This document shows, one piece after another, positions 1 to 64,000 of a DNA stretch of 64,000 bases. Position 1 is the stretch's first letter, and every line of letters starts with the position of its first letter. A program made the position numbers and the translations under genes. The stretch is from Pseudocercospora fijiensis CIRAD86 (taxonomy: Eukaryota > Ascomycota > Dothideomycetes > Mycosphaerellales > Mycosphaerellaceae): positions 10,059,894-10,123,893 of the forward strand of contig NW_006921532.1 of NCBI RefSeq assembly GCF_000340215.1, in the 5' to 3' direction. The notes under the pieces are model-generated. The model saw only the letters and a list, made by a program, of their open reading frames with translations, did not search any database and had not been told where the DNA came from.

Positions 1-2428
1 AAGTTAACGTTGTGAATAATACTACACTTATTAACTAGACCGTAGATAGGCAGCGCACTACTATTAACGATAATAAATAGCTGCCGCGGAGCGTCGTCGG
101 CGGCTAAAGGTACTAGAGTTAAACGTACTAGAGTAAGCGGTGCTAGGGGTTGTCTAAAGACTAGATATTACGATAGCCTATCGTCGACTGCTAAGCGCTA
201 CTTAGCTTTACGACGAGGTATTTAATAGGCCTACGGAGCGCCCTTATTAAGGTAGTCTTATATATAAATCTCTATTACTAATTAAGCTATATTGCCGTAG
301 TGCGTTACCTACTAAGGCAAGGCTTTATACTACTGTTTATCGCCTAGCTTAGAAGCCTAGCTAGTATAGAAGCGGAAGGAGGTCTATATAATCCCTTGTT
401 ATATAGAATAGAAGCATTCCTTTGCTATACGGAGCCTATAGATACTAGGTCCTTTATTAAGGTCGATAAGCTATCTAGTAGATCGATAGTTATCGTCGTT
501 ATAGTTAAGAATTAGCTTGCTATTATACTAGTCTAGATAGATAAGGTTCCTATTAGGTCCTTAGAAGCGACTAATATAGAGCCTATAGCGCTAAGGAGTT
601 AGACGGCTCGTTCTATCGATATAGAAGCGCTATATATATTTATAAGGAAGATAATAGCTATACTAGAAACAGTAGAAGCATTTAGTATAAGCAATCTCGT
701 CTATAGTAGGTAGGTATATCCGCTATATAGGCTTAGCATTATCGCGGTCCTTATAAGCCTATATAAGCTTATCGGCTATGTTCTTCTATATAGAAAGCGG
801 CAAATTCTTAAAGAATAGATAGTATTCTTCCTTCTAAAGCGGAAGCTAGCCCTAACTGTTAATTTAGCTATTTTAAACCGCGCGCTTACAGATATATTTA
901 TCGAGGTAAATTAGATACATTACTAAGCCTAGAAATAGTTAGTAAATAGTACAGTTATTAGTAGAAAGAATATAGAAGGAAGATAGTCGATAAATCTTTA
1001 GCCGTTCTAAGGAATACAGCCGTACCGAGAAACATACTTTATATAGAATTCCGACTATACCGTAAGAATAGGAAGAATACGCACCTCTTAAGCTCTATTA
1101 GCGTATCTTACGCTTATCTCGGCGCTTTGGGTATACGTAATAGCCCTCTAGTAGTAACGTTCTTCGAATCGCTATTAAAAGGGAGTCTCCGAGCCGTATC
1201 TAAGTTGTATATCGATCGCTCTATAAAGCCGGCTAGTTATTACGGAGGTATTCTAGCTTCTTAACTGCTTTCTAAGGCTCTAGAATACTCGTCGCTCGCT
1301 TAATAAATTGCTAATACTCGTCTTAGTCTCTAGCAATAAATATAGTATTAGATATAGCCTTAAGGACCTATAGTTGTTTAAAGATCTTAATAACGGAGCG
1401 TTAGCAAAGCCGCTATTAAAAATAGCGATCGCTAAGCGCTTAGCTAATAGTACGTTGCTTACTAGCCGAGTCGTCTATAGCAGACTAAAGTAGTATCTAG
1501 TTAGACTGCTTAAAGAGGTCGTTAGGTCCTTTGCTTACGTATATTTACTAGTAGAAGTATTGCCTTCTATCGTAGCTATTATAAGAGCGGATTTTAACCT
1601 AGAAGTTAGTTTTAGCTATTAAACGAAGGGCTCTTATTGCCGCGCTAAGAAGGTACGCCTACTTATAAGATAGAAGTATATAGCTAGCCGGAAGCTACTC
1701 TAGGTACTAATTGCGGGCGTAGACCGTAAACAATAGCTGGAGAGGCTTATTAGTACTAAATATAGAGTCTAGCAAGAATAAGCTACTATAATTACGAAGA
1801 AGCTATAATTGCTAGTCGGAAGCCTATATAAGACTAGATTAGAGGGTACCCTTCCTATCCTTATCGCTTACTAAATAGATTGCCTAAGCTTGTCTAACTA
1901 GATTTACGCAATATAGACCGAATTTAGTAGTTAAGTATTCTAGATCTCGTTATAACTATCGTTAAATCGACTCGTTAACGCTAGACCTACGTTTATCGCT
2001 TATTTAAGCAATAGCGGCTTTATTAGTATTAAGGACTCGATTACGTATAATTTTAATAGTACCTACGTCTCGCTATACTGTCGCTTGCTTAGGTCTTCTT
2101 TTTTTACTAACTAACTTAGAAATAGTCGAAGAGCCTAGAAACAGGTTAATATTAGTATATAAGCCGCTAAGAACGCACTTACCTACTCGAAAATCTAGTA
2201 TTTCCTTCTAAATAGCCCCTATATCGTTACTAACCTATATTCTATCTATAAACTCGAGAGTATACGAATAACAATACTCTAGTAGTAAGAGGATAACGTA
2301 GAAAGGCCTTAGTTACCGTTACTAAGTCTATAGGTAAGTCCGCTAGTATAGTGTTATTAAGAAACACCCCTAAATAGCTGTTTTAATCCTTTTCGTAGAA
2401 CTCGATAACGGTTAGTTTTATAGGGCGG
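1..2428. other. Unassigned RIP-mutated repeat DNA
   Basis: No gene can be recognised here on either strand. The base pattern is that of the mutated transposons elsewhere in the window: TpA is abundant, CpA and TpG are scarce, CpG is retained, and TAG/TAA codons are dense in all frames. A minus-strand frame near 1-350 gives a short run that weakly recalls a retroelement protease/gag border, but it is too weak to call. The stretch may be the 5' part of the Gypsy-B element to its right or an older unrelated repeat. I found no LTR of the 189-bp or 197-bp type in it. Confidence 0.5.
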
Positions 2429-2665
<237 letters not shown>

Positions 2666-3389
2666 TTACGACTTTCTGCGCGCTAATAGTCTATAAACCG
2701 CTTATAAAGGCGATACTCGAACTTTACCCTACGAAATAGCCGCTTTGCTAGATCTATAGATAGCTTTACTAGTCGACTCTTTAGGAGGAAGCTAAATATT
2801 AGTTATAAAAGCTTGATATTTATCGTATTCGAAGCCGCTTATTCGTACGCCTACCTAGTTATATACTAAACGACTAGAAGGAAGGCAAATATCGTCTACT
2901 TCTAGACAGTATTAGCAGTTACTAGGGTAGAAGAATTAGTGCCTTTACTAATATATATTTAGTAGAAAAGGGCTCTAAAATTACGATAGTATTACCTTAG
3001 CGATTATCTACGAGAACGAGCGATAATAACGACTACGTACCGACTGTTTATACTCTAGCTTACTAAGCAACGCGTTAACATCTTTAGGCGCTAAATACCT
3101 AGAATAATTACCTATACTAGCGATAGTAAGGTTAAAACAAGCGCGATACGTAACCGCGAGAAAGAGGTAGAATAGATCGATAAATAAGAGGTAGAAATAG
3201 CCGCTATATAAGGTCTAGTTTAGCTTCCTAATTTAGAGCCCTATACTATACGATTATAAGGTTTTAATTTAGCTCGAAATTAGACCTCTTAGTAGTCTAT
3301 ATATAGCCTATAAACAACTAGAGAAATATGTAAGCCGCCGCTATAAACCTAGCCGCTATAGCGGTTTACTACCTTCGTATTCTTAGTTA

Positions 3390-4140
3390 GTATATATAGT
3401 CCTAGGCAACAACTAGCGTATTAGGGGCCGCGGAAGAGGTAGATACCCCTACTAACAAACTAAGCGGCCTATAGCTAGTAGTAGCGTTCTACTAACTAGC
3501 CTTAAGTGCTTTAATTATAATAGTACTAGCTACTTACTTAGTATATACGATAAGCCGAAGGACTAGGCTTAAATTAAGCGTGCTACTACCGACTATAGAA
3601 GGAAGTTTATAGTAGCGAATACTACCCCTATAGTAGTAAGCCTTCCTAACCGCTTAAAAAAAGAATAAGCGCTACACTAACTGCTAGCCTAGCACGGCGT
3701 AAGATTACTAACATATAGCTAGCAATTATACGAGACTGCCCTATCTATAGTATATATAATAGCAACTATAAGACTAAGGTTATACTAGATCTAGGAAATT
3801 TATTTAGTACCCTTACTAACTACCGTACTACTAAGTACCTAGACCTAAAGCTATTATACCGAGCTACTATACTAACCCTTGCTTAGTTTAATAAGGCTAG
3901 ATACGAGACCTATAGAGTATACTATATCTATATAGTCTTAAAGGATAATATCGGTAACGAGAGGCTTCTAGACTTTACTACCTATACTATCGATATAGAC
4001 AATCTCTACTACGGAGCTATTATCGTGCTTAGTAACCCTATACTAAAGCGCTATACTATAAAAACAGACCTCGGTAGCTAACAATAGCGCTTTAGAAAAA
4101 CTAGATTTAAAGATATTAACTATATTAACCCTAGTAAATG
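3390..4140 (+). pseudogene. Gypsy-B gag C-terminus and protease remnant
   Basis: An arginine/glycine-rich stretch near 3425-3455 precedes a degenerate CCHC knuckle at 3507, read as CFNYNSTSYL with Tyr where Cys and His are expected; TGC to TAC and CAC to TAC are both single RIP changes. From about 3787 a DLGN motif marks the aspartic protease active site (usual D-S/T-G). Gypsy-A1 and A2 show the same knuckle and DLGN. Stop codons sit at positions expected to be Gln or Trp. Confidence 0.75.
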
Positions 4141-4261
4141 CCCCAATAATCCTAATAGTATCGAGCCTAACTAACTCGAGCCGAGTCGAGCGTATTCCTC
4201 TACTAATCCGAGAACCCTATATTAATATGTTTAAGTACTATCTAGCCGCTATACTTCCGCT

Positions 4262-5600
4262 ATTAAAAAAATAGATTATAAGATTAAAGTAATAGAGGGC
4301 AACGAGGTTCCTTTTAGCCTCCTATATAATATTAGTAAAAGAGAGCTAGCTATTCTTAGTAAATATCTAGATAGGAACCTCGCTAATAGGCGGATAAGAT
4401 ATAGTAACAGTCCTACTAGTAGTATACTAATCCTATTTATTCTAAAGAAGGATAGTAGCCTACGCCTATATATAATTATCGTAGACTAATACTATTACTA
4501 CTAAGGACCGCTATCTACTTCCGCTTATTAATAAGACATTAGACCGCCTATTAGGTGCCTATTTCTATACTACGTTAGATTTAAAGGATATATACTATCG
4601 TATCCGTATCCGTAAGGGTAACGAATAGAAGACTATATTCTATACCCGTTATAGTTATTTCTAATACGCAGTAATGCCTTTTAGGCTAGCTAATGCCCCT
4701 ACTATATTCTAATCCTATATTAATAGGGCCTTATCTAGCCTAATAGACTACCTATATATTTTCTATCTTAATAATATACTAATTTATACTTATTTACCTA
4801 ATATTGCTAACTATTAGGCTACTATTAGAAAGGTTATTAATCACCTACGAGCCTATAGCCTATATTGTAAGCCTTTAAAATATACCTTTACTACTAAGGA
4901 GGTACCTTTCTTAGGCTTCTTAGTTTTAATTAAAGGTATTAAGGCTAATCCTAATCGTATTAAAGCTATTACTAAGTAGCCTACGCTAATATCGGTTAAA
5001 GAGCTCTAATCGTTCCTTAGTTTTACTAACTTCTACCGTCGGTTTATTAAGGGCTATTTACGCTATATAGTACTACTAACTATACTTACTAAAACTAAAA
5101 ACAATCCTTCGAAAGAGCTTAGAAAGAGTAATAAAGCATAAGCCGCTTTCAACTATTTAAAGGAGCGATTTACTACTACTCCTTTGCTATATAGTATACT
5201 ATTTTAACCTAATTAAGCTATTAAAAATTGAGACTAACGCTTTATAGTATACTATATCCGCTATTCTATTACAATAAGGCAGTAGTAACGATAGCTACTA
5301 GTACCCGATTGCCTTCTTCTCGAGGAAGATAATTAATATAGAACGCTAGTACGAGACGTATAAGTAAGAGCTATTAGCAATCGTAGAAGCCTTTAAGCAT
5401 TAGCGGCACTATCTTAACGGTATATAGCACACTATTTAGATCTATACGGACTATAACAGCCTTCGTAGAATTACTAGGGTTACTAGAGTTATAGGTCGAT
5501 AGGCTAGATAGGCCGTCTACCTCGCTAGGTTTGATTTCGATATTCTATATCGGCTAGGCGTAAGTAACCCTGCTAATAGTCTATTAGGACGACTTAATTA
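4262..5600 (+). pseudogene. Gypsy-B reverse transcriptase and RNase H remnant
   Basis: The translation runs parallel to the cleaner Gypsy-A2 copy. It starts with the RT entry block (VIEGNEVPF, then KRELAILSKYLDRNLA at about 4290-4390), continues with the fingers motif SPTSSILILFILKKD at 4405-4460, the LDYLYIFYLNNILIYTY block at about 4740-4795 that corresponds to the Y-x-D-D catalytic motif (second Asp mutated), and NFYRRFIKGYLRY at about 5030-5065. RNase H follows to about 5590, ending in the LGVSNPANSL spacer-peptide block. TAG/TAA interrupt throughout. Confidence 0.85.
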
Positions 5601-6119
5601 CGATAGCAAAACCTAGTCTATTAACTTATTGTTTCCTACCCTATTATATTAGATTGCTATAGATATTACTATATAGTAGTAGGATAAGCGGACCTCCGGA
5701 TACCGCGACGGTATATAGTATAAGGGTATTCCTACTATATTAATAGTGCGCGTAAAGAAGAACAAATACGCTAATATAGACTATAGGGATACTATAATTA
5801 ACGCCGCTATTTATAGTAATAGCGACGATAGTACTAATATAGTTAATCCGGCTACTAGTACTACTAGATATATATAGTACGTACTACGTAAAATACCGAG
5901 AGTGCTATTAAGCGACCTTATATAAGGTAACAGTTAAGCCTTTATAAGTAAGCTGCTACGTACTTAGTAGAGGGACGCCTTTGCTATTGCCCGCCTTACT
6001 CGACTTATAAATAGACGCGAGACTCGATCTAGTAAGAGTAATAACTAGTTAGTCGATAGTGCTAGTTACCTACGCTATAAGGCCGCTAATATATAGCCGC
6101 TAAGCAATCGATTAGATAG

Positions 6120-7440
6120 GAGATTCTTAAGTAATACTATAATAGTAAGCTTACTAGTTACTATAATATATAGAAGTCGTACGAGCTACTATCGCGTATA
6201 TACTTTTAGCTAAATAGTAAGCGGGATATAAAGAACTATATAAATATATATACTATTTACTAGAGGGTTAAAGCACTACGATACCTGCTATCCGGCGAGC
6301 TGTCTTTACTTCCTATTCTAAATAAGCTATTCGCTAAGCTTACCCTTAATTTTATTATAGGTCTTCCTACCGCTAAGAGGCGTAGTAGTAAGGATATATT
6401 TAATGCTATTCTAGTTGTCGTAGACCGCTTTACTAAGAGCGCTCGATATATTCCTACTAGGAAAGATTAGTTATTAGTTAACCTAGTAGAAGCGCTATAG
6501 CCTAAGAATAATATCTTCTATACCTAGTAGAGCACCCCTAAAGGACTAGTATTAGACCGTAGCTCGATCTTTATATCGCACTATTAGAGCGAAAAGTGCC
6601 TATAGCTAAGACTAAGGCATTAGCTATCGATAGCCTTCTATCTATAGACCGATAGTTAGACTAAGAGATAGAATACTACCCTCTAGTAGTACCTACGTAG
6701 TTTTATTAACGAAGATCCTAATACTAAATAGGTAGACCTCCTATAACTAGCCGAGTTTATATATCGTAGCTCTATCTATTTATTAACTAAGGTATTACCC
6801 TACTATACTACTATAGGCTATAACCTAGCTATACTATAATAACTACCGCTCGAGGCTAAGCGCTAGGGAAGGGAAGCCGGTTAATTAGAAACATTAGCGG
6901 CTATAGAGCGTATATAGAAGATACGAGAAATCTATACTAAGATAGCTAACAAATTAAAAAAAGTATAGGCCTACTAAAAGACCTACTATAGTAAGTATTA
7001 TACGCTAATAACCTTTCGATAAGGCGATATAGTTATACTAAATACTAGGAACCTCCGTATCCGTAAATAACCTTCTCCTAATAGCAAAACACGCTCTAAA
7101 TTAGCACTACGGCTTATTAGCCCCTTCCGTATTTAAGAACCGAAGGGCAATAGCTAGGCCTACTAATTATAGCTTCTACTATACTATACTGTCTTTAATA
7201 TCTTCTATATATCGCTCCTTAAACTATATTGCTACCGAGAGGACTACGAAGCCCCTACCGAGTATAAAGACATATTAGCTAATAGTAGAGAGATATAGTA
7301 GGTAGAGCGTATACTGAAAGATCGGATAAGAAATAGCAAGAAGGAGTACCTACTACGCTAGTAAGGCTATACCCCTAAGTAGGACTCGTAAGAGACTAAA
7401 AAATCCTTTAAGGATATAACTGAGTTATTATAAGAATATA
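6120..7440 (+). pseudogene. Gypsy-B integrase with C-terminal chromodomain remnant
   Basis: The integrase core is recognisable by the FIIGLP and VVVDRFTK blocks (about 6350-6450) and the following catalytic region with degenerate SDR/DRS motifs near 6555. A GPY-like C-terminal module follows. At about 7300-7410 the frame gives ERILKDR, KKEYLLR, QGYTPKQDS and ETKKSF. These match a chromodomain (the usual W-x-G-Y and W-E-P positions) once CpA to TpA changes are allowed for. A chromodomain at this place defines the chromovirus clade; in the family it directs integration to modified histones. Nonfunctional here. Confidence 0.78.
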
Positions 7441-8012
7441 AGGCTACTAAGGATAGTAGGAAAAAGGCTAAGAGGACTATATAAGACAGTATCGCTACGT
7501 AGAAATAATAATACCCCGGGGGTAGTATTAGCTATTTACTATTAATAGCCTATTCTACTACTTCTATTATTAGCCGATAGCAAATAACGTGCTTATAGAA
7601 CCTAAGACTATACCGCCTATAGTAGCTATCCTTTAACTATACTTATATCTACTTCCTATATCTACCTCTTATCCTAATAGCGCCTTACTCGATAAGGACA
7701 AAGACGGCGCTAGCGGAGCGTAGGCGATTAGTTATTATAGTAATAATAATACTAGAAATACGAAAAAGGGTAATAGCTAATCGTAGTTGCTTTATAAGCG
7801 TAATAAAGAGGATAAAGTCTAGAAAGCGGAAGAAGTAAAGCTAGCGCTAAGGCGCGCTAACTACCGGCTATTACCGATTATTAATATTGCCTAGTGCTAG
7901 CAAAACTATAGATAGGTAATACCCGGAATCGCTCTTATCGATACGATATAGACCTCGAGCTTATAACCCTTTAAGGTACGTTACAAATCGACTAAGTAAA
8001 TCTAACTACTAG
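7441..8012 (+). other. Gypsy-B 3' noncoding region, left part
   Basis: No coding region can be supported. The stretch includes a CCCCGGGGGTAGTATTAGC segment near 7515 that corresponds to the region just after pol in Gypsy-A2 (about 29530). It continues on the far side of Gypsy-A1 at 13965. Confidence 0.6.
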
Positions 8013-8017
8013 ATTTC
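8013..8017. repeat. Target-site duplication ATTTC (left) of Gypsy-A1
   Basis: ATTTC directly precedes the 5' LTR and is repeated at 13960-13964 directly after the 3' LTR. A 5-bp duplication is usual for Ty3/gypsy integrases. It proves the element entered Gypsy-B as one unit. Confidence 0.95.
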
Positions 8018-8214
8018 TGTTAGGACTAAAGAGATTATACGTAATTAGCATGTAACTAGGCTCGAGTGAAGCTAGGGCCTTAATGCCTTAGGCAGGGCTT
8101 AGCGCTTAGCAATAGGCTAACTCTCCTACCTTCCTCCCTCTCCTCCTAGATCCTTATCGAATACTACTTATACCTACTACTACCCTATCTACCTGCTAAC
8201 ATACCCTTCTTATA
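8018..8214 (+). repeat. Gypsy-A1 5' LTR (197 bp)
   Basis: This is a direct repeat of 13763-13959. It contains GGGCTTAGCGCTTAGCAATA and a pyrimidine-rich CTCCTACCTTCCTCCCTCTC block. Its last bases read TTATA where the 3' LTR keeps TTACA, a CpA to TpA change. Confidence 0.95.
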
Positions 8215-8232
8215 TAGTATTCGATCTACCCT
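8215..8232 (+). other. Candidate primer binding site of Gypsy-A1
   Basis: TAGTATTCGATCTACC follows the 5' LTR immediately; the same string follows the Gypsy-A2 5' LTR at 24082. An ancestral TGG (complement of a tRNA CCA end) becomes TAG by RIP, which fits a tRNA-primed element. I cannot name the tRNA. Confidence 0.45.
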
Positions 8233-8455
8233 TTAAGGGCAGTAGCTAGATAGTCCTTATTTCAAGCTTTTAGCGGTATAGCTACGAAAACCGTTAATCT
8301 AACTATATTGCGCCTAAAGAACGGGACCTATACGTACTATTCTATTAAAACAACCGTACCAATTATTAAGTAAGGCCTTCTATACGGCCTATTATACTAA
8401 ATTAATCGCACTAAGCCGATATCTACTAATTCCGCTATATCCGTATCTTAGGGGC

Positions 8456-9800
8456 CTATAATATATTATTAGTGTTACCCCTTATAATAGCCGGCTTATT
8501 ACGAAACAACAGCAACCGCGGCGCCGCTAGTAGCGCTAGCAATAACAACGCTAGTAGCATAGTTCCCGCTAAAGTGCCTGCTAAAGTGCCTGCTAAAGAG
8601 CCTACTAGAGGGCCTACTAAAGAACCTATAATCGAAGGGGATAACCTATCGTTACCCGTTAACAATATTCTTAATAACATTGTTAACCGTCGATATAGCT
8701 AACTAGCCTTCGGCCCCTAGCTAGTAGCGAGACTTTAAGAAGCCACCTAAAACAGGCTCGCTACCTTGCGTTAGAAACAATAGCTAAAGGATAACCTCCT
8801 CGAGCTTCGCCGCCTTTAGGAAGCCCCGACAACTACTGCTAAACTAATAGTAGGACCTTCTTTACTATCTATCTAAAAGAAGGATACTAAACTTAAGGAC
8901 TGCACTATATTCAACGGCTCTAGTCGCAAGCAATATAATAACTATATACGTAATTGTAAGCTTAACTAACGAAATGCACTAAGGGCTCTTCTAGACGACT
9001 ATTTACTAGTTGTCTATGCTATATAGTACATTAATAGCGACCTAAAGCGCACCTAGGATGACTATTTTAACTCCCTCGATAATTAGACTACTATTTAGTA
9101 GCAAACCTATAAAACCATTATACTAGACACCCTTAGAAACCCTATACTAAGGCAACAATATGCTTAGGACTAGTACCTTTAGGCTAAATAAAAGACTAAT
9201 CAATCGGCTCGCTTATTTAAGGCCTATTTAAAGACCCTCGAGGATAACCTTCCGGCTAAGACTAATTCTATATAGATTTCCGAGATACGCCTAAAACTTA
9301 GATAGGAGCTTTTTCTCGAATTGGACCGCCGCCGTGTATTTAAACAGGCTAACCTAACACGCATTTAATTTATAGTCGAGGTAGAAATAGCTAAACGAGC
9401 TGTCTAGCTCTAGTAACGACTGGAATTAAGGATCCGACCTGCTAGTACTAACCGTAGCAACCGTAGCCGCGGAGGAAACTAAGGTTCCTACTAAGACAAT
9501 AATACTAACAATAGGAATAGTAACAACGACCGTAGAAGAGGCCGTAGCCGACGGCTATATAGAGGAGGCCGTAATAGGGGCCGTAGAAGGGGCTCGTATC
9601 CTTATAACGCTAACCGCTCGACTAATAGCAGCTATAGCAACCTCCTAACTAGATTAAAGTGCTTCAACTATAATAGTACTAGCTATCTTCTAGGCTAATG
9701 CGGCAAACCTAGGGATTAGGCCCGAATCGACCGTACTGCCGCCGATTACCGAAAGCACCTTTTAGCAGCTAACGCTACCCCTATAGGCTAACCTTCTAAT
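8456..9800 (+). pseudogene. Gypsy-A1 gag (capsid/nucleocapsid) remnant
   Basis: One plus-strand frame can be followed over the whole interval, with an open N-terminal piece at 8472-8702. In order it shows an Asn/Ser- and Pro/Lys-rich N-terminus with three PAKV-type repeats, a capsid-like helical part (about 8900-9330), and an Arg/Gly/Asn-rich basic tract (about 9440-9620). It ends with a CCHC-like knuckle at 9657 (KCFNYNSTSYLLG), where TAC codons replace Cys and His. Gag would package element RNA. TAG/TAA interrupt at Gln/Trp positions. The antisense open frame at 8456-8680 is a shadow. Confidence 0.85.
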
Positions 9801-9929
9801 TAGTCGAAAAAAGAATAAGCGCAGCACTAACTATTAGCCTTGTGCAGCGTAAAACTATCGAAATTGTACTAGCTATTATACGCACCTGTCTTATATAGGA
9901 CACGTATAGAACTAACTATAAAACTAAGG

Positions 9930-11840
9930 TTATACTAGACCTAGGAAATTTAGTTAGTGCCCTTATTAGCTATCGCCTAGCTAAGCAACTAGACCTTCGA
10001 CAATTAAATAGGGCTAACCTACTAACCTTTGCTTAGTTTAATAACGCTCGGCACTTAACCTATAGAGCCTACTATATTCCTATAGTTCTAAGAGACGACC
10101 TCGGCAACGAGCGCTTACTAGATTTTACTGCCTACGTAGTAGATATAGACAACCTATATAGGGGAGCTACTATTATTATTAGCAACCCTGTTCTTAAGCA
10201 CTACGCTATAGCTATAGACCTAGGTAGCTAATAGTAGCGATTCGGAATCGCTAGGAAAGAGGACATTAAACACATTAATACTAGCGAGTGCCCTAACGAT
10301 ATTAGGGTCCTATTTATTAGCAACCTAACACCTGCCTTAGCTAATCCGATAGCTAACCTTCTCGGCGGAGATAACGATAAACCTGTGCCCCCTAATAGCA
10401 TAGACCCTAATTAGCTTGCTCGTATACTATAGCCTATTCGAGAGACCTATATTAATATATTCAAACACTACCTAGTATCGACATTGCCTATGTTTAAAGA
10501 GACGGACTACAAGATCGATATTATATAGGGCATAGAGGTACCTTTTAGGCCGCTCTATAACCTTAGTAAACGAGAGCTTACTATATTGCGTAAGTACCTA
10601 GATAAGAACCTAGCTAATAGTCGAATTTAGTATAGCAATAGCCCTACTAGTACACTAATCCTGTTTGTCCCTAAGAAGGATAGTAGCCTGCGTTTATACG
10701 TTAATTACCGTAGGCTTAATGCTATTACTATTAAGGACCGTTGTCTACTTCCGTTTATTAATAAGACCCTCGATCGCCTATCTAGCGCCCGTTTTTATAC
10801 TATATTAGATATTAAAGATGCCTATTATCGCATCTGTATTCGCAAGGGCGATAAATAGAAAACAGCCTTCCGTACCCGCTATAGCTATTTCGAGTACTTA
10901 GTTATGCTATTTGGCTTAGCTAATACCCCTATAATATTCTAGTCCTATATTAATCGGGCCTTGTCCGGCCTGTTAGACTACCTCTATATAGTTTACCTAG
11001 ATAATATCCTAGTTTATATATACTTACCTAACATTGCGGAGTACTAGGCTATAGTCCGTAAGGTACTCGATCGCCTAAGAACCTATAGCTTGTATTACAA
11101 GCCCTCTAAATGTACCTTTGCTACTAAGGAGGTAGCCTTCCTTAGCTTTATCGTATTAACTAATAGTATTAAGGCTAATCCTAATCGGATTAAGACTATT
11201 ACTAAGTAGCTAATACCTACTAGTATTAAGGAACTTTAGTTATTCCTCGGCTTCGCTAACTTCTACCGTCGGTTTATTAAGGGCTATTCGAGGCATGTAG
11301 TGCTGCTAACTAAGCTTACTAAAACCAAGGCTAACCCTACTAGAGAGTTCAAGTGGACTAGTAGAGCATAAGCCGCTTTTAACGGTTTAAAGAAGCGCTT
11401 TACTAAAGTCCCCTTGTTATACTACTTCGTACTAAGCAAACTAATCTGTATTAAGACTAACGCTTCGCAGTTTGCTATATTAGCTATTATATTACAATAA
11501 TCGGACAAGGACTACTATTAGTACCCGATTGCCTTCTTTTCGAGGAAGATAATTAACGCTAAGCGTCGCTACGAGACCTACGAGCAAGAGTTGCTAGCTA
11601 TTGTCGAGGCCTTTAAGTATTAGAGGCACTACCTCGATAGGGCTTAATATACGATATAGGTCTATATAGACTATAACAACCTCCGTAGTATTACTAAGGT
11701 TACTAGGGTTATAGGTCGATAGGCTAGATAGGCCGTCTACCTCGCTAGGTTTGATTTTAATATATTATATCGGCTAGGCGTAAGCAACCCTGCTAATAGC
11801 CTATCGAGGCGACCTAATTACGATAGCGAGACCTAACATA
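9930..11840 (+). pseudogene. Gypsy-A1 protease, reverse transcriptase and RNase H remnant
   Basis: The protease active-site block DLGN lies at 9938. RT begins near 10490 (PMFKETDYKI) and shows KRELTILRKYLDKNLANS, SPTSTLILFVPKKDSSLR with LYVNYRRLNAITIKDRC, LDIKDAYYRI, the degenerate Y-x-D-D region LDYLYIVYLDNILVY at about 10975, and NFYRRFIKGYSRH at about 11260. RNase H runs from about 11440 to 11830 and includes IKTNAS at its first catalytic Asp region and YCPIAFFSRKI. The frame is constant from the protease into RT. Stops are RIP-type. Confidence 0.9.
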
Positions 11841-12329
11841 TCAATTCTTTGTTTCTAACCCTATAGTATAAGATTGCTATAGCCCGTATTGTTAATAAGC
11901 AAGCGTAGGATAAGCGGCTTACCGGACTCCGCGACGGCTTAAAGCATATTAATGCTCTTACTATATTAATAGTGCGTATTAAGGCAAGGGCTAAGGATAT
12001 AGATAGGAGAAGTTATAATAACTCCCTAGTCGATATCGCTATATATAGTAACAGCGATTAAAGCACTGCTATAGTTAATCCGGCTGCTAGTGCTATTAGA
12101 TATATATAATACGTACCTCGTTCGATAGTACGGATGCTATTAAATAACCTTATAAATAGGGATAGTTAATCGTTTATAGATAAGCTATTACGTACTTAGT
12201 AGAGAGACGCCTTTGCTGCTAAACGTATTAATAAGCTTGTAAGTAGGCGAACGACTCGATCTAGTAAGAGTAATAATTAGTCGATCGACGACAAAGGTTA
12301 CTTAAAGTTTAAGGGCAGATACTATGTCC

Positions 12330-12958
12330 CCGCTAAACAATCGATTAGATAAGAGCTTTTAAAGAGGCACTATAATAGTAAGCTCGCTAGTTACTATAGT
12401 ATAGAGAGGTCGCACGAGTTACTATCGCGTATATACTACTAGCTAAATAGTAAGCGGTATATAAAGGAGTATATACAGACCTATGTAGTATACTAGCGAG
12501 TTAAAGCACTAAAGTACTTACTATTTAGCGAGTTGTCTTTACTCCCTGTTCTAAAGAAGCTATTTGCTAAGCTTATAATAGATTTTATTATAGGCCTTCC
12601 GCCTGCTAAGCGTAGGGGTAGTAAGGATATATTATATATATAATACTATCCTTGTTATAGTAGATCAATTTACTAAAGGCGCTCGATACATCCCGGCGCG
12701 CAAAGATTAGACTGCTATTAATATAGCAGAGGCGCTATAGACTAATATCTTCTATACCTATTAGGGAACCCCTAAGGGGATAGTATCCGATCGTAGATCG
12801 ATACTAATATCGTACTATTAGAGCGAAATATGCCTGCAGCTAAGACTAAAGCATCGGCTATTAACAGCCTTCTATCTATAGACTAACGGTTAAATAGAGA
12901 GGCAGAATGCTACCCTATAGTAGTACCTACGCAGCTATATTAATAAGAACCCTAAAGA
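12330..12958 (+). pseudogene. Gypsy-A1 integrase, truncated by deletion
   Basis: The integrase zinc-binding and core blocks are visible (YNSKLASYYSIERS at about 12370-12420, FIIGLPPAKRRGSKDI at about 12580-12635, then the degenerate SDRRS catalytic block near 12787). At about 12958 the sequence jumps from the integrase segment equivalent to 28735 of Gypsy-A2 to the noncoding segment equivalent to 29915. The integrase C-terminus and chromodomain are therefore absent. Confidence 0.85.
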
Positions 12959-13747
12959 TCTAAGACGGCTAGCGCCGCTATTGTTAACATTACTTGCTAT
13001 TGTTACCACGCCTATAGATACAACCTTACCTATACTACGAGCCTAAAGCACTATACTAACTAAGTTAAAAGATTGAACCTGCTAAGGGTTTAATTAAAAC
13101 TTTAAGCCGCTTAAAAGATTAAGTAGGCTAACTAAGGGCAAAAACTATAGAGCTAAGCTAGCCGGGGTCGATCTTACGGATAATAGGTTACTCCTTAATC
13201 TTTCCGACCCTTTAAGCGAGGCGAACCTTAACTATTGCACTTATAATAGCCTTTACTTATAGAAACTAGACGAACTGTGTTTTTAAAAAGATAAGATTAA
13301 TTAATAATTAAAGGCTGCTAAACCTAACTAATTAGGGCTAGTAAAACTACGATAGTAAATAATAGCCCTCGTAATAATAAGAATAACCCTCGGAAGCGGA
13401 CATTGCTAGGTCTTTTAAAAGTAGACGCAAAGAACTCGATATAATATTACTTAGAACGGAGGCAGTGCTATAATACCTCGTACGCCTACCTATTATAGTA
13501 GGGAAGGCGCGCTCGTATTATAATTAGTCGATAGTCCTTAATTCTCGTAGTTATATATTACTTTATTATATATAAGGATAGCGCAGTTAGAGTTAGACAT
13601 TATATTAGAAGGTAAGGTTTAATATAGTTACATAATTAGGTAGTTAAGTATTTAATTTAGCGCGGCTAAGCAGCTTATTAGATTTGCTAAGTTAGTAGTA
13701 ATAGAGGTTAAGGTTAGAATATAGACTAGCTACGAGGGCGCGGCCTT
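12959..13747 (+). other. Gypsy-A1 3' noncoding region
   Basis: This region is homologous to about 29915-30730 of Gypsy-A2, including the shared AGACGGCTAGCGCCGCTATT and AGCTAAGCTAGCCGGGGTCG blocks. No reading frame could be assigned. Confidence 0.7.
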
Positions 13748-13762
13748 TAGAAGGGAAGCGTA
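13748..13762 (+). other. Polypurine tract of Gypsy-A1
   Basis: The purine run AGAAGGGAAGCG lies directly upstream of the 3' LTR. The same tract precedes the 3' LTRs of Gypsy-A2 (about 30731) and Gypsy-B (about 14532). It would prime plus-strand DNA synthesis. Confidence 0.8.
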
Positions 13763-13959
13763 TATTAGGACTAAAGAGATTATACGTAATTAGTATATAA
13801 CTAGGCTCGAGTGAAGCTAGGGCCTTAATGCCTTAGGTAGGGCTTAGCGCTTAGTAATAGGCTAACTCTCCTACCTTCCTCCCTCTCCTCCTAGATCCTT
13901 ATCGAATACTACTTGTACCTACTACTACCCTATCTACCTGCTAACATACCCTTCTTACA
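13763..13959 (+). repeat. Gypsy-A1 3' LTR (197 bp)
   Basis: This is a direct repeat of 8018-8214. It starts TATTAGG (RIP of TGTTAGG) and ends TTACA; the target duplication ATTTC follows at 13960-13964. Confidence 0.95.
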
Positions 13960-13964
13960 ATTTC

Positions 13965-14545
13965 GACCTTATATACTTCGAAGTAAAGTGCCGCTATAGG
14001 AAATTAGCCGCACGAATTTTAGTAAAATTAATAGCTACCTAACTAGGACCTAGGCGGTCGTCGCTACTAGATTATTAGGCCTAGTAACCTTAGAAAAGTG
14101 CCGAAGCCTAAGTACCTATACCTACGGTTACGCTCTAAGCTAATTAGGGGAAGCTAAAGTAAACTATACGTAATAGGAATAGTTCTTATTACTAAGGAAA
14201 TAGGATAAGACCTCGAGAGACTAATAACTAAGCGTAAAGGGATTACTATAACTCCCTATACCTAGTTATAGCTAGGTATACGCGTCGTTATTAGTTAAGG
14301 CTACTATATTATAATAGCGTTAATATACCGTTACTACGGGGTTAGTAGTAATAGCTTAGTTAGAAGAGTAGTTATTATATAATAGATATTAAAGTAGGGT
14401 TTAAGAGTAAGACTAATAGTAACGTAATTATTTAGTTAAGCGTTCGATTTAGCGCGTAAGAAGCGCGGCTTATTATAATTAGTAACTTAGCGAGGGGAGT
14501 AATAGGAAATAGCTATAAGGGCGTAGCCTTTAGAAGGGAAGCCTA
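13965..14545 (+). other. Gypsy-B 3' noncoding region, right part
   Basis: This continues the Gypsy-B segment that ends at 8012. It finishes in the AGAAGGGAAGCC polypurine tract. No gene is visible. Confidence 0.65.
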
Positions 14546-14734
14546 TATTAGAGGGTATATAGAAGGTATATAACCGCCGCGGCTAAGTAAAGCTAGGGTC
14601 TTAGTGCCTTAGGTAGGGCTTAGCGCTTAGCGTTAGCCTAACTTCCTAACCTTCCTCTCCCTACTTTATAGACTTTATCGAATACTATACGCTCTTAACT
14701 ATACTATCTACCTGCTTACCTAACCTATATTATA
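14546..14734 (+). repeat. Gypsy-B 3' LTR (189 bp)
   Basis: It starts TATTAGAGGG after the polypurine tract, contains GGGCTTAGCGCTTAGCGTTA and ends ATATTATA. Its length equals that of the solo LTR with a perfect target duplication at 35791-35979, which supports the boundaries. Confidence 0.85.
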
Positions 14735-14830
14735 TTAAACTACTATCTACATATTATTATTCTACTTACTCTTAGAATCTATTAGTCGAGCGAGAGTAGT
14801 ATAATTCGTATAAGATCCTCTACTGCGATC
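14735..14830. other. Mutated spacer between Gypsy-B and rec8
   Basis: About 96 bp has RIP-like composition with no gene. It presumably includes the rec8 3' UTR. ATAAGATC at 14810-14817 and GATCTTAT at 14827-14834 form a perfect 8-bp stem with a 9-nt loop that overlaps the rec8 stop codon. Confidence 0.6.
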
Positions 14831-17004
14831 TTATATCGCCGTAGTCTTAAGCCAGATTTCGTCGAAATGCTCGCGCTGCTCAATCTCCAATATTCCCTTA
14901 GATCCCAGGCTCAGAATATGCAGTAAAGCTTGGGCCGCCACAATGTAAGTATTGTTCGCCGGTGGCAGCAGTGTCTCGAATGCAATGCCACTACGCATAC
15001 CATCATCCTCACGGTCGATAGCACTCTGCACAAAGTCCAGGAAATTCGATGCTTCCCCGGTCAAGGCGGCACGCTGCCACTGAGACTCTGCCGCTTTCTG
15101 AGTGTCGACGACTGCTGCTGCGCCGTAAAGTTCGAATTCATCCTCGCCGGACAAATGGATCTCTGAGAGCTGGAAGTTGACCTCGTCAGGATTGATGCCG
15201 CGACCGAGTAGTGGCGATGCTGATGTAAACCGACTGCCGCGGCGGGAATGTACAAGGTCGAGTGCCGCACCACCAAATGAGACTGAAGTTGGAAGACCCC
15301 CACCGCGAGAATCTTTGATGCCGCCCTGGCTGTTCCACGGAAAGATGCTAGAATTTTGGCGATCTCCGAGAGGAGTAGGAGCTTCTCGCCCGTGTTCGAT
15401 TTCCTGATCGCTGTCAAGGTTCGTTTGGACGTCATCGTTATCGTATCGAACAATCTCGCCGGCACCAATTTCATCCAAGTACGGACCACTGATTCGGGAG
15501 CGCTTGGGACTACTGCTTGCCGTTTCCGGGTCATCGAGATTTCGCTTCTTGCCATTGTTAGGCTCCATGCCCGTGAAGACTTCAATAAGGGCTGCACCGG
15601 AGAACATGTCGAGAGGTCCACGCAGGCCTTGACCGAAAATTAGACCAGCTTCCAGAACCCAGTGCTCGGCATTCTTCTTGGCGATACGGTTGAGGCGAGC
15701 GGTCTCCTTGCCTTGGCCCTCCTTGAGCATGTTTGACACGTAGTTGCGACTCCACTCGGCGAGTTCGGAGTTGTGTAGTGTGGTATGCTTGTCCATTGCA
15801 GTGATTTTCTTCGTGCGTGCTTTTCCATCCTTGCGCACAGCTGCCATTGCGCTGGCTGATTCGCTGTTGCCTGCATCCTGGTCTCCGCCGTTGTTGAACG
15901 CAGCTGTGTCTGCAAAGACTGTGTCGAGATTATTCTCATCATTGTTGCTGTTCATGGATTCATCAAGCTGCGCGAGTTCAGCATTGCACGTGTACATATG
16001 TATGTCAGAATTGAGCACTCACCATTGGCTGATCAGGCGCACCATTATCTCCTGCGTCGTTTGCAACATCAGAAGTTGAAAGGAGCTTGCCAGACGGTGT
16101 CATCCGTTGGCGCACAGTCTCAACTCCAAGGTCAAGGCCCAGATCATCGTCCTCGAGCAGCTTTGGCGCGGATCTCAAACCACTGCCCGGACCAGAGTGG
16201 CCGCGAAGGCTGAATATATCGCGACCTCCCATTGCATCGCCAATGGGGGAGCTGTGCGAAGGTGGCAGGTTCAGTCCACCGATGCTTTGCTGCGAGCCAT
16301 TGTTGCGGTGCGACCGTAAGCTTCCGGGCGTAATGCTCATCTGTGTGTCGTTGAGGTCGATGCGAAGGTCGAGATCCTCCAAGTCCTGTGGCATAAGATC
16401 CAGTCCTGGCAAGAAGTTCGGGTCATCTTGTAATACGAGTTGCTCCACGCTGTGATAGTGTCAGAGTGGGTTCGCGCGATGAGCGTGAAGGTCGCGGTCC
16501 AGAACATACCGGCTTTTGTTCACTCCTTCCTTCTCAAGCTCAGCCTGATGCACCACTCGGAGCATAGCGCGCATATTATTGCGCGCAGACTCTGCATCGC
16601 TTAAGACATAGACGCACTGCTGCGCGTAGACACGCGTCACACCGTACCTGCGCACGCGTCAGTACTGCTGTCAAGCCACGCAGAGGAAATACTTGCAGCA
16701 GATTACTCTGGAGGCGTAAGGCCATGGGTGCGTCTGGATTCTCGATGGTCTCGCATGCCTTGACGACGTCCACGTCGAGGATGGCTTTGCGTGACACTTT
16801 TTTGAGGGTTGACTTTGAGCCCAGAGTGGCGACGAGCCTTCGCATGGGCATTAGTCGACACGTCTATACTGGTCATGCTGAACGACCTACCAAACTGTTG
16901 CCACGCCATACTTGCGGCTGGTAAGAACTACTTCAGCGTCAGTGCATGCATGCCCTCAGATGCGTGAAGCGCGTTGACTCGTCACCTTCAGCGCTGTAGA
17001 ACAT
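14831..17004 (-). CDS. rec8: Meiotic cohesin kleisin subunit Rec8 (six exons)
   Basis: Rec8 closes the Smc1-Smc3 cohesin ring on meiotic chromosomes and is cut by separase. I assemble exons 17004-16986, 16930-16891, 16837-16697, 16647-16510, 16449-16023 and 15967-14831, which gives 633 residues. The product begins MFYSAEVVLTSRKYGVATVW, the usual Rad21/Rec8 N-terminus, and continues with LVATLGSKSTLKKVSRKAIL, then ALRLQSNLLYGVTRVYAQQC. Exon 5 encodes the LQDDPNFLPGLDL acidic block and exon 6 the KKNAEHWVLEAG and LDMFSGAALIEVFTG segments. The last ~70 residues form the winged-helix Smc1-binding domain (NFLDFVQSAI to FDEIWL). Introns of 55, 53, 49, 60 and 55 nt have CTGAC/CTAAT branch sites; intron 3 is GC-AG. 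The start codon context is CACCATG. The gene has normal CpA/TpG usage, unlike its flanks. Mutated DNA begins at the stop codon. Confidence 0.93.
16648..16696 (-). other. GC-AG intron 3 of rec8
   Basis: The donor is GCAAGT, the standard non-GT donor, and the acceptor is GCGCAG; ACTGAC lies 10 nt upstream as the branch site. Using it restores the conserved Rec8 string SNLLYGVTRVY in frame. The nearby GT donor (CAA|GTATTT) does not join in frame with any acceptor. Confidence 0.85.
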
Positions 17005-17435
17005 GGTGACCGCAAGTAGGCGGCGGGTCGAGCAGCAACGAATGATGTGAGGATGAGAGAAAGTCACGAAGAATGCGCGAATGATAGTCAACGGACCATG
17101 GCGCTTGGGAATGCCAGGTGAAATGCGGTCTGGTTGATGAGTATTTGGAGGATATCGCCAGAGAGGGGAGAGGGAGAGAGGGAGAGGGAGCAGGCGGGCT
17201 CGGAAGACGGGAGCTTTGTGCTTGTCGCGTGTGAAACGGCCAGGGACCCACTTGCATACTGAAGACAGGTACGTACGGAAGGAAGGAACGCGGTTCTCTG
17301 TTCGCATGCCATGCCATCAATGCACTTGTGAACGTACCAAGCACGCCTGGCCTGGCCTGTCGTGTGTCTCGATCATTTTATACACAACGGGAGTGCGACG
17401 TCCTGCTGATGATCCGTTGCACACCTGCACTTCCC
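17005..17435. promoter_or_regulatory. rec8 upstream region with CT-rich tract
   Basis: This 431-bp spacer lies between the ubp6 stop and the rec8 start. On the rec8 strand, 17194-17158 is an almost pure pyrimidine tract (CTCCCTCTCCCTCTCTCC type), about 155 bp upstream of the ATG. CT tracts of this kind are common in fungal promoters. No coding region is supported. Confidence 0.55.
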
Positions 17436-19205
17436 CTACTTCTCCTCCACGACCGGCAGCTCAACGGCGCGATACAGCAGAATGAGTGCACTGTGGCTTT
17501 CGCCACCGCCCGAGAGCGTTTCGATCTTCTCACTCTCCACTTCCTGTACCTTATCATCATTGAACCACCACCACTTGCCATCCTCAGCCTTGCCTGCTGG
17601 TGCAGACTTCTTCACGTACGACGTGTAGTGACCAGAATCTGCCGAAGAGCCTTGGTGCGTGACGACGCCGCGAAGCTCGTACAGACCGGTCTGGTTAGCA
17701 GTAGGATCCTGCTTCAAGTCAGGGTGCACCAGCGACAGCAGTTCCTTCTTCGAGGCGAGAATTGATGCTGCTCGCTCTGCTTCGATTTCCTCGTCGGTCT
17801 TGAACTTCTCCTCGGTGCCGCCCATCTCGGTATCCTGCTGCGCTCCGTTGCTCTTCTTCTCTTCAGCGAGCCCCGACTCGTCTGCAGGTCCCTTGGCCTT
17901 CACCTCCCGATCCCGATCCCGCTCCTCTTTTTCCTTTTTCTTTTGAAGCGGTTCGTCGCTACGCACGCTTGCCCCTGTCTTAGCTGCTTCTTGCATTTCC
18001 TTTTGCATGCGCTTCTGCCGTTTCTTGGCACGTTCTACGTCCTCTTCCTCTTTGCGCACCTCACGTATGCGATCACGAACAGGAATTAGCTTCTTTCGGA
18101 GTTCATCGGTGCAGAACTCGGTGACATCGATCTCGTGCTGGAATGTGACTTTGCGTAAAATCTTGGCCTTCTTTCCGGTGTCTTTTCGCCAGAAAAAGCG
18201 AATGAAGTGAATCGGCAAGTATTTTGGCAGGCGATCGATCCGCGATTCGCGAGTGTAGACTGCCGTTCGACCCAAAGACTCCGAGTTCTTCTCCAACTTC
18301 TCGTCCAGGGCAATTTTGAGACCTTCTCGCATGTGATTCGTGTCCGACTGGATGTTGCACTTCAAGTCATTGAAGCTCTCGGTGTTAACAACAGCTTCCT
18401 CCTCCGGCGCCTCTTCGCATTTAGTTGTGACCACGAATTTTCCCCCCATGTATTTGTCTACCCACGTCTTAAAGCCTTCTGGATCTCCTTCAAGCTTGAG
18501 CTTCTCGTGCAACACATGCACCAACTGAGACCACACCTCTTCTGCATCTTGCTGCGCGTACCCATGTCCGTTCTTCGCCTTCTCTGCAAATTGAGGGAAT
18601 TGCTGTCGGAGAGCGGTCAGGAACATGATCGGCGGGAAGCCTTGTTGTGTCTCGTTCATCTGCTGGAATAGGTCGCCAAGGGCACGCGTCAGGTCCTGTC
18701 CACCACCGAGGCCAGAGATCCCGGCCTGCGCGAGTTGTTCTGGAGAGAACAGCGAAGATGAAGAGGATCCAGCCGTCGGTGCAGCAGGTCGATAGGTCTT
18801 GAGTTCGCTGAGCAGCTCTGGTACAGATCGCAGCGTTTGGAGTGTGGCGTTTGCGTAGCATGTATTGCCCATATTCTGCAAGCCAGCAGGCGTTGCACCT
18901 TCTTGCTGCGCCAATTCTGCCTCAGTCATGTCCTCTGCAAACTTCATTTTCTCCCTCGGCGCAATTTTCATGATTTTATCCGAAGGATTTCCAACCAGAG
19001 TGATCGTTTGTCCAGCCTTGAGCCCGAGCGTCGACAATGGCGTATCATCCTTGACCATCTTCTTCGCGAGGATTTTCTGATTCTCAGGCTCGACATTCGT
19101 GAGAGAGTAGAGCTGCATCTTGAGCTCCTCACCAGTACCGTCAGGTGAGACCTCTACATCGTAGGTCTTGCCTTGATGCTTCACCTTGATCGGTATATCC
19201 GCCAT
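17436..19205 (-). CDS. ubp6: Proteasome-associated deubiquitinase Ubp6/USP14
   Basis: This is a complete uninterrupted frame of 589 residues. Residues 3-75 form the ubiquitin-like domain that docks on the proteasome base (Rpn1 in yeast). The USP peptidase follows: Cys box GLQNMGNTCYANATLQTL at 108-125 with catalytic Cys116, the GYAQQDAEEVW block at 215-225, His box with GHYTSYV (His526), and WWWFNDDKV carrying the third catalytic Asp at about 550. A Lys/Glu/Arg-rich, probably coiled or disordered insert (about 375-480) makes it longer than yeast Ubp6 (499 residues); such inserts occur in filamentous fungi. The enzyme trims ubiquitin chains from proteasome-bound substrates. Start context is AAGTATGG with A at -3. 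Codon and dinucleotide use are normal. It lies 431 bp upstream of rec8 on the same strand. I see no intron. Confidence 0.97.
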   Translation of the reverse strand: MADIPIKVKHQGKTYDVEVSPDGTGEELKMQLYSLTNVEPENQKILAKKMVKDDTPLSTLGLKAGQTITLVGNPSDKIMKIAPREKMKFAEDMTEAELAQQEGATPAGLQNMGNTCYANATLQTLRSVPELLSELKTYRPAAPTAGSSSSSLFSPEQLAQAGISGLGGGQDLTRALGDLFQQMNETQQGFPPIMFLTALRQQFPQFAEKAKNGHGYAQQDAEEVWSQLVHVLHEKLKLEGDPEGFKTWVDKYMGGKFVVTTKCEEAPEEEAVVNTESFNDLKCNIQSDTNHMREGLKIALDEKLEKNSESLGRTAVYTRESRIDRLPKYLPIHFIRFFWRKDTGKKAKILRKVTFQHEIDVTEFCTDELRKKLIPVRDRIREVRKEEEDVERAKKRQKRMQKEMQEAAKTGASVRSDEPLQKKKEKEERDRDREVKAKGPADESGLAEEKKSNGAQQDTEMGGTEEKFKTDEEIEAERAASILASKKELLSLVHPDLKQDPTANQTGLYELRGVVTHQGSSADSGHYTSYVKKSAPAGKAEDGKWWWFNDDKVQEVESEKIETLSGGGESHSALILLYRAVELPVVEEK

Positions 19206-20160
19206 ACTTGCTTGGCTGAGCCGCCGGGCCTATTGGTTGCGGGATTCGAGGTAGTCGTCGGGGATTCGACAGCTTGATGAAAGGAGCGGCGGTATTTGGG
19301 AGGCGTGGAAGTAAAGAGAAGCTTCGCATCGACCGTCAACAAATCCGGAAGTCGTCATGCAGGTCCGGCCGCGCTAACTGAATTGGGAGGCCTCAACATC
19401 AGCCTGTGGTTGTCGTCAATCTCAGACCTCCAACGCAGGTGCAGGGCCCGGGCCCTAGGAAGTGCGTTGTTAGCACCATCAAAAGCATGGCATCATACGC
19501 CAGATGAAGGAGTGCAAGCGCCAGAAGAATTGCTTGGCATGTCATGTGAAATATGCATCAACCTGTATAATGCTCAATGCTTACGAACCCAGGTCACATC
19601 ATCTGACTATTTAATATACTTTGATGGATTCTCGATCCTGTTCAATGCTTGTTATAGCGGCTGTGGATCTGAACCGAGATCTCATCAAGGATCCAAATGC
19701 TGGAGAAACATCGACACACTATGACAAAACAATGCAAGGTCGTTCGGAAATTGACGTTTTGCAGTTCTAACAATAGTCGCACCGTATCCATATCTCTATC
19801 AAAGCCGTAAGAGCACTTCACAACAGCTTTCTCGTCTCGCATAGGCGACTGTATACAGCTAGTGCGAGGTTAGAAAATATCTCACAGGTGCTGTTGTTCC
19901 TCTAACCCATCAGACTTGCCCAGATACTCGGCCTCCTTCCTACGCCTCTATCCTGCTCTCCATAATTGCGCTTGTTTAGCCAGGAAACATTGCTAGAGCT
20001 GTAATTGCGTCCTTGCTCGGCAATGAGCCTTTTGCGCTTGCTTGAATCCACTGCTTGTACTTCCCTGCCTTCTCCGCCCTGCCTCCTTCTTAGGCTGCAT
20101 CGCTTGTAAGCTCGTATGTGACTTCCTTTATCTTATCTCGGATCTCGGGCCTTCTTTACC
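19206..20160. other. Unique intergenic DNA upstream of ubp6
   Basis: Base composition is normal with plentiful CpA and TpG, so this is single-copy DNA. It holds the ubp6 promoter and 5' UTR. A plus-strand open frame at 19296-19724 (142 codons) overlaps the ubp6 upstream region, shows no recognisable motif and is probably not a gene. No tRNA or other RNA gene is visible. Confidence 0.6.
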
Positions 20161-23100
20161 CTGCGGAGGCGCTAGCAAACTAGCCTACGCGGCAGGTCTA
20201 ACTAGAGACTGTCTTCGCCTTAGTCCTTTACTATTTAAGTATCTCCTTATTATTTAATTAATAGGAATAATAAAGGCTTTTTAATTTTAACCTACTTAAT
20301 AGCGTTAAAAAGCTCTACTTTAAACTTATAACGACGGAGGGGTTAGGTCGATTTATAAGACTAGTTAGATTTATATCTAACTTCGATACGAATCTTAAAA
20401 GCGTAAAGGTCCCTAACGGAGCGAAGTTTAATTTTAGCCTTAGGAAGGAAGTTATAGTAGGTAGTAGGCTTACTAACGAAGACTTCTATATCTTTCTCTA
20501 GAGAAGTTCTAAGTTAAGGTCCCTTATTAGTAGACGAGTAGCCTAAGTTATATAGAGCGAGTATATCTTCTATTTTAGTACCTAATATAAATTATATAAT
20601 CTTAACTTCGATATATTATATTATAGCTTTACTACGGGTTATATTCTCGATCTATAATATACTAGCGATATTATCTATCTAATTAAAAAAAGCGACGTTT
20701 ATTTCGTATTAGAGACTCGAGTTAAGCTAACGAGGTATTAGTATAATACTATTAATATCTACTCGTTTAAAGATCGAGTATATTAACCTTATATACTTAA
20801 TAATAATTTATTACTTCTTAATATTAACGCGGCCTCTAATATCGTAGGCTAGTAAAGCATTTAGTTAGTAGATATACTAGCATTTCTAGAGCACAGCTTA
20901 ATAACTAATAGAGTCCTAGTATTTCGCGAAGATCGAAGCGCTTTTAGAGAGAACAGCCCCTAGTAAAATATACTAATAATATCTAACGAATAAGAAAATA
21001 CTAGGAAGTAGTAGTAGGTAAGCTAGAAAGTATCTAAGTTTTAACTCTTTCTTAGTTCCTAATAGGAGGCAAGTAATTCCGTTACTATACTACTAACACT
21101 AAAAGCTAGGCTTCCTACGGACGTCTAGACCTAGCCGCTTTTTATTACGAAAGCTTTACTAAAAAGGAAAGAGAGTATATAAACAGACAATCGCTAGATT
21201 TGCTTTAGTACGGCCCGTTAGTATATATTTATACTCGCTTTTACTTACCGAACTACGCCTATACTTAGAATCTTATTAAGTACTAAAATTGCTATCGATA
21301 TATTCTAAATACTACTAGCTCAATCTCGCCGTTTAAGACTATAATTAATAGTTAAGATTGTTACTCTTCTTTAAGGCTAATATTACTATTTCTGTCTCGA
21401 TCTAAGAAGGTTAGAAGAGGCGGAATTAGTAGTAGTCTTAGATTAAATCGTATATCTCTACTACTTAACCTTACCTATAATATTAAAGATCTACTCTATC
21501 TCTTCTCGTTCTAGCCCTAACACTTTCTATATATCCTACTTGTAGATCGTATTCCTTCTTAAAGAGTGTAGAAATGACTATAATCGCCTTATAAGAGCCT
21601 TTAATAATCTTTTATTCTTAAGCGCTTTTGTAACTACTAAGTATACGTAGGGTTATATACTTTTAGCCCTATTATATTAGGGAAATTATAAATATAGGGC
21701 GTCGGATTCTTATAAATAGGGTTTAGTCTTAGGCTAAGAAAGGCTTAGCGACTAATTTGTTAGTAAACGCCTACTAAATTGTCTATTTCTCTTTGTCTAT
21801 TTCTCTTTTTCTATAAGCGTATATCTATTACTAATTCGAATAACTAGTACTATTTTGCCTAAGTATCTAAGAAAAAAGCGTAAGACAAAAGAGGAGTACT
21901 CTACGAAGAAGAATTCCGTACGAGACCGCGAGAGAAAGTAGAAGATAGATAAGAATAAAAGATCGAAGGATAAGAGAAGAAAGGCTCGGAATAAGGTATT
22001 CTATCGATAGCTAGCGCCTATAGAAAAAAGTAAAGGTTAGAATAAGAAGATAACCTAAAAGAAGGCTAAGAGGAGGAAGGAATTACGTCTAGTTTTCGAG
22101 CGTAAGTTTCTAGTAGCGTAAGTTAATCTAGCCGATAGCCGTAGCTAGTAGCTATAGCTAGTAGCTATAGCCGGCAGCGATAGCCGGCAGCGATAGCCGG
22201 CAGCTATAGCCGGCATTTTTTTCTTTAAGACGTTAACTAATAGCATTTAGACCTATAGCCGCTACCTCTATCGATACGACCGATAGTAACGGAGATATTT
22301 AGATACCTAAGAATAATAATACTAGAGTTTAGAATGCCGCGAAACAGCTTAATACTACGAATAAAGGGACTAAAAAAAGCGAGGAGATACTTTACGTCGA
22401 TCTAGTAATAGGTATAGTCTTAGAGCCTAACGCTATAGACGATAAGCGCTAGGAGTAGATTGAGTATAGTTAAAGAGACGAGGTACTAGTAAAGGGCTAA
22501 GGCATAAGTCCTATTAATCTAGAAAATTATCGTTAAAGCTACTACGAAAAGCTAGTAAGGATTAGAATCGAGACTAGTCGTCTTTATATCCTCGATATAG
22601 AGTAGAAATTTCTTTATTAGTATTAGAGCGATGCCTTTGCGCCTATAAAGGCAAAGTAGCTTACGATTAATGCAATCGGGGCTAGGTATCTAGGGACGGC
22701 GGAAGAGTTACTAAAGGAGGAAGGGGTATAGGTAATTATTCTATACTCGGTATATATAGCCGGCGTTCGTAGCCGGCAGATACTAATAGTTAAATAGAAA
22801 GCGTTTCTCGAGGGTAGAATACTACTACTATATAAAATCTTTACTAAGGCAGAGAGGGCTTATATCCGGAATCTAAGCTACTAGTAGGATAGGTTAGCGT
22901 TAGAATTCTCTAAATCTCTATATAAGCCTCCGAAGGATTACCTATTTTAGCGATACGGCTTTATCTCGACTACTTTATAGATACCCGACGAAGCTCGAGC
23001 GCTCTTTAAGGTCTTTACTAAGAAGCGGAAGGAGTTCGAGGATTAGGATTAGTTAATAGAGCTATTAGTTAGTATTAGATTTCGTAGTTAGACTCGGCCT

Positions 23101-23439
23101 AAGTATTTGCTTATCGAGTATCTTATACCGAAAGAGGATAGATTAAGACTAAAAACGAGCTTAGATTCGTTAGGTATAGTAGCTCGGTTCCGTTAGTAGG
23201 AGAGAGCCGCCGTATAGAAGGCAAATTTTAGGTAGTTAGGATAGCTAGGGTAGCTAGGAAAAAAAGTCTAGTAGTTAGGCTAGCTAGGGTAGCTAGGAAA
23301 CAAAAAAAAGGTAGCTAGCTATTTACTACCTAGCTATTCCTAACGATACGATACTATAAAAGAAAGGGTGTTTCCCTATAGCTACTAGTATATATCTACT
23401 ACTCTTTACCTTACTATATAAAACTTTAAAACATGCCGA
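20161..23439. other. RIP-mutated repeat DNA, possible unassigned degenerate frames
   Basis: The change from unique to RIP-type composition is graded over about 20160-20260. A plus-strand frame at about 20410-20990 stays coherent with stops only at plausible Gln/Trp positions but matches no family I know. A Lys/Arg-rich plus-strand frame runs from about 21850 to 22110, followed by a segment shaped like an intron (about 22117-22250). This DNA may be the left part of the hAT-containing unit or an independent repeat. Confidence 0.45.
22117..22250 (+). repeat. TAGCCGGCAGC tandem motif in an intron-like segment
   Basis: A GTAAGT donor-like sequence near 22117 is followed by four tandem copies of TAGCCGGCAGC or close variants (about 22168-22215), a pyrimidine run, TTAACTAAT (branch-site-like) and CATTTAG (acceptor-like). 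The layout matches intron 1 of the H3-like pseudogene at 36692-36770. The host frame is unknown, so the intron call is an inference. Confidence 0.5.
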
Positions 23440-23884
23440 CCGACATTATATATATACTAGGCGCTATACTAGGAAGCGTAATAACGAGACGATAGTCGAA
23501 ATAGTCTACTATACGAACGAGATTGCGATAACGTCGAGAGGAGGTTATATACTCGCCTTCGAGCCTATCGAGTACTAGACGACGGTTAGGGCTAGATTTA
23601 TCCTCTCCTAATCCTAGTAGTAGGAATTTATTATAGGGTGCTACTACCTAGTCCTTACCTTTACGGAGTCTAAGTAGAAGGTTATTCGGAGATATAAGAA
23701 TATCGTATATTAACCCGGATATCTTTAAAAAGGCTAGCTAGGCGTATCTTTAGAAACCCGAGTATACCGAGTAGTTTAATTAATAGGTCTATAAGATATA
23801 GTTCCCTTTATACTTACGCTTAAAGTAGTATAAACTCTAAAAGTACTCGATACGATAGGGTAGTAAGGAGCGAACGGATATATT
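23440..23884 (+). pseudogene. hAT transposase N-terminal part, left of Gypsy-A2 insertion
   Basis: A plus-strand frame ends in the Lys/Arg/Tyr-rich stretch ERTDIF at the insertion point. It rejoins the right-hand part exactly when Gypsy-A2 and one copy of the ATATT duplication are removed (IFQKFFIERVLYRYTTSR with one RIP stop). The extent to the left is uncertain, and no BED zinc finger is visible. Confidence 0.55.
23880..23884. repeat. Target-site duplication ATATT (left) of Gypsy-A2
   Basis: ATATT precedes the 5' LTR and is repeated at 30942-30946 directly after the 3' LTR. Confidence 0.93.
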
Positions 23885-24081
23885 TGTTAGGGCTAAAGAG
23901 GCTATACGTAATTAGTATATAACTAGGCCGAGTAAAGCTAGGGTCTCGATGCCTTAGATAGGGCTTAGCGCTTAGTATTAGGCTAACTCTCCTACCTTCC
24001 TCCCTCTTCTCCTAGATTCTTATCGAATACTACTTGTACCTACTACTACCCTATCTACCTACTAATATAACCCCTATTATA
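23885..24081 (+). repeat. Gypsy-A2 5' LTR (197 bp)
   Basis: It begins TGTTAGGGC and ends CCCCTATTATA. It is a direct repeat of 30745-30941 and is followed by the same candidate primer binding site as Gypsy-A1. Confidence 0.95.
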
Positions 24082-24242
24082 TAGTATTCGATCTACCCTT
24101 TAAGGGTAGCAGCTAGATAGTCCTTATTTCAAGCTTTTAGCGGTATAGCTACGAAGACTATCGATTTAACTATATTACGCCCGAATAATAGGACCTATAC
24201 GTACTATTCTACTAAAAACAACCGCCGATACCTACTAATTCC

Positions 24243-25560
24243 GCTATATCCGCACTATAAGGGGCTACAATATATCGTTAGTACTATACCTTATTACAAT
24301 AGCCGGCTTATTACGAAATAACAACAATAATAACCGCGGCGCCGCTAGTAGCGCTAGTAATAATAATACTAGTAGTATAGAGCCTATTAAGGAACCTATA
24401 GTTCTAGGTAATAATCTAGAATTGCCTATTAACGATATTCTTAACAATATTGTTAATCGACGATATCGCTAGCTAGCCTTTAGGCCCTAACTAGTAGGGA
24501 GACTTTAAGAAGCTATTTAAAACAGGCTTACTGCCCTACGCTAAGAGTAGCAGCTAAAGGATAACCTCCTCGAGATTCGCCGCCTTTAGGAGTTCCTAAC
24601 AACTAATGCTAAACTAGTAGTAGGGCCTTCTTTACTGCCCGTCCCTATCTAAAAGAAGGATGCTAAACTTAAGGACTATACCGTGTTTAATAGCTCTAGT
24701 CGAAAGCAGTATAACGACTATATTCGTAACTATAAGCTTAACTAGCGTAATATACCGAGGGCCCTTCTAGACGACTATTTATTAGTTGTCTACGCTATAT
24801 AGTACATTAATAGCGACCTAAAACGCACCTAGGATAACTATTTCGACTCCCTTAATAATCAGACCGCTATTTAGTAGCAAACCTATAAAACCATTATGCT
24901 AGACACCCTTAGAAACCCTATACTAAGGCAACAACACGCCTAGGACTAGTACCTTCGAGCTAAACAAAAGACTAATTAATCGGCTCGCTTATTTAAGGCC
25001 TATTTAAAGACCCTCGAGGATAACCTTCCGGCTAAAACTAATTCTATATAGATCTCGGAAATACGCCTAAAGCTTAGGTAGGAGCTTATCCTTAAATTAG
25101 ACCGCCGCCGTATATTTAAATAGGCTAACCTAATACGTATTTAATTTATAGTCGAAGTAGAAACAGCTAAACGAGCTGTCTAGCTCTAGTAACGACTAGA
25201 ATCGAGGATCCGACTAGCTAGTACTAACCGTAGTAACCGTAGCCGCGGAGGAAACTAAGGTTCCTACTAGAACAATGATGCTAACAATAGGAACAGTAAT
25301 AACGACCGTAGAAGAGGCCGTAGCCGGCGGCTATATAGAGGAGGCTGCGATAGGGGCCGTAGAAGGGGCTCGTATCCCTATAGTACTAACCGCTCGGCTA
25401 ATAATAGTAGCAATAATAGCTACGGCAATCTCCTAACCGGATTAAAGTGCTTTAACTATAATAGTACTAGCTATCTACTAGGCTAATACGACAAACCTAA
25501 GGACTAGGCCCGAATTAATCGTACTTCCGCTAAGTATAGGAGATACCTCTCGGCCGCTAA
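24243..25560 (+). pseudogene. Gypsy-A2 gag remnant
   Basis: The architecture matches Gypsy-A1 gag: an Asn/Ser-rich N-terminus, a capsid region with LLDDYLLVVYAIQYIN at about 24762-24810, a basic RRGRSR/RGRR tract (about 25300-25375), and a knuckle at about 25447 (KCFNYNSTSYLLG) with Tyr at Cys/His positions. Expansions differ slightly from A1: the PAKVP repeats of A1 are missing here. Stops are RIP-type. Confidence 0.85.
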
Positions 25561-25714
25561 TACTACCCCTATAGGCCCTTCTAACTAGTCGAAAAAAGAG
25601 TAAGCGCCGCACTAACTATTAGCCTTGTACGGCGTAAGACTATCGACATTATACTAGCTATTATACGTACCCGTCTTATATAGGACACGCATAGAACTAA
25701 CTATAAGACTAAGG

Positions 25715-27610
25715 TTATGCTAGATCTAGGCAATTTAGTTAGCGCCCTTATTAACTACCGCCTAGCTAAGTAATTAGACCTTCGATAACTAAAGAGAACT
25801 AATATACTAACCCTTGCTTAGTTTAATAACGCTCGGCACTTAACCTATAAGGCTTACTATATTCCTATAGTTCTAAGAGACGACCTCGGCAATAAGCGCC
25901 TATTAGACTTTACTACCTACGTAGTAGATATAGACAACCTTCTATCCGATATTGTTATCGGCAACCCTATTCTTAAGCACTACGCTATAACTATAGATTT
26001 AGGCCTCTAATAGTAGCGATTTAGAATCGCTAGGAAAGAAGACATTAAGTATATTAATATTAGCGAGTGCCCTAACGATATTCGGGTCCTGTTTATTAGC
26101 AACCTAATACTAGCCTCCGCCTTAGCTAATCCGACTACTAACCTACTTAGCGGTAATAACGATAAACCTATACCCCCTAATAGTATAGACCCTAATTAGC
26201 TTGCTCGTATACTATAGCCTATTCGAGAAACCTATATTAATATATTTAAATACTACCTAGTATTAACATTGCCTATATTTAAAGAGACGGATTATAAGAT
26301 TAATATTATAGAGGGCAAAGAGGTCCCCTTTAGGCCCCTCTATAACCTTAGTAAACGAGAGCTTGCTATATTGCGTAAATATCTAGATAAGAATCTAGCT
26401 AATAGTCGAATCCGGTATAGTAACAGCCCTACTAGTGCACTAATCCTTTTCGTCCTAAAGAAGAATAGTAGCCTACGCCTATATATTAATTACCGTAGGC
26501 TTAACGCTGTTACTCTTAAGGACCGCTGCCTACTTCCGCTTATTAATAAGACCCTCGATCGCCTTTCTAGCGCCTATTTCTATACTATATTAGACATTAA
26601 GGATACGTACTATCGTATCTGTATTCGCAAAGGCGACGAATAGAAAACAGCCTTCCGTACTCGCTATAGCTATTTCGAGTATTTAGTTATGCTATTCGGC
26701 CTAGCTAATGCCCCTATAACATTCTAGTCCTATATTAATCGGGCCCTTTTAGGCCTATTAGACTACCTCTATATAGTTTACCTAGATAACATCCTAGTTT
26801 ATATATACTTACCTAATATTGCGGAGTACTAGGCTATAGTCCGTAAGGTACTTAACCGCCTGCGAGCCTATAGCCTATATTATAAGCCTTCTAAATGCAC
26901 CTTTGCTATAAAAGAGGTGTCCTTCCTCGGATTCCTCGTATTAACTAATAGTGTTAAGGCCGACCCTAATCGGGTTAAAACTATTACTAAATAGCTAACC
27001 CCTAGCAGCGTTAAAGAACTCTAATCGTTCCTAGGTTTTGCTAACTTTTACCGCCGCTTTATTAAGGGCTATTCGAGGCATGTAATGCTACTAACTGAAC
27101 TTACTAAGACTAAGGCAAACCCTTCTAGGGAGTTTAAATAGACTAATAAAACACAAGCCGCTTTTAACGGTCTAAAGCAACGCTTTACTAAAGTCCCTCT
27201 ATTATACTATTTTGTACTAAGCAAACAGATCCGAATAAAGACTAACGCTTTATAGTTCGCTATATTAGCTATTATGTTATAATAGGCTAATAATACCTAT
27301 TAGCACCCGATTGCCTTCTTTTTACAAAAGATAATCGATATAGAGCGTCGTTACGAGACCTATAAGTAAGAGCTCTTAGCAATCGTAGAAGCCTTTAAGT
27401 ATTAGCGCTACTATCTCGATAGTGCTTAGTACCCTATTTAGGTCTATATAGACTATAATAACCTACGTAGTATTACTAAGGTTATAAGGGTTATAGGTCG
27501 ATAGGCTAGATAGGCCGTCTACCTCGCTAGGTTCGATTTTAATATATTATACCGGCTAGGCGTAAGCAACCCTACCGATAGCCTATCGAGGCGACCTAAT
27601 TACGATAGCG
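25715..27610 (+). pseudogene. Gypsy-A2 protease, reverse transcriptase and RNase H
   Basis: The protease has DLGN at about 25723. RT is the best preserved in the window: 26269-26643 is open for 124 codons and reads FKETDYKINIIEGKEVPFRP, KRELAILRKYLDKNLANSR, LYINYRRLNAVTLKDRCLLP and FYTILDIKDTYYRICIRKGD. The Y-x-D-D equivalent is YLDNILVY at about 26776, with Asn at the second Asp (GAC to AAC, not a CpA change). RNase H extends to about 27600 and ends in LARFDFNILYRLGVSNPT. Its first stop after the open part is GAATAG, a mutated Trp or Gln codon. Confidence 0.92.
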
Positions 27611-28134
27611 AGACTTAGTATATTAATTCATTGTTTCTAACCCTATAGTATAAGATTGCTATAGCCTATATTATTAATAAGCAAGCGTAGGATAAGCGGA
27701 CTTCCGGACCCCGCGGCGGCAACAAATGCTATAGCGGAGTTGTCGTTCTTCTAGTATACGTTAGAAAGGACGTAGATCGCTTAAGCTATAATAACTCGAT
27801 TAAAGACATTGCTATCTATAGTAATAGCCTATATAGCGATAGTACTATAGAAGAGGTTGCAGTAGTTCCGGCTACTAGTACTATTAGATATATATAATAC
27901 GTACCTCGTTTAATAGCGAGGGTGCTATTAAATAACCTTACAAATAGGGATAGTTAATCGTTTATAGATAAGCTATTACGTACTTAGTAGAGGGACGCCT
28001 TTGCTATTAAACGTATTAATAAGCTCGTAAGTGGGCGAAAGACTCGATCTAGTAAGAGTAATAATTAGTCGATCGACGACAAAGGTTACTTAAAGTTTAA
28101 GAGTAGATACTATATCCCCGCTAAAAAATCGATT

Positions 28135-28900
28135 AGATAAGAGCTTTTAAATTGACACTATAATAGTAAGCTTGCTAGTTACTATAGCATAGAGAGGTCG
28201 TACGAGCTGCTATCGCGTATATACTACTAGCTAAATAGTAAACAGTATATAAAAGAATATATATAGGCCTACGTAGTATGCTAGCGTATTAAGGCACTAA
28301 AACACTTGCTATTTAGCGAGTTGTCTTTACTTCCTATTCCTAGGAAGCTATTCGTAGAGCTTATAATAGATTTTATTATAGGCCTTCCTCCTGCTAAGCG
28401 TAGGGGTAGCAAGGATATATATAATACTATCTTTATTATAGTAGATCGATTTACTAAAGGCGCTCGATATATCCCGGCGCGGAAGGATTAGACTGCTATT
28501 AATATAGCAGAAGCGCTATAGAATAATATCCTCTATACCTATTAGAGAACCCCTAAGGGGATAGTATCCGATCGTAGATCGACACTAATATCGTACTATT
28601 AGAGCGAAATATGCCTATAGCTAAGACTAAAGCATCGGCTATTAATAGCCTTCTACCTATAGACTAACGGTTAAATAGAGAGGCAGAATGCTACCTTATA
28701 GTAGTACCTACGCCGCTACATTAATAAGAACCCTAAAGACTAGGTTAACCTCCTATAGCCTATAGAATTCGTATATAACAATAGTATATACTTATTAACT
28801 AAGGCTTTACACTATATAGCTATAATGGGCTAAAACGCTGCCTTACCACAAGACCTATTTACCTCGCTCGAGGCCGAGCGTAAGGAAAGGGAAGCGCGTT
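28135..28900 (+). pseudogene. Gypsy-A2 integrase core
   Basis: The frame is open at 28306-28491 and includes LIIDFIIGLPPAKRRGSKDI and FIIVDRFTKGARYIPARKD, the first catalytic Asp block. The second catalytic block follows as IVSDRRSTLIS at about 28562, and a third region near ERQNATL at 28680 carries the glutamate area. The protein would insert element DNA into the host genome. It is interrupted by TAG/TAA elsewhere. Confidence 0.88.
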
Positions 28901-29309
28901 AAGTACTAGAGATACTAGCGGCAATAGAACGTATCTAGAAGATACGGGAAATCTATACTAAGATAGCTAAGAAGCTAATAAAGGCTTAAGAGTACTAAAA
29001 GACCTACTACGATAAGCGCTATACGCTAGTAACCTTTCAAGGCGATATAGTTATACTTAGTACGAAGAACCTCCGCATCCGTAAATACCTATTACCTAAT
29101 AGCAAAACAAGGCCTAAGCTCGCGCTAAGATATATTAGCCTATTCCGTATTCGAGAGGCTAAGGGTATATAGGCCTACTAGTTATAGCTTCCTCCTTATT
29201 ATACTATCTATAATACCTTCTATATGTCCCTTCTTAAGCTATACTACTAGCGCGAAGGCGATAAAGCGCCTACTAAGTTAGAGGAAGTCCTAGCTAATAG
29301 TAAAGAGCT

Positions 29310-29450
29310 ATAGTCGGTCGAACGAATACTAAAGCATTAGACTAGACAAGGCAAGAAGGAGTACCTACTAAGATAGTAAGGCTATTCGCCTAAATAGGAC
29401 TTCTAGGAAGCTAAAGGCTCCTTCGAGGATATAACTAAGTTGTTAGATAA
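29310..29450 (+). pseudogene. Gypsy-A2 C-terminal chromodomain
   Basis: The frame reads SVERILKH, GKKEYLLR, QGYSPK and EAKGSFEDITKLLDKY. This is the chromodomain fold, with the two conserved Trp codons now TAG. In chromoviruses this module binds methylated histone H3 and steers integration to heterochromatin, which agrees with the heavy nesting here. Confidence 0.82.
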
Positions 29451-29479
29451 GTATTAGACTAGTATAAAGAACAAGAAGA

Positions 29480-30730
29480 AGGCTAAGGGCCTATAATGTC
29501 GCTAGAAGTCGCTAAAGAGACCTAGGATTAATGCTACCCCCGGGGTGCTATTAGCTAGCTAATTAGAGGCAAGCAATTGTTAGTAAAGGATAACGAAGCT
29601 ATACTACGATAGCGAACGCGCACCGAGTACTAATAAGCGCGCTATAACGCGTTAATTAATCGCCTACTCTTTTAAGAGCTCTACCTCTTTACTAATGCGC
29701 CCTATAAGGCCCTCCTCTTAGTATTTAGGTCCCCCTCTTATTCCTTTATCCTATCGAGGCCTAGGCGGTCGGCGAGGACGGCGCGCGCGCGAATAGTAAT
29801 AATAATAATAACGACGGCGTCGCGCTTACGCTAGAGGACGGCGCGGCTATATTAGTAATAGTAGTACTAAGTGTGTTACTAGTTAAAGGAGGAAATAAAG
29901 AACAAGGTAAAGTTAGAGCTAAGACGGCTAGCGCCGCTATTATTAACGTTACCTACCTACTACTATTATTAACCTTACTTGCTATCGTTACTATACCTAT
30001 AAGAACAACCTTACCTATACCGCGGTCTAAGGCCAGAATGTACTATACTAACTAAGCTAAAAAAGATTGAGCTATTCGAGGGGCTCGAGGCTTAAAAGAT
30101 TAAGCAATTAATAGACTAACTAAGGGCAAAAATATAGAGCTAAGCTAGCCGGGGTCGATCTTACGGATAATAGATTACTCCTCGATCTTTCCGACCCTTT
30201 AAGCGAGGCGAACCTTAACTATTGCACTTATAATAGCCTTTACCTATAGAAACTAGACAAACTGTGTTTTTAAAAAGATAAGATTAATTAACAATTAAAG
30301 GCTACTAAACCTAACTAATTAGGGCTAGCGAAACTACGAACAATAATAGCCCTCGTAATAATAAGAACAATCCCTCGGAAGCGGACATTTCTAGGTCTTT
30401 TAGAGTAGACGTAAAGAACTCGGATAATATTACTTAGAACGGAGGCAATGCTACAATACCTCGTACGTCTACCTATTATAGTAGGGAAGACGCGCTCGTA
30501 TTGTAATTAGTCGATAGTCCTTAATTTCGTAGTTATATATTACTTTATTATATATAAGGATAGCGCAGTTAGAGTTAGACATTAGATTAGAAGGTAAGGT
30601 TTAATATAGTTATATAATTAGGTAGTTAAGTGTTTAATTTAGCGCGGCTAAGCAGCTTGTTAGATTTGCTAAGTTAGTAGTAATAGAGGTCGAGATTGGA
30701 ATGTAGAAAGGCTACGAGGGCGCGGCCTTT
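29480..30730 (+). other. Gypsy-A2 3' noncoding region
   Basis: About 1.25 kb lies between pol and the polypurine tract. A short open frame at 29873-30055 has no recognisable domain and is probably chance. The region from about 29915 is shared with Gypsy-A1. A GCGCGCGCGC run occurs near 29785. Confidence 0.6.
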
Positions 30731-30744
30731 AGAAGGGAAGCGTA

Positions 30745-30941
30745 TATTAGGGCTAAAGAGGCTATATATAATTAGTATATAACTAGGCCGAGTGAAGCTA
30801 GGGTCTCGATGCCTTAGGTAGGGCTTAGCGCTTAGTATTAGGCTAACTCTTCTACCTTCCTCCCTCTCCTTCTAGATCCTTATCGAATACTACTTATACC
30901 TACTACTACCCTATCTACCTGCTAATATAACCCCTATTACA
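30745..30941 (+). repeat. Gypsy-A2 3' LTR (197 bp)
   Basis: It begins TATTAGGGC after the AGAAGGGAAGCG polypurine tract and ends CCCCTATTACA. The target duplication ATATT follows. Confidence 0.95.
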
Positions 30942-33560
30942 ATATTCTAGAAGTTCTTTATAGAGAGAGTATTATACCGTTATACGACTTCTCGACTTAA
31001 AGGTTAACTAGTAATTGTCTATAACTTCTACGGTTTAATCTTAAAATACCCGAAACTAGGGGATAGGAACTTATCGCCTACTAACTATCTCTATTCTAAA
31101 CGGTATCGGGAATCTTAAGGAGAGAGGAGGGTTAATATAGATATAGCGTTCTAGAAAGAGGTACGTCTTCTAAAATACTAGCTATAGCTACCGGCTATTA
31201 TAGGCTATAGCTACCGGCTATAGCTGCCGGCTATAGCTGCCGGCTACTTTAATTAAGCGTAGAGATCTAGCTAATTATTATAGGCTACGCTTAAGGAAGC
31301 TCTAGGATTAAAGGCTACCGATTTCTCCCCCGAAGACTTTAAGTAACTAGTAAACGAAATACTAGCTATAAACAGTCTTTCGGAAGACTTCTACGAAAGG
31401 GAGTCTATATAGAAGATATACCTATATCTTATAAACTGCCCTTCCCTATTTCTCGGCGCGACAACCTAGCGTATTATATTCGAAAAGAATAAAGAGGCTA
31501 CGTTAGACGATATTCGGGAGATCCTCCGTAATACTCGCCGAGTAGCTATTACTATCGATAGCTAGTTAAGCCGGACTATAAGAGCCTCCTTCCTCTCGAT
31601 TATACTATACTTTATTAATTTAGATTAGAAACTCTAGGAACTTATAATCGAATTCCCTAAAATTCTAGGTTCCTATACTAGTAAGGATATAGCGAAGCTT
31701 ATCTATACGGCAATAGATAGGGTTAGCGTAATAACGAAACTAATCTCGATTACTACGGATAACGCTAGTAATAATCGAATATTATATAAGACGTTATATA
31801 TACAATTTACTCGTATATATCTTTAAAATTACTAATTGTATCGATAGGGTCGAGTACGTAGAGGAGATTATAAGGTCTATAATCTAGCTTAATCTTCCGA
31901 ATATTAAGATCGCTACGATTCCGGATACGTACAATAATACCTACGATAATAACGATAAAGAGGAGCCTAGTAATAGCCCTAGCCCTATTAAATCGGAGCC
32001 GACGTCGTTACTAGTTATATCCCTATAGAAGTTTCCCTACCTCGCTTATATAGTTTAAATCGCGATCCGAGCCCTCTTTAAAACGCTTAAAATTGCACTA
32101 TTAAACGATAACTAATAGAAGATCCTAGATAAGGATAAAGCAAAGTCGAAAGTCGAGAAACTCGTTATAGTAATAAGACGGGATAAGGTAGAGAGCCTCG
32201 CTCTCGTTTTATATAAGGTATAACTTTTATCTGTAGCCGGTACCTATAGCTAGTAACCTAGTATAGTTCTAACTCTTTTTCTCTAGCTTCGTTGTCTAGT
32301 AATATATACGAACTCGAGCTTATAGAAATATAACCGATTCGAGGCTATTTAAAAGAACCTAATCGAGCGCCCTAAAACCGATACCTAGAATATCGTATAG
32401 AATAAGCGATAGCAAAAGCGGCCTCCTTAGCGCCTACTCCGTTTTACCTAAGACGTTAAGACCTAGTTCGATTCGACTTTCTATATAGTTACGAGAGGAT
32501 ATACTTTACGTACCGCTCTCGAGATCTATTAGAGTTCCGAAGGTATTAAGTAGCTCGGGCTTACTACCGCCGAATAGCGCTAAGTAGAGTATCTCGTTAA
32601 TATTAGCAAGTATTACGCGAAGGTTACTACTACGATTAGAAGAACCCGAGGACCGACGATCTACCTTATCTTTATATACTATAACTAGCTCTTTAACGAG
32701 CTCGACGAAACCGTAGCTAAGCTAGCTAAGAAGAGCGTTCCCTAGAAAGTAGCTATAACGAAAGCTATAGATACCTCCTATACTAAGTTATATAAATATT
32801 ATAGTGCTACCTTTTAGTCGTTCGAGGATATCTATAGCGTTACGTACTTACTTAACCCGGTAGAAAAGGATATATACTAGTAGAAGCTAGAATAGAAGAG
32901 GGACGAGGAATAGTCTAAGTATTACTAGACTATTCTAGAAAGGATATTCTACGAGCGTCGAAAAGAAACTAGTCTAAATGTAGCTTCTATAAAGAAAAAG
33001 AAGGTTTAGAAGGCTCCGATATTATACCTATTTCGTAGGTAGGAAGTAGAGGCAGAAGAGGAAGCAACTACTAAAGTAAATAAAGAAGAGTTCGATCTCT
33101 ATTAGCGCGCGAGTAAAGACTAAACCTATAGGCTCGGAAAGAGGGCTAATAATCTCTAGATCTTACCGGTCTTCTAGACGAATTCGGAGACGATATTCTC
33201 GCTATATAGTAGCGGTTAGAGCCTAAGTTTCTAACGATAGCGTCGGTCGCTCGGGACGTCCTCGCTATACTAAGCGTAGGTATAGGCTATAAGAGGTCTT
33301 CTAGTATCGCTCGTTACTAGGGCCGCTTTAATCGAATATACTCGCCTACTACCTTCGAATCTATTATAGTATTCTAATACTATCTCCTCTACTAGAGTCG
33401 CTAAGGTAGGATACTAAAGATTATACTAAAGGACTTAATCGAGGAATTAGAAAACCTTAAGATCGAAGAAACCTAGGAGCGCGAAGAGAATACGAAATTT
33501 AGTCTAAGCGAAACCCTAATTAGCGATAACGAAGAGGAGGAAGGCGGAAATAGAAGGCGA
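30942..33560 (+). pseudogene. hAT-family DNA transposase, right part, RIP-mutated
   Basis: A plus-strand frame carries the hAT core. RVAITIDS at about 31537-31560 holds the first catalytic Asp region; FLSIILYFINLDQKLQELII follows, and ISITTDNASNN at about 31746-31775 is the diagnostic hAT block. At about 32650 comes GPTIYLIFIYY, then YLLNPVEKDIY near 32850. At 33225-33390 comes the C-terminal hATC dimerisation domain (FLTIASVARDVLAILSVGIGY, then SPTTFESI). Stops occur where Gln/Trp are expected. The transposase would cut and paste its own element using terminal inverted repeats, which I did not locate. A cluster of GCCGGC motifs at 31183-31245 interrupts the frame and may be an intron. Confidence 0.85.
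31183..31245 (-). repeat. TAGCCGGCAGC-type motif cluster within hAT
   Basis: Four copies of a GCTATAGCTGCCGGC-like unit lie in tandem, the inverted orientation of the motif at 22168-22215. A GTACGT upstream and TTAATTAAG downstream could be splice sites, but the branch site is weak. Confidence 0.6.
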
Positions 33561-34076
33561 TACTAGGTCGAGAAGCGGAAACGTATATAGGCTTAGAGTA
33601 GCTTTAAGGAGACGAAGCGTTTACTTAGAAGGTAATATAGCCGTTATATATAGCTAGTATATATCTTTAATATATTTCGAATTCTTAGGACCTAAATAGA
33701 CTAGTTACTATAGCAACCTACCCCGCTTATCTACGGACTATTTCTAATTCTCTATTTGCTTTTCCTCTCCTTCTTCCCTTTCCCTATATTCTTAAAGATA
33801 AATATACCTTAAGGATTCGGCTCTTCGGGCCTTCCTAAGCCGGCCGCCTCTCCTTCCTTAAGCTACTATCCTTTATACGAATCTAACGATAACCTACTAG
33901 GACGGTTTAATAGAAGACTATTTAATCTAGAAGGCAAGAAGTATAAATGTCTCCTTACGATTATAGGCTTATTAATTTTCTAGGTCCTACCGATATACCC
34001 TCGTCGCCTAAACGCGTATAGGAATATCTTTAGAGCCTAAAGGGCAAGGGTAAAGTAAGCTAAGTATAGGGAGACC
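33561..34076. other. Mutated spacer between hAT and the first H3-like pseudogene
   Basis: No gene is recognised. The region has long pyrimidine-rich stretches (about 33740-33790) that could be the promoter or leader of the H3-like sequence that follows. Confidence 0.45.
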
Positions 34077-34605
34077 GTAGCGAGAACGAAATATCGGAAG
34101 AGTAAGACTGTCTATAGTATATACGAAGGAAGGGGGTTCCTCGGAAAATAGTACTAAAAAACAAGAAGGCTTTAGGTAGATAGAAGAAGGCTAAAAAGAG
34201 TAGGCAAACGAAGGCTATCGCGAAGAAAAGTTATCTTTCTATTAAAAAAAAGGGTATAAGGTAGTACTCGACGATAAAGAAGCGGCGCTTTAAACTAAAT
34301 ACTATTGCCCTTCGCTAGATCCGGCTTTTCTAAAACAAAAGAGGGACCGAGCTTTTAATCCCTAAGACTCTCTTCTAGCGACTCGTCCGAGAAATTATAT
34401 TAGATTTTCGGTCTAGTATACAATTTACGGCTAAGGCGATTAGTACTTTTTAGAAAGCTACGGAGGCATTTCTCGTAACCGAGCTTAAGCTTTTAAACCT
34501 CCTTACTATCTATACGAAGCGGGTTCCTCTTTAAAATAAAGATATATAGCTTCTAGCTAAAATTCGGCGTCGGTTTATAGCGGATTAGTTAGAAATTGTA
34601 TTTAG
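34077..34605 (+). pseudogene. Histone H3-like pseudogene 1, RIP-mutated
   Basis: From about 34124 one plus-strand frame gives a Lys/Arg-rich tail (KGVPRKIVLKNKKALG, then KKAKKSRQTKAIAKKS) and then a full histone-fold region. NTIALRQIRLFQ corresponds to GTVALREIRRYQ of H3, TELLIPKTLFQRLVREI to STELLIRKLPFQRLVREI, and ATEAFLV to ASEAYLV. LLTIYTKRVPLQNKDIQLLA corresponds to [20 protein letters not shown]. Four of the interrupting stops fall on Gln positions of H3. ARTK, the H3 N-terminus, is readable at 34080 in another frame, so an indel or lost intron may lie between. The spacing between helices 1 and 2 is that of canonical H3, not the longer loop of CenH3. It is nonfunctional. It is probably an H3 variant that was multicopy, since RIP acts on duplicated DNA. 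Confidence 0.88.
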
Positions 34606-34986
34606 TCGTTAGATTAACCTAGGAGGAGGCCTATTTTCGTATCCTTTTGCCGGCTATAGGTACCGGCTATATTTCTAATTTTATCTCCGCGCTATCCCTA
34701 AATCTAAGGTACGAAGTAGAAACCTAGCGCTCTATATTTACCCGGCTATTATAGAGACGAGCTATATTTAGATTAGTTTCTTCGTATATCGCGACCTAGC
34801 GGGTAGTAAGCGAAAGGGCGAGAGAACGTTTATAATACGTCTCTATTTAGACCTAAAATATAAAGGTCCTAAGGAGCCCTAGTATCCTAACTATAAGGAG
34901 ATTCTTTAGTATTAGTACTTTAATCCTCTATACTACGAGGCAGATAGTAAGCCTACGAGAGAGAAACTTTAACGAGAGATTCTCTA
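34606..34986. other. Mutated DNA after H3-like pseudogene 1
   Basis: It includes a GCCGGC motif pair in the reverse orientation at about 34648-34675 (TTTGCCGGCTATAGGTACCG). No gene is recognised. Confidence 0.45.
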
Positions 34987-35716
34987 TAATATATAGCGCT
35001 ATTATATAGCGATAGATACGTACTAAGTCCGGCAACTCGAAGAAGAATTAAGATAGCGTATTAGCGACTAAGGAAGAGATCGATAGTATACTAGTAGAGT
35101 CGAGGTCTTATAAGCGAAGTACGAGATAATATAGGCTCCTAGTTATTTAGAGTAACGTACTATATAAATAACTAGGCGTGCTACTCTTATTTACTTACAA
35201 CCTATATCCTAGGATACTCTTCTCGTACTTTTTATACTCTTTTCTAATACCTTACCTATAAGCGCTCCGCGACAATCGAGTAAATATAAGCTATAGGATT
35301 TCCGCTCGGTACTTTAGCCTTCGAGATACGACGGAGTTAAATCTAGAGGTATACTATAATACGTAGCGCTATTATATAGCTATAGATACGTACTAAGTCC
35401 GGTAACTTAAAGAAGAATTAAGACAGCAACCGAGGAGGAGATCGATAGTATACTAGTAAAGTCGAGGTCTTATAAGCGAAGTATAAGATAATATAGGCTC
35501 TTAGTCGTATAGAGTAACGTACTATATAAATAACTAGGCGTGCTACTCTTATTTACTTACGACCTATATCCTAGGATGCTCTTCTCGTACTTTTTATATA
35601 CTTTTCTAATACCTTACCTATAATCGCTCCGCGATAACCGAGTAAATATAAGCTATAGGATTTCCGCTCGGTACTTTAGCCTCCGAGATAGGGCGGAGTT
35701 GAATTTAGAGCGATAG
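34987..35716. repeat. Tandem duplication, two ~364-bp copies
   Basis: 34987-35350 and about 35355-35716 are direct repeats sharing long blocks, for example GCGCTATTATATAGC, GATACGTACTAAGTCCGG and GGATTTCCGCTCGGTACTTT. They differ by scattered C/T and G/A changes and by a small deletion in the second copy (the GCGTATTAGCGAC segment). Neither copy encodes anything I recognise. Confidence 0.9.
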
Positions 35717-35740
35717 CCGGCACTCGTAGCCGGCATATAG
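35706..35740 (+). repeat. TAGCCGGCA motif pair
   Basis: GATAGCCGGCACTCGTAGCCGGCATATAG lies at the end of the second duplicated copy. It is one of at least nine places with this motif in 22.1-38.2 kb. Confidence 0.7.
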
Positions 35741-35790
35741 AGACGGTAGTAGGCCTTTTCCTACTAAATAACTAGCTTGTTTAGTATAGC

Positions 35791-35979
35791 TGTAAGCAGG
35801 GTTATGTAAGCGGGTAGATAGGGTAGTAGTAGGTTAGTATAGTATTCGATAGAGATCTAGGAGGAGAAGGAGGAAGGCAGGCTAGTTAGCCTAACGCTAA
35901 GCGCTAAGCCCTGCCTAAGGCACTAAGACCCTAGCTTTACTCGAGCTAGTTATATGCTAATTACGTATAGCCTCTAACA
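35791..35979 (-). repeat. Solo LTR of Gypsy-B family (189 bp) with ATAGC duplication
   Basis: It matches the Gypsy-B LTR in reverse orientation, starting TGTAAGCAGG and ending CCTCTAACA. ATAGC occurs at 35786-35790 and again at 35980-35984. This is the usual trace of LTR-LTR recombination. Its TG and CA ends are intact, so it is less mutated than the Gypsy-B 3' LTR. Confidence 0.95.
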
Positions 35980-35984
35980 ATAGC

Positions 35985-36423
35985 CTACCTAATATTTCTT
36001 ATATTTCCTAGTAATAGGCCTAGGTTACTTATAAGATTACTATAGCTAGTAAGGGAATTACTAAAGAATATCTATACTATAGTAGGATACTATTATTACG
36101 CCGACTATTTATTAAAAGGAGGCTTTTGCCTATTGCTGTACCGGCTAGATATACTAGCTATATTTTAAAGTTTGCCGTATCTGCCTTTTTTAGCCGTACT
36201 TGCCTTCTTTCCTTACTCTAACGTTACTATAATATAGGCTTGCGCGACGCTTACTCTATTGCCTAGCGATACCGCGATACTACCTCTCTCGCTATATTTA
36301 ACCTTCGTAGCGATACCTATATCTCTACGCTCTATATCTACTAACTCCGTAATACCCTCGCTCCGCGCGCGCCTTCGTATACCTTCGTAACGCACTTTTT
36401 TCCTTAATTCGACGACTTTTATA
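35985..36423. other. Upstream region of H3-like pseudogene 2
   Basis: RIP-type DNA. A minus-strand open frame at 36213-36395 (60 codons) has no recognisable motif. The pyrimidine-rich patches near 36180-36220 may be promoter remnants of the H3-like gene. Confidence 0.4.
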
Positions 36424-37110
36424 ATACCGAGTCTACTTAACTAAGTTACGACGCCTCGTAAGAAGGAACCTACTACTTCTACGGGTTGTAATAAGACCGG
36501 AAATAGTAGAACGAGTATAGTATATTAACGTAAGAAGGCTACTACTACTACCGCTAGCTCTAGTACTAGAAAGGGCGTCGCGAGTAAGGCTCCGCGTAAG
36601 ACGACGGCGGGTAAGGCTCTATATAAGACGACGACTAACGCTTCTACTACTAGTAGTAATAATCGTACGAAGCGTCGATAGCGCCTAGGAAGTAAGTCCT
36701 ATCTATAGCCGGTAGCGTAGCCGGTAGCGTAGCCGGCATTCTTACTATCTTTTTACTAATCCTTCTTTAGCCGTAGCCCTTCGTTAGATTCGGATATATT
36801 AGAAGGACGCTAGACTCCTAATCCGTAAAGCTCCTTTCTAACGACTTGTTCGCGAAATTGCCTAGTATATTACACGAGACTATCGCTTCTAAGCCTCCGT
36901 AATAGACGCCCTTTAAGAGGCTTTAGAAGCCTATCTAGTTCGTATCTTTAGATATATATTTCTCTTCTACCTCTTTTCGAACTATACTAATACTATTTTA
37001 GCGGTTAACCTTACAGCTATCTACGTAAAGCGTATTACGATTACAGATAAGGATTTTAAAGCCTTCGATTAGATTCTTAAAGGCTAGAATATCTATATTC
37101 GAGATAGTAC
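36424..37110 (+). pseudogene. Histone H3-like pseudogene 2 with two introns, RIP-mutated
   Basis: Exon 1 (36424-36691) starts at ATA, probably a mutated ATG, and encodes a long tail of about 89 residues rich in Lys, Thr and Ser, with STRKGVASKAPRKTTAGKA resembling the H3 tail motif KAPRK. Removing intron 1 (36692-36770, GTAAGT to CTTTAG, branch TACTAAT) joins RLG to TVALRQIRIYQ, the exact H3 junction sequence, with CTA for an ancestral CCA proline. Exon 2 (36771-36953) gives LLIRKAPF-RLVREIA and ASVIDAL-EALEAYLVRIF. Intron 2 (36954-37001) has lost its donor G by TpG to TpA. Exon 3 gives NLTAIYVKRITITDKDFKAF. The stops up to the end of exon 2 are TAG/TAA at Gln positions of H3 or in the tail. 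The helix 1-loop 1-helix 2 length is canonical, so it is not an obvious CenH3. Confidence 0.9.
36692..36770 (+). other. Intron 1 of H3-like pseudogene 2, carrying TAGCCGG repeats
   Basis: This 79-bp intron contains three tandem TAGCCGGTAGCG or TAGCCGGCA units at about 36706-36740, a pyrimidine run, TACTAAT and an AG acceptor. Splicing is inferred from restoration of the H3 protein; it is the clearest case where the recurrent motif is intronic. Confidence 0.8.
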
Positions 37111-37121
37111 TAGATAGGATA

Positions 37122-37182
37122 GATATTCTAGTAGGAAGGATGTTCTAGTAGGAAGGATATTCTAGTAGGAAGGATGTTCTTA
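37122..37182. repeat. 17-bp tandem repeat after H3-like pseudogene 2
   Basis: There are 3.5 copies of GATATTCTAGTAGGAAG. Copies alternate between GATATT and GATGTT, which is a TpG/TpA difference. Confidence 0.9.
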
Positions 37183-38323
37183 GTATTATTTATAAGCGTT
37201 TCTATATACGAAATAAGCCGCTATTATACGGCGCTATATACCGCGCTCTAAATACTCTCTAAGTATATATATATAGTATAGTATACTTTATTAGCCGTAC
37301 GGAATAGCAGTCTTCGAAAATCCCGTTAGTACTAAGGAGTAAAAAGGCCGGCTACGCTGCTAGGTCTTTTAAAGAACTGAAAGAAGATAGACATTCTAGC
37401 CAATTTGCACCAGATTGGATTTTTATAAAGAGAAAATAGGGAAAAAGGAGGAAGGTTAAAGAACCTAATACTTATAGCTAGAGGCATTATCCCCATTTTC
37501 TAGACTATATTACACACCTGCCTTCGTAACTCTACCTAATACTCCCTCTAAATATCCTTATACTTTACCTACTAGAAATTCAACTAGGTACCTAGACCTA
37601 TAGCTGCCTCTATATCTTTTACTATCTTCTATAGGTTAAAGGACTCCTCTATAGTAGCCTCTACCTCCTTATATAATACGGAGTTACTACCTGCCCTACC
37701 CTTTATATCTACTAAATAACTTAGAGTTCTAAGAAACGAGCCAGCATTCGGCCTTAGTATAGCGAGTAACTAGTAGAACGTAGTATAGAGCTGCTTTGTA
37801 GCTCTTTTATATACTATACTAATACCGAGGGAGGAGCTATCCTAGTACTTAATATTAGAGAATAGTTTAGTAAAAAAGTATTAGAACTTCTTAAGAAGGG
37901 CTTCTAGGGAAATCGATAAGTTCTACCTAGATCTAGATAAGGCTATTCTACTAAGCAGTTAGGGAATTAAATAGCGAGCTAAAGGATGAAATTTATACCT
38001 AATAAGTATAGTTTCTAAACTAAACTATAATAGCTTATATATGTATATACTTTTAATTAGTTAGTGCCCTTAGCTAATTGTCTATAGATTTAGGATTATA
38101 CAAGTACCTTCCTATAACTAAAAAATGCCGGCTACGCTGCCGGCTATACTCTCGTATCTTATAAAGGGCTTGCTTCGAGTTACGTATCTATTCTTATACT
38201 TCTTAGAAACCGATAAATTCTATAGTTCGAACCTACTACTCCTATAGTTGCTTAGCAAACCAACCTAAACTAGACTAGATCTTCGGCTTAGTAAACTAAA
38301 CTAAACTAACCTAAACTACTATA
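37183..38323. other. Unassigned degenerate DNA with weak minus-strand frame
   Basis: A minus-strand frame at about 37860-37490 is coherent (KQLYTTFY, LLAILRPNAGSFLRTLSYLV, then VEATIEESFNLQKIVKDIEA) with RIP-type stops, but I do not recognise the protein. TAGCCGGCA motifs occur at about 37345 and 38127-38152. A patch at about 37385-37435 keeps several CpA and TpG and looks less mutated. CTAAA-type short repeats lie near 38290. Confidence 0.45.
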
Positions 38324-38449
38324 GGGTCTAGGGCTTAGCGCTTAGCGTTAGCCTAATTTCCTTACCTTCCTCTCCCTCCTTTATAGACCTTATCGAATAC
38401 TATACGCTCTTAACTATACTATCTACCTACTTACCTAATCTATATTATA
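38324..38449 (+). repeat. Truncated Gypsy-B-type LTR
   Basis: The 3' two thirds of the 189-bp LTR are present (GGGCTTAGCGCTTAGCGTTA through TCTATATTATA), with a small internal loss just before. The 5' part is missing. The following DNA does not match the element interior. Confidence 0.8.
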
Positions 38450-39050
38450 TAGGGTTACGATTACCTCCGTCTTATCTATTTATAGTATAGAGTATATACT
38501 TAAGGGCGAAAGAGCCTATAGGCTCCGCGACTACGGCGATATCCTTACGTATAGGTACTAGAGCTAGCCTAAAGTTAGAGTCGTCGGAGGTATTAGGGGA
38601 TACTATATATAGGCTATTTTCTAGAGAGAGATAGCTCGTATAGTTAATAATAGACGTAAGAACGGAGGCGGCGGTCGCTCTTACTTTAGTACTATTATTA
38701 TTAGAATTCTATATAAAGGTAGCCTTCCGAAAATTAATAAGGGGCGAGGTAGCCGCGAGCTAGTCTTATCCGAGGACTATATTATAGCCGTAGAAGGCTC
38801 CTACCTAGAAGATCTAGTTTATCTTTCTTTCTATTAAAAGGTAATCCTAAATAGATATAGAAAGACGATACGCTTTAAAGAGCGTTATCTTATTTTTATT
38901 AAGGAACCTCGTATTTAGCGTAGGTATATCGAGGGGTTAGAGGTCTAGAAGTTATAAGGTATAGGTAGATATTAGGTTTAGCTACGCGCCGTAGTCGATA
39001 AGGGCCCGAAGCGGCTTCGGAGCGCTATCGATATAGATATCTACGTAAAT
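38450..39050. other. Unassigned RIP-mutated DNA
   Basis: I could not assign a protein on either strand. Stops are dense in all six frames. Confidence 0.4.
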
Positions 39051-40480
39051 ATATCTCTCTCGTCCTTTTAACTTTGGCCCTAGCTATAGCTTAGACAAGT
39101 TAGTAATAAGGATATCGTCCTAGGTACTATTATCTGTAGCTAGGGTAGCTATTTTTCCGAGCCCTTCTTATTAGCGGAAGGAGTATCCTTATCCCGCTTT
39201 AGGTACTTCTTATTACTTTACTCTAAGGCGTTGTCGCTTTTCTTATCCTTTTACTAGCGGTTCTTTTAGGACTTAGAGTCGCCTCGGCGGTCTTTTAACC
39301 CCTTATTAGCGTTACTCTAATTCTAGCCCTTAGTAGCCGCGGGCTTAGACGAGCTTCCGCTAGTCTAAGTCTTAACGAGATAGAGATAATTAGCCTTAAC
39401 CTCTAGGAGTCGAGCTCGTCTAGGTTCTAGTACCGAGATAAGAAGTCTAGCTCTACTATCTTATTAGTAATATACTTAGGGAGCTTAGTAAAGTATAAGC
39501 TTATAGTTCCCGTATTAGTATCGTTAATATCGTAGAACGTATATAGACTGTCTTCTTAGACTTTTATATATCTAAAGAATTCCCCGATAGACTAGCCTTA
39601 CTTAAAGGATACGTTATAGTAGGCTCTAGTAGGCCTACTACGTCGCGTAGATGCGGGTTTAATAGTTCCCTTAATAAGATCCCTTAGTTGCCGCTATATA
39701 GGCGATTTAGTATTAGCTCGGCGGCTAACTATATTTACTAGCGACTTTTCTTCGATACCTTAGATTGCCTAGCGGATACGGCAATTACTATCTTATAGCG
39801 CATTCGCTACTCGCTACTAGGTATTAATATTAGTATACTAGATATTATAGTCTTCCTAGCGCTTAGTCTTTAGGATCGCGGGTTTTAGTTATAGTAGATC
39901 TCGAAGGGGGTTATAGCCCTACTTCGGTACGATCTCGTTATCGGCTCGGTTCTCTAACGAGGACGAGTTAGTACGCTTACGCTTCCCGTAACGTTATTTA
40001 AAGATATTAACTAGGGCTTAGGAGCGCTTAAGATATCTCTTAAGTTCTTCTTTACCGAGGGTAGTTATATCGACCTCGTTAAGTCTCTTAATTTCTTCCT
40101 AAAGCCTAGCTTTCTAGTAGACTAGTTAAGGAGTAGTCTCCTCTTAGATAGTATCGGTTATAGCCGATAGGGTTTAGATACCGGAATTAGTATAGAACGT
40201 CGACGGAGCGTCCTCGAATTAGTCCCTATTAGCGTCTTCTTCTTCTAAGAAGCCTAGAAATTTAGAGGATACGACTAGGTCCGAGCTATCTTCCGTAGCC
40301 GTCTCGGTAGGGCTTCGCGTTCCTAGTAGTACGTTCCTATTAGTAGGTATATAAGTATCTAGGATCTTTTAGCTAGTACTACGAGAGCTTAATTGTAAGG
40401 ATACGTCTAGGGGTTTAACGTTATTCCTAGTTCTCTTATACTACGGTATTCGTCGCAAGTAGCTAAGAGTAGGTAGGGTA
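39051..40480 (-). pseudogene. Orphan gag-like polyprotein remnant
   Basis: One minus-strand frame is coherent for about 1.1 kb (40480-39380). It has an acidic/charged N-terminal part (LQEEIKRLNEVDITTLGKEE, then LKRYLKRSQALVNIFK), then a capsid-like block with AYYNVSFKQGQSIGEFFRYI and ISLYFTKLPKYITNKIVELD, which fits the retrotransposon gag domain. A Ser/Lys/Arg-rich region follows to about 39051. No pol was found next to it on the minus strand, so it is a fragment or a gag-only repeat. Stops are of RIP type. Confidence 0.6.
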
Positions 40481-41084
40481 CTATACTAGTAACGGACTAG
40501 GCTCGAAAGAGTCTCGAGTCTATATAGCTATTCCCCCGGAGGAATAGGAGGTATTATACTATAAGAGGAGTAATTAAATAGGTATATAGGAACGATATAG
40601 TAGTTAGATTTCTCTATATAATAATAGCTAAAGAACTCGAAAGGAGAGAGAGTAAATAAAGAGTTTTTATAGTACGCTAAGCCCTATAAATTAGGGAAGT
40701 AGCGTTACCGAGAAGCTTACGAATTAGTTACGAATTAGGCTTCTCTAATATTATCTAAGTAGGAAAAGGATCTATCTATATATTACTTAATATATTTTAA
40801 ACTAGTAGCTAAAGAGAGGTTCGAAGAGGCTAAAGTAATATACTAGGACGTCTAAAATATAATAACTTAACAAAGTCAAAGAATGGGGCCCCTTTAGCCT
40901 TAGTGTAGCTTAAAGTAAGCTAAAAGCTAAATCTAATTCGTTATAGCCGAGGAACTTTAAAATTTCTTAGTTTGCGAGCGGTTTAGAGGTCGTAGGAGTC
41001 GTAGTATTTAGTTCGCGGGCGTCCGGAGGGCGTAGGAGTTATAGTATACATCGTAAGGCTACGATAGTAGTATTTCTAATACTA
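40481..41084. other. Unassigned RIP-mutated DNA
   Basis: No gene is recognised. A stretch at about 40875-40910 (AAAGTCAAAGAATGGGGCCC) keeps CpA/TpG. It leads into the S1 minisatellite. Confidence 0.4.
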
Positions 41085-42118
41085 TATCGGTCGTTTACGC
41101 CTAATCTAGCGGCATTTACTCGAGGTAGTATACTCGAAACGCTTATTCTATACGTTCCGGATAGTACTAATTGCTATAGATATTCTATAGAATACTCGCT
41201 ATAGGCGTTTTATAGGGTACTCGTAGTAGGCGTTATATAGGCTACTCGCTATAAGTAGTTTAAATCCTATTTAACTATATACGTTTTAGATAGTATTTGC
41301 TATAGGCGTTCCGGGTAGTACTACTCGCTATAGATATCTCGGATAGTTATCGCTATAGTACTACTCGCTATAAGCCTTCTAAACAGTACTTAATATAAGT
41401 ATTTAGTCTCGGATTAGACTTAGACCTACTTTATATATCCTAGATAAGACTTTCTATAAGCGTTTTAGATTAGACTTACTATACGCGTTCCGGTTTATAT
41501 AGGACTAACTATACTAAGCGTTTAAAATAAGGCTTATCCTACGCGTTCTAAATAGTACTACTCGCTATAGGTATTCTATAGAGTACTCGCTATAGGCGTT
41601 TTAGATAGTGCTTGCTATAAGCGTTCTAGATAGTACTACTTACTATAGGTATCTCGGATAGTTACCGCTATAGACGTTTCGAATGTTGCTGCTTACTATA
41701 AGCGTTTCTAGTAGTACTTGCTATAGGCGTTTTAGATTAGACTTGCTATAGGCATTTTAAATAGCACTTACTATAGGTATTTTAGATAGTAGTACTTACT
41801 ATAGGTATCTCGGATAGTTAACGCTATAGGCGTTTCGAATGTTACTACTCGCTATAAGCGTTTCTAGTAATACTTGCTATAGGCGTTTTAGATTAGACTT
41901 GCTATAGGCATTCTAAATAGCACTCAGGCTTACTATGGGTATTTTAGATAGTACTACTTACTATAAGGGTTCTTAATAGTACTTACTATTAGCGTTCCGA
42001 ATTAGATATACTATACGCGTTCTAGATAGTACTTACTATACGCGTTCTAGATAAGACTGAGTATAAGCGTTTAGGATTATAATTACTATATAGCGCGTTC
42101 TAAATAAAACTTAGTATA
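41085..42118. repeat. S1 minisatellite, main block
   Basis: Degenerate tandem units of about 25-30 bp with consensus near GCTATAGGCGTTTTAGATAG plus TACTACT run for about 1 kb. A higher-order duplication is visible: the string around TTTCGAATGTTGCTGC (about 41687) recurs about 146 bp later (about 41833) with the same order of variant units. S1 continues at 51449-51714 and 58434-58536, where it is split by later insertions. Confidence 0.88.
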
Positions 42119-42170
42119 CGTTACGGAAACATTTTTCCCGATCGCGAGGATCTTATTAATAGAATCGCTC
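42119..42170 (+). repeat. Left terminal inverted repeat of the foldback-like element
   Basis: It pairs with 51398-51448. Differences between the arms are mostly C/T or G/A, as expected from RIP. Confidence 0.75.
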
Positions 42171-42736
42171 GGCGCTCGGGATCCTTAGGATTATAGGTTA
42201 AGAATCCTATTAGATAGGATCGTAGGGTCGCGATCCTATCGATCGTAAGCGATCCCTAGGATAGGCTATCCCGAAATTCGAGGAAGTACGGAGCTATCTA
42301 AAATTCCTAGGAATAGCCGAAATTCCTAGGAATATAAAGGACGCGGGGCTTAGAGCCGACTACGATTACTATACTACTACTACGAGGTATTTCGGGATAT
42401 TACGTACTAATATATATATAATTTAGCGGTTTTAAGGTTTTTTATAAATAAAAATTTTTTCGTTATAGTTTTTTTAAAAGCCGGCGCTTAATAAGTAGAA
42501 CTTTGTAAAAAAAGTACACTCGAGATTCTTTTCTAGATTCTAAGATAACTACTTAGTATTAAGACTGAAAAATTGACAATAGTCTTATTACTTAGTAGAG
42601 CTTCAAGCTCTATCTTTTAGATTTCTAAAAATGGTAAAGTATAACTTAGGAAAGGCTAAAATACTATATTACTTATTTCTTTTTCCTAGCTTTATTTTCT
42701 TAGGAAATCTAGAAATTTTAAATTTTTCTAATAATA

Positions 42737-43246
42737 TACTAAAGATAGAGTGCTTTCCTACTAAATTACTAAGCCGCAAACTGTTACGGATCTGATTAGT
42801 TAGAGTCCTTATTATAATCTTAGAGCGACGCTAGACTAGCGGGCTAAGCTATCGCTCTATCTTACTAAGAGCGATAGGAGCGGTCGAGAGCGATAGCGTC
42901 GCTTACGACTATAGACAAGATGTCTCCTTTATATTTAGGAACGCCGGGATGCCCTTATAGCTCGAGGCGTTTAACTTATATTACCTACTTACTAATTGGA
43001 ATTACTTTTATACCAATTATTCTGTCTTAGCCTCCCGCTTACGTTAGCCTCTCTAAAGAAGCCTCGGCTTATACGTAATAAGAAGTTACCTAACGATCTG
43101 TCGCGAGTAACTGTAATACAAACCTACTAGAAAAAAATAAACTAGAAGTAGAATCTCTAGAAAAGCAATTTTTCTTTTCTTTATATCTTTTTATCTAGAA
43201 GATTTACGGCTTAGTAATATAAGAGAAAAATGTTCTAATTTTAGTA
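42737..43246. mobile_element. Palindromic MITE copy 1, split by a solo LTR
   Basis: The ends are TACTAAAG and TTTTAGTA; the inner arms are ATTACTAAGCCG (about 42765) and CGGCTTAGTAAT (about 43208). Without the solo LTR and one CAAAC copy, 168 bp remain, the same size as copy 2 (169 bp). TA at both ends suggests a Tc1/mariner-type target, but that is an inference. Confidence 0.8.
42782..43118 (+). repeat. Solo LTR (337 bp) with CAAAC duplication
   Basis: It starts TGTTACGGATC and ends AACTGTAATA (RIP of a CA end). CAAAC occurs at 42777-42781 and 43119-43123. Its family is not otherwise present in the window; only the first seven bases resemble the Gypsy-D LTR. Orientation is arbitrary. Confidence 0.85.
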
Positions 43247-43285
43247 GAGAATAAGGTATTATTTTTTAGTTATAAGTTATACGAA

Positions 43286-43511
43286 CCCTAAGCGATCCTA
43301 AGCGATCCTAAGCGATCCTAAGCGATCCTAAGCGATCCTAAGCGATCCTAAGTAATCCTAAGCAATCCTAAGCAATCCTAAGCGATCCTAAGCGATCCTA
43401 GCGATCCTAAGCAATCCTAGCGATCCTATCGATCCTATCGATTCTAGCGATCCTAGCGATCCTAGCGATCTTAGCGATCCTAGCGATCCTAGCGATCCTA
43501 TCGATCCTATC
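43286..43511. repeat. S2 satellite, left block (GATCCTAAGC / GATCCTAGC)
   Basis: Tandem 10-bp units GATCCTAAGC grade into 9-bp units GATCCTAGC and GATCCTATC. There are about 24 units with a few CAATCC variants. The last 77 bp (43435-43511) are repeated on the other side of Gypsy-D. Confidence 0.95.
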
Positions 43512-43675
43512 TATTATAGGGTAACCTCTCTAGACCCTGTTTATATAAGGCTTAGTATACTTAGTTATAGCTTAGTTATCGGCTTCGCGTACTTTAACTC
43601 GCGTTACAACTTAGATAGGCTCTTCGTAGCAAGTACTCGATATTAAACGTACTTATATACTTCCGCCCCTTATTA
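43512..43675 (+). repeat. Gypsy-D 5' LTR (164 bp)
   Basis: It starts TATTATAGGG and ends CCCCTTATTA. It is a direct repeat of 50623-50786, where the same positions read TGTTACGGGG and CCCCTTGTTA. Confidence 0.93.
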
Positions 43676-43899
43676 TTACTTGCTACCCTTAGAAGCTTAG
43701 AAGCTATTTTAGCGACCGCCGTATAGGACACAATAAAGCGCTAAGTAGCCGCTAGAACACTCGACTCGAAGAAACAGTTTAGTCCTTTGTTTACGACAAC
43801 TAGCACTTTCGTAGTAGTATACGACGAGCCGATACTACCCTCGACTTACCCTTCGCGTATCGTACTCCGGAGAACGCGTATAACGAGCTATCCGACCGA

Positions 43900-46080
43900 C
43901 GACAATCGGATCCCCTTTCTAGTATAGAAGCCCGACTACTTTGCTAAGTAGCTATACGTAGGTAGTAATCGAGGAAAACTAATTATTCCTATACTAAACC
44001 CGAACGGAGCGCTAGCTCTATACGAAGTAGACGGCAAACTCGAAGACACCTTCCTCGATATAGAAGACGGCATTTTTAGGCAGTTTAGCGGAGTAGGAGG
44101 AGGACTATCTTAGAACCCGTTTAGGGCTCCTCGAGGAGGTAGCACTTAAGACACTCTAGCTAATACCTAGTAGGAGTAGGAGCGCCGAAATTAGCGCACC
44201 GCTTAAATAGCTAAGCAGTAGAAGGAACTGCAAAATAAATATAACCGCCGCGTCGCTAGAGATAGTAGGTAAGGCACTACTACTCGGAAGGGGGACTCTC
44301 TCTCTCTTACCCCGTTTATACCGATTAAGCGTACGGGTAATAAAGATTAGGGATACGATTATAAGCGTATATATAATCTAAGCTACTTTAAGGTAAAGGA
44401 CGCTAAGGAGCTAGTTATATTAGTTACGGCGTACAAGGATAAGTAGATAGATATACTCGACGAATTTAAGCTTTGTTTCGATTATAATAAGGACCTTGCT
44501 ATTAATTAGCGCAATAAGCGTAGGACTACTAAGAGTAGCCTAAAGGATACTAAGGCATATATTGCAGAGCTCGAGGAAGAGAACGAGCGTCTAGAACTTA
44601 AAACTAATAAGGCTATAGAGGCCCTCGAAACTAGAGGTACGAACCTTAACTAGGCTACTTGTATCGCCGAACTCGAAAAGGAGGGCGAGAAGGTAGTAGA
44701 GGAGATTTAGTCTCTATAGAGCCGTATATAGAACCTAGGCAATAAGCGTAAAGACTTAGAGGCTTAGGTATACGAGTTAGTAGTCTTTACTAGGAAGTAT
44801 GCCCTAAACTACTACGACGCCTAGTTTAGGACCGGTATACCGAAGACACCCGGTAGCGGTAGATTAACGAAGGCACGTCTTAATAAACTTAACGCTGCCC
44901 GCCTAGCGAAGGAAGCTTCGACATCTAAGCTATTACGATTACGCTAGCTACTCGATATAAAGAAGTAGCCGATACTACCTGCTTCGCGGCTAGGGTCGCC
45001 GACTGCGGGTTTTAGAGGAGTTATAGATTCTATCCTACTTAACAAGCGTACTTAGCGTATAGCTCTTAAGGAGCCTAGCGCCGCTAGTCCTATTAGAGCT
45101 GTCGCTCCTAATATAAATCGCTCCGCGAGCGTACCGAATACGCTATAGACTTATACTACTAACCGGAAGAACCCTTGTAATCTTCTACCGAAGTACTCTA
45201 GTAATAAGAAGGTAGACAAGGTAGACTTCGAAGAATAGAAGGACCTCGTTAAATAGTATATACTCTTCGAATCCAAGGTCCGCGATAAAGATAAATTACT
45301 TACTATTATATACAATCGCACTACCGGTAATACCCGCCTGCTCCTTCTTCCGTATAAGAATATAGGCACCTTTAAGACTTAGCGCGATCCGATCGATACT
45401 CTAGAGAACGGTAGTTATAGCACTTACTATAAGAAGCGCTAGCGACGACAGGCTCTATATAACCTAACTTAGTCTGCTAACTAGACATTCGACGACTTCT
45501 ATACGAAGTTCTATAGATACGTTATCTACCTTAGTTATATAAAGACCGAAGACCTCTATAAGGAGGCAATAGCTCTCCTACGCGAGAAGGTTAAGTTTAA
45601 CCTACGTAGGTAGATCGCAGGCCGCTCCTTTAGTAGTCTTGCCGATATAAAGGATGCCCTTTAGCAGATTAAGGTTGATCTAGATAATATCCCTAATCGC
45701 GCTTAGGACCCTACGGCTAAGAAGCCTACTATACTAAAGAATCCTACTACGCCGGCTACGTAGAAGAATGCCGCTACTAGTAGTAAGGACCCTAGTAAGC
45801 CGCGGGAGTAGCGCTTAGAAGAGAAGATTAAGGAGGAATATAATATTGCCGCTACTAAGAAGGCTAGTATTATATACCGTACTTTAACTAAGAAGGACTT
45901 AGCTAAGGCTAAGGAGAAAGAGGTTGAGGTTTGCTTTACGTATAAGTAGATAGGCTATAGCAAGTAGCACTTATCCTACCTAATAAAGCCGTTCCGGAAG
46001 ACTAACGTAAGCGCTATTATAGTTAAGGAAGATAACGGCGTAAAGCAGCTTACCTAGAACCCGGAAAACGAGTAACCTCT
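43900..46080 (+). pseudogene. Gypsy-D gag remnant
   Basis: The interval is long and charged, with coiled-coil-like Glu/Lys/Leu patterns at about 44540-44720 (AYIAELEEENERLEL type). A capsid-like region lies at about 45230-45640, and a CCHC-type knuckle begins at about 45930 (VCFTYKQIGYSK, with Cys and His mutated to Tyr). Stops are frequent. The minus-strand frame at 45151-45369 is a shadow. Confidence 0.75.
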
Positions 46081-46299
46081 AACGCGCGACGTAGCGATTA
46101 GAGGTCTACTTTATTATTAATTGCGTCTAGTAAGGACCTACTACGACCGGCCTTGCCGAACGATCCTCCTATACCCGATTATTATCGATTACAACCCTCT
46201 ACGCCTATATCCTAAGAACTCGCCGAAGAAGGTAATTTACCGCTTGTCGTACGTAAACACTCGGCAGTTGCGATAAACGTAATCTTAGCAATAGAAGCT

Positions 46300-48370
46300 A
46301 GCAACGTTCCTATACGTACTAAGAACTTTGTCGTCTATAGCTATATTATAATAGCTAATAGAATATATATTACGGTACGCGTCCTTATCGATCTAGGCGC
46401 TAAGTCTAGCTTTTATAGTATAGACTTCGCGAAGAAGATACTAAACCGCAAACTCCTACCTAACGCTTAGCGTCTTACTATAGCAAATAATACTATAGGC
46501 TACGCTACCGAATGCACTACTATACGCTTAGACCTAAACGGCTATATCGAAAACTATAACCTTTATATTGCTAATACGGGCAATCGAGACCTAATCCTCG
46601 GTATAGACTAGATACAAAAGCATAACCTAGAGATCCGTTAGAGAGATATAATACTAACGTTCCGACCTAAGTATAATAAGCATTGCTCTCGCACCCCTAC
46701 TATCTTACGATACGAAACCTACGAGAAAGGTAATAAGGATTCTCCCCTTAGTATAGCATCGATAGACATAGAAGAAGCCGTTAGCCTTACTAAAGAAGAG
46801 CTAGCCGAAGGATACCTAGTTTAGGAATTTCCTGCTAGTATAGATAAGCTAGTAGCAATCAATATAGTAGACGTTAAATTGAACGCTATTACTACTATAG
46901 ACTTCGAGAAGTTTATAAAAGAGAAACCGGACCTAGATATCGACTCTCTCCTGCCCGAATAGTTCAAAGACTATAAAGACTGTTTCGATCCGAAGGTTAC
47001 TAACACTCTGCCGCCGCATAGGCCTAATATAGACATAGCTATTAAGTTTAAGCCTAGTACTAAACTGCCTTATACGCGCCTATACCCTATAGGACGACAA
47101 GAACTAGAAGCGACGTACAAATACGTTCGCGACTAAGAAAGCAAGGGTATAATTAAGCCGTTAACCTCGCGCGTCGCCTTACCTATACTTATTATTAAGA
47201 AGCTAGGCGGTAGCTTGCGGGTCTGCGTTAACTATCGCGCAGTTAACGCTATTACTATTAAGAACCGATATCCGATTCCTTAGGTATAAGAGATTATATC
47301 GAATATAAGTAGGGCTACGATCTTTATAGTCCTAGATATTATTGCTGCTTTTAACGAACTCCGTATCCGCGCTAGAGATAAGTAGAAGATAGCCTTTACG
47401 ACCCGCTTTAGCACCTATAAATATCTAGTTGTACTATTTAGTCTATGCAATACACCGAGTGTATTCTAAGCCTATATTAACAAGACTCTTAAATAGTACT
47501 TAGATAATATCGTTACGGCGTATCTCGATAACGCTATTATCTTTAGTAAAGACTATACTAACGGCTATACTATATACGTTGCATATATAGAGAAGATTCT
47601 AGATTGCTTCTAGAAGGCACGTTTGCTATTAGACATTAATAAGTCTAAGTTCTTTGTTACCCGCGTTAAGTACCTCGGTATTATTATTGTCGCTAGCAAG
47701 GGTTTAGAAATAGATCCCGAAAAGATTAAGGCTATCGTCGAATAGCAGCCTCCTCGCAACGTTAAGGCAGTACTTTCCTTCCTTAGTCTTACTAACTTCT
47801 ATAGGCGATTTATCCGTAACTTCTCGATAATCGTATACCCGCTAACTAAGCTTACTAAAGGCTAGAAGTAGAAGAACTAAGAAGGGAAGAAGGTACCTCC
47901 TAGACCCTTTATCTAGACTGAAGCGTATTAAAAGGCTTTTAATGCCTTAAAGAAGGCTTTTACTTTAGCGCTAGTGCTAATGCACTATAACCCTGCTAAA
48001 CCCTACGTTGTTAAGGCTAATTCCTCCGATATATATACTAGAGGTATACTCTCGCAAGTCGGTAAAGATAGGCAGACACACCCCGTTGCCTTCTACTCTA
48101 ACAAGATAAACCCTGCTAAATACAATTACGAGATCTATAACAAAGAGCTTATAGCTATTATCCGTGCCTTCGAGGAATAGCGCCTAGAACTAATAAGCAA
48201 CCCTTCTCGAGTAATTACTAATTATCGGGATCTCTAATACTTTATAACGACTAAGCAACTTAACCGACGTTAGGCGCGCTAGTCCGAGTTTCTATTATCT
48301 TTTAACTTTTAGATTAAATACCGCCCTAGTAGGCTTAATAACCGAGCCGACGCACTCTCTCGCTAAGATT
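46300..48370 (+). pseudogene. Gypsy-D protease, reverse transcriptase and RNase H
   Basis: The protease block is VLIDLGAKSSFYS at about 46381 and the later ILGIDQIQKHNLEI block near 46590. RT shows [72 protein letters not shown], the degenerate Y-x-D-D as TAYLDNAIIFSK (about 47515), and [11 protein letters not shown] near 47800. RNase H is open at 47974-48180 with VKANSSDIYTRGILSQVGK, HPVAFYSNKINPAKYNYEIY and NKELIAIIRAFEE; the next codon, TAG, replaces the usual Trp. The block ends RPSRLNNRADALSR at about 48365. Confidence 0.9.
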
Positions 48371-48749
48371 AAAATATAGATATATCTAAGGATATGAAAC
48401 ATCGACAGCAGGTATTGCTAAAGCTATACAACCTGTCGCCGGACGTACGGGCGTCTCTCGCCGTCGCTGCGGTCTCGGTCGAACCTACTATAACGGCTTA
48501 ATAACAGTATCGTTGCGCCCTAGCTGTTTTAGAGGCAAACGAGGCCTCTATTAAAGAAATAATCTCCGCGGCGTACGCGAAGGATAAGCTTACTAAGGTT
48601 ATTAAAGCCGCTTTAAAGGAGGGGGTAAAACGCCTTCTATACTACATTAACGGCGTCGGCGACTTAAGATTCAACTTAAGTAAGTGTAAACTTAAGAACA
48701 ATATGGTCTGTATTTGAGGGCGTACGTACGTACTAGACGTTAACAACCT

Positions 48750-49500
48750 ACAAGGAGAAGTGATTTCGGATATATACGACTCTACCCTTGCCGGCTACCC
48801 GGGCAGAGAGATTACTTACGACATAATAGCCCGCTTATACTACTAGCTAGGCATATATGCGGACGTTGCTAAATATATAAAGGTCTGCTAGATCTATAAG
48901 AGAATCAAATCTTCCCGAGAAGGGTATTAAGGACTACTAAAACAACCGCTACCTCCTAATAGAGCTTATAGCGTCGTTACGATTAACTTTGTTGTTTAGC
49001 TTCCTAAGAGTTATAGCTTCGAGGGTATGCCGTACGAGAACATCCTTACCCTAACTTGTCGCCTAACGAAGCGTAAGCATCTTCTACCGGTCGTAGACCT
49101 AGAACCTAATACATCTACCTAGACACTAGTATAGCGCGTGTTTAAGGATACTAGCCTCCCTAAACATATCTTCTCGGATAGAGGCACTTAGTAGGCTAGT
49201 CGCTTCTAGAAGACTCTCTATAAACGATAGGGAGCTAAGCGCAGTATATCTACTTCCTTCTATCCGATAACTAATAGGCAGTCGGAGGAAACGAATAAGG
49301 AGATAGAGCAGTACCTCCGTACCTTCGTTAATTATATATAAGACGATTAGGTTAATTATATCTACCTATACGAGTTTGCTTTAAATAACTACAAGTCGGC
49401 TATAACTAGTATTTTACCCTTCTATGCTACTATCGGTAGGTATCCGAATATAGGTATATAAGCGAGCTCGAGCGCTAAGGAGTACGTGCTCTCTATATAG
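48750..49500 (+). pseudogene. Gypsy-D integrase
   Basis: The zinc-binding part ends near 48910 with KVCQICKRIKSS. The catalytic core shows ILTLTCRLTKRKHLLPVV (about 49040-49095), HIFSDRGTQQASRF (about 49160-49210) and SFYPITNRQSEETNKEIEQY (about 49255-49315) with the catalytic glutamate region. GRYPNIGI follows. Interrupted by TAG/TAA. Confidence 0.88.
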
Positions 49501-49914
49501 AAGTTTAATAAGCAGCTTACCGACGACTTCGCCGCATATATAAAACGAATATACGACTACTACGCCGCTTAGATTATATATATCTAAGCAGCGCGCGAAG
49601 CGTAAGGCAATAGCAAGCTAGCGCGGCGCTATAAGATTAGCGACAAGGTTTGGCTAGATACGCGTAATATTAAGACTAAGCGCCCTAGCAAGAAGCTTAA
49701 CTATAAGTTTGTAGGACCCTACAAGATTACTAAAGTTATTGCGACCGATATATATCGCCTCGAGCTGCTAAGTAGTATACGCATCTACGACGTCTTCTAT
49801 ACTAACCTCCTACGACTCTCCGATATAACCGCCGCCGACGCCTTCCCGAACTAGTAGCACGAACCCGAGCCTAACCTAGTTAAGGCCGATAACGGCACTA
49901 TTAAAGAGCATTAG

Positions 49915-50065
49915 GAAGTCGAGGAGGTGTTAGATAGCGTATAGACTAGACTAGTACATAAGGGAGTTAAGTATACCGTTCGCTAGAAGGGCGGCGCTAT
50001 TACGACTAAACCCTATATTAACTTAAAGAATAGCGTAGCCGATCTAATCGCTAACTATTATTATA
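49915..50065 (+). pseudogene. Gypsy-D chromodomain-like C-terminus
   Basis: VEEVLDSVQTRLVHKGVKYT followed by VRQKGGAITTKPYINLKN resembles a chromodomain. The second Trp position is not conserved, so this may be a divergent group II type. Confidence 0.55.
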
Positions 50066-50622
50066 AGAACCCGCAAGCGCCGAAGCTAAAGAGTTAGAAG
50101 CCGCCTATAGACTAGGATCTAGCTAAGGCTAGCACAACTACTAATGCCGAGAGCGGTACTAAGGACACTATTATACCTATCGCTAAGACTTCTACTACTA
50201 CGGATAAAGTTAATCTAACGCTTAAGAACGATACGACCGAGACACCTATACCTGCTATAATAGGTACTACTACAGACCGGCCCGCTAGCGGCGCTATTAA
50301 TACTAGCTTGCGACGTAGCTTAAGGTATGCCGCTTAGATATAATAAACAGCTATACGGGCATAAGGCGTACCGCTTAGTTACGATAAACGGTCCTGTTGC
50401 AAGTTAGAGATATAGTTAGCTTTGCTACCGTAGAATAGAGGTCCTTTTGACCTGTTAGGTATAGTTTAGTCGCTGCGCTAGCCGTCTTTACATATATTAC
50501 GATTTACGATTTACGATAGAGTTTGCAAGGATATACCCTATAATTAATTGTTTACTTTAAGCGATATTATACAGATAGATAAGCGTCTTAGAGGGCTAAG
50601 CGCTAGTTTAAAAGTGAGGTAA

Positions 50623-50786
50623 TGTTACGGGGTAACCTCTCTAGACCCTATTTATATAAGGCTTAGCATGCTTAGTTATAGCTTAGTTATCGGCTTCGCG
50701 TACTTTAACTCGCGTTACAACTTAGATAGGCTCTTCGTAGCAAGTACTCGATATTAAACGTACCTATACACTTCCGCCCCTTGTTA
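50623..50786 (+). repeat. Gypsy-D 3' LTR (164 bp)
   Basis: It follows the purine-rich AAAAGTGAGGTAA tract, starts TGTTACGGGGTAACC and ends CCGCCCCTTGTTA. CTATC follows. Confidence 0.93.
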
Positions 50787-50904
50787 CTATCGATTCTAGC
50801 GATCCTAGCGATCCTAGCGATCTTAGCGATCCTAGCGATCCTAGCGATCCTATCGATCCTATTAATCTTAAGCGATCCTAGCGATCCTATTAATCCTAGA
50901 TAAT
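50787..50904. repeat. S2 satellite, right block
   Basis: Its first 76 bp are identical to the 76 bp that begin at 43435 left of Gypsy-D, including the variant units GATTCTAGC and GATCTTAGC. After that it changes to TAATCTTAAGCGATCC. Confidence 0.93.
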
Positions 50905-51137
50905 TATATAATAGTTTTTTATATATTCTTTTTTAAAATTTAAAAGAACTAGTAGATATAAAGATTTAAAAATCTATAAATGTATTATTATACTAGAGAG
51001 GACGAGATATTATACTTTATAATCTATAAATAGTATAATAGGATCTAGAGAAAGCTAAGAGCACTCTTTTTATCTTTTATTATTTTAGCTTTTATTAAAT
51101 AGGTAACCTATAAAACTTAGACTTTAACCTAGAACTA

Positions 51138-51306
51138 TACTAAAAGTAGAACACTTTTATTTAATATTACTAAGCCGTAGGCCTTCTAGACAAAAAGACA
51201 GATAAAGTTAAAACTACTAAAAAAAGATATTTTCTTTCTTTAATATCTTTTTATCTAGAAGGTTTACGGCTTAGTAATGTAAGACAAAAATGTTCTATTT
51301 TTAGTA
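51138..51306. mobile_element. Palindromic MITE copy 2 (169 bp)
   Basis: The arms of about 62 bp run from TACTAAAAGTAGAACACTTT through ATTACTAAGCCGTAGGCCTT to a short loop and back (AAGGTTTACGGCTTAGTAAT and TCTATTTTTAGTA). Almost the whole unit folds into one hairpin. No coding capacity. Confidence 0.88.
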
Positions 51307-51397
51307 TAGTATAATATATTAACTTTTATTATTAAGTTAATCGATCCTATCGATCCTAAGCGATCGCGAGCGATCCTAAGCGATCCTAGAATTTCTT

Positions 51398-51448
51398 AGG
51401 ATTCCGATTAATAGGATCCTTGTAATCGGTAAAAATATTTCTATAACG
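51398..51448 (-). repeat. Right terminal inverted repeat of the foldback-like element
   Basis: It is the inverted partner of 42119-42170. S1 minisatellite resumes immediately after it. Confidence 0.75.
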
Positions 51449-51714
51449 AAGGCGTTATAGATAGTAGTACTAACTGTTAGCGCTGCGGATTAGACTTACT
51501 ATACGCGTTCTATATACTACTTAGTATTATAAGCCTTCTAAATTAGAATTCCTATAAGTATTTTAGATTAAAATTACTATAGGCGTTTTAGATTAGACTT
51601 AATATACGCCTTATAGGTAGTACCTACTATAAGCGTTCCGACTTAGAAAGAACTACTTACTAGAGATATTTCGAATAGTACTCGCTATAGCTATTCCGGA
51701 TAGTAATTACTATA
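51449..51714. repeat. S1 minisatellite, middle block
   Basis: It has the same ~25-30-bp units as 41085-42118 (TTACTATACGCGTTCTA and TTACTATAGGCGTTTTAGAT variants), cut at 51714 by Gypsy-E. Confidence 0.85.
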
Positions 51715-52418
51715 TATTATAGTAGCTACCTAGAAAGCACCGACAAGTCCTATAAGCTAGCTACTATACTATAAAGTAATGTTAGATTTAAGTTGCCTTA
51801 GTAGTAGGGGCACCTAGCGAAGCAGGTCGCCTAGTTAGCCGCCTATTTAGCCGTATAACGTAATATCTTAGGGACTCCCGCGGAGACCGTATATAGTAGA
51901 ACAATACGTTATATATTAATATACGAACGACGGGACTATACTAAGCTACGCGTAGGCGTATACGGACGATAGTAAGCGAGATATATAGAGTCGTAGGATA
52001 GATCCGAGTAGTAGGAGGGAACCGGAAGATAGGGAAGAGCTAGGAGAAATATATTTGCTTAAGAGCGGTTAAACGAGTTCGTATACGCGCGCTACGCAAG
52101 TTAGCTAGGAGATAAAGGCGCTACGAGATAGCGGATAAGCGGGATACGCGTACGCGTACTTAGCGCGTAGGGAAGGATCTAAAAGCAGAGGTTTACTAAG
52201 AAGTTAGTAAGTAGGATATATATACTTACGCTTACGCGTTAGACGCGCTAGACGCCCGTAGGGCGGGATACTAAGGAAGGAGCTCTCTCTCTAAGGTACC
52301 CTTCTTCCTTTCTTCGTAGTTCGTCTTATATAGATAGTAGCTATATTAATTTAGTACTCCCTTTAGTTTAGTTTAAAGTTTCGTATATATTCTTACTACT
52401 TAGCCTCTAACCCTTATA
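51715..52418 (+). repeat. Gypsy-E 5' LTR (704 bp)
   Basis: It starts TATTATAGTAGC (RIP of TGTTATAG) and ends AACCCTTATA. It is a direct repeat of 57730-58433 with scattered C/T and G/A differences. Confidence 0.95.
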
Positions 52419-52439
52419 TTACGAACTACCTCTAAAAAC

Positions 52440-53560
52440 GCCTCTATTAAGATAGATACTCCCGACGAGTAGATTTAAAATATAAGACCTAACGAAATAC
52501 CCGATTTTTTAAGTTTAGTATAGAAGGATATCCCCGCTATACGCGAGTAGCTAGATTACGCTTATACTACCGACCCGGAACTACTCGCTAACCTGCTTAA
52601 GGCTTATAAAGATACTACTCGTTTCCTCTCGGTCTCTCGTATAAGCCTTAGTACTACTCTTAACGATACTAATACTTCTATTATAGAAAAAGAAGACGAG
52701 GTAGGCCGCCTCTAGTCGTAGCTCGCCTCTACTCGCCTAGGCGCTATAGTACCCGCTTCTTACCTATTTACGCCTACTTCGAATAAAAGTAAGAAACTTA
52801 GCGACTCGAACGCTTTACTAGTAAGCGCGAAGTATACGAAGAATTTAAGACTTAAGTTAAAATCCGCTTTCTCGCTAACGCTAATTACTATCTAACTAAA
52901 GCTTTAAAGACCGGATTTATATTCTCTCTACTCGGCGGCTCCGCCCTCGATTTCTACTATAGCCTTTTAAAAAACGTAGAAACTACTACGACGACTAGTA
53001 TCTAGAAGGCCCTCGACGCTAGCTTCGGCGACCTAGACCGTAAATAAACTACGCGCCTAAACTTAGACAAACTTAAGCAAGTAAACAAGACCTACTAAGA
53101 ATACTACGCCGCCTTCTAATACGAGATTAGATACGCTAAATACCTCCCGGACGTCGCTAAGTAGATCTTAGTATACGGTCTTAGCGAAGAAATAATATTA
53201 CAAGTCCGCGATAAAGATACGGAGACTCTAGACATTACCGAACTATACGCCTTACTTATATATATCGATAATACGACTCGGAAGTTCGCGAAAATTATCG
53301 CTAACCGCAGAGGCGCCTATACGAATACTAGCCGCTTTACGTCGCCGTTCGCTACGCTACTATCGAAGTTATAGATACCTTAGACGCCGGCTTTAGCACT
53401 AGCTCCTACTGTAGCCCTAATACCGCTAGGCGCCTAGCCTACCGCCGAACCGATAGATTTAAGCGCTGCCTCGCTCGGCGCCCGTCTACGCGCGCCCCTA
53501 GTAAACGGTAAGCTTTCGGAAGAAAAGAAGTAGCGTTACTATATAGTAGGAGAATAAATC
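52440..53560 (+). pseudogene. Gypsy-E gag remnant
   Basis: Plus-strand frames give an N-terminal part with YAYTTDPELLANLLKAYKD and a Ser/Thr-rich segment (about 52560-52830), then a capsid-like part (about 52900-53300). The frame shifts at least once, so indels are present. No zinc knuckle could be assigned with confidence. Confidence 0.6.
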
Positions 53561-53869
53561 TACTACAGAGTAAAAGGATATATTACTCGCCTCTACCTAT
53601 CTCTCGTCGGCCGGCTAAATACACTAACGATATAGCGAGTCGCCGCTACGAATATTACGACTCTAGATACGCCTTTACTAGCTAGCGCTACTCTAAGTAG
53701 CTAGGGAAAAGCTTAAACCTTATATATAGTCGCTTATAAGGTTTATTCGTTCTAGAGCTAGGAGTATCTGCTACTACCTTCCCTTTCTCTAGCTTAGCTA
53801 TAGAGAAAGAGTTAGTTTACTAGCCTTTCGTAGTAGAAACCTTAATAGGAAATTAAAAGAAATTATTAA

Positions 53870-55760
53870 AAACCATAGCTCTTATTAATAACGGCGTAAC
53901 CGGCTACTCGTTTATAGATTACGACTATACGAGAGAGCTCGGCTTAACGTTCTAAGACCTTACGTACGCTCGGGAGTTAGAAATGTTTAATAATACGACC
54001 GCGGCTACCGGTAAGGTAACCTAGATCTGCTACTTATCTATTACTATCGGCCCGTATACCGAATATATTATGTTTTTTCTTACGGAACTCCTAAAGACTT
54101 ACCCTATTATTCTTAGTCTTCCTTAGCTTAAAAAGTATAACCTAGTTATCGACTAGGCCTCCGAATCTGCATTATTTACGAGCAAGCATTACGTAGAGTA
54201 CTATTTTAGCGAATTTAGTTCTACCCCCGATACTCCCCGAGATCGTACTATATTTGCTATTAGCGCGGCTACCTTCTTATATCTTGCCTACAGCCTGCGA
54301 TAAACGCACTTAGATCTTCGCCGTAATAATATAAGATATCGAGAAAGCTATCCGAAGGTTCGACGAAGAACCGACGGATCTAAGAAGGAAACTACTAAAG
54401 GAATATTAGTACCGACTCTACTAGTTTTCGAAGAAGAACGCCGATATTCTACTACTGTACTAGCTAGGTATCGACTATAAAATCGAGCTAATCGACGGTA
54501 AACTGCCGCTATACGGCCCTCTCTATTCTATATCTCGAGATAAGCTCCTTATACTAAAGAAATATCTAGAAGATAACTTATAAAAAGGCTTTATCCGCCC
54601 TAGTTCCTCTAAAGCTACCGTACTAGTTATATTTGCCTAGAAACCTAGCGGAGGTCTCCGCTTCTACGTAGACTACTAGGGCCTTAACGCCTTAACGAAA
54701 AAGAACCGCTACCTAATTCCTCTCGTAAACGAAACGCTCGAACGTCTTTCGAAAGCCCGCTAGTTTACGAAGCTCGACGTAATCGCTGCCTTTAACGCGA
54801 TCTATATTACTAAGGGAGACGAATAGCTAATAGCCTTCCGAACCCGTTACGGCCTTTTCGAATACCTAGTCTTACCGTTTGGGCTCTATAACGGACCTAG
54901 CACGTTCTAATTATATATTAACGATACGCTTAAAGAATTCTTAGACGCCTTCGTCTTAGTATATATAGACGATATCTTAATCTATAGTAAAATGAAAGTA
55001 GAATACTACGAATATATCGAAAAGGTACTTTAGAAACTCGAAGAAGCTAGACTATATATCGATATCGATAAGTACGAATTCTATAAGTAAGAGGTAAAAT
55101 TCCTCGGCCTTATTATCTCCTTAGAAGGTATCCGAATAGATCCTAGTAAAATCGAAGCCGTTCTAAACTAGGTAGTACTACGAAATATAAAAGAAGTCTA
55201 AGGCTTTCTCGGTTTCGCTAACTTCTACCGGAGATTTATACGGAATTTTAGCGGAATCGCCTATCCTTTTATAGTACTTACGTAGAAAGACGTTAAATTC
55301 GAATAGTCTCCGGCCTATTAAGAAGCCTTCGACTAGCTACGATAAAGTTTTACGACTATACCGATTCTATAATACTTCGACTTTAATAAGGAAACGCGTC
55401 TAGAAACTAATACTTCCGACGGTACGACTAGCGCCGTTCTCCTTTAGCGAGCGACCCTAGAAGATACGTAGCTACCTATAGTCTACCTCTCTAAGAAAAT
55501 GTCCTCCGCGGAATATAATTATAATCTCTACGATAAAGAATTCCTCGTAATCGTTAAAGCCTTCGAAGAATAGCGCCTAGAGCTCGAAGGTTCTAAATCG
55601 CCGATCTAGGTTAGCTCGGATTATAAGAATCTCGTCTACTTTCTTAAAAGCAAAATCCTTAGCCGTAGGTAGGTATACTAGAGTAAGTTTCTTTCCCGGT
55701 TTAACTTCGTAATTTAGTATACGCCGGTAAAGCAAACTTATAGGTAGACGTACTTATAAA
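53870..55760 (+). pseudogene. Gypsy-E protease, reverse transcriptase and RNase H
   Basis: The protease region reads KTIALINNGVTGYSFIDYDY at about 53868. RT begins near 54480 with IELIDGKLPLYGPLYSISRD and continues with NRYLIPLVNETLERLSKAR, FTKLDVIAAFNAIYITKGDE, FRTRYGLFEYLVLPFGLYNG, the intact catalytic motif VYIDDILIYSK at about 54958-54990, and [20 protein letters not shown] near 55205-55263. RNase H follows with LETNTSDGTTSAVLLQRAT, VYLSKKMSSAEYNYNLYDKE and FLVIVKAFEE. The first catalytic Asp is replaced by Asn. Stops are RIP-type at Trp/Gln positions. Confidence 0.92.
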
Positions 55761-56149
55761 GCGTAATAGAGACTCGCCTTTAGATCGAGGCCTATAACGT
55801 AAAGAATAGTCTATCCTTAAAGAGTATAACCTAAGCTAGGAACTATACGAGCTCCTTAGAGACGACTTTACTAGCCCGGAGCCTCTCGTAGTATCCTTCG
55901 TACTAATAGCCGCTCCCGCCTTTCTCGGAGATAACGATAGCTCGGACGACGAAGATACGAGCTTAGAAAACTTAGATAGCGACTAGGAAAGCAGAGAAGA
56001 AGTATAGAACCTCCTCGAACCTACCTAACTCGAGTACTAGCTTACGATAGCGTACGCTAAAGACGCTTTTACTAAGGGCCTAATTTACGCTTTATAGAAC
56101 GAAGAACGGTTATACGAGAATTTTTCTCTCTCGGAGTATAAACTCTATA

Positions 56150-57400
56150 GAATTCTACCCCGAGCGCCTTATATAACGTTTAGGAATGCCTTCTACGTCC
56201 CGGATTTCGAAGATTTACGCGATTAGATTATACGTTCCGCTTACGACCCTCTTAGAATAGTATATCCCGGCCGAGCTAAGATACTATCTTAGCTCCGGAA
56301 GTAGTACTACTAGCCTAATCTATACCGAGATATCGACCGATTCGTTAAGAACTATATAGTATACCGTAGAGTAAAAGCAAATACGCGTAAGCCGTAAGGA
56401 CTACTAAAACCTCTTAAAATTCCTCTACGACCGTAGTAGTACATTTTAATAGATTTTATTATAGGCCTACCGAAAGAATTAGACTTTAACGGCCTCTAGT
56501 TTTAAAATATACTAGTCGTAGTCTGCCGCCTAACTAAACGTAAGAAGGTATTAAATGCCCGTAGCCTAATAGCAAAGAATACGGCTTAGGTCTTCTACCG
56601 AAATATATAGAAAGATATAGGCCTACCTAAATTAATTGTATCTAATCGCGGCCCGAATTTCGTTACCCGTTTCTAGAAGCGCCTCTACGAGCGACTAAAA
56701 ATTTAAGCGCGCCTTTTAACGGCTTACTACCTATAGACCGACGGGCAAACCGAACGGGCTAACGCTTAGATTAAACAAATTATTAGGTACTTCTATAATT
56801 ACTATTAAAATAACTAGCTAAGATTAACGCCTTCTATTAAATTTACTATTAACAATTAGGGATTAGCTACGACTTAGACTACGCCCTTCTACGCTTCGAC
56901 TAGATTTTACCCCCGAACCGGTATAGAACTAGTAGAAATCGAACTAGAGCCCCTAGTAAACAATCCGGAAAGAGACGCCGATACCTTCGCTCTTTAGATA
57001 GCCTAGACCTACTAAGAGCTCTAGGACGAGATAAGATATACCTAGGAAGTATACGAGTACTACGCTAATTAGCGTAGACGCGCCGCGCTAGATTACTAGG
57101 TCGGAGATTACGTTTACCTCGACTTACGGTATATTAGAACTAACCGACCTTTAAAAAAGCTCGACTAGAAAAATCTAGAACTCTTTCGAATTATAAAGAA
57201 AATCGGTACGTACGTATACGAACTAGATCTCCCCGAGAATCTTAATATTTACCCGGTTAAACACGTTATTAACCTAAGAACCGCCGGAGAAATCGCGGAC
57301 TCCGAAGATATTCTACCGATTCTAGAAGCTACCGAAGCTACCGATTAGACCGAAGACGATCCGGAATCTACCTTAGGTATAGTACGAGCAATTATCGGAT
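56150..57400 (+). pseudogene. Gypsy-E integrase and C-terminal extension
   Basis: The core shows LIDFIIGLPKELDFNGLQF, ILVVVCRLTKRKKVLNA, LIVSNRGPNFVTRFQKRLY (catalytic Asp now Asn) and LLTAYYLQTDGQTERANAQI with the glutamate. RRAALDYQVGDYVYLDLRYI and KLDQKNLELFRIIKKIGTY correspond to the GPY/F module. An acidic tail follows to about 57650 without chromodomain features. Confidence 0.88.
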
Positions 57401-57729
57401 AGAGCTTTAGTAATACAAACTTCGGTAATCTTAACCCTCCCGGACTATAGGAAGAGGTATAGTAGGAGGGATACTTAGACGAAGATACGACCTAGGAACC
57501 TCTACGCTATATTATCTTTGCCCGCGAAGTAATCGAAGAATTCCTACGAGATTATACCGACTATACTACTATAGAAGGAGCTATCCTAGAACACTTCCTC
57601 TAAGAAGTATACGAATAGAATTTAGAATAAGGTCTCGGACCCGAACTAGGGTAAGAATACTAGTACCTATTATATATAGACCTCCTTTAGCGTCGTAGGA
57701 ACTCTACGTAAAACGAGGGAGGGGGCTAC

Positions 57730-58433
57730 TATTATAGTAGCTACCTAGAAAGCACCGATAAGTCCTATAAGCTAGCCGCTATACTATAAAGTAATATCGG
57801 ATTTAAGTTGCCTTAGTAGTAGGGGCCTCTAGCAAAGTAGGTCGCCTAGTTAGCCGCCTATTTAGCTATATAACGTAATATCTTAGGGACTCCCGTAGAG
57901 GCCGTATATAGTAGAATAATACGTTATATATTAATATATAAACGATAGGACTATACTAAACTACGCGTACGCGTATACGGACGATAGTAAGCGAGATATA
58001 TAGAGTCGTAGGATAGATCCGAGTAGTAGGAAGGAACCGGAAGATAGGAAAGAGCTAGGAGAAATATATTTACTTAAAAGCGGTTAAACGAGTTCGTATA
58101 CGCGTACTACGTAAGTTAGCTAGGAGATAAAGGCGCTATAAGATAGCGGATAAGCGGGATACGCGCGTACGCGCTTAGCGCGTAGGGAAGGACCTAAAAG
58201 TAGAGGTTTACTAAGAAGTTAGTAAGTAGGATATATATACTTACGCTTACGCGTCGGACGCGCTAAACGCCCGTAAAGCGGGATACTAAAGAAGGAGCTC
58301 TCCTTCTAAAGTACCTTTCTTCCTTTCTTCGTAGTTCGTCTTATATAGATAGTAGCTATATTAATTTAGTACTCCCTTTAGTTTAGTTTAAAGTTTCGTA
58401 TATATTCTTACTACTTAGCCTCTAACCCTTATA
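57730..58433 (+). repeat. Gypsy-E 3' LTR (704 bp)
   Basis: It is preceded by the polypurine run GAGGGAGGGGGCT, starts TATTATAG and ends CCCTTATA, followed by CTATA. Confidence 0.95.
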
Positions 58434-58536
58434 CTATAGGCGTATTCCGAAAGTACCTACTATAGATATTTTAGACTATCTTACTATAAGCGTTTCTATT
58501 AGTACTCGCTATAAGCGTTTCTAAATAGTACTTTCT
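58434..58536. repeat. S1 minisatellite, right block
   Basis: A short continuation of S1 units, interrupted at 58536 by Gypsy-F. Confidence 0.85.
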
Positions 58537-58667
58537 TGTCGCGGTAGGAACGAGTAGACGGTTTAGTAGACAAGTTGTCGTATAGTTCTACGAAGAGTTG
58601 CTAAGAGAGATACGACTATATCGGCTTCCTTATCAATAAGAAGCGTAAAAGTTAGGGTATGTTTATA
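58537..58667 (-). repeat. Gypsy-F 3' LTR candidate (~131 bp)
   Basis: On the element strand it starts TATAAACATACCC (RIP of TGTAAAC) after the purine tract AGAGAGAGGGTAGTA and ends CCGCGACA, next to S1. The 5' LTR is out of the window, so boundaries rest on TG/CA ends, the purine tract and the S1 junction only. Confidence 0.6.
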
Positions 58668-59299
58668 ATACTACCCTCTCTCTAATGTCCTTAGTCCCTT
58701 AAGGACTTCCTTGTCTAAGATAACTATATTCTATAACTATATAATGTATTATGCTTCCTATAAGGCGGTACGGGCGCTAGTAACCTAAGCGATAGCGACA
58801 CGAGCGCTTTAACCTTGCTAGTTAGAAGCGAGTAGACACTAGTAATGCTACGCTACCGTCTTATCTGCTATAGTCTAGAAGAGCTTGCAACCCCTTACTA
58901 TAGTTAAAGACCGGTGCGGTAGGTCTTTAGAGTTACTAGTATAATTACAAGGGTTAGCTATATTTAATGCTTCGCGTGTTATACGTACCTTCTTAATATC
59001 GGTTACCTTTCGGAGGCAGGCACGCAGTTATCTAGAGTACGCGTATAAGGTCTGTAACTCGTTACTTCTAGAATAGTTACGATAAAGCGTTACAGGCATG
59101 TACTAATCGTTAGCTATCCCGTAGTATAATAATAAGGACTTCGACTCAAGATAATAAAAGAGCTATAACCTCTTACTACTAGAGGCAGAGCACCTTTGCA
59201 GTTATTAAGCTTATTAAGCGTTATTAGCTTGTCTACGCGGACCTGTGCGATATTTATTCGGAATCTAATCCTTCGGTAGCGGTAGTAGAGTATATCCTT

Positions 59300-60900
59300 A
59301 TATAGACCTTTTTAGGTTATTATACTAGAAGTCTATAATAGAGGCGGCTAAGTACTTCCTTATTTCTTCTTTAGGCTCTAAGGTCGCCTCTTCTAGTAGA
59401 TAACCCTTCTATTTAACCTTGTACTATATGTATTTCGGACCCCTCGCGTTCTTCTCCTTCGCTCCCTTGCCCTTACACTTCTCTACTTATATATCTAGTA
59501 CTTCTTCTACCTCGTAGTTTATACCTTTAGGTAGGTCGGCGTTATCGGAGATATCGAGTGTCTTATCGGAAGTGTTAGGCGGTACGATAATAGGAGGCGG
59601 TAGCGGCTCTTCTTATCTAGGTAGAGGGTCGGTCGCGGTAGGCTACAACTAGTTAGCACTAAAGACATTTTCAACTTTAATAGTATTAGGGAGTTCTAGC
59701 TAGTATGCGCTATAGGGTAGGACTTCCTTAACCTTATAAGGTCCTATAAACTTAAAGTCGAGTTTCTTCGCTAGTCGGGTAGTCTTCTAGTTATAGGTAT
59801 TAATAAACACTAGATCGCCGACTTAGTAGGAGGCGGGCGAGAAGCGCTTCTTATTTGCGAAGTCTGCGTATAACGCTTAGGCCTACTTAATCTCTTAGCG
59901 TATATATATATATATAGCCTTTATACGAGTAGCAAACGCGTCGGCGGCTTATATATCTAGGCGCTATTTATAAGGAAGGACCGTCGGCATCTCTAACACG
60001 AGACTAATATTAGCAAACGACAGATAACGGCCGATATTTGCGAAGAATAGAGTAACTCTAGTCGTCGAGGAAACGTAGTTATTAGCTACGAATTCGGCTA
60101 AAGGCAACTAGTCTACCTAATCGGCTTAATTATATACGTAGAATACGCGGAGATACTATTCTATAATCCCACTAGTGTTCTCGGACTGTCTATTAGTCTA
60201 GGGATAGTACGTAGATAAGAGCTTTCGTTTTAACTCGAGTAGCGCGTATAGTCGCTTCTAGAATAATAATATAAATTGTCTCCTATAGTCGGAAATAATC
60301 TCCTCCGGCTATCTATAGCAACTCTAGATATACCGTAAGAACACGCGAGTGTAGTGTTCGGCTTTTATAGACTTAACAGGTATAAGATAGCGTTCTTTAG
60401 TAAGTCGGTATATAATAGTTATAATATTAGTATAGGTAACATTATCGAGGAGGCTAGTAGATTCTAGAAGATCCGTAACAAAGTCGATAGCTATGCTTTA
60501 CTAAGGAGCGGTTAGTATCGGTAAAGGATATAGGAGGGACTATAACGGTCGGTTAAGTATTTAGGTATTATAGCACATTCGATAGTTATAGTAGAAGCGG
60601 GCGATTATACGAGCTATTTAGGGCTAGATAAAGTTGCGGCTAACTAACTCGTATGTCTTCGCTCTACCTAGGTAGCTAGCAGTAGGGCTACTATAGTAGT
60701 CCTTAATAATACAGGTACGTAGAGGTATGTCTTCTCTAGGTATAAAAAGGCTCTAGGTACTATAGCGGTTGCGAATATAGATTACACCGTCGAGTGCTTT
60801 ACAATCGTCGCGGTAATACTTTAGCTTAGCTAAGTATAGTACGTAGGGTTGTTTATATACTAGTTGCTCTACTACTTAGCGAGCGGGCTTGTCGTAGAGT
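59300..60900 (-). pseudogene. Gypsy-F integrase with chromodomain
   Basis: Reading leftward from 60900, the zinc-binding part is followed by SIAIDFVTDLLESTSLLDNV, NIITIIYRLTKERYLIPVKS, EEIISDYRRQFI and LLSTYYPQTNRQSENTSGII. VGDLVFINTYNQKTTRLAKK and LDFKFIGPYKVKEVLP are the GPY/F module. At about 59520-59350 the frame gives YEVEEVLDIQVEK, GPKYI-YKVK-KGYLLEEAT-EPKEE, a clear chromodomain with both Trp codons mutated. Confidence 0.9.
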
Positions 60901-61049
60901 GTACGGATGTCGTTAAGGATGCTCTCTACTTACTTAACTTCTATACCGGCGATACGAAGGACCTAATAAGGTTTAATTACGACTCGTTGCTAGTGCTATA
61001 AACGTAGGTCGCTAGCTTTAGTAGGAAGGTCTTAGGATCTTCGAGTTAA

Positions 61050-62350
61050 GGCATTAGGTTTAGTATTAGATTTGCCGGGTTAGTAGATAATCGTGAAGTT
61101 AAATCAAGAGAGGTATTCGGCCTAGCGAGCTTGTCTACGGTTAAGGAGCTTAGTAGACATAAAGTACTCTAGATTCTTATAATCGGAGTAAACCTTTATA
61201 GGTATATAGTTACCGTCCGCTAGCAAGTCGTTAGTCGCGAGCTTAGGGCGCTATTCTTCGAAGGCCTTTACGATAGCTATTAATTCCTTATCGTAGATAT
61301 CGTAGTTACATTTAGTAAGGGACATCTTCTTTAATAAGTAGGCTACGGGTCGGAGTAGGCTATTACTACCGCGTTACGATAATACGGCGGCGGTAACGAA
61401 GTTAGAGGCGTTAGTCTCGAGGATAGTTTTAAAACTAGGCGTAAAGTAGGCTAGTATTAGCGCCTCTAGGAATAATCGCTTTAGATGTTAGAAGGCACTT
61501 TTATAGGCCTCTATCTAGATAAACTTAGGTCTGTTCCCGTCCTTATCTTTAGCGATATAAGTAAAGTCCGTAAGTAGAGACGCTATCTTGCTAAACTTCT
61601 TAATAAAGCGTCGGTAGAAGTTAGCGAAACCTAGGAACGATTAAACGTCCTTAATATTACGTAGGGTTTCCTATTCTTAGATATATTAGACCTTAATAGG
61701 GTCTATTCGGATGCCGTCCTTTCCGACTATTAAGCTAAGATATTTAGTCTCTTCGGTATAGAACTCGTATTTGTTAATATCGACTTAAAGGCCTGCTTTA
61801 CGAAGCCGACTTAGGACCTTATAGACGTACTATTTGTATTCTTCTAGTATATCTAAGAATACGAGTATATCGTTAAGGTAGGCGGAGGCGAAATCGTTAA
61901 GGTACTTATAAAGAGCCCTATTAATCGCGCTCTAGAAGGTAGAGGGTGCGTTATATAGGCCGAAGGGTATCGCTAGGCACTCGAATAACCTATATCGTAT
62001 AGTAAAGGCTGTTTTCTACTTATAGCTAGTAGCAATACAGATGCGATTAAACGTAGCGATTATATCGAGTTTAGTAAAGAACTTCTTACTATTAAGTCGG
62101 TTAAGCGTATCTTATACTAGGGGAATAGAGTATCGGTTTTTAACGTTAAGAGCGTTAAGTCCGCGATAGTCGATATAGACTCGAAGTCGGCTACTAGGTT
62201 TCTTAACGACGATAACTAGGGCCGCAGCTAATAAGGAGCTAGGCTAGATTATATCTTTAGCTAGTTGTTCGTCTACCTACTTCTTAATAATATCGTTCTT
62301 ACGAGTCGAGAGTAGGTACGGTCGTTTAAAAGGAGGTTCGGCGCCTTCCT
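61050..62350 (-). pseudogene. Gypsy-F reverse transcriptase and RNase H
   Basis: RT begins at about 62340 with RPYLLSTRKNDIIKKQVDEQ and shows LVIVVKKPSSRLRVYIDYRG, LNALNVKNRYSIPLVQDTLN, KKFFTKLDIIATFNRICIAT, LFECLAIPFGLYNAPSTFQS, SAYLNDILVFL at the Y-x-D-D site (Asn for the first Asp) and FLGFANFYRRFIKKFSKIAS. RNase H follows with [36 protein letters not shown] and [12 protein letters not shown], ending PGKSNTKPNALTRR at about 61055. The few stops in it are at Trp/Gln positions. Confidence 0.92.
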
Positions 62351-62799
62351 TTAAATAGATCTTATAGTTAATACCTAGGCGATGCGGCAGCAGTGCGTTA
62401 GTAGCGGCACGAGAGAAGGTATCTAACAAGTAATAATAGTACTAAGGTAGGAGGCTACGAGGGTCCTTATTCTTACGTATTATTATTGCTTTGTTATAGT
62501 CTTCCGTTGTAATAGTATAAGCTTGCAATTAATCGTTGCGGCTAACCTAAGGGGGTATAAGCTATAATATAACAACGTCTATATTAGGCCTATAGGCGAG
62601 TAAGCTAAGCGTATACGTAGAGATCTCTAGTATCTCGGGATTATCGAGCTAGTAATATTTATATTAAATAGCTAATAATAGCAGTAGTAGCGGTACTACT
62701 AGTAGATTCGGTAGGTTCTGCTACTAGTCTCGTAGGGCTAGATTGTCTTAAAACAGGCCGGTAGTCTTATCTTCGACAAACAACCCTAGTAGTAGTCCG

Positions 62800-63950
62800 A
62801 GGATTTTATAAGGGATAAGGGACGGCATAGGCGTATAGCTTAGTAACTAAGATTATATAATGCGACCTGCGTCGTTATATATAGATCTATAGTATAGAGA
62901 GCTAAAGGCGATGCGTCCCGTAGTAAAGTATATAAATAGTTAGTATAAGGCGAACTAAGGAAGTCTAAGGATAATATTATACTAGACGTCCGTAATAAAG
63001 GCGATAACCTATTCGCAATAACTATTAATATTAAGGTTAAGATATATGCCGTAAGTAATACGGTTAGCTATAGTCTGCCTATTCGTAAGACCTAAGGAAC
63101 GAGACCGGGAGAGAGGTATAAATAGCAATTTAAGCGCGCGAGTAGTAGTAGTCTTAACGAAGACAGAAGTAGCGCCGGGATTAAGGAAGGAACAGGTCTT
63201 ATAGTTATTATTAACTCTAGATTAGAGGACTATATAAGGCTAGATGTCTAGAGTTATAGGATCTCTAAGAGAGACAGAAGTAGCTAATGCCGATAATAAA
63301 GATACTAAGGGTAATAATGCTTCCTAGGCTGCCTTTAATACTCGCAATTATTCGACGCTATTATATTATCTACTAACTTTCTCGCCTAGGCAGCGGACGC
63401 ACTATTTCCCTACTTAGAGTCGGAATCGTAGTAGCTATAATAATCTTTATTATTAGACGCTTCTACGTCGGCGTCTATACCGGAGGTATTAACTAGAGAG
63501 CTATTATTATTAAAGCCGGTTATTAGGTAGAGAGGGTCCTTCGGTCGGTAGCTAACCTCGCGGTAGTAGAAGCAACAGTTCTCGCGTTAGTAACGAAGGC
63601 GCTTAGGGCTACCTATAGGACTAAGTAGAGGCAGGTTCCGGTACTTCTTAGGCAACTACTTGCGGGTAGAGGCGCTATTCGCACTAGTACGAGAGTTATT
63701 ATTACCGCGCTAGTTGTTGCTATTACTACTACTGCTATTATTATTAGAGCGGCGGGTACTAGCTAGCTTCTTATCCTTATCGCTATTATAAGGGAACTTC
63801 CGGTCGAGGTTACGCTATTCGTCCTTAATCTCGTAGCACTTCTTAACTAATTTCTTAATAGTCTTAGGTATATTGTTCTTTAACTAGGCGTAGTACTTAA
63901 GGTTAAGCTTCTACTTAAGCTAGTAGAATTCGACCTCGGGCGACTACTCG
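62800..63950 (-). pseudogene. Gypsy-F gag C-terminus and protease
   Basis: A CCHC-like knuckle lies at about 63600-63545 (NCCFYYREVSYRPKDP), with an Asn/Ser/Arg-rich tract upstream (63680-63780) and an acidic Asp/Ser-rich segment downstream. The protease region is at about 63230-62900 (KTCSFLNPGATSVFVKT), with Asn-Pro-Gly where Asp-Ser/Thr-Gly is usual. The N-terminal capsid part continues toward or beyond the window end. Confidence 0.7.
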
Positions 63951-64000
63951 ATACGTACGCGGAGTGTCTAGTAACGGTTATAGAACTTAGTAAAGTTCTT

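What the first reader, a model, noticed from the sequence alone, without database searches (positions are those of the whole stretch)
36424..37110. Spliced histone H3-like pseudogene with a long divergent tail inside RIP-mutated repeat DNA
Seen: removing two introns restores the H3 fold in order (TVALRQIRIYQ, LLIRKAPF, RLVREIA, EAYLVRIF, NLTAIYVKRITI), and the stops up to the end of exon 2 lie at Gln codons or in the tail. The N-terminal tail is about 89 residues, more than twice that of H3, yet keeps KAPRK. Known: RIP hits duplicated sequences. Inference: this was a multicopy H3 variant, possibly cargo of a mobile element, or a duplicated histone gene destroyed by RIP.
Basis: partly seen in the sequence, partly recalled or inferred. 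Interest (0 to 1): 0.88.

Follow-up and report, generated by a model that had tools for sequence, protein, structure and literature searches.

The report
Transposon-borne histone H3 gene, RIP-killed
This is one dead copy of a histone gene that a jumping gene spread through a fungal genome; the element is already published, but its copies hint that the histone was a working, spliced and changing protein rather than a passive passenger.

Summary
In detail: window 36424 to about 37089 is a RIP-mutated H3 gene with three exons, two introns and an 89-codon tail. It is multicopy (150 scored of 772 candidates) and sits in a hAT-type element (9.5-9.9 kb, matching termini, exact 8-bp TSDs in 3 of 3 full copies). 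This family is published for Pseudocercospora fijiensis (Dhillon 2019, PMC6710886), very likely this genome, so the finding as given is known. Three points go beyond or against that paper. (1) The two H3 genes per element, H3-A and H3-B, are distant (50 of 82 fold residues identical). (2) The paper's '16-aa insertion' is a 48-nt intron, its GT donor kept in 13 of 54 copies; with intron 1, H3-B is no intronless retrocopy. (3) In RIP-blind purine/pyrimidine coding, H3-B exon 2 varies more at codon positions 1/2 (21 of 119) than flanks (49 of 1071) or third positions (9 of 170), mainly at H3 residues 53-62 and 77-80. This fits recent diversifying selection on an element-encoded H3 before RIP killed it; between deeper groups only constraint is seen. 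What the protein did is inference.

The parts
21853..23884 (+). left piece of the hAT element (element positions about 652-2686); the first ~650 bp were not found in the window
   Evidence: blastn of three full copies against the window; search for the first 700 bp
23885..30941 (+). LTR retrotransposon nested in the element (193-bp repeats at both ends 94.8% alike, ATATT on both sides; RVT_1, RNase H, integrase zinc finger, sub-threshold chromodomain)
30942..35790 (+). middle piece of the hAT element
31760..33070 (+). presumed transposase coding stretch (approximate, projected from copy L012)
   Evidence: codon-periodic purine/pyrimidine change 10, 30, 14 (p 0.002); Dimer_Tnp_hAT at 18.1 bits, below its cut-off, in L010; no Pfam match in L012
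33995..34588 (+). H3-A: second, distant H3-like gene of the same element, no intron seen; fold from about 34304
35791..35979 (.). 189-bp insertion absent from other copies
35980..38330 (+). right piece of the hAT element, ending in the terminal repeat
36424..36691 (+). H3-B exon 1, 89-codon tail with KAPRK
36692..36770 (+). H3-B intron 1, within one codon of a host H3 intron and in the same phase
36771..36953 (+). H3-B exon 2 (alpha N to mid alpha 2)
36954..37001 (+). H3-B intron 2, 48 nt, donor lost in this copy
37002..37089 (+). H3-B exon 3 (rest of alpha 2, alpha 3); end approximate
38311..38330 (.). right terminal inverted repeat

Best explanation
The locus is one RIP-inactivated, retrotransposon-interrupted copy of the published H3-carrying hAT transposon family. 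Shown: the elements examined carry two distant H3-like genes, and H3-B has two introns. Inferred: while the element was active, H3-B was transcribed, spliced and translated into an H3 variant with a doubled tail; selection kept its histone core and, in recent lineages, changed the alpha N/alpha 1 junction and loop 1. Least certain (about 0.35 on its own): the variant entered nucleosomes with host H4 on or near the element, and its changing surfaces reflect a contest with host chaperones or silencing. RIP then broke every copy examined.
For: Element termini, TSDs and flanks. Both H3 genes in 20 of 20 fetched loci and the window. Introns: GTAAGT donor of intron 1 in 10 of 10 copies displayed; GT donor of intron 2 in 13 of 54; splicing restores H3 spacing. 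Purine/pyrimidine variation in 13 flanked copies: exon 2 positions 1/2 21 of 119 against flanks 49 of 1071 (Fisher 1.1e-6) and all third positions 9 of 170 (7.5e-4). Each of five divergent copies against the common type: 12, 12, 12, 9, 9 of 119 at exon 2 positions 1/2 against 34/1192, 15/706, 11/597, 15/608, 6/676 downstream (sites are shared between copies, so these are not independent tests). Single-copy changes, mostly post-insertion, are about even between introns (11 of 127) and exon 2 (15 of 178). Exon 3: informative sites 0, 0, 3 by codon position.
Against: Between groups I and II exon 2 shows 6, 5, 7 by codon position and the tail 9, 10, 4, with all exons (0.087-0.147) below spacer DNA (0.200 and 0.245): overall constraint, no excess. 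Codon position alone is weak: 3 of 21 at position 3, p 0.046; 1 of 14, p 0.027. Exon 2 was singled out after a first look. Copies are not a random sample. No expression or protein evidence was available.
Confidence: 0.7

Rival explanations
1. Passive passenger: the hAT element captured an H3 transcript by chance, it hitch-hiked with no use of the protein, and the divergence is drift and RIP decay (close to the published reading).
For: Every copy aligned is broken; the published capture account (PMC6710886); between groups I and II codon-position bias in H3-B exon 2 is absent.
Against: H3-B has introns, so it is not a spliced transcript as it stands. Exons and H3-A change less than spacer DNA, H3 spacing is kept, and exon 2 positions 1/2 exceed the flank rate in recent lineages, which drift does not predict.
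Confidence: 0.2
2. The exon 2 pattern comes from recombination: element copies exchanged exon 2 tracts with a more diverged H3-B lineage, giving clusters of changes without diversifying selection.
For: Changes in adjacent bases at residues 53, 58, 77, 78 and 80; a similar loop 1 reading in group I copy L063 and group II copy L022.
Against: Transferred DNA should bring third-position changes; the five divergent copies show 0, 1, 1, 1, 2 of 59.
Confidence: 0.1

Closest known systems
H3-carrying hAT family of Pseudocercospora fijiensis (Dhillon et al. 2019, PMC6710886)
   Same: Element length, 20-bp TIR, 8-bp TSD, RIP, hundreds of copies, two H3-like copies in full-length elements, intact host H3 on scaffold/contig 6. 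The genome here is unnamed; identity is inferred.
   Different: Here the two H3 genes are read as distant lineages, the 16-aa insertion as an intron, and H3-B as intron-bearing; the paper reports absence of introns and transcript capture.
H3L-carrying hAT element of Pyrenophora tritici-repentis (Manning et al. 2013, PMC3538342, passages seen)
   Same: hAT transposon with an H3-like gene between its TIRs.
   Different: About 5.6 and 2.3 kb, 26 near-identical copies, ESTs present; Dhillon reports no DNA similarity between the elements. Its protein was not compared here.
CenH3 / CENP-A
   Same: Long divergent tail and change at loop 1 (adaptive change there is recalled, not from a call).
   Different: Loop 1 of H3-A and H3-B has canonical H3 length; both fall outside the host CENP-A and Bimuria pair.

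Membership tests
hAT DNA transposon | 8-bp target site duplication and terminal inverted repeats | tested here: met
   3 of 3 full copies; in the window the left end is missing, so its own TSD could not be tested
hAT DNA transposon | hAT transposase domains | tested here: inconclusive
   Dimer_Tnp_hAT 18.1 bits (cut-off 21.4) in one frame of L010; none in L012 or its left end. Genome-wide PF04937 and PF05699 matches were not mapped to the elements. The paper reports DUF659 in 277 of 471.
Histone H3 | H3 fold with tail and canonical spacing | tested here: met
CenH3 / CENP-A | longer loop 1 and grouping with known CENP-A | tested here: not met
   alignment and tree of 21 rows
RIP-mutated repeat | CpA/TpG depletion with TpA excess in duplicated DNA | tested here: met
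   copies
Processed retrocopy of host H3 (published account) | no introns | tested here: not met
   H3-B. For H3-A no intron was seen, so for it the account stands.

The most novel reading that the evidence does not exclude
A DNA transposon encoded two histone H3 variants as working parts. One (H3-A) stayed conserved; the other (H3-B) came under recent diversifying selection at the alpha N/alpha 1 junction and loop 1, next to the chaperone-read start of alpha 2, as in an arms race over which nucleosomes or chaperones the element could use.
Probability: 0.4. Interest if true: 0.85.

Novelty: already known. Interest (0 to 1): 0.5.

Why it matters
The element family is in print, so the finding as given is not new. 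Manning et al. 2013 asked whether genes captured by such transposons are under selection and why (passage). RIP makes only transitions, so purine/pyrimidine changes give a RIP-blind record of selection in hundreds of dead copies, which makes that question testable now. If the excess at loop 1 is confirmed, a mobile element evolved its own histones, and the retrocopy account of H3-B needs correcting.

Tried and rejected
CenH3 origin was considered because of the long tails and rejected on loop 1 length and the tree. A translated 16-aa insertion was rejected: it would put a mostly hydrophobic stretch in the middle of alpha 2, while splicing restores H3 spacing. Introns as a neutral yardstick were rejected: they are pyrimidine-rich, so purine/pyrimidine coding understates their change (1 of 126 sites between groups); flanks and third positions were used. 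Counting amino-acid readings as a measure of change was dropped: stretch 64-75 has 13 readings among 44 group I copies although it holds no informative purine/pyrimidine site, because RIP transitions also change residues. Protein searches for intact relatives (lists capped at 120) were swamped by ordinary H3; metagenome protein P0121 shares H3-A traits and pairs with H3-A at 87/89. Genome-wide PF04937 and PF05699 searches gave 21 and 47 matches that I did not map onto the H3 elements. One search gave no Pfam family for three pieces of the window, one with the fold in a wrong frame. One search failed on a file name; one search repeated it.

Full report
Observation. The window holds an H3 gene in three exons on the + strand, 36424 to about 37089. 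Exon 1 has an 89-codon tail that keeps KAPRK. Intron 1 splits the codon matching Thr45; intron 2 (48 nt) lies in the middle of alpha 2. Joining the exons gives canonical H3 spacing.

Copy number and carrier. A PF00125 search of the window's own genome (73.9 Mb, 30 contigs) gave 150 scored matches of 772 candidates; two rows lack internal stops, and these are the host H3 (C6) and a CENP-A-like host gene (C5). I fetched 20 ten-kb loci from the upper part of that list; 20 of 20 match the window's element. Three copies extended to full length are 9531, 9938 and 9517 bp, with TAGACCCC termini and exact 8-bp duplications. In the window the element lies in three pieces, interrupted by an LTR retrotransposon and a 189-bp insertion; its first ~650 bp were not found.

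Prior work. Dhillon et al. 2019 (PMC6710886; I read parts 1-4 of 7 of the text and the Methods) describe this family in P. fijiensis: 784 H3-like sequences, 471 elements, a full-length set of 133 at 9.5-9.9 kb, 20-bp TIR, 8-bp TSD, original H3 on scaffold 6. The genome here is unnamed; size, the intact H3 on C6 and the element's features make it very likely the same species, which is inference. Manning et al. 2013 (PMC3538342; passages) describe an H3-like gene in a hAT element of P. tritici-repentis. Four paper searches listed no other title or abstract that I recognised as reporting introns in, or selection on, these histones; only listings were seen, and the held library is partial.

Two H3 lineages. 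All 20 fetched loci and the window carry both H3-A and H3-B; the further copies were fetched for H3-B only. H3-A and H3-B of L009 share 50 of 82 comparable fold residues; H3-B shares 56 of 85 and H3-A 50 of 86 with host H3. A tree of 21 rows (5 of 54 H3-B copies, 3 of 21 H3-A copies, host H3, host CENP-A, 11 fetched proteins) puts each lineage in one clade (100/97 and 98/93), outside the CENP-A pair; H3-A pairs with metagenome protein P0121 (87/89). Eight forks are open, and P0121 is a long row.

Introns. The paper's 16-aa insertion corresponds to intron 2. It has a TACTAATAC branch site and TTTTAG acceptor in the window; a GT donor stands in 13 of 54 copies and is lost in the rest, the window among them. 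Intron 1 has GTAAGT in 10 of 10 copies displayed. Host H3 has an intron one codon away in the same phase. So H3-B is not an intronless retrocopy; a genomic capture that kept a host intron, with intron 2 gained later, is the simpler inference. H3-A shows no intron and could come from a transcript.

Selection. RIP makes only transitions, so bases were coded as purine or pyrimidine. The 54 H3-B copies are not a random sample: the window, 20 loci, 18 of the 40 scored candidates and 15. They form group I (44) and group II (10). Within group I, sites where at least two copies differ number 21 of 178 in exon 2 (11, 7, 3 by codon position), 7 of 270 in the tail, 1 of 127 in introns, 3 of 68 in exon 3 (0, 0, 3) and 2 of 53 in short flanks; single-copy sites are 15 of 178, 15 of 270, 11 of 127 and 7 of 68 in the first four. 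In 13 copies with flanks (5 divergent, 8 common), variable sites are 21 of 119 at exon 2 positions 1/2, 4 of 59 at exon 2 position 3, 9 of 170 over all third positions, 12 of 178 at tail positions 1/2 and 49 of 1071 in flanks; Fisher 1.1e-6 against flanks, 7.5e-4 against all third positions, 0.037 against exon 2 third positions alone. The group I informative sites at positions 1/2 fall at residues 50, 53, 58, 59, 62, 77-80, 89, 96, 99 and 104; none lies in 63-76. That loop 1 (about 77-82) meets DNA and that residues near 87-90 are read by H3 chaperones is recalled.

Results against. Between groups I and II (17 and 3 copies) exon 2 gives 6, 5, 7 by codon position, and all exons (0.087-0.147) lie below spacer DNA (0.200, 0.245). 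So the long-term pattern is constraint, and the diversification is confined to recent lineages. Codon position alone is weakly significant. Exon 2 was singled out after a first look. Amino-acid readings are unsafe: the core 64-75 has 13 readings in 44 copies, loop 76-83 and patch 86-90 have 10 each, so only purine/pyrimidine sites carry the argument.

Controls inside the element. H3-A fold differs at 10 of 281 sites between groups (4, 1, 5), its tail at 18 of 273, the DNA just downstream at 12 of 56. The presumed transposase stretch shows 10, 30, 14 by codon position (p 0.002) at a rate of 0.044, so the element was under protein-level constraint when active. Its hAT domain match is below cut-off, so the hAT name rests on termini, TSDs and the paper.

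Mechanism. Shown: carrier, copies, introns, two lineages, RIP, pattern of change. Inferred: expression, nucleosome entry, and why DNA- and chaperone-facing surfaces changed.

Noticed in passing
window 8018-12958 and 23885-28739: Two copies of the same LTR retrotransposon, 83.7% alike; the second is nested in the H3 element and shows reverse transcriptase, RNase H, integrase zinc finger and a sub-threshold chromodomain.
   Followed up: partly
L032 (G000:C5:605600-607800): An intact CENP-A-like host gene with a longer loop 1 and one intron.
   Followed up: partly
window 34984-35348 and 35354-35710: Tandem duplication of about 365 bp (89.6% alike) between H3-A and H3-B in this copy.
   Followed up: no
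window 36704-36750: GCCGGC-rich short repeats inside H3-B intron 1, also scattered in the element's noncoding parts.
   Followed up: no
window 15001-20000: GC-rich island (50-56% GC) without RIP signs amid AT-rich repeats.
   Followed up: no
window 36954-37001: Intron 2 is a multiple of three and stop-free when read in frame, so an unspliced message would stay open there.
   Followed up: no
protein P0121 (metagenome, 164 aa): Open H3-like protein sharing LLIPK, the NLLAI region and an AK-RRRF end with H3-A; its carrier is unknown.
   Followed up: partly
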